NCBI GenBank assembly: GCA_021234155.1
Contig: JAJEKV010000052.1
Location: 4,259,606 to 4,323,605 of the forward strand
Length of the DNA stretch: 64,000 nt
From: Isoetes taiwanensis
Lineage: Eukaryota > Streptophyta > Lycopodiopsida > Isoetales > Isoetaceae
Reading direction: 5' to 3'
Positions 1 to 64,000 of the stretch are shown in pieces; position 1 is the stretch's first letter, and the number at the start of each line of letters is the position of its first letter. The notes under the pieces were generated by a model. It did no database searches. It saw only the letters and a list, made by a program, of their open reading frames with translations, and was not told the DNA's origin. Made by a program: the position numbers and the translations under genes.

Positions 1-294
1 TTAAAGAATTATCGCCCACTTTCAGTTCAAAAGCTTGTATTTCTTGGTGATAACACAAGTCATGAGGTCAAAGGCATTGGAAATCTTCATATTGATACTC
101 CTAATGGAGTATAAGTCTTGCGTGGTATTTTACATGTTCCTGGTTTGCGCCCAATCCTGTTTCGGTCTTTAGACTTGCAGATCTTGCTTAATCATTCAGT
201 TTGATAGACGGTGGCATAAATTTATCCAAGATGGATACTTGGAGTTGCTCTGCGAGAAGATCATCTCTACGAGTTTAGGTTTACCGATGATTTT

Positions 295-1226
295 GTGAAA
301 ATGATTGCCAGTGGGAATGAATCGAGCACATTGCGGCATCGTCGTTTTGCACACGTGAACTTCCAATATTTATTGGACATGGCCTCTAATAGAATCGTGG
401 ATGGTCTATCATTGATGCATCAATGGGTGTATGTGAGGCATGTGCTGTTGGAAAGCAACATCACTGTCCTTTCAATGTGAAAGGCAAACGTGCAACACAG
501 CTTTTGGAGCTTGTGCATGCTGATGTATGTGGCCCGCTACCGTATGTTTTGTGTGGTGCACGATATTTCATCTTATTTGTGGATGATTTTGCCCGTAGAT
601 CTTTTGTGTATTTTATCTCTACGAAGTTCCAAGTCTTCACCAAATTCCAAGTGTTTAAAAGAATGGTGGAGACTCAGACTGGCAAAGTGATCCAGAGACT
701 ACATACTGACAATGGTGGAGAATTTACTTCTGCTCAATTCAAGTGTTTTTGTGAAGAGCACGGCATAGCTCATGAGCATACCATTCCTTATTCCCCTCAG
801 TAAAATGGTGTTGCTGAGCGCAAGAATCGTACGATAATCAATGTTGTTTGATGTATGCTTATTCATGCTGGGTTGGATAAGTCATTTTGGACAGAAGCTA
901 TGGCTACTGCTGTTCATGTACAAAATCGAATGGTAAACTCTTCTCTAAAAGGCGTAACTCCTTTGCAAATATGGTCAGGAGTAAAACTAAATGTTCAAAA
1001 ATTGCGAGTTTTTGGTTGTTTAGCCTATGTTCATATTTCAAAAGAGAAGAGAAAGAAGCTTGGTCCAGTCGGCCTCAAAGCCATCTTTGTAGGCTATGTT
1101 GTCGAGGCACAGAAATACCGATTTTATGATATTGCTACGCGAAGAGTCATTACTAGTCGTGACGCAGTTTTTGATGAGTCTACTATGGCTAACATGGTTA
1201 CTTCTCGTCATGACCCTTCTTCGTGA
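295..1226 (+). pseudogene. Copia GAG-pre-integrase plus integrase core, broken
   Basis: The first part (about 320-475) matches the GAG-pre-integrase zinc domain, with LRHRRFAHVN and a following CEACAVGKQH stretch. The integrase core keeps all three catalytic positions: D in HADVCGPL (about 510-535), D in LHTDNGGEF (about 700-726) and E in NGVAERKN (about 804-827). A TAA at 801-803 and a TGA near 849 interrupt the core. The C-terminal integrase part (855-1226) includes KLRVFGCLAYVHI and a GYVVEAQKYRFYD stretch, usual for copia. The protein would insert the element cDNA into the host genome; this copy cannot encode it in one piece. Confidence 0.92.
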
Positions 1227-1569
1227 TTTTTAGCTACTTGCTAGTGAATTAAATTCTAATGTGGATGCTGATAGACCTCCTCATCTTGAACCTGTGAATC
1301 CTTATGTGGATCATAGGTCTTTATATCCTCATGTTGGGAATGAGCTTGTAAATCCTGAAGTGGGAGATGATTTTGTACAGGAGTTTGATTTGTATGATGG
1401 TGCCGATGATGAGACTCCAATATGACGGCAATGGAAGCCCACCAAACAGATCTTGGAATATCATGTTGCTTTAGCTACTAGTGCAGATCCAGTTACAATG
1501 AAAGAGGCTATGTCTTCGTCACAAGCTGAGAATTAGCGCATGGCCATGGAAGCAGAGTTTGAATCTCTT

Positions 1570-2376
1570 ATCAACAAAGGTACTTGGGAGCTTGTTGAAA
1601 TTCCTGAAGGATGAAAGCCAATTAAATGTAAATGGATCTTTCCCTCCAAGTACAAAGCAGATGGCTCGTTTGATAAGTTCAAAGCACGACTAGTTGCGAA
1701 AGGATACTCGCAAGTGGCCGGAATCGATTATGAGGAAACTTTTTCACCTGTTGTTCGTCTCACTAGTTTGAGAGTATTGCTAGCATGTACCGCTCAATAT
1801 GGTTTGTTTGTACTTCAAATGGATGTCAAAACTGCATTTCTCAATGGAGATCTTAGTGAAAAAATCTACATGAGTCAACCAGAAGGTTTTGAAGTACGTG
1901 GTAATGAGAGATTGGTTTGCCGCTTGCGAAAGACTTTATATAGTCTACGACAAGCCTCTTGGGCCTGGTATGTGAAAATGAACTCTTGTCTTATTTCTGA
2001 TAGATTTCTACCAAGTTCTGCAGATTCCAATGTGTATCTTAAGAGAAGTCAAGAACACTTTGTAGTGATTGCGCTTTATGTGGATGATACTATCTTGGTA
2101 TCTAATAACCTCGAATACTTGCAAGCAGTCAAGGGGAGACTATCTTTTGCATTTGAGATGGTTGACATGGGGGAAATACGCTCGTGTTTCGGTATTCAGG
2201 TCAAGCGAGACAAAGACAAAGGTCTGCTTCAACTCTCACAGTCTAAGTATACTGAGACACTTCTTGAGAAATTTGGGCTACTTTCTGCTAAAGATGTCAT
2301 TTCAGTCAGCCAATTCCTTGAAAATCCTGAATCAGCTCACTGGCAAGCTATCAAGCACATCCTAAGGTACTTATAG
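1570..2376 (+). pseudogene. Copia reverse transcriptase, broken and internally deleted
   Basis: The domain starts near NKGTWELVEIP and continues with KCKWIF, ARLVAKGYSQ, the QMDVKTAFLNGDL motif (catalytic D) and the LYVDDTILV motif (YVDD, near 2078-2095). Stops occur near 1533-1535 and 1611-1613; the rest is open from about 1615 to 2376. After KFGLLSAKDV the sequence jumps to VSQFLENPESAHW, skipping the roughly 50 residues that normally carry the TRPDI region, so there is an internal deletion near 2295-2310. It would copy element RNA into DNA; it is not functional as it stands. Confidence 0.93.
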
Positions 2377-2700
2377 CACACTTCTCGTCTGGGTATTGCA
2401 TATCATAAACAGATGGAGCATCCCCTCTCTCTAACAAACTACGTTGATACTAATTATACTGAAGATTAAAGCTTCAAGAAGTCTAGAATAGGTTATTGTT
2501 TCATGCTGCAAGGGGGCATTGTTAGCTGGTTCAGCAGGAAACAAAAGGCTACTGCTATAAGTACATGTGAAAGCGAATACGTGTCTATTTGTGCTGCCAC
2601 TAAGGAGGCCATTTGGTTATGAAGGCTTCTCAAAAGCATTGGAGCAAAACAAATTGAACCGACCACCATCATGAACGACAACAGGGCTGCAGTAGTTTAG
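2377..2700 (+). pseudogene. Copia RNase H, broken
   Basis: Translation of 2460-2700 shows IGYCFMLQGG, VSWFSRKQKAT and STCESEYVSICAATKEAIWL, the hallmark copia RNase H block (S-x-E-x-E-Y). It follows the RT directly, with stops at the joint (about 2374-2376), at 2467-2469 and near 2620. It would degrade the RNA strand during cDNA synthesis. Similarity to the family fades after MNDNRAAV near 2695. Confidence 0.88.
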
Positions 2701-2912
2701 TGAAGAATCCTGGTAGTTTCACTAAAGCAAAGCATATTGAAACCTAATACCAGAAGGCAAGGTTATTAAACATCTAAGTACACACTTCATGACGACAAAT
2801 GCACTAACCAAGCCTTTGGTAAAGAAAAGATTTGTAGAATGTATTCATGGAATGGGAGTGGTACAAGTAGAGCAGGCTGGTACTTAGACCATAAGTACCA
2901 TTCATTAGGGTA

Positions 2913-3347
2913 ACAGACCCTTGGAGACTGCTCTAGTGGATCTTGGTGTCGCGTTCCCGAGACACCGGCATAAATGGGTAGAAGCGACTACTCATAAACG
3001 TCTAGATGGTTTTGCCTAGTTGGTTAAGGGCATGTCGGTTAGGAATGTTACATTTGGTATCAGAGCAGGGCTCGAGTTCGAGTCTCCATGGGGGCAAGTA
3101 TGACCTGAAATACCGTTGGAACAGTAGGTCATGACTTGGTCTTGGACACCACGGGATGGTGTGGTCTATTGTTTGTGATGCTCGAGGACGAGCATAGGTC
3201 TAGTGGGAGAGATTATGACAGACCCTTGGAGACTGCTCGAGTGGATCTTGGTGCCGTGTTCCCGAGACACCGGCATAAATGGGTAGAAGCGACTACTCAT
3301 AAACGTCTAGACGGTTTTGCCCAGTTGGTTAAGGGCATGTTGGTAAG
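2913..3347 (+). repeat. 130-bp direct repeat flanking a tRNA-Met-type primer-binding site
   Basis: Copy 1 (2913-3042) and copy 2 (3218-3347) are near-identical, 305 bp apart. Between them, 3055-3066 reads TGGTATCAGAGC, the complement of the initiator tRNA-Met 3' end used as primer-binding site by plant copia elements (established knowledge), preceded by TTACA as at an LTR end. A hairpin TGCTCG-AGGA-CGAGCA lies at 3180-3195. This looks like rearranged leader/LTR sequence sitting 3' of the copia pol, perhaps from a second nested element. Confidence 0.6.
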
Positions 3348-3503
3348 ACAGTTAGCTCTTATTTGGCCGAAGGGGATCTCTGCATCTTACTTGGCTGAAG
3401 GGGAGTTTTCGCTGGAAGTTACAGTAGTTTTGTTATGTTCTCTAATTTCAGTTTGTGTTGTAGAATTCAGTATAGTTTTGAGTCATTTGGCACTTGTCAT
3501 TCT

Positions 3504-3800
3504 TGAGGGGGAGTATTGAAACATACAAGTCATGACATATATTTTTTTAATTGTTTCTGTCGGTCGAGCATCACGCTTAGGGTTGCTCCTAAGTCTATGG
3601 AGCTAATTCTAGGAATCATGGTGGTAGTTGCTTGCTATTCTAGACACTGCCCTAATTTCTATAAGGAGAAAAGGCTCATAATCAAATATGCTTTTACTGT
3701 TGTCCTATATTTCTTATATCATTTCAATCTTTTGCACCATCAACCTCTATGCCTTTTGTCTACAAAAGCAAGAATTGTCATTGTCTAAGCATAGCACAAC
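3504..3800 (+). repeat. Candidate polypurine tract and 3' LTR of the copia element
   Basis: GAGGGGGAGTA at 3504-3514 is a typical copia polypurine tract and is followed at once by TTGAAACATACAAGTC, a plausible LTR start. The LTR end was not fixed: similarity is lost near 3790-3800, where the sequence changes character. No second LTR copy is in the window to confirm it. From 3800 to 4330 I see no gene or named repeat, only AT-rich non-coding DNA. Confidence 0.45.
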
Positions 3801-4329
3801 AAGATTTCGCAAAATCTAGGATGCATCTGCTGCCACATTTGGAGGTGGAGCTGCTAATTAATTGTTCTTTGCAATTAGATGAGACAAATTCAAATTGGAT
3901 TTAAAAATTGGTCTACTGCATATTTGAATTGTCTGAAATTGGAGTGCAAATCGAGTCAATCAAAGATCTATAAATGCAAAGAGGCTTCAATTTTGGGTCG
4001 AAAATTCAATTTTGGATCTGAGCTCTTTGTTGTTTTTGCCTCGAACAAAAATTTGTGTGAAGTCTCAAAGGGAGATTCATTATTTCAGATCTCTAAATCT
4101 GGTTTGAACCTTGTTTTTTTTTCCCCTGTTACATAGCAGGATATTGTGTTCAAAATATCTGATGACATCCTAGACCTAAAGTTCACAAGGATTTAAGGTG
4201 CAGCATGCCATACCTTGATCGGCACAAACAACAAGCTCATAGACCTTGCTTAATCTGTCGAATCTTTTCTTCAGAAATCCCAAATGAAAATGAGTGAGCT
4301 CATGCGAGAGAGTTGCAATGATCTTTGAA

Positions 4330-5640
4330 GCTTATCTACATTCATTCCTGCTACATTCATGAGGTTGATGAATGATGTCTTCCGCAAATATCTTGATGAC
4401 TTTGACATTATTTCTTCAATGATATCCTCATATACAGCAAAACCTTAGAAGATCATGAGTGTCATCTTCGGTTGGCTCTGCAGAAGTTGGAACGCCATCA
4501 ACTTTATGCCAAGTTTTCCAAGTGTAGATTTGCGACCACCAAGGTCGATTATTTGGGACACATTGTGTCAGTTGAAGGGATAGCAACAAATCTAGCCAAG
4601 ATTGAGGCAGTAAAAGATTGGCCAGTCCCAACGAATGTGTCGGAGGTCCGCAGTTTTTTAGGATTGGCGGCTTATTACCGCAAATTTGTTAAGGACTTCG
4701 CCAAGCTTACAACGCCTTTTACAGACCTTACAAAACATGAGAAGCGTTAGGGATTGGATGGCACACTGGAAGGAGAAGGCCCAGGCCAGATTTCAGTCCT
4801 TGAAGGATGCATTGACAACTGCTCAAGTTCTTACCTTGCCAGATCCTCAGAAGGATAAGTGGGTTGCCACAGACGCCAGTAAAATCACCACAGGCGAAGT
4901 ATTAATGCAAGAAGGTAGGGTAATTGCGTATGATTCTAGAAAGATGAATGATGCAGAGCAGCGATACCCCACGCATGACCATGAATTACTGGCAGTCGTG
5001 GGTGTCTTGCATATATGGAGGCATCACTTGCTTGGAAGACAATTCTAGTTGGATACGGATCACCAAAGTCTCCAATACATTTTTACGCAACCCCACCTCA
5101 ATCTTAGACAGCGACGCTCGATAGAATTTCTGTCGGAATATGACTTTGAAGTACTCTATAAGCCAGACAAGCATAATGTTGTTGCTGAAGCACTTTTCAG
5201 ACATCCATTGGTAACCTGAACGCATTGTAATGCAATTTCCAATCTCACCAGTGAGTTTGGTAGGCAGATAGGGCAGACTCCTTCCTCATATCCTGAATTT
5301 TAGGAAATATGGCAAAGTTTATCCAAAGAAGCCAAAACTGATAAGGAGCTTTCTGCTATTATAAGAAGGAAGGTAACCTTCTTTATTGTAAGAATAAGTT
5401 ATGTGTTTCCCCGAGACATTAGGAGTTCGCAAGCTCATTCTCCACGACACACATAACAGTCCTATACTGGGGCATGCGGGATTTATGAAGACATATTTTA
5501 AGATCCGCCCCAGCCATTTTAAGAAGCACATTCTTGAAATAGCTAAAGGGCATGCTCATCATGCCCACTCCTCATACAGCCAACAAGCATGGCATTCCAC
5601 ATGAAGACGCCATGCATCGAGATAGTCCTACCTGGGATGA
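4330..5640 (+). mobile_element. Degenerate Ty3/gypsy retrotransposon fragment (RT, RNase H, integrase zinc region)
   Basis: The order of pieces is RT fingers/palm remnant (about 4340-4470, degraded YLDDF then ISSMISSYTAK where the catalytic motif normally lies), RT thumb with FSKCRF and LGHIVSVEGI (4490-4750), RNase H with ATDASKITTG and HDHELLAVV (about 4780-5045), a continuation DTDHQSLQYIF (5046-5220), and an integrase zinc-binding start with LILHDTHNSPILGHAGF (5430-5500). Stops and frameshifts lie at about 4450, 4750, 5046 and 5218. It is truncated at both ends: no gag, no protease, no LTR recognised. Confidence 0.88.
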
Positions 5641-7034
5641 AGAAGAGGATGTTCAATGTTCTCTTTGATCGCGAGGTAAGAGTGTGCATACAAAGCAGTG
5701 CCACATAATGTTCATAACCCATTGAATCCTTGCCACTGAGAATATCCTGTACAGAGATCTTGCATGTATATTCTCTCCAGTCGAGGACTTGCTCCGAAGC
5801 CTTTTGAGATGAATTTGTGAAGCTCATACATAGAATATTTGTTCCATTCAATTCAGGCTCAGAGATCTAGAGTAAAAAACTATTTTCAAGCTGCGTATAC
5901 TTGTAATCAACTAATAACATTTGTGAGTGCAGAGTCATGCAAAAGCTTACTATAACTTCTTGCCTGGCCCCAAACAGTTACTTTTGCATCTTTTGAGAAG
6001 CACCTAAACATAATATTCTTGCCTAAATTTTTAAAAACATCGTCTTTTCCCTTGAAGGTGGTTTCAAATTTAGTTCACTGCTGCAACTGCCACCACTAGG
6101 AGCAAAGCTTTTGCATCTACAAACAACACCTCTTTCAACTAAATCTTTTCATGCATATCTTGATCACTTTCCTGAAATTTTTCCCATTTATAAAGTAGAT
6201 TAAATACACTAGTGCTTGTGATTGGCTTGCAATGATTTCAGTTCATGAATTTTATGAACCACAATTATGCACTTGGAAAATGCAAAACATTACAGGGATA
6301 TTTTCAGAGTTTATCATGCATTTAACACCTGTTACTTCCTTTAGATATTTTTCTAATAAGGTATTTTTTCTCTGCAATGTATTCTGATATGGCAGTCTTG
6401 CTGTCAGAATGCTTTTTGCCATTTGAGTGTTCATATTGCAAGCACAAGATCATTGATCCACTTGAATAGAATCTATGAGTGGGCCTGGCACTGAAAGTTA
6501 AAGAACATGTCTTCCTTCAACTCTAATGACTAGCAAACCACCTCAGTTTATACTCTCAAAATTTTTCCAAAAGATATTTTACAATAGAATAGAATGCTTA
6601 TAAGCCTGATTCTGGGTTCCTGAGAGAAAGACCTACACAGGCAAAATAGGCGCAGATCCCTCGGCAGCAGCTTCATTGATTGATGTTTGAGCTCCAGAGG
6701 TAAGATGCCGGTGCAGCTACATGTACAGCGAGTTCTAGATCTTTTGGAATGAAGCATGGGTCTAGATCTTTTGGAATAGAAGTATGGTTCAGTTACTCAG
6801 TTGAAACATCCGCGATCCAAAAGGCAAAAGAGCAATAGGTTTGGAGCAGTCACCAGCATATCCTAGGTATATTCCAACATATACTTAGGATATGCCACAA
6901 ACCACATAAGCGAGGATTTGTCCCCCTAGGGGCAACCCAAAAACAATAACTGCCTCATGATCTAATAAATGGAGATAATGTTTAGCCAATTATATTCCTC
7001 CCCACATTATGGAAGAGGTAATTTTCATTGCCCT
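5641..7034. other. Non-coding stretch, no recognised gene
   Basis: AT-rich sequence without a recognisable coding region. On the minus strand 5650-5865 is open for about 70 codons and ends at a donor-like CAG|GTAGG (near 5626-5632), so a decayed exon is possible, but I recognise no family. Sequence at 6700-6790 repeats CTAGATCTTTTGGAAT twice. Confidence 0.3.
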
Positions 7035-7353
7035 AAAATTTCGGTGAAATTTTCTGGCGGGCCAGGGCGAAGGGGGGGCCGAGCCCGCATAAATCGGCGT
7101 CGCCAAGAAATTTCACCGCAAATTTTCATTAATATGATTCTCGACGAAAAACAGGGGCTTTAAATTTGCCCCCTCATCTTTGTTTCCGGCGAACTCTGGT
7201 AGCCCTTTCTTGGCGGCGCCGCTTCGCAGGGGAAGGTGAAGCCAAGGGAGATCATCGCAGCTGAAGGTGCAAATCAGGTGAAGATCAGCTGCGTTTTTCG
7301 CTCTGAAAGAATCAGTCGTTTGGGGCCGAAATTTCAAGGCCCCTGTTTTTTCC
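7035..7353. repeat. Double foldback (two successive inverted repeats)
   Basis: The first inverted repeat has arms 7035-7060 and 7101-7125, differing at only a few positions, around a GC-rich loop. The second has arms 7146-7173 and 7323-7353, both built on AACAGGGGC...AAATTT / AAATTT...GCCCCTGTT. Between them lies GC-rich sequence unlike the AT-rich surroundings. The structure suggests a small non-autonomous DNA element or remnants of one; no flanking target duplication was identified. Confidence 0.55.
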
Positions 7354-7623
7354 GCAATATAGTTCTCAATACCAAACAATTGTGCAATCAATATAGGTAG
7401 CAAATTAATATGTAGTTGACTATTACAATTCTCAATGCATAGGACCTACACAATAGCTATTTGAAAAATTGATATGAAGTACCAAAATTACTCTACCTAA
7501 CCCCTGCATAAAGCTTGCCCTCCTGCTAGTTTCGAAAGCATCCTAAGAGACATTCGCTCTTTTACATAGAAGCATTGCAAGGATTTCTCTTGTATTAAGC
7601 GCGGAATGAAAGAAAATGGATAA

Positions 7624-8064
7624 CTAAAAATCCACATCCAAACGAAAGACAGGAGGCTCTTTTATGGGGCAAAAATGCTCTGTAAAATGATCTGGGTTAG
7701 GGCTGGACAGAGTGTGGCGAATTAGAGACTGGATCTCAAGCAGAGCCAGTGTAGAGGAGGCTTGAATGTGGCGAATTTTTTCTTCACAAAGAGAGCGGAG
7801 GCCAGGGAGGCAGAAGAAGGCAGCCTCTTCGTGGAGGGCACGGAGAGAGGCGATATCTTGGAGCCAAACGGTGCCGTTTCTCAAGTAATTAAGGACGGAG
7901 CCAAATCTGGAGGGGTCTCGGTCGATCCATATCTCGTTCCGGCCGGCTGGGAGATGGCGCAGGCATGCTGCCAGCATTGAATGTTGGTCCTTGCACAGAG
8001 TCCGGCTTGAGGTCTCAAATCTGAGCCCTCCCACCATCAACACTACTCTGTTCTCTTCCTCCAT
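7624..8064 (-). CDS. Small BTB/POZ (potassium-channel tetramerisation, T1-type) domain protein
   Basis: A 146-residue intact single-exon ORF. Residues 6-97 form a BTB_2/T1 domain: VVLMVGGLRFETSS opens it, followed by LCKDQHSMLAACL, EIWIDRDPSRFGSVLNYLRNG and an EAAFFCLPGL helix; IDRD and F..VLNYLR are family hallmarks. Family members act as oligomerising adaptors, often for cullin-3 ubiquitin ligases (established knowledge); that role is inferred here. The C-terminal 45 residues are unrecognised. The start is the first ATG (MEEENRVV), with stops upstream. No second domain is joined, so the protein is at the short end of the family. It is one of the few intact ORFs in the window, which argues that it is a live gene. 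Confidence 0.82.
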   Translation of the reverse strand: MEEENRVVLMVGGLRFETSSRTLCKDQHSMLAACLRHLPAGRNEIWIDRDPSRFGSVLNYLRNGTVWLQDIASLRALHEEAAFFCLPGLRSLCEEKIRHIQASSTLALLEIQSLIRHTLSSPNPDHFTEHFCPIKEPPVFRLDVDF

Positions 8065-10974
8065 TCCTCAAACAAATCGCTCGCTTTGCCCAAAAACTAC
8101 TTAAAAACTTTTCGAAAAACTGTTATGACACACACACAGTTAACACCAACGGTAGTTAACTGTCTGTCTGTCCCTCCTTCTTTGCTTACAAATCTGCCAT
8201 GTCGGCATGCCTTGCTTTAAATTGAATTCAATTCATTTTTATCCTCCCTGGATTTTGGAAATATGATTGCGAGTTTAGATGCTCCAAGCTAATCCCCGAA
8301 TTAATAGATCTTAAATTCCAAATGTAAACATACTTTAATTTCAACTGGGCTTGGTCACAATCACATATCACGACCTTTATGGGACTATATGAAGAGCCAA
8401 ATGGCCAAAGCCTTAGAGTGTTGATGTTATTAGATTGCTGATGACATTGCATTCGATCCTTTTTCTAGTTGAATATCACCACATGCAGTTATCTATTGTT
8501 TGCGTTTGGCTTACCAAAGTGACAATTAGTAGTTGGAGGACAACTACGACATGACTCGGCTTCCATCCCTTTTTTCTGCAGACGACATGGTGGTATAATA
8601 ATGCATGATTTCCTATCAATTTGCGACTAGAAACTAGTGATGATATTGTTGTCACTTTATGGATTTTTGGAGGAAGTAGATAGGCAATGAAGCTCTAGAA
8701 CTCTTGGTTCAAAGAAGGTGCAAAGTTTTGTCATGCTTATATCATATGGATTTAGGGATTTTTCCCTTTGCAGAAGAAAGATTTGAGCTTGGCTTTGCAC
8801 TTGCAGTAGAAGGCATTTCCTACTCAAGTTATCGCAAATGCTTTGCAAATCATAGTAATTAAGGGTGAGAATCTATACATGGTTACAAAATTACTAGTAG
8901 GGTACAATTTTTGGCGAAGCATATAAATACATAAGCACTACGAGAGCACAATGAGAAGACTCGGACCATCATGACCGTCAAAACTAATCAAGGGCTACAA
9001 TTCCTTAATATGAGCCCAATGCTTCGTAATTGTAGTGGCTCTCATTTGTGGCATTTGGTCTACTTCACCAAATAAAGCAAGCTATGGCTCATTGGAATCA
9101 CATCCAAAAATAAGAATAAGTATGAAATCACAACTTCTACATGCGCATATTTCGAGCACAGTCATGAAAAATCAGATCAGGATTGCCTTAGAGTAGAAGC
9201 CAATATCTCATTAAATACTTCACGGAATTGATTGCCGTCAGTTCCATTGAATTCTAGTAGAAAGACATCCTAGGACAGCAAGTTTCAAGTAAATCCATTG
9301 AGTATTTTCATTCCAAGAGGGAAAAAAACGATTTCTGATGTTTTACCAAAAAAAGTTAATATCTTACAAACTACACCGCAAAATTTGATGACGTCTATTT
9401 CTTTGGATTCATAATGCAAAAATGTCGTTAGAGGTCGAGTTTCAGATCATTCCATAGAGAATTGGTAGTGAAGCTAAAAAACGATTTATAGTATCTATAA
9501 AGGAAAAGCATATATCTCACAAATGGCCGTCCTATATTATAATGTTATTCCATAAATCCTGGATTTGGATCCAGCCCTAGATCTGACGGCCCATAAATAA
9601 TTTGACTAGATCGAAGGGTCCATGACATCCATTGGTCGAGAATTGATGCATTTAGGGCTATTGCAACCCCAGAAAACAAGGGGCTTTTGCTTCCGGTAAC
9701 TACAGCGGCAACCAGACATTGTTTCTTAGATGGTTTTTGTTTCTCGGTTGGTTTTTTCTATTCAAGTCTGACTTCTTTTCTAGCTCCCGCCTATGGCAAA
9801 TCAGCATGCCTAAGTCTGAGTATGCAGGAGCTTTGTGAGCTCACGACCATTTATGCCATGGTTTTGGCATTTGGCTATGTAATTTCAGAACTTGAGTTTA
9901 GGGATATTGCATCCCTAAAGGGATGCCATGATTTTAGTTATGGTTTTCGCTGTTAACATTTCATCAGACATGACTATGGCTTGCAAGCCCTAGAGGAGCT
10001 TTGTCGCCCAACGTAGCCCTTTTGGTGGAAACACATGGTGACGACATAGCATTTACGACACTATATAGATGGAAACACAAACCCAAAAATTGATATGGCA
10101 TATGGTGATGTCAGAGATTTGCCCTCAAAAGATTCAAAGGTTCCGGAATCAACGAGTTGGTGAGCAAATTTCTTCTAGAATATGAGATATACAGCTTTAA
10201 CCATTAGATATTACAATAACTATGGGGAGACTGTATTTAAAATTCTACTCTACATGCACTGTTTCTAGCAAAAAGGTGTTGTTATGGAAGGATCTGTTGC
10301 AAATTTTGTTAAAACAGAATAGCTTCTTGAAGTTAATGGCTTTGCAGCTTCATATGTTCATGTATATTATAGACGACCATTTGCCATTAGGAATTGAAGC
10401 ATACATTTGAAGGCGTTTTGCCCAAGAACTTTGAACATTTACCTTTAGGATTGAAGCATTTGCCTTTAGGAATTGAAGCATATGTCAGAAGGTATTTTGT
10501 CCTTAGACAATGGAAGTTTATATTATAGTTAATTGTTAATGGGAAACTTGCTTAATCAATACTCTCTTGTTAGATCTAAAGAAAAAAATAAATAATCGCT
10601 CCTATGCAACATAGGCGTTATTGTAAGTTGCCATAACTCAAATAGACTAAAGTATTAACATGACTATAATAGTACAATTGGGACTTAAGCAAAGGAAAAT
10701 GTTGCTACTGTTTGAGGACCGTTGCTGACAAGATAAAAAGATTTTTTAAAGAATACTTCAATAATGTAATTGGGTTCTTACAATGATTCAATCAAAGCTT
10801 AAATTGAGGCATAGAAGAAGATATCTAATTGGACCTTAACAGTATTGTTGGTTATTATTTACATGCCTTTGCTTATGCCCAACAATGCAAGGCACTTTAA
10901 CTTACCTCTCTAATGTTGAAAATACTTTATGGGTCCTCACTATGTTTGTTGGTCATTAATAGGGTCCAAATGTA
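8065..10974. other. Intergenic stretch upstream of both host genes
   Basis: The divergent intergenic space between the BTB gene and the FTR gene. It is AT-rich, and the open frames in it are short and show no family. A (CA)n run with AGTTAAC lies at 8129-8145, in the likely BTB promoter region. Two similar phrases (GCCTTTAGGAATTGAAGCATA) recur at 10380-10480 as short degenerate repeats. No RNA gene was recognised. Confidence 0.4.
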
Positions 10975-11103
10975 GCCCAACAACGCTGGGCTTGGTTACA
11001 AAAGTTACAAAAGCTGAATTATCACTGCACGCATTTCTTATTTCGGCCAAAATATTTACAAGCTCGCAAATTATGCCCAGCAAGGCTGGGTACTGTTACT
11101 AGT
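10975..11103 (+). mobile_element. Helitron-like 3' terminus (hairpin + 8 nt + CTAG|T)
   Basis: A hairpin CCCAGCAAGGCTGGG (11076-11090) is followed after 8 nt by CTAG (11099-11102) and then T. This fits the Helitron 3'-end rule of a short GC hairpin followed by CTRR with insertion before T (established knowledge). A related weaker hairpin GCCCAACAACGCTGGGC lies at 10975-10991. A second copy of the pattern with the same 8-nt spacer is at 24384-24412. The 5' end and any RepHel coding region were not found, so this is probably a non-autonomous copy. Confidence 0.5.
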
Positions 11104-11230
11104 AAAATGTAATGATGTCTGTTCCATTAGATTGGGGATGCAAAAACAAATTAGAAGGTCAAGTTTGAGTCAGTTTCATGAAGAATTCTTGTGAATCATC
11201 CAAAAAATTACTTAGTCGTATGCTTGTCTG

Positions 11231-11351
11231 AATATGTAGCATTATAACAGGGGTTTTTTTTGTGATTTTATATGCTTTTTGGCATGGTTTTCATATGATT
11301 TCATGGGCGTATTTCATAGAACGTACTAATGCGTACATCTAGAGTGCGCAC
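11231..11351 (+). repeat. Dispersed ~120-bp block, copy 1 (upstream of the FTR gene)
   Basis: Starts AATATGTAGCATTATAACAG and runs through a T-rich stretch, TTTGGCATGG, TTTCATGGGCGTAT and ATCTAGAGTGC. It is roughly 90% identical to 29492-29612. Both copies lie a little downstream of a GC hairpin (11076-11090; 29121-29137) and upstream of exon-like sequence. It may be internal sequence of a shared transposon or a duplicated promoter segment. Confidence 0.6.
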
Positions 11352-11850
11352 TATATTTTATGTTTTAATTCCACTTTTGCAATGGTTTAGCCTCATATTT
11401 GTATAGTTGTTGTGTTTTCTAATTTTCCCCTGTAATTTTAATGGTGTAGATCAACTCTTTAGTTCGAGATCAAGGGCTCATAATGGAAGCCCCCTTTCGC
11501 TACTGTAATTACATGCAGACCTCGAGGTCTTGGTTTCTAGGGTTTGCTCTTTGTTTCACACAGAAAAAGGAGCCGGGTGGGTTTGGCTTCGAGCTTTCAA
11601 TCCCCTTTCTGACATGGCATATCCGCACTAGGCCTTTCTTCCTAGTTTTGCCTGCCTCATACTTTCCCCAGCTTTTCCGACCCTTTCCCTTACCAGAATC
11701 GTTGTTACCGAATCGTACAATTTGATCAAGGTTTCTGTCCAGCAGGAGCGCTTTTGGAGGTTCGGCACCAGAGGCTCATTTGGCCCGATTATTGGGATTC
11801 GCTTTCAGGTTTTGATTAGGGTTTTTTATTTTCAGAAATTTGTTAGGTTT

Positions 11851-12402
11851 ATGTGCAATGGCGATTATTACAAGTGCAATGCTCCAATCAACTCCTCAGA
11901 TTCATCATCCTCTTCTGCAAAATCTATCTTCAAAACGAGCCATGGAACTATGCCCATTGGGGACCCTGCTACTGCAAAATCCTTGGGAATTAAAATTTGT
12001 TCACTCGCAAGCGAAGGCTGCAGTTCATTCATTTCTAGGGAATATCCAATGCATTTTCAGGGTGCCATAGGGATGTCCATGGCAAACTCAAAAAATTATA
12101 GAGTACTTTGTAGTGTTGCAGAGGTATTAGGTAGTGCCCAATCAAGTGAGGAAACAACTAAGGCTGTGGTAGGTTCACGAGTTAAGGTAAAGGGCCCCTT
12201 GAAAGTCTACCATGTACCCAAGGTTCCTGAGTTTGACATAGCAGGCTTGGAAGGTGAAGTGAAGGTTATTTTGGGTGTTTGGAAAGGAAAACCTGTGTCT
12301 GCAAATTTGCCATATAAGGTGCAGTTTTTAACGGACATAGGAGGGCGGCAGGTTAAATGTTTTGCTCATTTGAAAGATGGAGAATTTGATGTTGTCAGTT
12401 GA
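11851..12402 (+). CDS. FTRV: Ferredoxin-thioredoxin reductase, variable (alpha) chain, chloroplast precursor
   Basis: The last ~75 residues form the FTR alpha/variable-chain barrel: SRVKVKGPLKVYHVPKVPE, then EGEVKVILGVWKGKPVSANLPYK (residues about 134-156, motif core VWKGK..SANLP) and KCFAHLKDGEF near the end. The small variable subunit binds the 4Fe-4S catalytic chain, together passing electrons from ferredoxin to thioredoxins in the stroma (established knowledge). Residues 1-105 are Ser-rich and act presumably as transit peptide. The ATG at 11851 has a weak context (T at -3, T at +4); the frame is open back to 11722. A stronger ATG at 11858 (G at -3, G at +4) opens another frame, see findings. 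A T-rich acceptor-like TTTTTATTTTCAG at 11822-11834 suggests a 5'-UTR intron. The gene is otherwise intact, 183 residues. Confidence 0.88.
   Translation: MCNGDYYKCNAPINSSDSSSSSAKSIFKTSHGTMPIGDPATAKSLGIKICSLASEGCSSFISREYPMHFQGAIGMSMANSKNYRVLCSVAEVLGSAQSSEETTKAVVGSRVKVKGPLKVYHVPKVPEFDIAGLEGEVKVILGVWKGKPVSANLPYKVQFLTDIGGRQVKCFAHLKDGEFDVVS
11858..12070 (+). other. Overlapping alternative reading frame at the 5' end of the FTR gene
   Basis: A frame starting with the strong-context ATG at 11858 (MAIITSAMLQSTPQ) runs to 12070. Its N-terminus looks like a chloroplast transit peptide: no acidic residues at first, rich in S, T, Q and hydroxylated residues. It is out of frame with the FTR domain. It could be the true start with a missed base or intron between, an overlapping uORF, or chance. 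Confidence 0.35.
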
Positions 12403-12800
12403 ATCTGTATGCCCACCAAGAAGAGAGAGGGAGTGTAGCTAGCTGCAAAACACTAGCTGATATTACCATTCCTTACTGCAAAAAGAAAAATAAAATGGCA
12501 GTTAGATTGGAGGTTGACGATACATAATGTTCATTCAGGCCAAAGAGTGGCATAATGAATGGTTTATGCAAGTTAATTGTATGATAGAACGGCACTTTTG
12601 GTGACAATCAATAGAGGATGCAGCATGGTACTATTTCTTACTTGGTGGTAGTTCTTTCTTATGATTCATGCAGGTAATATTCATGCATGAACATGATAGC
12701 CAGGATGTTCCATGCCCCCCTTAAACCCGAAGAATCTGCAGTTGGAGTTGGTACAGTTAGATCCTCTGAAGTCATTATGTTGGCTGGTTTGGCATTTAAA

Positions 12801-12955
12801 ATAGAATAGAATAGAATAGTTTTTTTAACGTCCACGAAGACCAATAGGTCATGGGACCCATACAATGGGCTAGTACAATCATTACTACTAGGATTAAAAA
12901 ACCCCTGCCTCGAAAGGTTTTCAAGGGAAAAACCTTTGTAGTAATGATGATACTA
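12801..12955 (-). mobile_element. 3'-end fragment of the LINE family also present at 17.8, 53.4 and 61.2 kb
   Basis: Read on the minus strand, this holds the conserved LINE 3' UTR: the hairpin region AAAACCTTTCGAGGCAGGGG, TTTTTTAATCC, GGGTCCCATGACC and GTGGACG, ending in a (CTATT)n tail at 12801-12819. It is nearly identical to 61167-61310 (minus). It is severely 5' truncated with no coding sequence. The family assignment rests on shared sequence with copies that carry RT domains. Confidence 0.8.
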
Positions 12956-13475
12956 CAAAGCGAAATGGCAGAATAAGCGAAAAGAACAAGGCTTGCCATA
13001 TGACAAACCAAATATTGTTACTGGAGCCAATGTCAAGGTATTACTTATGCAATAAGTCCATTAAGTGTCATACTTTTTTGTGATCCATGCATATATCTTT
13101 TTTGCTGCTTGTTTAGGTCTGTCGCGCTATTTCGAAGTCGAATTGAGAGAAGTTAAGCTTACAAAGGATCGCTATGTCATGGACCCTTACAAGGCAGTTC
13201 AACTTGTGAATGAGAACACCATTTGTGTGTGATGCAACTTGGAGAAAAAACGACAGAGCATTTAACTGTTTGTTCGTTACTAATAAATTCTATTATTACA
13301 CGCTACCTCATATATTAATATTGGTATATTGGTATGATATTATATGTCTAATTCTACGCAATGTTTTCGTTTTTATAATTCGAGCACCTCTAGTTTGATA
13401 GATTTGTGAGGCTATGATACATCATCCATCGTTAGAGTATTAGGTAATGTCTATATCTACACCTCCACACCATCC

Positions 13476-13995
13476 TTAAGGCCCCGAAGGGGCCAAATTT
13501 TTTTTTTAGTTAACATAAACCATTAACACACAACTACCATTATTAACACAAACCATTGCATTTAACATATTTAAATTAAAATCCCCCTTAAACCCCCTTT
13601 GGTTTGGGTGCATATTCATACGGGGGGTTACGTAGGCAGCGAGAGCCCCAAAAAATTTACAATACATGTACAAAATTAACACCATTGAGTACATTCTCTC
13701 AAACCTTATAATATTTTGCAAACTTTAATATACAGTATACAAAAACTTGTACATGCATACCCCACAAATGAGGATCGCTATGTACGGTCCAGATCTTGGA
13801 ATAAAGGGCAAATATGCCCATCCGACAACTCTCGTTGCCCGGAGTAACCCCCCGCGTGAATATGCACCCAAATCAAAGGGGGTTTAAGGGGGATTTTAAT
13901 TTAAATATGTTAAATGCAATGGTTTGTGTTAATAATGTTAATGGTAGTTGTGTGTTAATGGTTTATGTTAATGGTTTATGTTAATGGTAGTTGTG
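13476..13995. repeat. MITE family A, copy 1: long terminal inverted repeats, ~0.5 kb
   Basis: The left arm (about 13500-13650) and right arm (about 13830-13975) are inverted copies. Shared core: TTTAAATTAAAATCCCCC, TTAAACCCCCTTTG and GGGTGCATATTCA, followed by CGGGGGGT. A palindrome GGCCCCGAAGGGGCC lies just outside the left arm (13480-13495). The right arm contains a short tandem duplication of TTAATGGTTTATG. Related copies are at 31669-31837 (half) and 42332-42809 (complete). There is no coding capacity, so it is a non-autonomous element. Confidence 0.78.
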
Positions 13996-16900
13996 TGAAT
14001 AAGCACCAAATATTATGGGTTTAAAAACCGCCGTTTTTAAGCACGTTTAAGCGGCATCCGAACGATGATTTCTGCTATCCAGTAGCAATTTTATACCTAC
14101 ATTGATGTCGCATTCTAATGTGGTTTCTCTAAAATTTGGATCTATTAAAAAAAAAAAAACACAGTATTTGTGTAATTTAAGATCAGGCTGAGAGAGTTCT
14201 AAGAGAAATGAACACCTTCAAACCAATCTACCCTTTCACTTCTTCTGGCATTGGCTTGTTCTGTGTATTTAGGCTCTTAAAGCTTCTTAGGTAGTTTCCA
14301 AAGAAACTTTAAGCATTTGGAAAAGGAATGCACAAAAAAGTGGATTCCACTTTCTGTTCATAATTTCATTTTCTATGTTATATAGAATACACAATTCTGG
14401 CCATCATTTTGAAAACCCTATATCAAAATATACAGCATACAAAAATACTAGGAGACCCTTATCCAAATGGAACTAGCAAAAGGCACACCAGAAGGTTTTG
14501 GCAAGGTATTGTTTTGTATTAAAAAGCTAGAATTGGTTAGATTTATTTTCTTCAAGTTGTCAAAGTTTTAGAAAGGTCTTGTTCAGCTTCTTAATGGGTA
14601 TAATTGTAATAGGTTGTATATATGTACCTGTTCGTTGCAAGCTAGCGCACAATAAATACTTTAGACTTATTGTTATATCCTATTGTTTAAATTTGGTTTT
14701 TCCGGGGTTCCGAAAACTTTTTAGAATTTTCTCTTAACTTGATTTTCTAAGGTTTCGAGGGTTCTGCCTGCCGAAAAACAATTCCGATTCGCCAAAAATC
14801 GGGAAAAATTCCTTAGCCTTGATTTTGGTTTCGATTTTGCCCCTTTAGCGTTGATTTTGGTTTCGATTCCTTTTTTATTTTTTATTTCGACCTTCAAATC
14901 CGGCATGCGTATGTGAACGGCATGGAGGACATCGTGGACGGCATGGAGGACATCGTGGATTTGCTCTGTTACTGGGACTCTTAGCGCTAAGATGCCGCAA
15001 TAGGTAAGCCCTACAGGTTGGGTTGTTCTTGACATTTCTTGACTGCCCCTTCGTTGGATCGGCTCTTTGGGACCGCAACGACTTTATAGACAGATGAAGG
15101 GATGCTTATTCATGTAGCCGATGTGCATAAGGATCTTGCAAAAATGACTAGGGTCTCCCTGAGATTATGGCAGGCATTCCTGGTACTGTGATGTTTTGTT
15201 TGGATGCCCAAAACAGTTGGATACAAATAGATTCGGCTGAAGTAGACAACAATTGTTCTGACATGGTGCTTATATCTGGAGTGCTTCTAATCAGGTTTGA
15301 TCTTGGCTTGATTTCTAATTCTTAAATATATTGCTCTGGATAAGGCCGATTTACTACTGTGTAGCATTTTGGATGGTGTTAGATTTATGATTCACTTATG
15401 CAGCATGCATGCTTAATCCATGATGTTGTTCGCAAGATATTATCCTTTTTAAATGGAGATTAAGTTGTAAACAAGTCCCGATAGGTGTTGTGTCCTTTGG
15501 TGTCTGCTCTATTTCAGCTCGCTCGCTTCTTAGGTGGAGGCGGTAAACAACACTAGAGATGGACAAGGTCTTCTTAAATTGGTTCTCGATTGTTTTTGGT
15601 CTTTCATTCCATTCACAATAGCATTGGTAGATAAGTTCTTGCTTTATACTATATCAGCAAATGGGCCAACCAAAACACATTGTTTTGAAGGTCCTTTTGG
15701 CTAAAGAATTCTCTCTTACATAGACAATTAATGCTTTAGAACAAGTTAATCTTGATGTATTTACTTCTATACCCATCTAGAGAATAGAAGTGCCCAAGTC
15801 TGAGATGTGTGCTGCCATAAACAAGACTGTAATGCCAATATCAGTTGAGCTAGGAAGGCCAATTTGAATGTAATTTAAATCATCTTGACAACCTAATTAT
15901 GCACAGGAAAACCACTTGGCAGAGACAGATTACCTAAGCATTAGCTTTGTACTAGAGTCTTTGCTAGAGGCAGAATGCTGAAGTAGCATTAACATGGACT
16001 GCATGTATTCTGGGAGCCCCGTTAATGGCAGAGGTACGTGGCTTGCTAAAAATCTGAGATACTTGAGATCTTGGATAATGATTATTATGCATTTAATGAG
16101 GCCAGACATAGAAGCATGTCTTTGCACATGCAGAACAAGAACTGGGAAAGCTTATACCATATCAATCTTGGCTCTCTTAAAATTTTCTTCCTTTCTATTG
16201 TTCTTTTGGCAAACTATTGCTGCTGGGGAAAACAGATATATCTCTTGCTGCCTTTTCAAGGTGCTTTAATATCCAGCTATGGTTAGGTTTGCACTCTGAC
16301 AATGACTAGCTATTGCAACCATGTTTTGATATGTGCATCCTTAGGTCTGGGGCATCAATGTTATTCAAACTCTTAGGAATCAAGATACATGTGCAGTCCA
16401 ATTTCACCATGGCATACTCTTATATGCATTCGTCTTTCAATTGCTAGGTATGGAGGCAGAACCGTATGCGCAACTTATGTTTAAGTCTAGCTGATTCCTT
16501 AAGAAGTTGGTGTCTGTTTCTACGAAGTTTAATCTCAGCTTGTTGTTTCTGCAATCTCAACTTGCTCTTTCGCTTTGACCTGTTACAGGAAATATGCATG
16601 TATATGAAGTTCTTCTATAGTCTAATAGGGCTACATGAGTTTTACATGTGATTGCATAAGGTGTTTATTAACAAACTCCTGTCTCTATTCTAAATAAATG
16701 ATAATGGCCTTCATTTCTTGGTAATAAATAATCTCATACCAACATATAGGGCATATTAATTTTAGAATAGATGGCTTTTTCTAAATTTTGTTTGCATGCA
16801 GGTGTACTGGACTCACTTTATTGCTCACTTTATTGATTAAGGAGCATTTCATTGTAATGTTTCTTTGGGTAATTGCACACAGTCCATGTCTCTAGATAAG

Positions 16901-17841
16901 CAGCTCAACTCTCTGTCCTTTGCTTTACATTTTATGCAATTAAAAGCTTAAACTTGCACTGCCATAGGAAATTTTATTCTACAATTCATGAAGAGTTACT
17001 GTTTAGGAGATTGCATTGTCCAGGGCTAACGTTTGCTCTTCGTCTTGGTTTCCTGCTTATTAGAAAATAGCAAATTTGTTCAGAAGGTTGTAAGATGGAC
17101 CACGTCTGCTTATTTTTTATTCTACATCACGTCCAGGTCTAACACTCTCTCTAATTTATTGATTGGAGGCTTATTGGCATTGAGAAGCAACTTGCATAAA
17201 AATACTATAAGTTGGGTCCAGTAAGTATGCCTTTAATTGCATGTCATAGAGACGAATTACTCTTTTTCTTTCTGGTGTTCTGCCTTGAAGACTCAAAATG
17301 GACCATCCATGGGAAGTTTTTAAAATGTATCATCCTAGCAGTGAAATGTCATATCTCAGGCCTGCTTAAACCTGAGTTCTCATGCACAATTTCTCTTACT
17401 GTTTTGATAGCTCCGTTTGCAAGAACTCATATGGGACCAACTTATTTGATGAGCCGTCAGAGAACATATGAGAGGAGCACTATGAGTATGCATCTGTTAC
17501 CAGGATGGCCTAGCATTTAGCCACTACTATAACTGGGTAACATCATATATTTGGACTTTGCAACATAAGGTCATAGATAAATAAATAGAGAAGAGAATCT
17601 GCAATAAATAACTTGTTAAAGCACAATTTCATTAAAATGAGAAATTTCGTGATTCCAATTAGGGATGAAAATCCTTTTTAATCCATTTTATGACCATTTT
17701 TTGAGCAATTATGGCGCAATTTAGCAAAAAAAATGCAGCTAAAGTGCCATTTATTGGCGCCATTAATATCAGAGAGGGGGGGGAAAACAAACAAAAAAAA
17801 AAATACTGCAACTTAAGTTAGCAAGTTTTACCTATTTTACA
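13996..17841. other. Long non-coding stretch
   Basis: No gene recognised in 3.8 kb. Visible items: an AT-rich block with polyadenylation-like AATAAA and LTR-like composition at 14560-14700; a 21-bp tandem duplication (GACGGCATGGAGGACATCGTG) at about 14918-14960; an acceptor-like TTTGCATGCAG at 16791-16801. The short ORFs here show no family signature. Confidence 0.4.
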
Positions 17842-19775
17842 GGAAGAAGGAAGGAAGGAAGGAAGGAAGGTACTTTTATCGTCCACGGAGACCAATCGGT
17901 CTATGGGACCCAATACAAAAACGCAGCAAGCGGATTACTGCCCGGATTAAAAAACCCCCGCCCCGAAGGGTTTTCGAGGGAAAAACCGTGGCAGCAATCA
18001 GCCTGCTGACAAACTGTGCTAATCATATAAAATGCAGAAGCATCCCAATATATACAGTCATGCACCACCCCCGTAGTGCCTAGTCAGCGGACAGCCAGGC
18101 GGGGGCAAAGGTGACCTCGCAGGTCCAGTACCTCCTGGATGTATGACCCCGGTGGCACGCATCGACGGTGGTGTGTTCATCGCCAAATGCAAGGGCACGT
18201 CCCGCCGCATTCTAAGGGAGCGATCCGCCCGGACCGACCAAACGCCGGGCAACTCGAAAGTGTGAGACTCATCCTCAATGGCACCCGCTTGACAAAGACT
18301 GACAGAGTCGCCCCGGCGGGTCCCCAATCCACCGCCTGGCCTCTGATCGCGAAGATGGTGGGCACCTGTGGCGAATGGAGGCAATGAGTTCAAGGCTTTG
18401 GGCACCGGGGAACACAGTGTAGAGCCAGGGGCCCCGTGCTAACACGGGTTGATGTGCTCCTTGTAATGGGCCATTTTGACCTCGCTCTAGAGCAATGGGG
18501 TCCCGTGAGCTTGCCAAGGAAACAAGCATCTAGGTACTCCCCGGTGTCGCCACGACGTCACCGCTACAATCAGACGCGACTGCGTTCACGCGACGTTCCA
18601 TCTGGCGAACCATCGATCTCTTTACCCTCCAACGGGCCCTAAGCCGCCGCACACTCATGGCCACAAGTAAGCCCGGTGCGGGGCCAGAGCATCACCCATA
18701 GTAACCACTTTCTCCGGAAATAGACGATGTGTCTATCAAGGGTCCACTGAAGCGGCAAGAATCCGCCTGCAAAGTGGACCGATAGGGGACCGAAGGTTTC
18801 ACCCCAAGTGCCCGTGCCAAAAATGCCTTCGCACTTTTGCTCAAGTCATTCCGTGTCGCCAAAGAGACGACCGGGCCAAACCTCGACCCGTCTGGGGAAG
18901 GGCGAGGGCTCCGACCGGTTCGAACAGATGTGACCGATGTCCCCAATCATATCTCCCCTTCTCGCCGGTGATTTGTTGTTCCCATGGCATAAAGCGCTTT
19001 TCGGCCGGGCCACACCGTAGCGGATAGACGCGCCCCAAAGAGCGAGGAGGGGAACTCCACCCCTAGGTACTTGTAGGTGGGCGGGCGCCCACAGCCGTCC
19101 CCCGATATGTGAGTGCGGGAGGCATGGGGTGACGTGAAGAGGATATGAGAACCACCCCGGTCTTGGCCAGATTGACGCCAAGATGTCCAGTAGCCCCGAC
19201 AAAATGTGTCTAGGGCATCCAGTGAGACCGCATAGCTTCGGGTGTGGGCGGCAGCCAACATCATCCGCATAGATGAGTCGGGCGGATGACCTGGTGCAAA
19301 AGTCGTATGCCATCCCCCCATGCTCAAGAAGCCGGGCTCTAACCGACAATGTAGAGGCCAAAAGTGTTGGCGAGAGGGGGCAACCCCGCCGACCCCGATA
19401 CTACCGGGTGAATGCTTGGCCCATCGGCCGCATCCCCGCCAAAACAACTCTCATACAACCTCAGATATGGCATTCTCGCACGGCAGCGGGAGCCCCAGCT
19501 TGACGCAGCCTAGCCTACGCTTTTTCCCGGGGACCGTATCAAAAGCCTTTTATGGTCCACAAAGCAAAGCAATACAAGTCCAAAGATGATTCCTACTGTC
19601 TTCAATCGGTGCCGCAGCCAGAAAGATATGGTCAATCGCTGAGTGGCGGGTCGAAAGCCCGCCTGTGTGTGGGGCTCGCGACATCCGGCCGCCTACCCCG
19701 GGGTCAATCGGCCGCCGAGAATGCCAGCCAACAGTTTGGCAAATACTGAACTGACCATGATCGTCCGGTAATTGG
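17842..19775 (-). mobile_element. 5'-truncated LINE (RT palm to 3' end), minus strand
   Basis: On the minus strand the element begins inside the RT (NYRTIMVSS region, about 19775), passes the catalytic LIYADDV (plus coordinates about 19262-19276), DALDTFC and TYKYLGVEF (about 19060-19080), the C-terminal AIEDESHTFE block (about 18262-18290) and the 3' UTR hairpin (17944-17985), and ends in a (CCTTC)n tail at 17845-17869. GC content is clearly higher than the flanks. Multiple frameshifts and stops are present. It belongs to the same family as 53435-58449, but its YADD motif is intact whereas that of the longer copy is not. Confidence 0.87.
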
Positions 19776-20040
19776 TGAAATTGACAAATTTACACATCAA
19801 GAAAATTTGTTTATGAAGCTAAAATACGAAATTTGTTGCTGAATTGAATCACTACCATTAGTAGGATCATGCTTTTCTTTGCCAACATTCATAAGAATGT
19901 CAAATCCTGCCCCACTAAATGCCTCTTCGTCAAAGTTGTAAGCCGCATTTTGAATCTCATCGTGACTAAAATCTTCAGTGGTACCAAGCTGGACGAAGGT
20001 GACTCCACAGCAAATCTCCTGGCATACCTGAACGTGCATT
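19776..20040 (-). other. Short open region of unknown nature
   Basis: The minus strand is open from 20039 to 19797 (80 codons) with acidic, non-repetitive composition (for example EDFSHDEIQNAAYNFDEE). No domain is recognised. It could be an exon fragment of a host gene into which the LINE inserted. Confidence 0.25.
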
Positions 20041-20084
20041 TGCTATAGCAGTGAATGCATCCTCAACATATTTTTTTTGCATGC

Positions 20085-20470
20085 TAGTGAATGCAAATGG
20101 CGCCATGGCGCCATTTGCATCCTCAGCATGCTTGGAAATGGCACCTTGAGGATGCAACATGGTGCCATTTACACCCCCAGCACCCAAAAAAATTTTCCCC
20201 CCCAAAAAAAGGGTGTCGGGGTGCAAATGGCGCCATTTGCACCCGCAAAAAAAAAAAAAATTCAAAAAATTTTTTTTTTTTTTTTTTGAAATTTTTTTTG
20301 AAATTTTTTTTGGTGTTGCGGGTGCAAATGGCGCCGCGCCATTTGCATCCTCAAGGTGCCATTTCCAAACATGATGAGGCATCCACAGCATGCATTTGAT
20401 ATAACATCTGGATCAAATGCATGGTGGTGAATGCAAATGGCGCCATGGCGCCCTTTGCATTCCTCAACAT
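20085..20470. repeat. Nested palindromes / large foldback with ATGGCGCCAT core
   Basis: 20091-20120 is a perfect 30-bp palindrome (ATGCAAATGGCGCCA and its complement). 20219-20244 is a second perfect palindrome on the same core; 20431-20460 is a third with one mismatch. Around the second, perfect 26-bp arms 20132-20157 and 20343-20368 form an outer hairpin, whose interior holds A and T homopolymer runs (20246-20310) that also pair. Open frames in this region are by-products of the repeats. Confidence 0.85.
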
Positions 20471-20639
20471 GCATTTAATAAAGCAAATCATGCTAAGGAT
20501 GCATGCCATTTGCCTCCTCAATATGCATCAAGCAAACATATATTCAAGAAACTGGTGCTATTTGACTAGAAAAACTAAAAAATCAAGTAAAAGAAGACCT
20601 ACCTTTGCCTTGGAGACTTGCCTTCATGATTCTTGATAT

Positions 20640-21300
20640 CTTTAGTGTCTAGAATGATGAAAACAAAGGCGCTTAAGCGCTATACCGCCGCACCGCACTA
20701 GGCGCTAGGCCATCTAGTCAGCAGGGGCCGGGCGCTGGCGCTTAGGTCCAATGGGCCATCTAGTAGCAGCCCGGCAATGAAGTCGGCGCCGGGCAAATGC
20801 GAAGCGGCGGGAAGTGGGGGATGTAGGCGTACTAAGCAAAGGATGTAGGCGGCACTAGGACATCTAGCGTTAGGCGCCGGGCGCTTAGGTCCAATAGGCC
20901 ATCTAGTAGCAAGCGCCGCCGGCCAGCGGTTGGGCGCCGGTAGTCGCAGCACGGAAGCAGCGGAATGTAGGTGGCGCCGGGTGGGTATGGCGGCTCGTGG
21001 AAGGCGAAGCGAATTTAAAAATGCCCGCCAAATTTGAAACCCTCCGGCCAAATTTGAAAGCCCTCCTCGCCTAAATTTGAAATTCAAAATTTGAAATCCC
21101 AAATTTGTTGTTGCTGCTCGACATATCATTTCTTTAGGCGCTTGTATAGATCCTTCTATAGGCGGATGCAGGGTCTTCGATGGTTCCATACCGACGGCAC
21201 TTCTAGGCGGCTTCTTTGCGCCATTTATTTTCGTGTAACATTAGCTGCTTGCACAGGGGTTTTGGGCTTCTTTTGAGGCGCCGCAATATTCTTACAAGAT
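20640..21300. repeat. GC-rich degenerate repeat with GGCGCTTAGGTCCAAT units
   Basis: The phrase GGGCGC-TGGCGCTTAGGTCCAATGGGCCATCTAGTAGCA near 20729-20770 recurs as a variant near 20877-20915, within a GC-rich 300-bp block. The section 21010-21110 has short direct repeats of AAATTTGAAA. No gene is recognised. GC content contrasts sharply with the AT-rich surroundings. Confidence 0.55.
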
Positions 21301-21404
21301 CCATATACTCCGGTCGCCGATAGTTTTTCACCAAAATGGTGAGCACCATATCCAGGTAAGTCTTTCTATATGCATCGTCTTTTTGTTAGAGCCATTCATC
21401 ACAT

Positions 21405-22015
21405 GTATACATCCAAATGGAGCCATTTGGGGCCCCATTTGGAGCCCTCAAATGGCTTCATGGCGCCATTTGGGGGGTGCCAGGGGCAGGTATACCACCC
21501 AAATGGCGCCATTTGGAGGGTGCCAGAGGGGGTAGGTATACCCCCAAATGGCTTATGGAGCCATTTGGGGTGCCATTTGGAGCCCTCAAATGGCTCCATG
21601 GCCATTTGGGGGTGCCGGAGGGGCGGTGTATACCCCTCAAATGGTGCCATTTGGGGGTGCCATGGGGGGCAGGTATACCCCCACATGGCACCTTGAGGAT
21701 GCAAATGGCGCCATAAATGGCGCCATTTGCATCCGCCAATTTTTTTTTATTTTTTTATTTTTATTTTTTTTTTAATTTTTATTTTTTATTTTTTTTTTTA
21801 ATTTTTTTTTGGGGTAGGTATACCCCCCAAATGGCGCCATTTGGGGGGTGGTGGGGGGGGGGGGTATACCCCCATTTCGGTTAGTTGCTAGGGGGAGTAT
21901 ATATACCCCCCAAATGGGGGTTGGGGGGGGGAGGAGGGGGAGGGGGCCAGGTATACCCCCGGGGGCACCCCCCATGGAGCCATTTGGGGAGCGCCAACGA
22001 GGGCAATTATACATG
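21405..22015. repeat. Array of CAAATGGCGCCATTTG-type palindromes with GGTATACC spacers
   Basis: Many copies of AAATGGCNCCATTT or AAATGGAGCCATTT alternate with GGGGGTGCC and AGGTATACCCCC. The phrase TATACC CCCAAATGG recurs at least five times. 21697-21734 is a perfect inverted repeat with 17-bp arms and a 4-nt loop, using the same ATGCAAATGGCGCCA sequence as the 20.1-kb palindromes. A low-complexity T/A tract lies at 21741-21812. The long open frames here on both strands arise from the repeats and are not genes. Confidence 0.85.
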
Positions 22016-22016
22016 C

Positions 22017-22213
22017 CATTTGAGGTAAAGAGAGCCACCCTTCATGGCAAGGATGTTGATCCATTGAATTTAGCAACAGAGATCACGAAATCTGTGGTGC
22101 CTATTGAACTTCCAATCATATGCTGGAGTGCAGATAACATTGGTGAAGCAGTAGGTGCATTTATTCAGTTGCCAAAGAAGGATGTAAGACTGGTTGAGGC
22201 TTGTATGCTATAA
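22017..22213 (+). pseudogene. Unrecognised coding-like fragment next to the palindrome array
   Basis: The last 65 codons of an open frame change abruptly from repeat-encoded residues to normal protein composition (FEVKRATLHGKDVDPLNL ... IQLPKKDVRLVEACML, stop at 22211-22213). I do not recognise a family. It may be an exon fragment of a host gene or of a transposon whose 5' part was replaced by the palindromes. Confidence 0.35.
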
Positions 22214-23751
22214 ACATATGTATGATACATGTGTACTACTCACGTGTATCATACACCTGCAGAAGGTCTATAAATCTATTCATGTATCTTAAAAATATAT
22301 GTATGATACATGGGTGTCATACCTGTGTACCTAACACATGCAGAAGGTGTATGATACCGAGTAAATATGTTTTCTAAATATTTCATGGTGGTGTATACAA
22401 CCCCTGCATAAGGTCTATGATACAGGGTACTCAACCCCTGCATAAGGTCTATACAACCCCCAAAATAAAAAAATTCCAGTTTACTAAAAATTTTCCCATT
22501 ATAATGAAATTGTGCTTGTTAGAAATAGATAAGAGCATCTGCATCAGGTCAAGCTGCTAAAGGTAGACTGTCCATTTTGTTATGGACAATCTTGCATTGG
22601 CTATAGAAATAAAAGGACAAGCGTCTTAAAATGATTGAGGATTATGAAAAAAATATCTGCAAAATTTGAGGTAAAGTATATATCTAAACAATATATGCTC
22701 TGTCGTCTATGTTTTTGCAGCTTACAGCTCTTCCATCATGGAAAACATCATTGTGTAGGTAATTTATACAAATATTTTGCCAGCATGTATTCTGCCCCAA
22801 AAATTATAGTGAATCTTTGTTAATAAAATGTAGATGCAGATTTGTGCAAGTCGATAAGGAGATTTGTGCAATGAATACAATTTAAGCTCTCTCATATGCA
22901 GAAATAGCATTATTATTGGTATTTGTTTCTGAACAGGAGTAATTATGGCCCACTGTACTGTTTTGAATTAGATGAAAAATCATAGATTATAGGGTATACA
23001 TGTGGATTATTCCTTTAAAATGCAAGGACTTGCTTTGTTAAAATGCCTAAAATGTGAAATCTAGAATAACATTTTCTAGGTCAGGGGACGTTCGAATTCT
23101 ATTTCATAATTTCTAACTAATTCATTCTCTCTCCGATTTTGAATTTTATGGAGCATTCTTGGTTCTTTAAGGCCACAAATGAATTGGGGAACCTAGGAAT
23201 TCTAGAATGAAAAGCCTCAGAAGTTGCAGATGACTTTGAATACTTTTTTTCAAGCGTTTAGAAATTCTAAGCTACAATTCCACCACTTGCCTAATTGTTC
23301 TTACAATGATGTCCCTTATAGAATTAAATGCCTATCATAGTGTCTTTATTTCCTAAACCAAAACCAAACATCAAGTAGTGAATTTGACCCACACCACAAT
23401 TGCTAGGAAGTGATTGATGCCCATGGTATATCTTGATCCACAACATGTGCTATCCATTGTATATCCTAACCCACGTTGTCTTGATATAAGTTAAAAGATA
23501 GCTACATTTGCATGCCATTTCACACCATAGAGAAAATCATGCCACCTTTTAAATAATTATAAACCACATCATCCATAAGAGTTACCTGTCAAACAAGGTG
23601 CAATTGGGTTCAACGCAACTTAATAACCTACATAACAATTACTTTACATGCCAAAAAAGTTGCAATTCTCCTATCTAAGGACATTAGAATAATATATTAC
23701 CCATTGAAAAAATTTTCTCAATGCATATCTTAAATGATGAGAACATGTATA
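22214..23751. other. Non-coding stretch with degenerate TGTATGATACATG repeats
   Basis: 22214-22470 contains four diverged copies of a phrase around TGTATGATACATG and CCTGCATAAGGTCTAT. The remainder to 23751 is AT-rich with no gene or RNA recognised. Confidence 0.45.
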
Positions 23752-24073
23752 GGGTGAAAGCATGCTACGGTGTACCACTTTTGGAACCCTCAAAAGTACC
23801 TACACTGGGTACTTTAAAAACTAGTACTTTCTGTTTTTTCTTCCCATTAAAAACAATTCAAAATTTTTGAATTGGAGGTCAATAACATGTCAATCTATAG
23901 GACTAGACGATAACAATACTATTAGAGACTAAAATGAATGAATCAACTCTCAAAATTATTGTTTATTGAGACATTTATACAAGTTCCCAGTACCCAATGC
24001 TGGGTACTTTTTTAGGTAGTTTTGCACTCCCTAAAAAGAACTTTAGATGGTACACCCTAGCATGCTTTTACCC
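23752..24073. mobile_element. 322-bp MITE with TA target duplication
   Basis: Left end GGGTGAAAGCATGCTACGG...TACCA and right end (reverse complement) GGGTAAAAGCATGCTAGGG...TACCA match at 24 of 26 positions. TA flanks both sides (23750-23751; 24074-24075), as for Tc1/mariner-type insertions. A second inner inverted match (AGTACC...GGGTACTT) extends the arms. There is no coding capacity. The superfamily is inferred from the TA duplication only. Confidence 0.75.
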
Positions 24074-24383
24074 TATAATACAAAGTAATATGACCATTGA
24101 ATGGTCAAAAACATATTGTCCAAATGTTAATACGGGGCTTTGAAATAATGGTGAAAATTTTTAAATGCTACTTTTGCAGATGCCATTATTATTTGAAACC
24201 TTATGCGCAGTGTTTTTTTTTTTTGTTCTGTACACCTAACTGCCACCAAAGTATAAGTTAATAATTGAAATAGAATACCATTATTGTCCCATTGGAACAA
24301 TTCAATACATCAAAGTTTTGTTTGCTATATGTATACTTATGTATGTCAACAACTTCATTGTTGTATAGTAGAACAGTACTTAT

Positions 24384-24412
24384 GCCCGGCAACGCCGGGC
24401 ACCCATTACTAG
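24384..24412 (+). mobile_element. Helitron-like 3' terminus, second copy
   Basis: Perfect hairpin GCCCGGCAACGCCGGGC (24384-24400), then 8 nt, then CTAG (24409-24412). The spacing is identical to the copy at 11076-11102. The following base is C rather than T, which is a weak point. The upstream limit of the element is unknown. Confidence 0.45.
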
Positions 24413-24504
24413 CTTAGTTAAGTTTGAAAAATAATTCATCTTGGGGTCTTTTTTTTTATTGGTGGTGTACAAAAAAGTAGTCCAGGACATCGGGTGCTTA
24501 ACGG

Positions 24505-27500
24505 GTGCTGGCGGACCTTCATCGTGACGTCCTGGCACCCGTCACTGTTTTTTTCCCTCCCCGCCATTTTTTCCCAACCTCCGGAACGGTTGATCTCGGA
24601 TCAATTTTGGAGGATCGACCGATTGTTTGTCCAAGTCAGCGATCCCTGGTATGTAGCAATTCGGGTGGTGCTTGGAATTTGCAATTGGCGGGCAAATTTT
24701 CCGAAGCTCCGTTAGCTGCTGCTTTTCTTTGCACATGTTTTTCAATGCAAGCGAATTGGGAAGGCGCATTCCTTTTGGCCATTTCTAAGAATGGAACAAG
24801 ATTTGATCCTAAGAATTTACTGTCTAGTTTGCATAATCTTGAAGAGCAATCCCAGCAATTTAAGCAGCTGTGTGGTCGGCTGGCTTCCAAAATTGCTGGG
24901 AGTACGCCTTATACTGAGCCTTTTGCAAATGTTGCTGATGTTCCAGACCAATCTTTTGGCTATGAATACATTCATGGTAATCAGTAGTTCACTAATCAGC
25001 AGTTCTTGGGTCATTGAATTTGGTTCTGTTATTGATTTGTTCTTAATTGGCAGAAGCTGAGAAAGATACACAATTTTCAACATATGATGCTACAGGTGTT
25101 GAATCTGCAGAAGACATTCAAGAACAGCACATGGAGGACCAAGTTGAAGCAGGTTATTGCTTTCATTTGCAATAAAATTTATTGCTTAATTTTCAGAAGT
25201 TTTATATTGCAGAATCTGGAAGAGAGAAAGAAGAGGATTTCTTTGTCCATGAAGACATCCAAGATTATGCAGAGGACATCCAAGACCAACACATGTATGA
25301 CAAAATTGAAGCAGGTTATTGGTGGTGTACTGACTTCCTTTGTGGTGCTTAAGTTATGTGCATTGTACTTTATTTTCATAACCGTTGTTATTTGCAGAAT
25401 CTGAAGTATAAGAAAATTTGTTAGTCTATAGGAAAATCGATGCACAAAGAAAAAGATAGCAGAGAGCAAGAAAAATAACAAGGGAGGCTGAATTGTTAGA
25501 AGATGACAAAGATCTGGAAGATGTTTTGAGCAAGAGAAGAAAACAACAAATGTCGAAGTTGATTGCAGAACATGCTAATAAGGTATGTCAAAAACTTTCA
25601 AAAAAGGAGAGGAAAGAAGTTCTTCAAGGTGCTGCTAAGTTGCTGCCAGAATATGAAATGTGTAAGTTGAAAGAATTAGGGACAATGACTAAGATTGTCA
25701 ACAACTTGAGGAATTCTCTTGCAAAGCATAAGTATGCCAGGTCGACGGATGTGCTTACAACAAGGACCTCAGCCATGGTATATGCTGTTGTACCTGGCAC
25801 TAATTACTTGGGAACTTCAAAGTGCCTGAACTTGAATAGAAGATATGTTACAACAGCAGTTCAGAGAAGGAAAACAGCAGAAATTGGTGATGGCCCATGG
25901 TCAATGTTTAAAAAGAAAACTAGATCTGATAAACTAAGCAGGAAACAACAAAAATTAGTAACTGATTTTTGAACTTTTTTTGAACTTTTTGAACTTAGAC
26001 ACGAGTTTCACCATGCAAGAAACATGTTATTAAGATTAGGCTTGGTAAAGGAAACAAGATAATGCATGCTCTTCAATTTTTGGAGGAAACTGAGGTTTTT
26101 TTTTTTTGTTTGAAATTTATCATTTCATTTCTTCACAATGCTAACCCTTTTTGTTGCTTTTAATGCAGTGCACTTTTTATACAAGATTTCGAAGAGAATA
26201 TCCAAATTTGAAGTATCTTTCTCAGCATCTCGTGCACTAAAACCTCCATTTGTTCGAAAAGTAAAGGATAGAGAAACTTGTTGTTGTGTGTACCACATGA
26301 GGCTTGACTATGTCAGACAAGCACTAAACAAAATTAGGCTGGATAGAAATTTTCATGGTGCTGACTGCAGTTGTACTTGTTCTGTCTGTGGTGCTGGACT
26401 GAAATGTGAAGCAAATGCAATGACCTACAAATCATCAAGTGATTTATGGAGGTCAATTGTATGTGCTAAGGACGTTGCAGATGAGTGGTATGCGCATGAC
26501 TGCATGTTGCTGAAATGCAAAGCCTGTGGCCCTTCTAGTTTACCTATGTGTCCTAAAGAATTGAGCAAGAGTTCAGGGCATTTGGTAGAATGGAAAACCT
26601 TTGACAGGGTATGTGAAGCACATTAAGTTTTTCCATTTGTGGTTGTCTTAAACTTCTTTTGTGGTTGTACTTTCTTCTTTTCAGGTTTTTGAATCAGCAA
26701 AAGAGGTTAATGGCAATGGTGGGACAAAATTGGTTCCAAAGCCAATTGTGAAGCTTGTATACAAGACCAGTTCAACAGCAGATGTGCTGTCTTATGCCAA
26801 AAATATTGTGACTGAATTCATTCCCCATAACTATGAGGCAAGGTGGCAAGCAAAGCAATTCAGAGAATGTCTAGGCACTTTCCCAGAAAACACTGTGGTA
26901 TCAGTCATAGATTTTGCTGAAAACTATACCTTCAAAATACAGCAGGAAATCCAAAGCTTGCATTGGAGAAATGATCAGTGCACAATACTTGTGCACATCA
27001 GTTACAGGCATGCAACAGCAAGAGAGGTTGAAGAGAACTCTTTCAGCAGTGGTGAGAGGAATATCATCAAGGAGACACATTTTTACATTTCGGATGATAG
27101 AGATCATGACACCTTATTCGTCCAGCACTGTCTTAAACAAGCATGCTGATTACTTGGCCAGCAAGTTAGTCAGATACAACAACCATAAATGTGGTCTGAT
27201 GGCTGCTCACACCAGTAGGGTGCAAGAACATTCTACTTTCTTGGGAGATTTTATAAGAGCGCTGACATTCCAATAAACTGGAACTACTTTGCTTCATATC
27301 ATGGAAAAGGTAAATTCAGATCAGTTTGAATTGGCCTACATTTTGTAAGATAATAGAAACAATTGTTTGAATGGCAGGTGAGCATGATGGGGCAGGGGCT
27401 GTTCTCAAGAGAGCACTCACACACGAAATGTTAAAGAGGAATTCCAAGCCTTTACGGGATGCTCATGATGTTGTTCAATTCTGCAGGGAACACTTCAAGA

Positions 27501-28350
27501 ATTCTGACAAACATAGGTACATTCTACTTCAAGGATTCATGACTGCTGTGACAGTGCTGTAGTACTAGACACTACTCAATGTTACTCGTTAATATGTGTT
27601 TGTAGGTATTTTTGGGAGATCAAGCTGGATGAAGTAAGCAGAGTTGAGCAGTTCGACTATGTTACTTTAACATGGTCCAGTAAATTTCATAGCATCAGGC
27701 CAGTGAACTCCAAGGATACCACTCAAGTTGCACATATGAATTACTCATGCTTTTGTCATAATTGTTGGGTGGGTAAGTACAGTAAATGCATACACAAAGA
27801 TAGGATAGGTACCTGGACGATTTCAGAATTAAGACCAGGGATTGAGGATGATGCTGCACTGGTTGATAGGCCAGTCTATGAGGGAGATGCTGAGTGGAAA
27901 TCAGACATTATAGATGTAGGAGAGAACTTTGCAGTGATTGCTCCAGCAGGTAAGGAGAAGGTTGATTTCTACATCTTAAAATGTACTGTACCTAAGCATG
28001 TTGCAGAAAGAGCATACAAAGATCCTTGGGGCCAAAAATTTGGGAGGAGGGAAGTGGTGATCACAGGCAAGTTTTATAAACTTGTGGGAGATAGCAGGTA
28101 TGAACTACTTGAATATGAGCCAGACTGTAGTGTTTACAGTCACTTGATTGTCTCCTGCAATTTTGACATGAAGGATATAGGATATAATATGTTTGAATTG
28201 GAGGATGATATCCATGAAAACATACTTGAAAGTTTGCAGACTCATTCACATATACTAGCCCAATGTGATGTTGCTGGTAACAAAGAATCTAACTATGAGC
28301 AAAGTCAACGAGCAAGTCGCACAGAGAAGACAACGAGAAGATCGCAGTAA
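24505..28350 (+). pseudogene. Eight-exon DDE-type DNA transposase, decayed, with BAH-like C-terminal region
   Basis: Exons joining in phase at GT/AG sites: to 24976; 25054-25152; 25213-25314; 25398-26094; 26169-26608; 26685-27309; 27378-27516; 27606-28350. Motifs in order: a Lys-rich region; CCCVYH near 26280; cysteine cluster CSCTCSVCGAGLKC (about 26370); VVSVIDFAENYTF (first acidic residue, about 26900-26935); WSDGC (second, about 27196-27210); SYHGK|GEHDGAGAVLKRALTHE across the 27309/27378 junction; SCFCHNCWVGKYSKC (about 27745-27790). The C-terminal ~130 residues (DFYILKC, YELLEYEP, YSHLIVSC) resemble a BAH-like domain. The FAENY...SDG...HGKGxHDGAGA pattern is that of a widespread but poorly named eukaryotic transposase group (from memory). 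It is broken by stops at about 25410, 25459, 25970 and 27216, and by frameshifts near 26207, 27130 and 27190. Confidence 0.78.
25054..25314 (+). repeat. Tandemly duplicated exon within the transposase gene
   Basis: Exons 25054-25152 and 25213-25314 encode related peptides ending in AEDIQEQHMEDQVEAG and AEDIQDQHMYDKIEAG. Both have phase-1 borders (G|AA ... GCA G|GT), so duplication keeps the frame. The start of the next exon (25398, again AA TCT GAA) continues the pattern, and the intron starts (GTTATTG) are also shared. Confidence 0.7.
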
Positions 28351-28890
28351 GTCAGCCAGACAAATCAGCGGTGCAAGTCAACAGAGAAGACAACATGCAA
28401 GTCAACAGGCAAGTCAAGAGAAAGACAAAGAGACAAGTCACAGGGCAAGGCAACAGAGAAGACAATATGCAAGTCAACAGACAAGTCAGCAGCCAACTCA
28501 ACAGCCAAGTCAGCATGCAATACAGCAAACAAGTCAGCAAGCAAGTCAGCAGCCAACTCAACAGCCAACTCAACAGCCAAGTCAGCAGACAACTCAGCAG
28601 CCAACTCTACAGCCAAGTCAACAGGCAAGTCAATAGACAAGTCGGCATCCAACTCAACAAATTAAGTCGGCGACCCATTTCGGCAGACCAACTCGCCCAC
28701 CAAGTCGGCCAGAGGCAAGTCGGAGGCAAGTCACAGAGCAAGTCGTCAGGGCAAGCCGGCCAGCCAAGTCAGCAGGCAAGCCTGCAAACAAGTCAGCAGG
28801 CAAGTCAGCAGACAAGTCAGCAGCCAACTCAACAGCCAAGTCAGCAGACAAGGCATCAAACAAGTCATCAGTCAAGTCAGCAGGCTTAAG
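28300..28890 (+). repeat. 12-bp coding-like minisatellite (CAAGTCAGCAGC type)
   Basis: About 45 units of a 12-bp repeat, mostly CAAGTCAACAGG, CAAGTCAGCAGC or CAACTCAACAGC. A 12-bp period keeps all frames open, giving Ser/Thr-Gln-Gln repeats in one frame and Asp-Leu-rich repeats on the other strand. It starts where the transposase frame ends (after NYEQSQRAS) but runs out of frame with it after the TAA at 28348-28350. Confidence 0.88.
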
Positions 28891-28929
28891 TGCAAAGCCA
28901 ACAATTGAACAATTGAGCAAGTGAGCCAT

Positions 28930-29020
28930 TAAACATTCATTCATTCATTCAATGTAACATTCATTCATTGTAACATTCTTATTCAATGTAACATTCATTC
29001 ATTGTAACATTCTTATTAGA
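28930..29020 (+). repeat. ATTC microsatellite with a ~30-bp higher-order repeat
   Basis: Runs of ATTCATTCATTC alternate with AATGTAACATTCTT; the composite unit repeats about three times between 28934 and 29017. It directly follows the 12-bp minisatellite. Confidence 0.7.
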
Positions 29021-29120
29021 ATATGTTATTCTTATTCACAATGTAATACCACAATGTATTCACAATGTTCATTACTTCATTATGGTATCTTACTTTATAA
29101 ACTTGGTACTAGAAACGCTT

Positions 29121-29137
29121 GCCCGGCGATGCCGGGC
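29121..29137 (+). repeat. GC hairpin of the same family as the Helitron-like termini
   Basis: GCCCGGCGATGCCGGGC is a perfect 7-bp stem and differs from the 24384-24400 hairpin in two loop bases. It is not followed by CTAG but by ATTAATCATGG, so it is only a candidate terminus. It lies about 700 bp past the transposase pseudogene. Confidence 0.4.
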
Positions 29138-29347
29138 ATTAATCATGGCGCATGGAATAGTATATATTGTGGAATGCATATGGTGAATGAAATGTATAGG
29201 CTGGACTGGAATGGCATGTATAGATGGAATGGAATATGTAGATATGTTAGAGTGCAAGCAGGCATTTTTTTATTTACTCATAGGACTTTGATTTTGGGAA
29301 AGATCTAGACCCACGTAATGATAGAATTTGTGTGTGTATGAGATACG

Positions 29348-29439
29348 TTTGCATATGTGTTAGATGTAGATGGATGTGCATGGAATCATGAAGTTTGCAT
29401 GTGTGTTAGATGTAGATGGATGTGCATGGAATCATGAAC
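29348..29439 (+). repeat. 46-bp tandem duplication
   Basis: TTTGCATATGTGTTAGATG...AATCATGAAG at 29348-29393 is repeated almost exactly at 29394-29439. It is non-coding. Confidence 0.85.
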
Positions 29440-29491
29440 TGGCTAATCATACTTTAGGGTGTGGAGACTCATTTATGTCAATGGAAGAATC

Positions 29492-29612
29492 AATATGTAG
29501 CATTATAACAGGGGGTTTTTTTTGTGATTTTATACGCTTTTTGGCATGGTTTTTATATGATTTCATGGGCGTATTGCACGAGGCATACTAATCAGTATAT
29601 CTAGAGTGCACA
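29492..29612 (+). repeat. Dispersed ~120-bp block, copy 2
   Basis: Second copy of the 11231-11351 block (see there). Differences are single-base changes and one homopolymer length change. It is followed by TTTTACAATGGTTTTGCC, itself similar to sequence after copy 1. Confidence 0.6.
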
Positions 29613-31668
29613 CTGAATTCTCATATTTGAATAGCATTTTATCTATGGTTTTACAATGGTTTTATTTGAATGTATCTATGGTTTTACAATGGTTTTGCCT
29701 TGTATGTTTTTGTTCCTTAAAAATTTAATTAATTTAATTTTATGAAGGCCATGCAAGCAACGAGGCATTCAACTTTAGGGTTCGACTTTAGGGTTCGTGG
29801 AAAGGGGATTTAGAGGACCATTTCTGGCAGTTTTCTCCTCGCTATCGCTTCTACAGTTCTATGGTTTCAGGACCCATCAGATTTGCTTCGGCTGCCAGAT
29901 GCACAAAATCCTTGACGGCAGCTTTATGGGAGGATTCGGCCTAACAATGGCTACAGGACCATTTTGGAGCAGAAACAAGTCCGGCGAAGATGCAGAGGTC
30001 GGCTCCAAGCTCCAGATTTTTCTATGGCAGGCACATTCTGGCAGGTTCAGCTTTTGCTTTCTTGTTCTTGTTTTTTCCTTGCGAAGGAGCTGACTTATTG
30101 AAGATCTGAAGCTCTTTGGCGAAGGGAAAATACAGAAGGAGATATACGTCCCCTTGGCTTCCGGGCATCTCTTCTACACAATTCGCAGGTAAGTGATTGC
30201 TCTCTCTACCCCTCCAAGGCAAATGATAATCCGAGATTCCATAAAGCTTCCAGCCATCGTTACAACTTAATGTAGGTGGAGCACTGTAAGAAGAAAGTGA
30301 TGCAAAACAGAGTATTCTACAAGAAGTCAAGCCCCAAGAACTCTGCCTTCGAGCTTTGTAGCATGCCATCAACGGCAGATAAAGACCTTGCTGATCACTG
30401 CATTGCTCTGTTCCCCCTTTATTGACTCGGCTATCTCACAGGTACACTGATTCTCATTTACAAGCTCGATTATGATTAGTTGTGCGGGTGCATATGTGTG
30501 GTCATTTGCTGCTAGCTCTGCCGATTTTGCAACGTTTAGTCAATTGCAATCAGTTGGAATGGAAGTTTTCGTACTAGAAAACTTGAATAAATGTTTTAAC
30601 TCAACACGAAAGCTGGATGTTGCTAATAGGGAGCCATTTTTTCCGGCACAAGTCATCCCGTCTTCTTTAAAGCACACTGGTAGCATCTTCTTCTTTGAAT
30701 TTTTGAGCTATTGCAGTCTCTTTTGTTTCGTATGCTAATTTGACACAGATGTTACCAATTTGGTGTAAAAGTACATGCTCTATTTAAGACCAGTTGAATC
30801 TTTCACTTTTAATGTGCTGGTTTTCTATCTTATATGATGATGCATTCATGGACTAGGAATCCATCGTTCAACATTTTGTGCAACTTTAAATCGATGGCGT
30901 TGTGGCATGGGTTCTTGGAACTCTCTTGGTAAATCATTTCGAGCAACAAAGCAGTTACATCTCTTGCAGTGATCTTTGTGCCCATACTGTGTTTTCTTGG
31001 TGTTGTGTTCTTTAGTACTTTGTATTTTTTATTGCTTACGGTGAGAAGATATCCATACAAGTCTATGCAACTTTCTGTTGGAAGGGTTTTTATTGACGAA
31101 TTTTTCCCTAACATGGGAGGCATTTATATCTATGTTACAAGACGGAAGAATATCAGAAAAACTGCTGGAGCTGCTATATGATCCTCGACCTCATTCATTT
31201 TCCAGGTTTTTGACTTCAACTATTTGAAAACTATGGCATCTGGAGACTGATTATTATGATACCATATCATGGTTATTTTATTACCATTTGATATATATGT
31301 TGTTTCACATTCTATTTGACGTATTATTATAGCATTTACCCACTAAACAACTGCAACAGGCTAACTGCTCTCTGCAGACTGTTTGATAGGCAAATCAACC
31401 AAGATTTGTATCGTATCTTAAACCACTATCCACTTTAAGTGCTCCAAAACTATTATAATACCTTTGCTATTTTCAATAACTCAATAAATTTCTAAATAAA
31501 ATGCTTTTATAGCATATATAATTATATTACATTATACGCTTTAATATTATAGTTACTCATGTTTCATTTTACTATATTCCCTTTTTTTTTCTTAATGCTG
31601 CATATTACATAACACATATTGCTACATGTTTTAAATGTCTTTTATATTCTCACGTCTATTTTTTTTTA
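29613..31668 (+). other. Region with exon-like segments but no recognised gene
   Basis: A consensus splice donor TTCGCAG|GTAAGTGA lies at 30182-30196 after a 30-codon open stretch (KLFGEGKIQKEIYVPLASG). An open frame at 30290-30420 (VFYKKSSPKNSAFELCSMP) and another at 30472-30738 have ordinary protein composition but no known domain. The segment could be the 5' part of an intron-containing host gene. Sequence to 31668 is AT-rich. Confidence 0.3.
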
Positions 31669-31837
31669 TGGCCCGAAGGGCCAAAAATTTTTTTTAGTAT
31701 AATAACCAACACATAACTACCATTGACATTAATAAATATAACCATTGGATCCAACACATTTAAATTAAAATCCCCCTTAAACCCCCTTTGATTTGGGTGC
31801 ATATTCACACGGGGGGTGACGTAGGGCAGCGAGAGCC
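31669..31837. repeat. MITE family A, half copy truncated at the left end of the RT element
   Basis: It holds the hairpin GGCCCGAAGGGCC (31671-31683) and the complete left arm (AGTATAATAACC ... TTTGGGTGCATATTCACAC), then stops in the element centre at GAGAGCCCTCATA, where the 2.9-kb repeat begins. In the complete copy at 42332-42809 the same point continues with ATTGTATTTTTGC. The matching second half is absent here. Confidence 0.82.
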
Positions 31838-32615
31838 CTCATACAGGTGAGTTTTTAGACCATATGATCAGTCTGTTTCTATACATGAGAGAAGCAGTTA
31901 AACTGATTAAAGATAAGTTGCCCCAGTAAACAATAACATTAGAGTTTGATTGTAACTTTTTATAGGGCCCCATCAATTAGACTAAACTTTGAAGAACAAG
32001 TTTGGGAAGCCCTTGTAGTGTACGTATTTATACACATTTAATCTGTCCTCAGCTTGGCCTGTTACTAACATTCATACTAAAAATGTTTGAATACAAACTT
32101 TGGCCTTTCTTGTGAATTATAAAATCCCCCAGTTAGACGTATTGTGCTTAAAGGCACTGGAAGAAATATAGAAAACTAAGGGAGGTCTACCTTTAAACTG
32201 TGTGCTAGCTATCACCATTAACTGATCTTTTGTTGCTTTGATATCTCTTACATTTTTGGCCAAATCTGACAATGGTCAAATACTAGGGAATATATGATAG
32301 TGGAGCAAATACACCTTGAACATTTGACGATTGCCTTTTTTGAGGCATTTAATGAATAAGAGTTTACCTATGAAATTCTATGACCATTCGTAATTATTAT
32401 TTTTAGTATTACTCTCTCTTAGATTTAGGAGACAGTAAATCTCTGACCATAGTACACCAGACTTAATTGCGGTCTGGTAAAACTGTAAAGATAAAGTTTA
32501 GAGCGGGAGGATCTTTTGCATGAGATCTACTTAAACATCTCAATAGGAATTCTGCTCTAAAAAACCAACAAACTTTGTACACTGGTGTCTGTTTTTTCGG
32601 ATCATCCTACCTTGT

Positions 32616-32723
32616 ATGATTATGGCACCAAAGCGTGGACCTGGACGCCCTCCCGGATCGAAAAATATAAGAGGAAGAGGCAATCCTTTTGGGCCAAGAA
32701 GAACGTCTCCACCGCCAAACTAG
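32616..32723 (+). pseudogene. AT-hook protein ORF, truncated copy in repeat A
   Basis: It begins exactly as the copy at 40216 (MIMAPKRGPGRPPGSKN, the AT-hook) but stops at TAG 32721-32723. Repeat B has CACCTGGCCAAA where this copy has CACCGCCAAA, a 2-bp difference that shifts the frame. Residual similarity downstream shows that it once matched the full 97-residue ORF. Confidence 0.7.
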
Positions 32724-32969
32724 GAATGCACAGTCGCCAATATTTTCAAAAAGATGTTTGATGCGTAATGCTACAACAAGAAATGCCGGCTTTGAGAATA
32801 CTGAGAACCTGTCTACAACAATCCGGCCGTGATTGACTTGGAAACAAATCGAGGAGGCTGACCGAACACGAGAGGCGATCTAAATGAGGTCTTCTTTCAT
32901 TTGCTTTAACTTGAGATTCAAATGGACCTTCACATAAACGCTTGGTAGACTTTTTTTAGGACATAAAAA

Positions 32970-33215
32970 ATGGGTTCTAAGGGAATTCATACAGCTTTAG
33001 AAAGTCTATTTAACCCAACAATCTCTGGCTCTCTGGCTGATAATGATTATCTAAGTATCCCAAGGAAAGGTTCGGATGCTAACGAGGAGACTAGAGCATT
33101 CAGAAATATGCCCTATACCACCTTCTACTTACTGTTATTGTTGCTGGAATTGCATGTAAACTCCCATACTAATCTACCATTTCGGATTTATCATTTTTGG
33201 AGAATAGAAACGTAA
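32970..33215 (+). CDS. Unrecognised 81-residue ORF, repeat A
   Basis: It starts MGSKGIHTALESLFNPT, shows SGSLADNDYLSIPRKGSD, then a Leu-rich hydrophobic run (TFYLLLLLLEL) that could be a membrane segment. It is nearly identical to 40569-40823, with differences at residues about 38, 49 and at the C-terminus. Both copies are open, which suggests coding, but recent duplication alone would also keep them open. No family recognised. Confidence 0.4.
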   Translation: MGSKGIHTALESLFNPTISGSLADNDYLSIPRKGSDANEETRAFRNMPYTTFYLLLLLLELHVNSHTNLPFRIYHFWRIET

Positions 33216-34935
33216 CAAAGATCTAGGGTTTTTCACAGGTGCAACACATCATTTCACTGGTTTCTATGGCTTATTTACAGGTGGTCATATCAGAGACAAT
33301 TAATAATATTTAACTAGTATCAGCCATGATCAGCGGCATAAAGGTTTATCTAGTTTAGTATGCTGACAGGTTGCTTCTGAAACCTTTATCCATTAAACTT
33401 GTCTATTATTCCATTTGATGCTGGCAATCTTTTTATTATTAGGAAGATGTCGATTTTAAAACTTACCGTTTTAGTTACTGATTATTGGTTTATTTCTCAA
33501 ACTTTTAAGGAAACGGATAAAAACATGGTTTGTCTTCGCTTACCTGCTAGCTGCTTCATGCTTACCCTTTTTTAGGCTAACGTATGATTGATTTGGCTGC
33601 AGGTAACACGTCAAACCTACCTTAATTTTGTTTGGGCTTTGCAAAATGGTGGAGTAGTTCGACCGAGAGGAGGAGACCCGACATTCAAATTTTTGGAAAC
33701 TCTTCACGCCTTTTTCATGTTCTTTCTTTTGTTGATACTCTATACTATATTTTCAACTTAGTTCAAGTGTAGTACTCTGAATTTTTGTAGCAAATACCTT
33801 AAAGTTACGCTGCTCCAGATTTTTCTACACGGCCATAAGATAGTAATCTTGAAGGATACATTTATGATAGTAATATTTACGTATTACGGCTTTGTAATAC
33901 CAAGACAGTTCAAAAAATAAAAAAGAAAAAAAATTTTTGAAAACATGATCTCGGATCTATTTATGATAATGGTTTCCTTTTCTAGCAGTTGTGCTTAGGA
34001 ATAGGTCCTGATTTCATACACATCCGCATTGGATAACCTCTCATTAAATAGAAGCGGATTTAAGTACATTATATTTTTGCTTCACGTTTCTTACAATAAT
34101 CCCATATTTACGGTATAAGTTCGAATTAACCTATGGTTTAATAAAATATGCACTGGTCTTGATCTGATCTTGCTTTTACCATAGTTCAGTCATGATTAAG
34201 CCTGCCACACAATCCTGAGTCAAGAGGATACTTACATTTCATAAGAATGAAGGCTAGAAATTATCTACCGCTGATAAACAGAACCTGAAGACTAGTAGTT
34301 TGGGGTTTGATTGATTCAGCTTTCGACTTTGTAAGGCTCCAAAAGAGTTTTAACTAACAGCTAATTTTTTTCCACTTTGGAAAACTTAATAAACAGGATA
34401 TTGCAACTGCACAAAGGAAACTAGTTCTTTGAGGCTTGATTTCTCAGCTTCCTTGTTCTTGGGACCTTTATTGGTTGTATGTATATCTCTAAGTCTCTGC
34501 AAATTTTGTATGGTCATTGCTTGGTTCAGCTCCCTACTTTACACATCATTCGATGTACCTTAACTATGCTATACATAGGTTTTGTTTGCCTCTGTATCAA
34601 CATATGTGTGTGCCAGATGAAGGGTGTGGGCCTGGTTTAAACCAGGACAGACAAATTCTCAATTTCTAACTAGGTTTAGTTCTTGAAGTATAGTATTTGC
34701 TAGATTAGACCCTAGCAAGTATTTTGTAAAATTTTTATGAAGCTTCTGTTTTTCCGTTCGAGGACGGATAACCCATGCTCCTGGCTTTACTATTACTGTT
34801 ATTGCTCTTGATTATGAACATGACACTCATAATTAAAATACCTAGATGTGGTGAATAATACTAATTTGTGGGATCATGTTAGTCCTGATCAACATGATTG
34901 GATATGGGGCCAAATACTTGACCCTCGTCCAGTTA

Positions 34936-35061
34936 TGTTTGTTTAGCTACGTGTTCCCTACTTTAATAACAGGTTGTCTAGAACCTAGCATGCCTGGATG
35001 TTTGTTTAGCTACGTGTTCCCTACTTTAATAACAGGTTGTCTAGAACCTAACATGCCTGGA
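34936..35061 (+). repeat. 63-bp tandem duplication
   Basis: TGTTTGTTTAGCTACGTGTT...ATGCCTGGA occurs at 34936-34998 and 34999-35061 with one base difference. The 63-bp length would keep a reading frame. It lies just before the first large ORF of the RT element. Confidence 0.88.
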
Positions 35062-35204
35062 CAAATAATATCATGATAAATATTTATTTATGTATGTTTA
35101 CTTGACTTTCCTTCATGGCAAACTTCATAAAGATTTTTGATCTTTTGAGATAAACGGTAGAGTTGCAATCCCTTTTGACTGACTGTATCCTTTATCATAC
35201 TGCA

Positions 35205-36056
35205 GACTTATGCATACTCTCAGGAGCAGGGTCATAATGTGATGGACAATCCCTGGATTCCGAAATCGGGAAGTTGGGTTTTGAAATACTTTGAAATGCC
35301 AAGTCCCAAATAGAGCAAAGGTCTGGCACAATTATATGTTGTCTCAATGACGAGCTCATGTTCAAGAAAATTATTGAACTAGAACCTAAAATCACAGACA
35401 TGACTTTCAAAGCAGTGGCTTTTCTTGGATTCAATGATTGGCTTGAGGTGCTTACACTCAAGATGAAAAATCATCCAGTAAATTACACTAAAATCATAGA
35501 AGATGTGTATGAAAAAATGACACTCAAAATTTGTGTCAGGTCTGACATGGACATTAATTTTGAAAGAATATTTCCTAAGACTGAGGAATGGATGAAAACA
35601 TGTTACAAAGTGAAGGAGGAGGAAGCTGAAGAGATAAAGAGGCCGAAAACAACCCCTCCCAGAGCACCTTCTGTTAAAAAAGGCCCGACTTTTGGCAACA
35701 GCATATTTAACAGCAGGGCCATGGGTTTTGATGAGCCTGTTGCTCCTGGTCTACCTAGGAGTCCACCTATGGAGCAACGTCCTACCAGTGTCACAGAAGA
35801 CATTGAACAAAAAGAGGGAAGGCCTATTAGATTGGATCTAGGTAATACTGTTTATTTTCCAATGCTGTCACACAGCGCTGTTGAATCACTGGCTCAGGAA
35901 TATGATCAAGTCCTGTGGCAAAGCGGCAATTTGGGCACACTTGCTCCTATGTCAGTTACATCTTGGAAATTCCTCTCTGATATCGATGACAATAAACTTG
36001 AGAACTTCCATAAGATCATTGATAGAGCTGAATACTGTTTAGAAAAACAAGGTTGA
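35205..36056 (+). pseudogene. RT-element ORF 1a: unrecognised protein
   Basis: An acceptor-like ATCATACTGCAG (35193-35204) precedes an open stretch (YSQEQGHNVMDNPWIPKSG), a frame change near 35310, then a 232-codon frame 35358-36056. That frame has an N-terminal helical region (FKKIIELEPKITDMTF, GFNDWLEVLTLKMK), a basic Pro-rich linker (IKRPKTTPPRAPSVKKG, about residues 92-108) and a C-terminal region with EYDQVLWQSGNLG. No known domain. The position 5' of the RT is that of an accessory ORF1 protein. It is interrupted and probably inactive as read. Confidence 0.5.
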
Positions 36057-36852
36057 GAGATGTTCCGTTTGATATGCAAACGCTCGAGAAGGAATGCCCC
36101 GTCCGCTTTGGGATGTACATCAATCAAGAATCATATGGCAGCTATGGCGATCTACAAAAAGAATACAACTTAAGAAAGATTTGGAGGAGTTTCGCCTGCA
36201 CTTTAAATGTGCTTGTGATACACGTGAGGAATAACACCGCAGAGAAAACATTACTTGGTTCGACCAAGGAATTTGGTACATCCTTAATAATTTGGGAACA
36301 GTCTACCCCAATATGGACTGTAAAAAGGCTTTTATGACAGTGGTGAACTTACTTTCGAATGACCTACAAAAGTTTGCTAAGGCATACATCTCCTACATCA
36401 GATTTAGGTCTCTGGCTTATTATATGGCTATTGACATCAGCAAAGACCCTAATTGTGACATCAGAAAAAAGTATGGGGATACGTACTTGGTGATGGTAAC
36501 GGAAATGATGCTAAATCCTGATGGTTCTGCTACTAAGGAACCAACTGAGGCGCCATATCCTCCCCCAAGAAACAGTAGGAGGAGGGTTTCTAATACTGCT
36601 TCTTCTAGCAGCATGTGTATAAGCTTTCATCCTCCCAGGATGACTCGGATGGGGGATAACAGTCAGGGAAAGGCCAACTCGGCATCAAACACATCAGCTA
36701 GTACTTCAAGCACACCTGCTAGCACTTCAACTGATGGACATAAGAACATGGAACCTTCTCTTACGGAGGAGCTTTCGGTTACAAAAGCAAGATCCAATCC
36801 GGACAAAAGCTTGCACGAGGACATCAATGCATTTGATATCTCGGGTGTTTAA
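36057..36852 (+). pseudogene. RT-element ORF 1b: unrecognised protein with Ser/Thr-rich tail
   Basis: It continues after the stop at 36054-36056 in shifted frames: LEKECPVRFGMYINQESYG, then from about 36175 LEEFRLHFKCACDTREE, one stop (about 36230), then ITWFDQGIWYILNNLG and AKAYISYIRFRSLAYYMAID. The last 60 residues are Ser/Thr/Asn-rich low complexity (NTSASTSSTPASTSTDG), stop 36850-36852. It probably forms one protein with ORF 1a when frameshifts are allowed for. No family recognised. Confidence 0.45.
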
Positions 36853-37087
36853 AGGTTAGAGGTTCACTCCTTTTTACACTTCATGTTTCTATTTTTAACT
36901 TACTTTATGTATTCTGACATTAAAGTGTTTACATGCTAATAATACTCCTGGTCTAATTCTATTACTTATGAACATGACCTATCCTACCATGCCTTTAGTC
37001 TCGGCTGACCTTAGGACTTGAGAAAAGGTCCAACCTTTTTGCAAGAGAAGCCCATCTATTCTTTATTTTTTAGGTTTAAAATTCTTC

Positions 37088-39224
37088 TTGTTCTCTAAAA
37101 TAATAGATCCACAACAGGATCCGGACTCAGAAGAGGAACCCAGAAGAATTCTGGTGTGCGACCATAATAATAGAATATCTATTATGACTAATAAGAAGGA
37201 GAAGAAGCTAGTTCTACACCTCACCTATGTGTCCAAGCTTATGGATGCCATCAGATTTAGAGAAATCCTTGAGCATGCGGTACCTTTGTTCTGTGGAGAA
37301 AAAGGAGTAGAAGCCTTAGACAAAACAATGTTGGGTTGGAGATACCTACCTAAGCTGGTTCAGATGGTGTATAAACCATTCAGAATTTTTGTGGACAGAA
37401 GAACGCCCAAATGCCCCCGCAAAAGGCATAACTTCAAGAAATTCATTGACCCTAAGTACAAACATGTACTTACTACTAATCTGGGCATAATTGTGAATGG
37501 AAATCTCAGAAATCTCTTCAAGAAAGGCCTTAATCATGTGCCATACAGGAAACCAGACATGAATGATTGCATGAAAAACTGTATGGAAGGACCCAAAGCA
37601 ACTTTTTCTCCCTACATAGATTCAACATTGAGCCTATTGATGCACGCAGATTTCAGTTCATCCAGACAGCGGCCAGAGAACAGGCTTACGGTATGATGAA
37701 GTCTTTTCTTAATAGCACGGATGGCAAAATTAGACACTACATTCTAGAGGAAGACAAAAAGGCATTGGATGACCTAGAATGGATTAAGCAGAATCTATAT
37801 ATCGCAGGAATAGACAAAGCGGAACAATCCCAGCTTCATGTGCCCTTTCTTAGCAAAACAACTAGCCCCTCGAAAGACCGAATCACCCGCATTTTTTATC
37901 CAATAAAACTAACACCGAGGTTACGATTATGTTGCTACTAAAATTCAAGGCTTCTGGAAATTTGAAGAGGAAAGTCTTAAAGATCTTCCACTGCCTTACT
38001 TGTTATGCATCTATAAAGCGCATAAAAATAGCATGCGCTGGATAACAAATGCGCACAACTCCATTTTCTCAGAAATAGCTGAAATTGTGTCACATGGCCT
38101 GCTTGCCATTATTAAATTGTGGCCTGAAATATCAAGAGACGTATGTGCTGGAATTGATTTGTTCTGCAAAAAAGAGTTTAGCCCCAACTGGATGGTAAAC
38201 TCTATTTACGATGTTGTGCTTAATCTTCCTAGCAAAATCCATAGTGTGTTCGTGGCTGATATTAGTAAGTGCTATGAATCCATCCCCCTGGAAGGAGAGA
38301 ATGGCCTTTGTGAAATAATGGAAAAGATTATAAATTTAACTTTCCAGTTCCAAAAGAAAATTAACAAGAACTTAAAATTATGGTTCAAAAGGATAAGCAG
38401 CTTTAATGGAGGCTTTGCCACAAAATGGGACAGTAAAAGCAAACAGCTGACTGGTTGGAGGGAAATGACCTGCCAAAATTTCGTGGATATGAATATTTGG
38501 TTACTAAAGAACTATTTGGTTATGTAATGACGAAAAACACGAGGCAAACTCAAGCGGTATTCCCATGGGTTTTGCATGCTCTCCCAGTTGGTGCAATATG
38601 TATTTGGCGTGGTATGAAGTCAATTTCATACTCAGACTTGCCAAGGAAGGCCGTTATGTGGATATTGTTAGATTCAAGCACTCTTTCAGATATATGGACG
38701 ACCTTCTGCTTATTAATTGCGGCAATCCTAGAGAGTTCTTTGACAAAGACAATGATATTTGGCTCTACAATCTCAACTTTATTGAGATAAAGGAAGAGAC
38801 TAAAGACTTCATAGGATATAATGAATGCAACAAAATAGGAATTTCAGCTAGTTTTCTGAATATGCACCTCAAAATTCTGAACGTCTCATCGGGAAGTTAT
38901 TGTACATTCAAGTATGACAAAAGGGACGCTCTGCCTTTGAAAGCAAAAAAATTCATCATGGCAGATAGCTGCAGACCGTATTTTCAGGCCAGCAAAGTCA
39001 TTTGCTCCCAAGTAATGCCTTGCCTGTACGTCAACAGTAATTGTGTCAGTGCAGCCAGGGACCTAAAAAACATCATCTCCCAGTTTACTGAAAATGGATT
39101 TGATGAGAAAACAATTAGGGGAAACGTTTGTAAGATTCTGAATCAAAACTTTCCTGGATTAACGTACGATTGCAAGGACGTTATCAAACATCTATTTCAC
39201 AGGTACTTTACTTTCATAATGTAA
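37088..39224 (+). pseudogene. Reverse transcriptase, Penelope-like-type motif pattern, frameshifted
   Basis: Successive frames carry one continuous protein: an N-terminal region (37088-37620), EPIDARRFQFIQ (about 37625-37660), LPYLLCIYKAHKN (about 37988-38030), motif A ADISKCYESIP (38255-38287), motif B GIPMGFACSPSWCNMYL (38556-38606), motif C RYMDDLLLIN (YMDD at 38691-38702), then ASFLNMHLKI and YDKRDALPLK. Frame changes fall near 37620, 37915, 38455 and 38555. The K-x-H-K block, SPSW in motif B, and the MHL...YDKRD block after YMDD match RTs of the Penelope-like group as I know them. The catalytic aspartates (motif A D, YMDD) are intact. The C-terminus ends at 39224 without a recognisable endonuclease. 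Confidence 0.72.
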
Positions 39225-39308
39225 ATACATTATATTTTGTTCCATTAGTCTTAACAATTTGACCTGATGGCTTTTATATTCATATTATGTATTAAATATT
39301 GATTACTA

Positions 39309-39351
39309 GCTGAGTAGGGTCCTAGCAGCATTGCTGGGCACCTTACTCAGC
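39309..39351. repeat. 43-bp near-perfect palindrome after the RT
   Basis: The outer stem GCTGAGTA...TACTCAGC (39309-39316 / 39344-39351) is perfect; the inner CCTAGCAGCATTGCTGGG pairs with one mismatch. The inner part resembles the GC hairpins at 11076 and 24384, including the following CACC-TTACT. It may be an RNA terminus structure of the retroelement or a remnant of a Helitron-like end. Confidence 0.7.
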
Positions 39352-40215
39352 CTAGCATTTGCTCATAAAATCTGGACCCTCCTCGCTAGCGGTAGGAGGA
39401 AGGGTTTATTTTTGAAGGGTCGGCTTCACGCACTCCCTCATACAGGTGAGTTTTTAGACCATATGATCAGTCTGTTTCTATACATGAGAGAAGCAGTTAA
39501 ACTGATTAAAGATAAGTTGCCCCAGTAAACAATAACATTAGAGTTTGATTGTAACTTTTTATAGGGCCCCATCAATTAGACTAAACTTTGAAGAACAAGT
39601 TTGGGAAGCCCTTGTAGTGTACGTATTTATACACATTTAATCTGTCCTCAGCTTGGCCTGTTACTAACATTCATACTAAAAATGTTTGAATACAAACTTT
39701 GGCCTTTCTTGTGAATTATAAAATCCCCCAGTTAGACGTATTGTGCTTAAAGGCACTGGAAGAAATATAGAAAACTAAGGGAGGTCTACCTTTAAACTGT
39801 GTGCTAGCTATCACCATTAACTGATCTTTTGTTGCTTTGATATCTCTTACATTTTTGGCCAAATCTGACAATGGTCAAATACTAGGGAATATATGATAGT
39901 GGAGCAAATACACCTTGAACATTTGACGATTGCCTTTTTTGAGGCATTTAATGAATAAGAGTTTACCTATGAAATTCTATGACCATTCGTAATTATTATT
40001 TTTAGTATTACTCTCTCTTAGATTTAGGAGACAGTAAATCTCTGACCATAGTACACCAGACTTAATTGGGTCCGGTAAAAACTCAGAAAGATAAAGTTTA
40101 GAGCGGGAGGATCTTTTGCATGAGATCTACTTAAACATCTCAATAGGAATTCTGCTCTAAAAAACCAACAAACTTTGTACACTGGTGTCTGTTTTTTCGG
40201 ATCATCCTACCTTGT

Positions 40216-40509
40216 ATGATTATGGCACCAAAGCGTGGACCTGGACGCCCTCCCGGATCGAAAAATATAAGAGGAAGAGGCAATCCTTTTGGGCCAAGAA
40301 GAACGTCTCCACCTGGCCAAACTAGGAATGCACAGGCTGCCAATATTTTCAAAAGATGTTTGATGCGTAATGCTACAACAAGAAATGCTGGCTTTGAGAA
40401 TACAGAACCGGTCTACAACAATCCGGCTGTGATTGACTTGGAAACAAATCAGGAGGCTGCGACTGAACCTGGAGGCGATCTAAATGAGGTCTTCTTTCAT
40501 TTGCTTTAA
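40216..40509 (+). CDS. AT-hook protein of the RT element, 97 residues
   Basis: MIMAPKRGPGRPPGSKN contains a canonical AT-hook (RGPGRPPGS; residues about 6-15), followed by RGRGNPFGPRR, a second basic patch, then a neutral/acidic tail (VIDLETNQEAATEPGGDLNEV). AT-hooks bind the minor groove of AT-rich DNA (established knowledge); a role in element chromatin targeting is inference. An alternative start is Met3 at 40222. The copy in repeat A is truncated. Confidence 0.6.
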   Translation: MIMAPKRGPGRPPGSKNIRGRGNPFGPRRTSPPGQTRNAQAANIFKRCLMRNATTRNAGFENTEPVYNNPAVIDLETNQEAATEPGGDLNEVFFHLL

Positions 40510-40568
40510 CTTGAGATTCAAATGGGCCTTCTGTGTAAACGCTTGGTAGACTTTTAGCCAGACATAAA

Positions 40569-40823
40569 ATGGGTTCTAAGGGAATTCATACAGCTTTAGA
40601 AAGTCTATTTAACCCAACAATCTCTGGCTCTCTGGCTGATAATGATTATCTAAGTATCCCAAGGAAAGGTTCGGATGCTAAGGAGGAGACTAGAGCATTC
40701 AGAAATATGCCCTTTACCACCTTCTACTTACTGTTATTGTTGCTGGAATTGCATGTAAACTCCCATACTAATCTACCATTTCGGATTTATCATTTTTGGA
40801 GAATAGAACAGAACAGCATCTAG
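40569..40823 (+). CDS. Unrecognised 84-residue ORF, repeat B
   Basis: Counterpart of 32970-33215; starts MGSKGIHTALESLFNPT and ends WRIEQNSI. It lies 60 bp after the AT-hook ORF. The Leu-rich segment (about residues 51-62) could span a membrane. No known domain. Confidence 0.4.
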   Translation: MGSKGIHTALESLFNPTISGSLADNDYLSIPRKGSDAKEETRAFRNMPFTTFYLLLLLLELHVNSHTNLPFRIYHFWRIEQNSI

Positions 40824-42331
40824 GGGTTTTTCACAGGTGCAACACATCATTTCCGCTGGTTTCTATGGCTTATTTACAGGTGGTCATATCAGAGACAATT
40901 AATAATATTTAACTAGTATCAGCCATGATCAGCATAAAGGTTTATCTAGTTTAGTATGCTGACAGGTTGCTTCTGAAACCTTTATCCATTAAACTTGTCT
41001 ATTATTCCATTTGATGCTGGCAATCTTTTTATTATTAGGAAGATGTCGATTTTAAAACTTACCGTTTTAGTTACTGATTATTGGTTTATTTCTCAAACTT
41101 TTAAGGAAACGGATAAAAACATGGTTTGTCTTCGCTTACCTGCTAGCTGCTTCATGCTTACCCCTTTTTTAGGCTAACGTATGATTGATTTGGCTGCAGG
41201 TAACACGTCAAACCTACCTTAATTTTGTTTGGGCTTTGCAAAATGGTGGAGTAGTTCGGGACTGGAGGAGCTGACCTGACATTCAGCCCTTGGAAACTCT
41301 TCACGCCTTTTTCATGTTCTTTCTTTTGTTGATACTCTATACTATATTTTCAACTTAGTTCAAGTGTAGTACTCTGAATTTTTGTAGCAAATACCTTAAA
41401 GTTACGCTGCTCCAGATTTTTCTACACGGCCATAAGATAGTAATCTTGAAGGATACATTTATGATAGTAATATTTACGTATTACGGCTTTGTAATACCAA
41501 GACAGTTCAAAAAATAAAAAAGAAAAAACATTTTTGAAAACATGATCTCGGATCTATTTATGATAATGGTTTCCTTTTCTAGCAGTTGTGCTTAGGAATA
41601 GGTCCTGATTTCATACACATCCGCATTGGATAACCTCTGTTAAATAGAAGCAGGATTTAAGTACATTATATTTTGCTTCACGTTTCTTACAATAATCCCA
41701 TATTTCTGGTATAAGTTCTGGAATTAACCTATGGTTTAATAAAATATGCACTGGTCTTGATCTGATCTTGCTTTTACCATAGTTCAGTCATGATTAAGCC
41801 TGCCACACAATCCTGAGTCAAGAGGATACTTACATTTCATAAGAATGAAGGCTAGAAATTATCTACACGATAAAATGTAACACAAGACTAGTAGTTTGGG
41901 GTTTGATTGATTCAGCTTTCGACTTTGTAAGGCTCCAAAAGAGTTTTAACTAACAGCTAATTTTTTTCCACTTTGGAAAACTTAATAAACAGGATATTGC
42001 AACTGCACAAAGGAAACTAGTTCTTTGAGGCTTGATTTCTCAGCTTCCTTGTTCTTGGGACCTTTATTGGTTGTATGTATATCTCTAAGTCTCTGCAAAT
42101 TTTGTATGGTCATTGCTTGGTTCAGCTCCCTACTTTACACATCATTCGATGTACCTTAACTATGCTATAATGTAGGTTTTGTTTGCCTCTCAGATCACAT
42201 ATGTGTGTGCGGATGAAGGGTGTGGGCCTGGTTTAAACCAGGACAGACAAATTCTCAATTTCTAACTAGGTTTAGTTCTTGAAGTATAGTATTTGCTAGA
42301 TTAGACCCTAGCAAGTATTTTGTAAAATTTT

Positions 42332-42809
42332 TTTTAGTATAATAACCAACACATAACTACCATTGACATTAATAAATATAACCATTGGATCCAACACATT
42401 TAAATTAAAATCCCCCTTAAACCCCCTTTGATTTGGGTGCATATTCACATCGGGGTGACGTGAGGGCGTGAGAGCCCTCATAATTGTATTTTTGCACGCA
42501 TCTGAAATCAAATCAACACCATATAGTATTCCGGTTGAAATCTTATAGTATTTTGCGAATCCTATTATACAGTATAGCAAATCTTGTACTTGCATACCCC
42601 ACAAATGAGGAACTTTACGTACGGTGTAGATTAAGGAATAAGGGGCGAATATGCCAATCCGACAGCTCTCGATGCCCGGAGTCACCCCCCGTGTGAATAT
42701 GCACCCAAATCAAAGGGGGTTTAAGGGGGATTTTAATTTAAATGTGTTGGATCCAATGGTTATATTTATTAATGTCAATGGTAGTTATGTGTTGGTTATT
42801 ATACTAAAA
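42332..42809. repeat. MITE family A, complete copy (478 bp, ~130-bp inverted arms)
   Basis: The left arm 42332-42460 (TTTTAGTATAATAACC ...) is matched by the right arm 42677-42809 (... GGTTATTATACTAAAA). The central part contains GAGAGCCCTCATAATTG and a TGCATACCCCACAAATGAGG stretch also present in the 13.5-kb copy. It begins at the right end of repeat B, so it either inserted there or formed the recombination site. Confidence 0.85.
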
Positions 42810-44053
42810 CTTAATGATACAACTTTATAAGTCATTGTGCATGCCGTAACTCTATGTGTCATCATTGAGCATAAATAAATACTATTGTAGATATAAAAAG
42901 ATACATTGAACTAATTCAGATTTTGCTCAATAAATCACTTAGGGTTGGTATTCGACTACGACATTAAGACATAGACTTTAATAAAACATCCAAATGATTT
43001 TGCCATATCATAAATTCGTCATTTTTGTGTATAACAGTCGTGTGGAAGTTAAAATAAAATACCAATGTGGTGTTGCTCAAGGCCTTTAAGGACAACAAAT
43101 ATTGGCTGGCTCTAAATAGAATGATAAAAATGCCCCTTGCTAAGATGTCGCCGTGTGGATCTCAATTTGTTTGTTCATTTCCTTTCTCTTTATGGACGAT
43201 AAAAACTCTGTTCTTTTTCTTTCTTGTTCTATGTATCCTACGTGGCTTTATTATGTTTCTAGGGTGGAATCATTCCCCTAAATTCTTGAGCTGGAAAAGA
43301 GAACAAATAATTTTTCAAAGCTGTAGCACAAATTTAATGTCTTATACTTAATGTCTTATATACATTCTGGTAGCTGCAACTTCTTTTTCAAGCATGTCTA
43401 TTTTACATTCCAAATTCAAAACATGCCACATTCTATTCTAAGTATATGTCAATGTAAATCCATAGAATGTGATAAGTTTGCGTGGTAACGGCTTGAGATT
43501 GTTGCCTATATGCTCTTATAGATTGGCATATATGAAATAATAAAAGATGCGTGTTTATTTCTGTATTGTTCAATTCTGGATTTACAGGTGTTGCATCAAG
43601 CACTTGCAGTACTTTCCAGAAGTTTGAAATTGGTGCACTAAATAATCATTAGAAGCTTGCATAATCAAATATATAACTTTTTAAGACGGCACAAACGCAA
43701 CATGAAGTCCATCCATGATAGAAGATTTTCTATTTGCTGTAAGCAAAGCAGGCAGTGCCTTAGTTAAATTGTGTTAGTTTGGCTTGTAATTCTGTGCCTT
43801 AGTTGAATTGTGTTAGTTTGGTTTGTAATTCTATGATGGAAATCTGGGAACGAAGGGTTCACATTAGTGGTTTTATGATAGAAACATGGGACTGAAGCTC
43901 AAGGTGTCAAAGTTAGTGATCGGACCAGTCTGTTTTGAAGAGGGCACTTCCTCAGACATTATGGTCATGCTGAGAGACTAATCTTAGTTTTTACTTTAGC
44001 GCTTACTCTGCTAAAGAGAAGTAGCAGGGCGATGATTCTCTAAATCTTTTATG
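42810..44053. other. Non-coding stretch
   Basis: AT-rich DNA without a recognised gene; a short duplication of TGTGTTAGTTTGGCTTGTAATTCT occurs near 43770-43835. Confidence 0.4.
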
Positions 44054-44735
44054 GCAGAGGCCCATTATATATATTGCTTGTAATCTGCAACATAACCTCA
44101 ATGAATAAACTATTAAAGCCACCAAAATAATTTGTTTCTATAAGAAGAATTGTTGATATTCAAAAAAAAGTACAAAGTCATTGCATCACTGCAACTGGAA
44201 TCTCACAAAACTGTAGAACTGACAATAGGCCTCAGAGAAAAGAGTGGCTTTGATTATTTCCAGACCTTGCAAAATTGAAATGCAAATCTAATGCAACAAT
44301 AAGAATGACCATGGCAAACAAAAAATAATAAACTTACCAACTTTAGTGGCAATTCAAGATATGTATTCAAAATTTATTCTCTTGTATTTGATAATGGGAA
44401 GAGGCCCATTATATGGACTGCATGTGTTCTGCAACATAACCTCATAACCTCAATGAATAAGCAACTGTTAAAGCCATTTGTTTCTATAAGAAGAATCTTT
44501 GGTATTCAACAAAAAGTACCTAGTCGTTGCCTTATTGTAACGATCTCTAAAAATTGTAGAACTGACAACAGGCCCCAGAGAAAACAATGGCTTGAACTAC
44601 TACTCCAGACCTTGCAAAAATGAAATGCAAATATATCGCAACAGTAAGAATCACCATGGCAAACAGAAACTAATAAACTTACCAACTTCAGTGGCAAGAT
44701 GTATTCAGAATTTATTCTCTTGCATTTGATATGTG
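44054..44735 (-). repeat. Diverged ~344-bp tandem duplication, possibly an exon duplication of a minus-strand gene
   Basis: 44054-44397 and 44398-44735 share long matched blocks (AGGCCCATTATAT, GCAACATAACCTCA, TTTGTTTCTATAAGAAGAAT, AATAAACTTACCAACTT). On the minus strand both contain a donor-like AAGTTG|GTAAGTTTATT. Divergence is about 15-20%, so the duplication is older than the 2.9-kb repeats. Confidence 0.6.
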
Positions 44736-44952
44736 TTAGATGCAAGACTTTGCATGCCCACGAATTATTGTCCACAATTCCAAAACCATGAATAGAAATG
44801 AAAAAATGAATGACAATAAATAAAGACATGGCAAACCTGTAATAGAATGAAACACATCTACCTAATTCTGCTTCTTTTCCGCTTCAAACTTGGGATATGC
44901 AAAAGTTCAAACGGAGCTCTGTTTATTCAGTCATGGCAGTGTTTAAAGCTCC

Positions 44953-45048
44953 TGGCGCCATGGCGCTGTCGCAAGAAAAGAAAGCTGCGAGACAAAGTAA
45001 TGGCGCCATGGCGCTGTCGCAAGAAAAGAAAGCTGCGAGACAAAGTAA
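44953..45048 (+). repeat. 48-bp tandem duplication with a GGCGCCATGGCGC core
   Basis: TGGCGCCATGGCGCTGTCGC...GACAAAGTAA is exactly repeated at 44953-45000 and 45001-45048. The period is a multiple of 3 and the frame is open (ALSQEKKAARQSNGAM). The core resembles the palindromes at 20.1 kb. It may be coding but no gene is identified. Confidence 0.85.
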
Positions 45049-47999
45049 TGGCAAAGCTCAAAGAGCCATAGCCGGAAGCAGAAATCTGAACAAAACAACT
45101 CTGGAAATCACATCTTGCATTTGCTTCAGTTCTTTTGTCTTGGGTTCAATGTGGAAGAGTAATATGAAGCAGCAACTATTTCTGAAGACAACCCTTTCTT
45201 AATATGGAATAAAAGAATGAAATGGTGCAAATCCAATACTTTCGTCATGAAGATAACATTGTGTGCTTCGTCTACTCTCCCTAATCACCTTCATGAGTGT
45301 GAACGGTCAAGCAAAGTGAGTGCCATTACACAAAGAGCCCCCTGTAAGTACAAAAAATTCAAATCCAAAATGAAAGAACATAATAAGAAAAAAGAGATAA
45401 ATAGCTCCAGGCCTTGAGAATCTAGCAATGCTGTTACTCTAGTTCCTGATATACATGCATGTCAATCAAAGAATTACTAACAAATGCTAGTTATCAGAGT
45501 TTAAATAGCATGATTTTATCTGTCAGGAATAATAAGATGTGGATAATGTCTTTCTGCTAGCTAACTACATAAGAGCTCTTGTCAAAGAAGAAATGTTTTT
45601 GAGAGGTCCAAATCGTTCTTTTAAAACAATTGCAGCGATGTTTGATGCTAAGAATGGAAAGGAGAAGAAAGACCTAGCATTGGCGGATGGTTCAGTTTGC
45701 TTACCCAGTCTGTATGTAAATTGCAAAAGCCCTTAAAATCTTGCTTCTTCCTCATCAAATAACCAAAGAGCCTCTCCTTGACCTGCTGCATATCGAGATG
45801 CAGACAAAAGTGTTGCGTTTAATTTAATCCACAACTACAAAATTAGAAGGCATGGAAGAACGAACCTGAGTACCTCAAGCTTGGAGCATCTGATACGATG
45901 CCTCCTCTAGTTCTAACGGATCTGCAAAGGCATCTGCATCAAATCTGGGTCCTTCCCTTTGAAAGCAAACTCTTTTGAGATAAGTTCCAGAAGCAATAGA
46001 AGCGCAACTCAGAAGCCTTGAATCCTGAGGAAAAACTATCATCTTTAGTGTGAGCAAGAACCGACCAAGTGAGGTGCCCAAATACATTTTCTACCTGTTC
46101 AGTTGCAGATGCATTTCTAGTTCTATTGCTATATTAGGTTTTCAACAAAGTCGCAATTCTATGTATTTCGTAACTGTGTTTGAGCTGACATGTTGATATG
46201 GAACATGAACTTACGTATCAGAAATATATTGCTGCAGTAGAGCAGTGCTTGACGCTGAGAATGTGCAAAGGAATCTGGAAAAACAAAAAATCAGCCTTAT
46301 GGAATAACGTAACGATGTACATTATAATTATGTAATGATGTACATAATGTAATGATTTAATGTAATGATTTATGAGGCGATAAAAAGTAGCATTTGGCTG
46401 TCATTCCATCTCAAATCATGACATCTACCAAGCATGAAATTAGATGGTTGACATCTACCAAGCACAAATCATAAGGGAACATGAAAATATCTTATTTCTG
46501 ATCTGAATCTTCTTTCTGATCTGCTAGGCAAAATAGTAACACATACATGACAGGTAAAATTAATAATTTAATTTGGTAATCCTTTGCTCTAACTTGTGGA
46601 CGAATTAAATTCATAATACAGGAGAGATGCGAGCTGGCTGATCAATAACAGTAGAATTTATCCCCTCAAGTAATTCTTGGGTGAATATAAATGTAAGATC
46701 ATACTGAATCTTATGAACAAAGTGCAGGTTTGCTTTCATTCTAAGATTCTACATGTGCCATAAAAATATGCCTTGCTTCTGAACAACAGGGAGACTCCAT
46801 CAGACTTCTGAAATCTGCCTTAGTAGAGCTAGAAGTTGGCAGTCCAGGTCTGAACTTGCAACAGGGAAGTAATAAAAAAGAAGATTGGACGTAGGCAATT
46901 GAGGTATAGGACATGGCTGCAAGAACTTTTTCCTATTCTTATGGAAAAACATGAAAGTGATGAAAGAAATCGCGAGGACTTTAACTTCTCTGCGATAGTC
47001 AAAAGATTAAACCCCTTTTATTCTGCATGTCAAAAGATTAAACCCCTTTTATTCTATTTCACCAGAACATGTTTTGAGCTCCACGAACCTAAAAGAAGAC
47101 AGATCCCAATTGGCTACAACTCACCTTCAATGCAACATCATTGCCAAAAATCTAACCCATGAAATGAAAATATCATTCTAACAGATCATATCTGTGTCAC
47201 TCCCTTGCAATGATAGCTCGTAATGATAGATGTGTGGTCGAGGTCAGATGGCAATTACCTATTGAAAATAGTAAGCTGCAGGCCCAATAATGTAGGCCGT
47301 TATCATCCCTGAAGGTCTCCAGTAGCAACAGCAAGTGAAGAACTCCTGAATAAAAACGTCTTCAGTAACTTGGGCACATAGCATTCGATCAAGCAATGCT
47401 ATCCACTCACCTTCCAAAATCCAACGCAGGTCAGGGAAAGATTACACCAGCAGCCTTCGTCCTAACGCAAGAAAATCCTGGAATAAGAATGAAGCCTCAT
47501 TAGTTTCGCAGGAAGAAGACGATCCTAAAATGAGGACGATTGCAGGAAGATGACACTCAGCTCAGCTTACCTTTGCAAGATTGGACCCAAATGTGCTAGT
47601 AAAGATCTTCCCGTTTAGCTCCAGAATCTGCCAATCTGCTCTCCTTTTCAAGCAAACAGAGGCACAACCGGACGAATACGGGCAGATCTTTTTCTCTGAA
47701 AGCTGTAGTAACGATTAAGAAAAGCCCAACTCTGAGAACGTTTGCTAGAAATGAGAAGAAGGCGCCAGAAATGAGAACGAAGGCGCCAAGGATGAAACGG
47801 AGGAGGATAGAATTGCATCTTCAATTTCAAATTTTACAATTCAATTCTGGCGTCTTCGAGATCTGCAATGTCGGCATTCAATTCGGCCAACCTGCGTCCC
47901 GAAGGAGGAGGCAAATTGGAAGGGAACGCCGCATCAGGCGTAACATGCGGCATTCCCTGGCACAAAACCCAACCACCTCACAAAATAAAAAAGAAGATA
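45049..47999 (-). other. Possible intron-containing minus-strand gene remnants
   Basis: The minus strand shows GT/AG-bounded segments: donor CAAAG|GTAAGCTG near 47568-47580, a segment 47413-47478, and one at 47261-47345 (acceptor TTTTTATTCAG). An open stretch 45875-46087 (FPQDSRLLSCASIASGTYLKR) has ordinary protein composition. None could be joined into one reading frame and no family was recognised, so this could be an untranslated RNA or a decayed gene. A 34-bp tandem duplication lies at 46998-47060. Confidence 0.25.
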
Positions 48000-48520
48000 T
48001 ATTAAACCTTGTACATACAGTATACTTGCTTTATACCTTATACATGTAGTATACTTGCTACATACCTTATACATATAGTACACTTGCTTTATACCTTATA
48101 CATACAATATACTTGCTTTATACCTTATACATACAGTACACTTGCTTCATACCTTATACATACTTTATACCTTATATATACTTTATTCAGACTTTATACC
48201 TTATACCTTATACATACTTGCTTCATACCTTATACAGTATACTTAGTTCATACCTTATATTGTATACATACTTATACATACTTGCTTCATACCATATACA
48301 ATATACCTTATACATACTTCATACGTTATACATACTTTATTCATACTCTATACCTTATACCTTATACATACTTGCTTCATACCTTATATAGTATACTTGG
48401 TTCATACCTTATACAATATACCTTATACATACTTATACATACTTGCTTCATACCATATATAGTATACCTTATACATACTTCATACCTTATACATACTTTA
48501 TTCATACTTTATACCAAATA
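48000..48520. repeat. Low-complexity CTTATACATACTTG / TATACC tract
   Basis: About 520 bp of irregular units such as ATACCTTATACATACTTGCTTC, with blocks of ~100 bp repeated in order (compare 48230-48340 with 48360-48490). Frames are open because of the repeats. It does not encode protein. Confidence 0.85.
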
Positions 48521-48822
48521 AGTGTCATATACATTACATTTCAAAATAAGTGTCATATACAAAATAAGTAGCATATACATTACATTACAAAATAAGTCTT
48601 ATACAAAATTTTCTGGATGTCCTTGTGGCATCCAATTCTCAGCACATAAGTAAGTCATATATCAGCACATAAGGGGGTCATACAAGTAAGTTAGTCACAT
48701 AAGTAAGTCATAAGTAAGTTCTATACAAAATTTATCTGGATGTGCTCATGGCATCCAAATATCAGTACATAAGTTAAAACTTTTTAGAAATATCAGCACA
48801 TAAAAGATGTTCAAAAATCATA

Positions 48823-49409
48823 TCAACCTTTTTTCTCTGGCTTCACCCTATTTTTCATGTAGGATTCAGCCAGAGTCATCTCATTCTCGGCTTCATCATC
48901 AAGAGATGATACAGGATCAGCAGCCTCTGCTTGTGGATTTGGGAGTGTTGTAAAAAGAAGTGGACACATAATTAAATTTGTGTCGAGAACATACATTAAA
49001 TAAAAATGTCAAACAGATACTTACTAGGGGTTGGCAGTGTCTTCTCGGGAGAAGGCAATGTACTACCTGGCAAATCCAGCATCAAATTCTTGACTGTATT
49101 GCTTGGCCAAACATAGTGCTTGACACTTGTTTCTACAATCATAAATCATAAACAGTTGCAAATTAAAATACCACAACATAAGTACCTTATAGATTTAACA
49201 TCCAAAATACCTTTACATTTGCTGCTCATTGGACTGCCAAAGCCTTCTTCATCAGCTTCCCCAATCAGTCCCTCAAGCACCAGGTCCTTAGCTATGTCAT
49301 TCACAACTGCAAATTACAATAGAAAAATTAAATACCTGCATCGAATAAGAACAAATGCAAAGCAAGAAAAACCTTTAATACACTTGATGCTTAGTATGAG
49401 GCTTGCCAT
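48823..49409 (-). CDS. Cryptic four-exon ORF, 115 residues, unknown function
   Basis: Four minus-strand segments join in phase at consensus splice sites: 49373-49409 (MASLILSIKCIK), 49211-49306 (VNDIAKDLVLEGLIGEADEE...), 49025-49132 (ETSVKHYVWPSNTV ... LPSPEKTLPTP) and 48823-48929 (EAADPVSSLDDEAENEM ... KNRVKPEKKG, stop 48823-48825). Donors are AAAG|GT, AAAG|GT and CCTA|GTAAGT; acceptors TTGCAG, ATTGTAG and CACAAG. The total is 348 bases, divisible by three. Composition is acidic with a basic C-terminus. The first exon lies at the edge of a LINE remnant, so the gene may be 5' truncated. It may be the 3' end of a host gene or of a transposon protein. Confidence 0.5.
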
Positions 49410-49439
49410 TTTTTTTCCTTGGGATGTGTTTCAGACTAA

Positions 49440-49800
49440 GTTCTTGCTATCTCAATAAGACAAAGCTATTTGGCAAAAGCTGGCTGATATTCTGCCAGCC
49501 ATTCCTCCACAACGAGCTGATGTGCCTATTTGGATTGGTCCCCAAATTTTTAATGCACAAAGTATTGTGCATTTTTTACATCAGAAGCTCGTCAATGTTA
49601 ACATTGTTCCTCCTCGCACTGATTGGCACTGGAAGCGAATGTGATCTTGAGCCCGGAATAAATTGCTTCATCCCAAAGTTTTTGTCTTCTTGTGGCTGCT
49701 CCCTTATAGATGTTTGCGGGTTAATGCGTTGGTTCATAAGTTTGCTCTCCACATTTCAGAACTGTACCCATTGTGTAAATGGCAATAAAAGAGTCTCAAG
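49440..49800 (+). pseudogene. L1-type LINE remnant: reverse transcriptase zinc-binding (zf-RVT) region
   Basis: Plus-strand translation in shifting frames gives AIWQKLADILPAIPPQRADV, then DWHWKRM and PKVFVFLWLLPYRC, followed by LHISELYPLC. The W..W...LhPKVFVFLW pattern with a following cysteine is that of the zf-RVT domain at the C-terminus of plant L1 LINEs (established knowledge). It is broken by a stop near 49643 and is only ~360 bp long. It is unrelated to the LINE family at 53 kb. Confidence 0.6.
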
Positions 49801-50129
49801 ACCAGCAATAAAAGAGTTTGGATGTCTAGTGCACACCAACAATATTATTGAAGCATCTAATTTAGCAAGCATATATGAGCTAAATTAGTATATGCTAACA
49901 TTGCACGTGTATTATCATCCTAGGGAAAGAAAGTGTGTGAAATAAGTTGAATGATGGACCATATATGGGATATGGTGGAGCATTTGGTGTGGTGGCAATT
50001 GGTACTTTAATGGTTGACTATGTAACCTTACTTTAATGTAAGGAATGCACATTTTTATTGACATGCAAAATTGGATGAAAATGCAATATTCAATGAAAAA
50101 GGTGTTTTAGGCAAGATACCTGAAATATT

Positions 50130-50235
50130 AGGGTAAAGAGATCTGGCATTTGTCTTTTTGGTGTGCTTTTATCTGCTTTGTGTACTGCCTCCGCGGACGT
50201 TAAAATATACTTCCTTCCTTCCTTCCTTCCTTAAG
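50130..50235 (+). mobile_element. LINE 3'-tail fragment in unit 1
   Basis: Unit 1 carries extra sequence relative to units 2 and 3, ending CCTCCGCGGACGTTAAAATATA followed by (CTTC/TTCC)n at 50211-50232. CCGNGGACGNTAAA is the 3'-end signature of the LINE family at 53.4 kb. The corresponding site in units 2 and 3 has only ATATATCTTCCTTGCGG. Confidence 0.7.
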
Positions 50236-52157
50236 GTGCAATAGTTTGGCATAAACGAAAGAGATTGCTATTGCTGCTTGTGATGGAAATGATCTAAATG
50301 TTATCACTAGGAAGCATATGGTTGCAGAAAATCCGCCCATGCTGCCCTGAAAGTGGCCATTAGAAGCATATTGCAGCACGTAGTATGGCTAAAAGCGACA
50401 AGATACAAGAATTTCTTCTGTGTTGCGCACACTGGTGAAGCCAAAGAATCTGATGGCATTGGCAGAGCCGTAAATCCCATTCAAGCTAATCAGGTTTGGG
50501 CTTATGAGGCTATTTAAAAGATTTCTTTCATTAAGAACTGATGCATTGATTTTTTTCCATATGTCGATTTGCTTGGAATTGCTAAGCAGTGGTGACATTT
50601 GTTGGCTTTCAATACTATAAGATAATAGAGTGGCTACGAAATATTTAGATTTAGTTATTTCCATTATGGTTTATTATATGATGAAGTAACACTAGCTAAA
50701 CTTAGATGTAAATTGCTAAATGTATTGACATGATCTGTAAATGGTAGCATAATGCCATTGGCTAGACATATGCATTTTGACATAAAAACATCACGTTGCT
50801 GGAGCATAATGCCATTGGCTAGACATATGCATTTTGCCATAAAAAGATCACGTTGATGTGGTTTAATTCTAATATGAGTGGCAACTGGTTGTAGTAAACA
50901 TGGCACATGTGCTGGCTGCATGGGTAGCGCTTTAAGCTTTTATGTAAAAGCATTAAGATAGACTACCAATAAATTAGAGAGGTAAGTTATCCCCCTGAAA
51001 CGGGGAGGAAGAAGCCTGTGTAAAATGTTGTTAAGCTGATAAAGCGGTTGAAGCATTATAGTTAGAAACCAATAAATTAGAGGTATGTTATTTCCTTGAA
51101 ATGGGGAAATACAGCATGAAAGATGCCTGCATAAAGAGCTGTTAGCCAGTGTTGTAAGTAGACCTTACTGAATCTACAATTGTACTATGCCCTTTGGTAA
51201 GATTGATGGGCATTTTCCATGTATAAATTTAAGTACTTACTGATTGCAAGTAGTGTGAAGGGGGATAATCTTAGGGGACCCCATGACGCCTGCTAATAGC
51301 TTAGGCTCTTACCCATGAACTTGGCTAACCGTCCTTTAGTTCTACTGCAGGTAACAGGGTCCTCTACTCTCTGTTTTGTTTTCTTTTAAACAAGTAGCTG
51401 GATTTAGCCCTTTCGGATGGAAGATATGACGTGAAGTTTCTACATTTGTACTCTGACGATGTCATAATGGTTGTAAAAACTTGATATGCTATTATTGATA
51501 AAGGTCATTTACTTGCTCATAATATAAGTTGGGGCAGTATTATTGCTGTTATGAAATTTCAGAGATGTTTTACATTATTGAATATATGGAAATGATGACC
51601 TTGTCTAAGTCTTAAGTCATATACACCTGTATGTCTTAAGGACTGCTTATTGATGCTTGTTTTTCAAGTATAATGGTTCGGGTTGACCTGACCTAAAGGT
51701 TTTTTGTTTTGTCCTCAGTATATTGTTTATACCAATATCTTAGACAAAGATTGGATATTGTTCAGGTGTATAAATTTGTTCTAAAAACATTGGATATCTT
51801 TATTTCATAGGAAAATGGCAAAGTTAAGGAGCTGGATGTCGGCAATTACAGCATATGGAGCTGTGTAGACCATACTTGGATGTGCAGCCAGGTTTATTGC
51901 TGATTGCTCATTCAGAATGTAAAATATATTCAGTAGAAAGGCATTTCCCAAGAAAAAACTTCAAAAGGCATTTGCCCAGGGATTTTTAGAGTTTGGAAGC
52001 TGGTGGGTTTAAATGAAGAAGATATTAAGGGCATTTGCTCTGTCGTCAAACCTTTGCTTTATGCAAAGATTAACTTTTCCACAACTATTTCCAGGGCCAC
52101 CATACAATATGGCAGACTTGATTCGTTTTTCTCAGTACATTGTGGTGATACCTAGTA

Positions 52158-52232
52158 TTTTTTTTTTTTTGAAGGATGAAATTAAGTAAACATGGGCGAA
52201 CATGGGCGAGCACCCACACAACACATTAGTAT
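52158..52232 (-). mobile_element. Short poly(A) retroposon in unit 1 with 9-bp target duplication
   Basis: Unit 1 has about 75 bp absent from unit 2 (empty site near 59985). It starts with a T run and contains CATGGGCGAACATGGGCGAG. It is flanked by TAGTATTTT on both sides, a 9-bp target duplication. On the minus strand it ends in TTCATCCTTC followed by A(n), as do 3' fragments of plant LINEs/SINEs. Confidence 0.75.
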
Positions 52233-53444
52233 TTTAAGCATTGGGATATTTTAAGTTCATATGTACATGGCAATATTGATGATCATATGTCAACAACCAG
52301 TGATAAAGGAACTGGTTTTCAGTTATGACAAATGCAAAGTGCACAATCCAAAATCTGTTGTGTAGACCATACTGGATGTACAGACCATACTGGCTACTTC
52401 AGACCGTCCCTCATGCAGAAATACCTTTCTCAAAACCTTTCGAGGGACATTGTACAATATTGCAGCATATGCTCAATACATTCTGGTAATAAATGGGTAG
52501 AATGGAGAATTTGGCAATATAGGATAGGTAGGGCCTTGGCTGCAATAAGGTCCTACTCTCCTTGTTGCTTCCATATGTGATGTCAAGACGTTTGACATGT
52601 TTTCTGAGGCCTTCCTGACCTACGGTAGGAGGCAGGATTTTTTTATTAAATGAGGCATGAGTTTGGATGTCTAGTGCACACCAACAATATTATTGAAGCA
52701 TCTAATTTAGCAAGCATATATGAGCTAAATTAGTATATGCTAACATTGCACGTGTATTATCATCCTAGGGAAAGAAAGTGTGTGAAATAAGTTGAATGAT
52801 GGACTATATATGGGATATGGTGGAGCATATGGATGTGGTGCCAATTGGTACTTTAATGGTTGACTATGTAACCTTATTTTAATGTAAGTAATGTACATTT
52901 TTATTGACATGCAAAATTGGACGAAAATGCAATATTCAATGAAAAAAGCATTTTAGGCAAGATACCTAAAATATTAGGGTAAGGAGATCCGGCAATATAT
53001 CTTCCTTGCGGATTGCTTAAGGTGCAATAGTTTGGCATAAACGAAAGAGATTGCTATTGCTGCTTGTGATGGAAATGATCTAAATGTTACCACTAGGAAG
53101 CGTATGGTTGCAGAAAGTCCGCCCATGCTGCCCTGAAAGTTGCCATTAGAAGCATATTGCAGCACGTAGTATGGCTAAAAGCGACAAGATACAAGAATTT
53201 CTTCTCTGGTGAAGCCAAAGAATCTGATGGCATTGGCAGAACCGTAAATCCCATTCAAGCTAATCAGGTTTGGGCTTATGAGGCTATTTAAAAGATTTCT
53301 TTCATTAAGAACTGATGCATTGATTTTTTCCATATGTCGATTTGCTTGGGATTGCTAGCAGTGGTGACATTTGTTGGCTTTCAATACTATAAGATAATAG
53401 AGTGGCTACGAAATATTTAGATTTAGTTATTTCCAGACCCCCAT

Positions 53445-54400
53445 TTGGAGGGGGATATTCCTCAGCCTCAGCCTCAGCCCCATCCCCAGCTCCAGCCCAT
53501 CTGGGAGAACCAGGAGGAGGGGCCACCACGAAAACGGCCCCGGTCAGATAACAAAGACAAGGGAGAAACCTCTTCCATGAGGAGGGAAGCCCGAGCAAAG
53601 GCCCAATCTATGAGATTGACTCGGGAGATGGATGAAGGCTGCTCAAGCCCGAACAAAGCAGCAGACGAGGACCATGAAACGGCTAGAGGAACAGTCGAGA
53701 GTAATGTAACTTCCTGATTGCGGGATGGCTGGCCCGAGATCCCCCCAAAGATCCCACGTGCTCAAAAAGAGGTTGGCGGTGAAAGGCAACGGGTTACGAG
53801 GATGGAGACCCGCATGCGCCAGCTTGAAGATCGGGCTTCGCTGGCCCACTTTGAGAGGCAACAGGATAAGGTGGCCTTGCCGACTTTTTGCGAAGCTTCG
53901 ATGGATTCCCTCCTCACCACCATGCGCATAATGGCAAAGCGACAAAACGGGTGTTGAGCAGATACGCTGGCAACTATTTCCGCGCCAAGTCGAGACAGAG
54001 GGTATGCCACCGCGATACGAAACGCCCGGTGCCCTTTGTCGGCCGCCGGTCAGAAATGAGAACCCCGCGAGTAGGGCGGAGACACGGATCGGAAATTCGT
54101 GAGCTCAAAGCAACCATTGCCCAAAGAAGACGCTGGCCTCCATGCCGAGGTCCATGAACACCGTGGCATCGCGACGAGTGAGTTGGCCAAGCAGCAGAGG
54201 GCTCCAACAGAGATAGGCTCCCGACTCGTGCAGCAGAGGCCGCAAATACGTGGACAGCCAAACGCCGCCCCCACAGCCCCCCATGGGTCGCCAAACGACG
54301 GACAAACACCACCTCCTCCACCTCACACACCACGCCGCCCTCGCGTGAGCAGCCCACACGCTCCGAACAGAGTCACTGGGGGACAAAAATAATGTTGCCC
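53445..54400 (+). pseudogene. LINE ORF1 (gag-like), broken
   Basis: It starts with a Pro-Gln repeat (PQPQPQPHPQLQP), then a nuclear-localisation-like PPRKRPRSDNKDKG and an acidic tail, stop at 53715-53717. Shifted frames continue with METRMRQLEDRASLAHFERQ (coiled-coil-like) and Arg/Gln-rich sequence to about 54390. No zinc knuckle seen. ORF1 proteins of LINEs bind element RNA (established knowledge); assignment here is from position and composition. Confidence 0.6.
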
Positions 54401-54979
54401 CGGCTTCGGTGGCGGCGGGGAGCGAGAACCGACGCCATAATAGCGGTGGTAATGCGTGGACTCGGAGGAGGCAGGAGAAGATCTCATCAAAGCGCGTGAG
54501 GATGAGATCCCATCTCGAATGGCATTCCCGACCGGTACACATTGCTAGAGCAAGCCTTTGGGACTCGGTCACCTGACGCCCGGCGTGTGTTGTTACCTTC
54601 CGCGGTTAGCCCGGACATGCGAAATCGTGAGACCGCCCTGCCGTCGAGTAGGCAATTGAAGGGGGCCTTTCGTATGTTGACCAGACCTCACCACGATGCA
54701 ACAGAGTCCCGCGTCCCGGCTAGCCCGGCCCGGGGGCGTCCCGCCCGTCGTAGAGGGGGGGCGGGCCTGTCCGGAAGCTTCGCGATTTTCAGGGCGGGCG
54801 CGCCGGCGTCGCCGATGCAATGCGGTGGCCGCCACTCTCTCCTCGCTGCCGCCGCCACTACCCCCGCCGCACCCCCCGCTCCGCCGCTCCGACCGCCGCC
54901 AGCGCCGCTGCACTTTCCACGCAACCGGCAGATCATCGAAGCGCCCACATCAATGCCAACAATAGGAAGTGTGCCTCCG

Positions 54980-55800
54980 ATGGTGTCTTGGAACTGCCGG
55001 GGCTTCCCCGGCGAAAAGGCGAAATCTCAACTCTATTGCACCAGATATGGATCTCATTTTCCTTATGGAGACATGGGAGCATGCAGGGCATAGATTATCG
55101 GACCTCCCAGGCTATCTGCATTTCTCGGTGTTCAATGAGTGCACGTGCAAGAGCGAGGCATGGCGGCATTGCTCGCTACTACCGTGCAACCTTGAGGCAC
55201 TCACCCTGGTTGCACAAACGCATTGTGCACAATCGCTACTTGTGGGTGCGGCGCTGCGGCATGACAAAGGGCGACACTCTCCTCATAGCGGCAAGATGCT
55301 ACTTTCCACATGCCGAGAGCAACTTCTATCACACTCATTTGGATGTGGATCGATTGAGCCCTATGTCGATCTATATGATGACATACTGGCCGGCACAAAC
55401 AATTGGGGTTATGTTGCTTGGCGACTTTTAATGCACGACGAGAGCCGAAGCGGTGTTCCAAAATTTGATCCCCCGGCAGGGCGTCCTTGCGGTTGAACCC
55501 CGCAGAGGTGGCTTGGTCAAGGATATCGGATGACAGCCATATTTCAAGGCTATGGCGGCGGTTGTTGTTGCTAGGTAGTATCTTTGACCTGGTTATTTGT
55601 AATGGGCTGGCACAATGGCCGTCTTCCAGTTGCTACACTTGTAGACAGGAGAACCAAGGGGGCGGCTCCAGTGTGGTGGATTATCTGCTGGTTGAGGAAC
55701 GAGATCTGCACCTGGTTACTCATTTTTCCATCGGAATGCAACACTGACGCGGGGAAGTAGATCGGACCACCGGCCCCTGTTCATGCATCTCCATTGGGAG
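54980..55800 (+). pseudogene. LINE AP-like endonuclease, frameshifted
   Basis: Motifs: SWNCRG (54986-55002), DLIFLMETWE (about 55050-55080), LLGDF followed in the next frame by NAR (about 55415-55440, a single extra T breaks GDFNAR), and RSDHRPLFM (55759-55785). These are the metal-binding and catalytic motifs of APE endonucleases (N, E, GDFN, SDH). The enzyme would nick the target to prime reverse transcription. Confidence 0.85.
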
Positions 55801-56379
55801 GCTTCCCGTGCACCTGCTGCTTCAACACACCGGGTGCCCCAGCTGCGCCTGGACTACGACCGTGCAGGGACCTATGCCCAGCTGCTTGAGCACGATCTGG
55901 CGGGACTGCTGCAACTCCCCACACTTCAAGAGCAATCTGCCGAGTGACTTCGCCGCTCGGTGCTTGAAAGATGCTTTGGGAGAGGCCGCCACGGCGAGCC
56001 CGCGAGCACTACCACCTTTCCCTTAACAAATGGTTTGATGATGAGTGTCGGGGAGCTCAAACGCACACTCCGGCAAGTCACTGATCCCATCTCCCGCCCA
56101 CAGGCCATCAGTCAATACCGCTCCTTTCTCAAGAACAAGAAGGCCAGATACCTTGCAGAGCATCAGCAACAGATGTTTGGTCTCCTGGACCGGCACCCCA
56201 GGACATTCTGGAGAAGGGTCTTGAGCAAGCCTGCACAACCCACAGGGAACATCACCTCGGAGCAATGGGTACAAAGATTTGCAATCTGGCCAGACCACCC
56301 CGCTCGGGGGAGGCACCACCCCCTCCACAGATAGGCATGGCTCTGGTTATCACAGAAGGGGATGTTATCATGGGCCTAC

Positions 56380-57400
56380 AGCGTCTAGCTAATGGGAAGG
56401 CAGCAGATTTAGATGGCATGCGTGCGTAACTTCAAATGGGCTGGGCCTCCACTGGTGCCTGTCCTCACGACATTGTTCAATAAAGCATTGCGAGAAGGCT
56501 TTCCTACGCAATGGACCACTAGCAGAGTAGTGCCCATCTACAAAGCAGGGGACCCTCAATGCCCGGCCAACTACCGTACTATTATGGTCAGCTCTCTCTT
56601 TGCAAAACTGTTGGATGGCATCCATGAACAGCGGCTGACATATATGGGCAGAGGAAACGGAGGTGCGAGCTCTTACGCAGGCAGGTTTCCGGCCCAGACA
56701 TTCCACCATTGATCATATCTTCACTCTGCGCACATTGATTGAGGATAGCAGAATCGCCGCAGAACCAATCATCGTTGTTTCATTGATTTTGCAAAAGCGT
56801 TCGACCGCATTCCCGCAACAAGCTCGGGGACGGATTCGGCGGTACCGGGACCCCGGACTTGCGTAATGCAAGATATAGGCTGTCTGAGGCATGCTTTCGG
56901 GCCGTATCACATCAGCGCACAACCGTAATCGGTAGCATTGGAGTGCGCGGCGGGGTTGCCCCCCTCTCCCCCCCACACTCTTTGGCCTATACATTGATCG
57001 GTTGGAAGATTGGCTCTCACGAGCATGGAGGTGCGGGCGCACATCTCATGCATCACACAATCCGGCAACTCATATATCGCTTTACGATGTCAACCTCATG
57101 GCCTACACTCCGGGAGGACATGCAAACACCGGATGCTCTTGACACTTTTTGCCAATTCACTGGCATGCGAGTGAACTTGGCCAAAACTAGGGTGCTGCTA
57201 GTTGCATCGTCCCGTCAGCCAAGGCTTCCCACCTTCACTTACCAGGGGCAAGAGGTAGAGGTGGCTCCAACCTACAAGTACTTGGGGATTGAGTTCTCAA
57301 CTACCACCCATTGGGATGCGGCTATCAGGTTGCGGGTCACAGCCGGGTTGGAAAGCACTATATGCCATGCGTAACAACGACCACAAGCCGAGTTATGCGC
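56380..57400 (+). pseudogene. LINE reverse transcriptase, catalytic YADD damaged
   Basis: It runs from ADLDGM (about 56405) through WTTSRVVPIYKAGDP, ANYRTIMVSSLFAKL, AGFRPRHSTIDHIF and motif A CFIDFAKAFDRIPAT (56776-56821) to LFGLYIDRLEDWL, then LYDVNLMAYTP where LYADDVNLMA is expected (about 57068-57100), then DALDTFCQFTGMRVNLAKT and TYKYLGIEF. The catalytic Asp pair is therefore lost in this copy. The minus-strand copy at 17.8-19.8 kb keeps YADD, which confirms the reading. Confidence 0.88.
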
Positions 57401-57939
57401 TGGGGCCACCATCACATTTGTTTCGGGCCTTGGTTGAGCCGGTCCCGTTGTATGGGGCGTAAGTGTGGGGTCCGTCATCTCCCTCAACACATGGAATGAC
57501 CTCGGCGGTGCGAAGGCCTTCTTGGCACGGGCCCCGGGGTGAAGTCCACAGCCCGCGCACCGATCCTACTCGGGAGACAGGCTTTCTACCCTTCAACGGG
57601 CTGCATTGGAATACGCCATATCGTTTACTTCCAAAAGGTGGTCGCTATGGCTGATACACGCTTGCCCCATCTTGCTTTGACCACGGCAATGGGTCCCCAA
57701 CGCCAAATCCCACTGAAAGACAAGCAAGCTCGATGGTTCTCCGCACGGGCGCGCGGGGCAAACAGTCGCGCCCGTGTCGACAAAGAAAGATCGTGGAGGC
57801 ACTTAAACCGTACCTAGATGCTATTTTCCTTCGCAAGCTCGGGATGCGAGGCTCGACGCGACGTTAAGGCGGCACACTATCAGCAACAAGTCAATCCTAG
57901 GCTCACAAGAGGCTCGCGACCAAGATTTTGTACACCCAA

Positions 57940-58430
57940 ATTTGCCCATGAAGAAGCGCATTTATAGCTTCCATTCGCCGCGGGTGCACATCGCCCGCCG
58001 CATTGAAACGTGGCGTTGGGCTCGGAAGCACGAGCAAAGGCTTTGCGCTGTTGCCACCCGGTATGCGATTGAGGATGAATGTCATACCCTCGAATCGCCC
58101 GCATTTGCCCATATCCGAGAGAGGTATGTTCGACTACTAGTGCCTGGCCAGCCGTTGCATCGCTTATTGACTACACGGCGTCGGGGGTTTGTTGGGGTCA
58201 TACCTCCGGGAGGTTATGGATGCACGACGCGTTGTGTCCTACGGGACGGTCTTGAACTGTCCTATGCAATTGTACAGTGTGCCAGCATGCTTATTACTGC
58301 TAAGGTTTTTCCCTCGAAAACCCTTCGGGGCGGGGGGTTTTTTAATCCTGTCAGTAATATGCTTGCTGCTCTCTCTTTGTTTGGGTCCCATAGGCCAATT
58401 GGTCTCCGTGGACGCTAAAAACCTATTCTA
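57940..58430 (+). other. LINE C-terminal zinc region and 3' UTR
   Basis: RLCAVATRYAIEDECHTLE (58043-58095) corresponds to the CxxC/H block shared with 61.4-61.5 kb (CCDSEVIEDESHTLLSC) and 18.27 kb (AIEDESHTFE). It is followed by the conserved hairpin AAAACCCTTCGGGGCGGGG(G)GTTTTTT (58317-58344) and GTGGACGCTAAAA before the tail. The hairpin recurs in every copy and probably serves RT recognition of its own RNA (inference). Confidence 0.7.
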
Positions 58431-58782
58431 TTCTATTCTATTCTATTCTATTATGGTTTATTATATGATGAAGTAACACTAGCTAAACTTAGATGTAAAT
58501 TGCTTGTTTATTAAATGTATTGACATGATCTGTAATGGTAGCATAATGCCATTGGCTAGACATATGCATTTTGCCATAAAAAGGTCATGTTGCTGGAGCA
58601 GGCTTATATGATTCACTGGGATTGCATTATCCACACAAATGTTGCTATGGACCTAGTTACATTGTGTTGTGGTTTAATTCTAATATGAGTGGCAACTGGT
58701 TGTAGTAAACATGGCACATATGCTGGCTGCATGGGTAGTGCTTTAAGCTTTAGTGTAAAAGCATTAAGATAGACTACCAATA

Positions 58783-58815
58783 AATTAGATAGATAGATAG
58801 TATTAGATAGTATTA
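58783..58815 (+). repeat. TAGA microsatellite in unit 2
   Basis: ATTAGATAGATAGATAGTATTAGATAGTATTAGAGAGG expands the ATTAGAGAGG seen once in unit 1 (near 50972) and unit 3 (near 63757), so the expansion is specific to unit 2. Confidence 0.8.
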
Positions 58816-61166
58816 GAGAGGTAAGTTATCCCCCTGAAATGGGGAGGAAGAAGCCTGTGTAAAATGTTGTTAAGCTGATAAAGCGGTTGAAGCATTATAG
58901 TTAGGAACCAATAAATTAGAGGTATGTTATTTCCCTGAAATGGGGAAATACAGCATGAAAGATGCCTGCATAAACAGCTGTTAGCCAGTGTTGTAAGTAG
59001 ACCTTACTGAATCTACAATTGTACTATGCCATTTGGTAAGATTGATGGGCATTTTCCATATATAAATTTAAGTACTTACTGATTGCAAGCAGTGTGAAGG
59101 GGGATAACCTTAGAGGACCCCATGATGCCTGCTAGTAGCTTAGGCTCTTACCCATGAATTTGGCTAACCCTCCTTTGGTTCTACTGCAGGTAACAGGGTC
59201 TACTCTCTGTTTTGTTTTCTTTTAAACAAGTAGTTGGATTTACGCCTTTCGGATGGAAGATATGACGTGAAGTTTCTACATTTGTACTCTGACGATGTCA
59301 TAATGGTTGTAAGATAAACTTGAATGCTATTATTGATAAAGGTCATTTACTTGCTCATAATATAAGTTGGGGCTGTATTATTGCTGTTACGAAATTTCAG
59401 AGATGTTTTACATTATTGAATATATGGAAATGATGACCTTGTCTAAGTCTTAAGTCATATACACCTGTATGTCTTAAGGACTGCTTATTGATGCTTGTTT
59501 TTCAAGTATAATGGTTCGGGTGACCTGACCTAAAGGTTTTTTGTTTTGTCCTCAGTATATTGGTTATACCAATATCTTAGACAAAGGTTGGATATTGTTC
59601 AGGTGTATAAATTTGTTCTAAAAACATTGGATATCTTTATTTCATAGGAAAATGGCAAAGTTAAGGAGCTGGATGTCGGCAATTACAGGATATGGAGCTG
59701 TGTAGACCATACTTGGATGTGCAGTCAGGTTTATTGCTGATTGCTCATTCAGAATGTAAAATATAGAAAGGCATTTGCCAAGAAAAAACTTCAAAAGGCA
59801 TTTGCCCAGGGATTTTCAGAGTTTGGAAGCTGGTGGGTTTAAATGAAGAAGATATTAAGGGCATTTGCTCTGTCATCAAACCTTTGCTTTATGCAAAGAT
59901 TAACTTTTCCACAACTATTTGCAGGGCCACCATACAATATGGCAGACTTGATTCATTTTTCTCAATACATTGTGGTGATACCTAGTATTTTAAGCATTGG
60001 GATATTTTAAGTTCATATGTACATGGCAATATTGATGATCAGATGTCAACAACCAGTGATAAAGGAACTGGTCTTTAGTCATGACAAATGCAAACTGCAC
60101 AATCCAAAATCTGTTGTGTAGACCATACTGGATGTACAGACCATGCTGGCTACTTCAGACCATCCCTCATGCAGAAATACCTTTCTCAAAACCTTTCGAG
60201 GGACATTGTACAATATTGCAGCATATGCTCAATACATTCTGGTAATAAATGGGTAGAATGGAGAATTTGGCAATATAGGATAGGTAGGGCCTTGGCTGCA
60301 ATAAGGTCCTACTCTCCTTGTTGCTTCCATATGTGATGTCAAGACGTTTGACATGTTTTCTGAGGTCTTCCTGACCTACGGTAGGAGGCAGGATTTTTTT
60401 ATTAAATGAGGCATGAGTTTGGATGTCTAGTGCACACCAACAATATTATTGAAGCATCTAATTTAGCAAGCATATATGAGCTAAATTAGTATATGCTAAC
60501 ATTGCACGTGTATTATCATCCTAGGGAAAGAAAGTGTGAAATAAGTTGAATGATGGACCATATATGGGATATGGTGGAGCATATGGATGTGGTGCCAATT
60601 GGTACTTTAATGGTTGACTATGTAACCTTACTTTAATGTAAGGAATGTACATTTTTATTGACATGAAAAATTGGACGAAAATGCAATATTCAATGAAAAA
60701 GGCATTTTAGGCAAGATACCTAAAATATTAGGGTAAAGAGATCCGGCAATATATCTTCCTTGCGGATTGCTTAAGGTGCAATAGTTTGGCATAAACGAAA
60801 GAGATTGCTATTGCTGCTTGTGATGGAAATGATCTAAATGTTACCACTAGGAAGCGTATGGTTGCAGAAAATCCGCCCATGCTGCCCTGAAAGTTGCCAT
60901 TAGAACCATATTGCAGCACGTAGTATGGCTAAAAGCGACAAGATACAAGAATTTCTTCTGTGTGCGCACACTGGTGAAGCCAAAGAATCTGATGGCATTG
61001 GCAGAGCCGCAAATCCCATTCAAGCTAATCAGGTTTGGGCTTATGAGGCTATTTAAAAGATTTTTTTCATTAAGAACTGATGCATTGATTTTTTCCATAT
61101 GTCGATTTGCTTGGGATTGCTAAGCAGTGGTGCCATTTGTTGGCTTTCAATACTATAAGATAATAG

Positions 61167-63383
61167 AATAGAATAGAATAGCTTTTTTAACGTCCACGAA
61201 GACCAATAGGTCATGGGACCCATACAATGGGCTAGTACAATCATTACTACTAGGATTAAAAAACCCCTGCCTCGAAAGGTTTTCAAGGGAAATACCTTTG
61301 CAGTAATGATGATACTAGACAAGCTTAGATAATGACTACTGAGGGCTCAGTAATTGCAGACGTTTATCTAGAACCTCAAGTATATATAATGCCAAGTCAT
61401 GCACAGATGGTGCGCTGAGAAGTTGTGGAAGCGTGGAATGGAATGCTAAGGTCGAAAAATGATTCCGAACTATCTCAAAAGCAAGGCAACTCAGAAGAGT
61501 ATGGCTTTCATCTTCAATAACCTCAGAATCGCAACAGCACATAGTCTAGCTACTTTCGCGGGGAATTCAACATGAAAAGCCCCATCTACACATCTCAATC
61601 CAGTACTGTGGGACCCCGCGCGAATTGATGCAATAGCTACAAGCTTGTTCCTGGACAATGAAGCAAGCAAATAAGCTTGGGGCCCTGGTGCCAAAGTGGG
61701 ATTTATGTGTGCATGATAATGACCAGTTTTCACTTGGGCCAAAGTAACTGCGTCCCATATCTTTTGAGAAAAACGACCATTCTTGCACTGCGACTCGCAT
61801 GAACACAACAACATCCCGAATAGATAGGCTTTTCATTCATCTCAGCAGTTTTTTCTACAATGGTATAGGGTGGGTAGCCGCACATCGCAGGCTACCCAAA
61901 AAATGAAAAACATAGGGAATATCCAGTTATAACACCTGAACCCCAAATAAAATTGTGTGCTATAGATGTTGGCTAGTGTACCTACCGAGAGTTTATCGCC
62001 GGGAGTAAAAAACCCCGCCCTTTCGGGTTTTCGAGGAAAAACCCTAGCGATAAAATCTCGGCAAGGGGCTTGGACAATGCAGGGCTGCTAAACGTTCCCA
62101 AAAAAAAAACCACGCCCACCGAGAATACCGGCCGCCGATCACCCCCGGACCTGCACATCACCAAATGAAAAACCAATAGAGAAAAACCTGTGCAAGCGAG
62201 GGCTGGTCACGTTCATCGTGCCAAAATATACAAAAACAACATTTACACCTCGAAAAAGCGAGGGTTGGTCCGCAGCGTTGCCGCGACAATTATAACAAAT
62301 ATGAATATATAAATAACAATTTTAAGGGGGGGAAGGGTGGGAGCCATGGATACTACACAAGAGATGAGAAAGCCATACGAAACGCCGATGAAGAACTTTC
62401 TGCAATAAGTAGCGATCCCCAACCCGATGAACGGCCTAGAAATGCATGGCGATGCATGCATGCGACGATGCAATGCATGCATGCTGCCTCGCAGAAGAAT
62501 GGCGATTAAGCTCAATCTGCGAATCGATGGCATTCTTGCACTGTGACTCGCATGAACACAACAACATCCCGATACCAGAGAACTTCAAATACTAGATCCG
62601 AGGAGAAAAGGTTGAAGATTGTCCTAGGCTGGACAAAAGGGCAAAGATAGAAGAGGTTAGAAAGGATAAAAATGGCCAAGAAAGCGAAGCTCATGCAAGA
62701 AGAAGCCCCTCCTCCGCATGAGATCAAGAATATAAGCCATGGATACTGCTGAGAGATGAGAAAGCGCCGATAAACGTCGATGAAGAACTCTGCAATAAGT
62801 AGCGATCCCCCAACCTGATGAACGGCCTAGAAATGCATGCGATGCATGCATGCGACGCATGCAATGCATGCATGCTCGTCTCGTGCAAGAATGGCGATTC
62901 GCTACGCGAATCGATGGCATTAAGATATTGTTGCAAAAGCTCAGGATCAGAACTGGCAAGCATCAGGCAGTGCTCTGGTTGCACAGCCCAACGGGCAAAC
63001 CATGTAGTGCAATGCTCTTTCCAACATTGTTTCAAACGCTGAGGAGATTCAGCCATGGCAAGTGCAAGAACAGGATACCTAACATCATCCATGTGGTGCA
63101 CCTTGCAGATATAGTGGAGATGGCGCTTCATGGCAGAATGTTGAAGAGGCCAAAAACCTGTCTCTTGTAAAAGAATAGCATAGGGCACCGTTGTTTTAAC
63201 TCCAAGGCTGTAAGTGAGAAAGGACTTTTGCACCCGCTCCAAGCTCTCCCAAGCACTAGCACTAATGGCAGGCCCCCACACTTCAGAACCATACAGTAAA
63301 ACAGGCTCTACCAAAGCCCGAAACAAGTGGGCTTTCCGTGGCCAATCATGAATTTCTGCGCGAAAACAATTGTTTTGCATTGC
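61167..63383 (-). mobile_element. LINE copy inside tandem unit 3, minus strand, with internal tandem rearrangement
   Basis: On the minus strand: LFRALVEPVLLYGSEVWGP and ERVQKSFLTYSLGVKTTVPY (about 63330-63180), ILLQETGFWPLQ, then a ~1.1-kb rearranged insert (61783-62916), then DAVTLAQVKTGHYHAHINP, LASLSRNKLVAIASIR, the CCDSEVIEDESHTLLSC block (about 61480-61530), the 3' UTR (61195-61310) and an (AATAG)3 tail on the plus strand at 61167-61181. The flanks share ATAG (61163-61166; 63384-63387). The empty site is intact in units 1 and 2 (50628-50640; 53393-53405). 5' truncated at the RT thumb. Confidence 0.9.
61783..62916 (-). repeat. Tandemly duplicated, GCATGC-rich insert within the LINE
   Basis: Segment 62531-62916 and segment 61783-62535 begin and end alike on the minus strand (GCCATCGATTCGC ... 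GTTGTTGTGTTCATGCGAGTC-CAGTGCAAGAAT). Each has a ~190-bp portion with clusters of ATGCATGCATGCGACG (62441-62490; 62829-62876). The longer unit also contains a second LINE-like 3' hairpin (61996-62045; AAAACCCGAAAGGGCGGGG on the minus strand). Confidence 0.7.
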
Positions 63384-64000
63384 ATAGAGTGGCAACGAAA
63401 TATTTAGATTTAGTTACTTCCATTATGGTTTATTATATGATGAAGTAACACTAGCTAAACTTAGATGTAAATTGCTTGTTTATTAAATGTATTGACATGA
63501 TCTGTAAATGGTAGCATAATGCCATTGGCTAGACATATGCATTTTGCCATAAAAAGATCACGTTGCTGGAGCAGGCTTATATGATTCACTGGGATTGCAT
63601 TATCCACACAAATGTTGCTATGGACCTAGTTACATTGTGCTGTGGTTTAATTCTAATATGAGTGGCAACTGGTTGTAGTAAACATGGCACATGTGCTGGC
63701 TGCATGGGTAGTGCTTTAAGCTTTTATGTAAAAGCATTAAGATAGACTACCAATAAATTAGAGAGGTAAGTTATCCCCTTGAAATGGGGAGGAAGAAGCC
63801 TGTGTAAAATGTTATTAAGCTGGTTGAAGCATTATAGTTAGAAACCAATAAATTAGAGGTATGTTATTTCCCTGAAATGGGGAAATACAGCATGAAAGAT
63901 GCATGCATAAAGAGCTGTGAGCCAGTGTTGTAAGTAGACCTTACTGAATCTACAATTGTACTATGCCATTTGGTAAGATTGACGGGCATTTTCCATGTAT

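Follow-up and report, generated by a model that had tools for sequence, protein, structure and literature searches.

What is the 7.6-kb unit that lies in about 1.4 head-to-tail copies at this locus of Isoetes taiwanensis, and how does such an element come to insert where it does? The window, meaning the whole 64,000-nucleotide stretch that was analysed, carries it 4.29 Mb into a 10.3-Mb contig. The retroelement found here has many copies in the genome, this locus being one of them; for this lycophyte, the repeat summary that was consulted lists LTR elements as most abundant (PMC8566536).

The repeated unit and its reading frames

Two direct repeats, 96.9% alike over 2919 columns and spaced 7599 apart, flank about 4.7 kb that hold the ORF1 and reverse transcriptase (RT) frames. 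The unit is ordered ORF1, RT, R1, AT-hook ORF, R2, R3, and its parts are listed below.

31836..34736, + strand: upstream repeat P, a piece of an upstream unit, AT-hook frame broken; 96.9% alike to 39435-42332
34616..34880, + strand: internal R3, the 3'-end signal, with start motif GTAAAATTTTT then ATGAAGC and hairpins either side; conserved in subfamilies
35242..36852, + strand: ORF1, about 530 aa; broken over three frames in the window, open in C1007, C1028, C907 and C1031
37088..39224, + strand: RT, about 700 aa; broken in the window, open in C1089, C907 and C1031
39308..39450, + strand: R1, structured conserved block 3' of the RT stop; its fold was equalled by 0 of 200 shuffles
39435..42332, + strand: downstream repeat P', the unit's 3' part, from the repeat comparison
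40222..40509, + strand: AT-hook-like ORF, 95 aa from ATG, motif found by eye; open in the right repeat, broken in the left
40569..40823, + strand: second small ORF
41100..41220, + strand: R2, conserved non-coding block
42198..42332, + strand: terminal R3, the last 135 bp, common to the deletion derivative and other copies

The initial annotation had described the repeats and a set of RT motifs (ADISKCYESIP, YMDD, SFLNMHL, YDKRD), and both are real, the motifs lying at 38508-39224. Its proposal of a partial tandem dimer with pseudo-LTRs is supported by a genome search that finds monomers and dimers elsewhere. The refuting case that it named, a single copy or a plain segmental duplication, does not hold. 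Re-reading without an LTR program likewise revealed no LTR hallmarks. A comparison of 31000-43500 with Rfam for hammerhead ribozymes, a check that the annotation had proposed for the repeats, yielded nothing up to E 5. The RT probe produced 40 scored matches among 53 candidates, counting the window's own; some of these are separate pieces of a single copy.

Of the 81 differences private to the left repeat, which form 22 clusters, 54 are at CAG/CTG/CCG/CGG sites. Because they cluster, and mostly at such sites, nanopore consensus error may lie behind part of the repeat divergence and the frame breaks.

Three ORFs are common to the family and under purifying selection: the novel ORF1, the RT and the AT-hook-like protein. 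At least four had been proposed, the fourth being the second small ORF, which we reject as a conserved family gene since just two of the 13 loci compared were found to have it, the window and C1089. The AT-hook ORF had been placed in each repeat; it does lie inside the repeat and is constrained (dN/dS 0.18-0.39 in 11 computable between-subfamily pairs), and the right copy alone is open. The C1031 copy scores 11.1 bits against Pfam AT_hook, below the cut-off of 17.4. ORF1 is strongly conserved and carries a Cys-rich stretch. It matches no Pfam family and has no PDB relative below E 0.5 (a match at E 0.55 was taken as chance). None of 5812 candidates proved to be a relative at the E 0.001 level, and ORF1 does not resemble the N-terminal region of Selaginella protein P0024 (best E 0.85). 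A single-sequence structure model of its window piece was uninformative (pLDDT 35).

The reverse transcriptase and its relatives

The RT is of Penelope/telomerase type and belongs to a deep clade, drawn from Isoetes, Selaginella and environmental contigs, beside the GIY-YIG Penelope-like RTs. Its profile matches Penelope-like RTs. The predicted fold of an RT relative has telomerase as its best match, at low Foldseek TM-scores (0.31-0.37, ranks 1-11). Sequence comparison of the RT profiles with PDB gave no match; Penelope structures are not among the entries of VIA-align, so silence there excludes nothing. In a tree built from sequences other than telomerase, LINE or canonical Penelope, the 23-row clade holding the window family falls outside 18 Naiad-type rows, a weak split (73/93) with no Chlamys sequence identified. 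A branch of 4.07 changes per column separates this clade from the Naiad/Chlamys-type RTs.

The window-family RT can be aligned over 619 columns with the Naiad/Chlamys type, Penelope-like elements that have an N-terminal endonuclease, and the two are alike in CxC, DKA and YDKR motifs and in pseudo-LTRs. The CxC motif, which precedes the RT core on its N-terminal side, reads CLC in C1089 and CPC in C1007 and C1028, and is not intact in the window. We found no hammerhead in the window element; canonical Penelope-like clades carry this ribozyme in the pseudo-LTR, and none is known from the Naiad/Chlamys clade. A bias toward microsatellites has reportedly been seen in such elements, and Chlamys is said to sit at rDNA in spike mosses. 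The window element differs in having a separate ORF1 and AT-hook ORF and no detected GIY-YIG domain, and its family differs in its target, a foldback repeat or (TA)n, with duplications up to 369 bp.

Penelope and Poseidon, in the portions of the reports consulted, encode a single ORF that includes a GIY-YIG nuclease at its C-terminal end (PMC11167929, PMC3846280). The passages on PAc of Anolis and on the bdelloid elements also describe partial tandems with pseudo-LTRs, 5' truncation, microhomology at 5' joints, inverted structures and AT-rich targets, all of which the window family resembles; the bdelloid target duplications are 8-10 bp (PMC3846280). Reverse transcription of PAc, as described there, starts inside the RNA at a site without homology to the cut DNA (PMC11167929). 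The window family would share the internal start, whereas its start motif matches the target. Endonuclease-deficient Penelope-like elements are described, in the excerpts at hand, from Selaginella, where they are telomere-associated, and from conifers (PMC9033089, PMC12477314). Compared by description and not by sequence, they likewise have plant hosts and no nuclease found. Unlike the Athena type, which is located at telomeres with telomeric repeats, the window family lies inside contigs, its external 3' ends at the foldback. R2 and its internal-deletion derivatives (PMC3414825) are similar in being site-specific and in a 3' signal common to internally deleted partners. A literature search, with subscription journals mostly outside it, recognised no earlier description of the window element; one is possible.

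The target repeat and the ends of the element

The 3' end is fixed across copies and the 5' ends vary. Each of the 32 external 3' ends that were examined lies directly against a foldback repeat, at its oligo-T tract. At the window copy, the target reads as follows.

42332..42809, no strand assigned: target foldback (MITE-like) repeat, 478 bp, arms of about 145 bp, from sequence comparison
31684..31843, + strand: target duplication, left copy (foldback end, T-tract inward), 160 bp; 156 bases match the right copy
42324..42482, + strand: target duplication, right copy, 159 bp; 156 bases match the left copy

Duplications of 58-369 bp were found in five of the eight insertions read. The other three have no simple duplication: C1088 has none, C984 lacks the left foldback and C1089 has an inverted flank. 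At C1028, about 107 bp of foldback arm is left, 85% alike to another foldback copy and without direct match to the window's. The first reading had missed the site-specific target and these long duplications, and also the deletion derivative and the agreement of RNA start motif with target.

Could the foldback be the element's own 3' hairpin or terminal repeat, on a TIR- or LTR-type unit without target specificity? It borders each of the external 3' ends that were examined, and most copies read carry one arm on the left. Yet the repeat is far commoner alone, for which we rejected it as part of the element: 4373 first-look candidates were found, all 40 scored places held it (the window's at 100%, others at 94-97%), and eight of 19 places in 315 kb lay away from mapped element ends, a survey missing the C1028 target because the window's repeat fails to match it. 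The foldbacks beside elements also differ from one another and are only about 70-93% alike to the window's while the adjoining elements are 95-97% alike, and the duplications begin at the T-tract and stop at different points. This explanation is very improbable.

Unequal recombination after insertion of a monomer, in place of multimeric RNA, might have made the tandem, and the longer tandem series of R3 copies at C1054 suits it. Partial dimers nonetheless occur at unrelated sites (window, C1007, C1028, C984), and in the first three of these the target duplication encloses the entire dimer, which makes such an origin unlikely. A pararetrovirus-like or LTR element that inserted a 7.6-kb circle in partial tandem form could account for the period and the tandem copies. 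We give that origin hardly any credence: the RT relatives and fold are Penelope/telomerase-like, 12 pattern matches in viral contigs (IMG/VR) yielded 0 relatives, and a single 3' end, together with long duplications of one type of target site, is at odds with circle integration. An LTR retrotransposon was rejected on the varying 5' ends and the RT profile match.

A 4.2-kb deletion derivative has the same 3' end, and both its 3' signal and its AT-hook frame are retained. A sister subfamily carries TATATATA at its internal start; both of its ends available (n=2) lie in (TA)n, an outcome forecast in advance. We infer that the change of start motif accompanies the change of target. Recurrent insertion at one foldback spot apparently occurs because the RNA start site matches that spot.

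A proposed route of insertion

We favour, at a probability of about 0.7 and from sequence comparison, a Penelope/telomerase-related element that inserts as a partial dimer by target-primed reverse transcription inside a multimeric RNA, positioned by pairing of a target strand with an RNA motif. A multimeric or read-through RNA would be recognised via R3, with hairpins flanking the start motif; 196 of 200 shuffles fold less well than the internal R3. At the T-tract the target's A-strand would be freed, pair with the internal U-run (GUAAAAUUUUU before AUGAAGC) and prime synthesis in the direction of the RNA 5' end, passing through P and in some cases on across one entire unit to enter another. 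Synthesis would stop at varied points, several at R1. The 5' end would then be joined by microhomology to a second break at a distance of 58-369 bp, producing the long target duplication.

No nuclease that would make the cut was identified in the family proteins, which counts against this explanation. The three insertions that lack a simple duplication, the small (TA)n sample of two ends and the C1028 target weigh in the same direction. Pfam holds no GIY-YIG or other nuclease match for the ORF1, RT and AT-hook ORFs and ten further frames of the C907 copy, a search that a very diverged GIY-YIG domain could escape. The cut could come from ORF1, from a nuclease of the host or from breakage of the palindrome. 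An unrecognised endonuclease in ORF1 or the RT protein may instead cut the foldback terminus, with RNA pairing only fine-tuning the joint, and we hold this to be a serious contender at somewhat under even odds. The strict choice of foldbacks over other T-tracts suggests recognition beyond the T-tract, and the conservation and Cys-rich stretch of ORF1 fit as well; the Pfam result and the PDB result for ORF1 argue against it, weakly, as a missing match is not a missing nuclease.

Within target-primed insertion, a more speculative and rather doubtful extension is a nuclease-free, telomerase-related plant lineage with its target written in RNA, as a few start-site bases that would pair with the freed target strand. 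A change of UAUAUAUA to UUUUU would have moved it from (TA)n to the palindrome T-tract. The break would come from the palindrome itself, and the A/T tract would be held by the AT-hook protein, a role for that protein that is a guess.

What is new here is the targeting of foldbacks by the 3' end, the long duplications, the fixed 3' and varied 5' ends, the deletion derivative and the subfamily found in (TA)n. To the Penelope/telomerase RT branch the family adds a deep clade that has a gene set of its own and a strict intrachromosomal target. It also presents, in a lycophyte, one repeat family as the landing site of another, deletion derivative included. Sister subfamilies differ in both start motif and target, which opens the target choice of an element of Penelope type to direct test.

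R1 was considered as a ribozyme, a role that the data do not establish; three of 35 predicted pairs are doubly changed and several are broken in some rows. After the RT of a second family in C1089, a similar hairpin pair in other letters can be seen by eye.

A multicopy family in the Isoetes genome

The element at 31836-42333 of the window is a copy of a real multicopy retroelement family that is related to Penelope-like elements and carries an unusual gene set, in the order ORF1 - RT - AT-hook. Its direct repeats, RT motifs and AT-hook ORF lie where the initial annotation placed them. The repeats are 96.9% identical at a spacing of 7599 and are flanked by a direct duplication (160/159 bp) and a 478-bp foldback repeat; this copy has broken reading frames.

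Features of the window
31836-34736 and 39435-42332, 2.9-kb direct repeats of the element
41100-41220, R2, a conserved non-coding block
42332-42809, foldback repeat, MITE-like
13525-13956, solitary copy of the foldback repeat
28358-28921, 12-bp minisatellite
44130-44697, sequence present twice, about 345 bp apart, at 83-90% identity

The genome searched comprised 1110 contigs totalling 1,658,258,908 bases. For Isoetes taiwanensis, the published assembly, built with nanopore reads, is given as 1658.30 Mb in 204 scaffolds and 909 contigs (PMC8566536). An RT probe gave at least 40 scored matches from 53 candidates, counting the window copy and including some pieces of one copy. Long stretches were fetched for 12 further copies, two of them as 10-kb pieces. 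Copies are named here by contig. C1007 is a partial dimer, collinear with window 31927-42779 at 94.9% identity, and C1089 is a monomer whose collinearity begins at 34920. C1028, about 72% identical in its coding part, is a dimer too; its repeats measure 2033 bp (99.1%) and its period is 8384. The monomer C907 has stop-to-stop open frames for ORF1 (531 aa), RT (708 aa) and AT-hook (109 aa), and terminal repeats of 154 bp at 100% identity. The family was probably active recently. C1031 consists of two head-to-tail units at 92.9% identity, the second incomplete. Direct repeats of 2 kb (94%; joined L025/L026 coordinates 654-2652 and 14706-16731), which contain simple-sequence tracts, enclose this pair; they may represent an older repeat, or else a target duplication of great length. 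In C1018 (joined L023/L024), three adjoining blocks at 6162-7441 recur in 8587-13258, where they are separated by 1.6 and 1.8 kb. This reflects either an RNA copy that has lost introns, or insertions of later date that show overlaps of 6-8 bp.

Private differences were clustered in all four repeat copies compared. They fell at CAG/CTG/CCG/CGG sites in 54/81, 23/29, 8/13 and 66/105 cases, counted with a tolerance of one extra base on either side, against a background of 0.17-0.18. This pattern would be compatible with the basecalling of methylated plant DNA.

Insertion into a foldback repeat

The family has a strict target. Using the final 633 bases of the element as a probe, we scored 40 of 263 candidates: five were the window, C1007 and C1089 copies themselves, one fell short of the 3′ end, and 34 were fetched. 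Seven of these are internal, continuing into ATGAAGC or ATCAAGC, and in all 27 external cases the sequence enters the foldback repeat at the T-tract (E <=1e-29, BLAST against the window's copy). The repeat is also matched at the 3′ ends of the window copy, C1007, C1089 and C907. The flank of C1028 carries a foldback terminus whose GGGCCCGAAGGGCCC end lies to the left; its arm of about 107 bp is 85% identical to another foldback copy and gave no match to the window's copy. External 3′ ends at the foldback repeat thus total 32/32, C1028 by this weaker match. The flanking foldback copies are not the same as that of the window, to which they show about 70-93% identity, and the insertions are therefore at independent sites. 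As a probe alone, the foldback repeat matched in 40/40 scored of 4373 first-look candidates (100% identity for the window's copy, 94-97% for the rest), and 8 of the 19 foldback places in 315 kb of fetched DNA are located away from mapped element ends.

Target duplications at the junctions
Window: 160/159 bp, 156 matching
C1007: 58 bp, 58 matching
C1028: 369 bp, 367 matching
C907: 240 bp, 239 matching
C1038: 90 bp, 88 matching

No target duplication was found at the C1088 junction, where about 10 target bases seem to be missing relative to the foldback terminus. At C1089 the flank is inverted over 359 bp (99.4% identity), and no foldback repeat was found on the left side of C984. Four of the eight insertions read (window, C1088, C1038, C984) have 5′ ends within about 35 bases of one another, on the 3′ side of the conserved block R1, a shared zone that may mark an RNA 5′ end or an enzyme stop. 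The remaining 5′ ends correspond to window 31927 (C1007) and 34920 (C1089), or lie near block R3 (C907) and inside the upstream direct repeat, P (C1028).

Conserved blocks and the start motif

R1 lies 3′ of the RT stop; its fold was equalled by 0/200 shuffles (z -4.5), and 3/35 of its pairs are doubly changed. R3 encloses the element 3′ end and, in internal copies, continues beyond it; its fold was equalled by 4/200 shuffles (z -2.5). Its stem is CCGT/ACGG in the window type, whereas both C61 and C1018 have CTGT/ACAG; this is one double change, and it preserves the stem.

In window-type internal copies, GTAAAATTTTT is followed by ATGAAGC; the sequence at the target of these elements is AAAATTTTTTTT. 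C61 and C1018 have CTAGTATATATAATGAAGC at the start-motif position, and a (TA)n target for this type was predicted in writing before the search result. That search scored 40 of 158 candidates; 17 places were fetched, including all three matches halting at the motif. Fifteen proved internal, one of those three among them, and both external ends (2/2, a small sample) continue into (TA)n. The prediction survived a search in which it could have failed, with two external ends. RNA-coded target choice is plausible: the choice would be encoded in the element RNA, its start motif matching the target sequence.

Coding constraint, relatives and deletion derivatives

Synonymous sites approach saturation in comparisons between subfamilies (pS 0.71-0.85), and pN there is 0.15-0.27 for ORF1 and RT. 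dN/dS is 0.08-0.09 for ORF1 (the two computable between-subfamily pairs) and 0.18-0.39 for the AT-hook ORF (14 such pairs, of which 11 could be computed). For the closely related C907 and C1028, with few changes, the values are 0.37 and 0.93, respectively. The AT-hook ORF is named from its motif, the Pfam AT-hook model scoring under its cut-off; RVT_1 was likewise under its cut-off in every RT tested.

The C1089 copy is adjoined by a second RT family (L012:7457-9514, minus strand), an open frame of 686 aa with 38.5% identity to the window RT. The RTs matching the relative P0032 are a large lineage, recently active in Isoetes; genome-wide, 48/54 scored matches lack an internal stop, from 2355 first-look candidates. 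For the RT relatives P0003, P0005, P0006, P0007 and P0008, the longest contigs are 6.5-7.1 kb, near one unit length.

C984 is a partial dimer of a 4194-bp unit. Retained in it are about the first 100 ORF1 residues, the RT tail with R1, a 108-aa AT-hook frame that is still open, R2 and R3. The 3′ part of this unit is matched by C1038, and R3 recurs every 4.2-4.4 kb in C1054 and C572. We infer that units of this type are partners mobilised by full elements. In C1054:748939-775343 (minus strand), the R3 series at about 4.4-kb spacing shows the deletion derivative in a longer tandem array.
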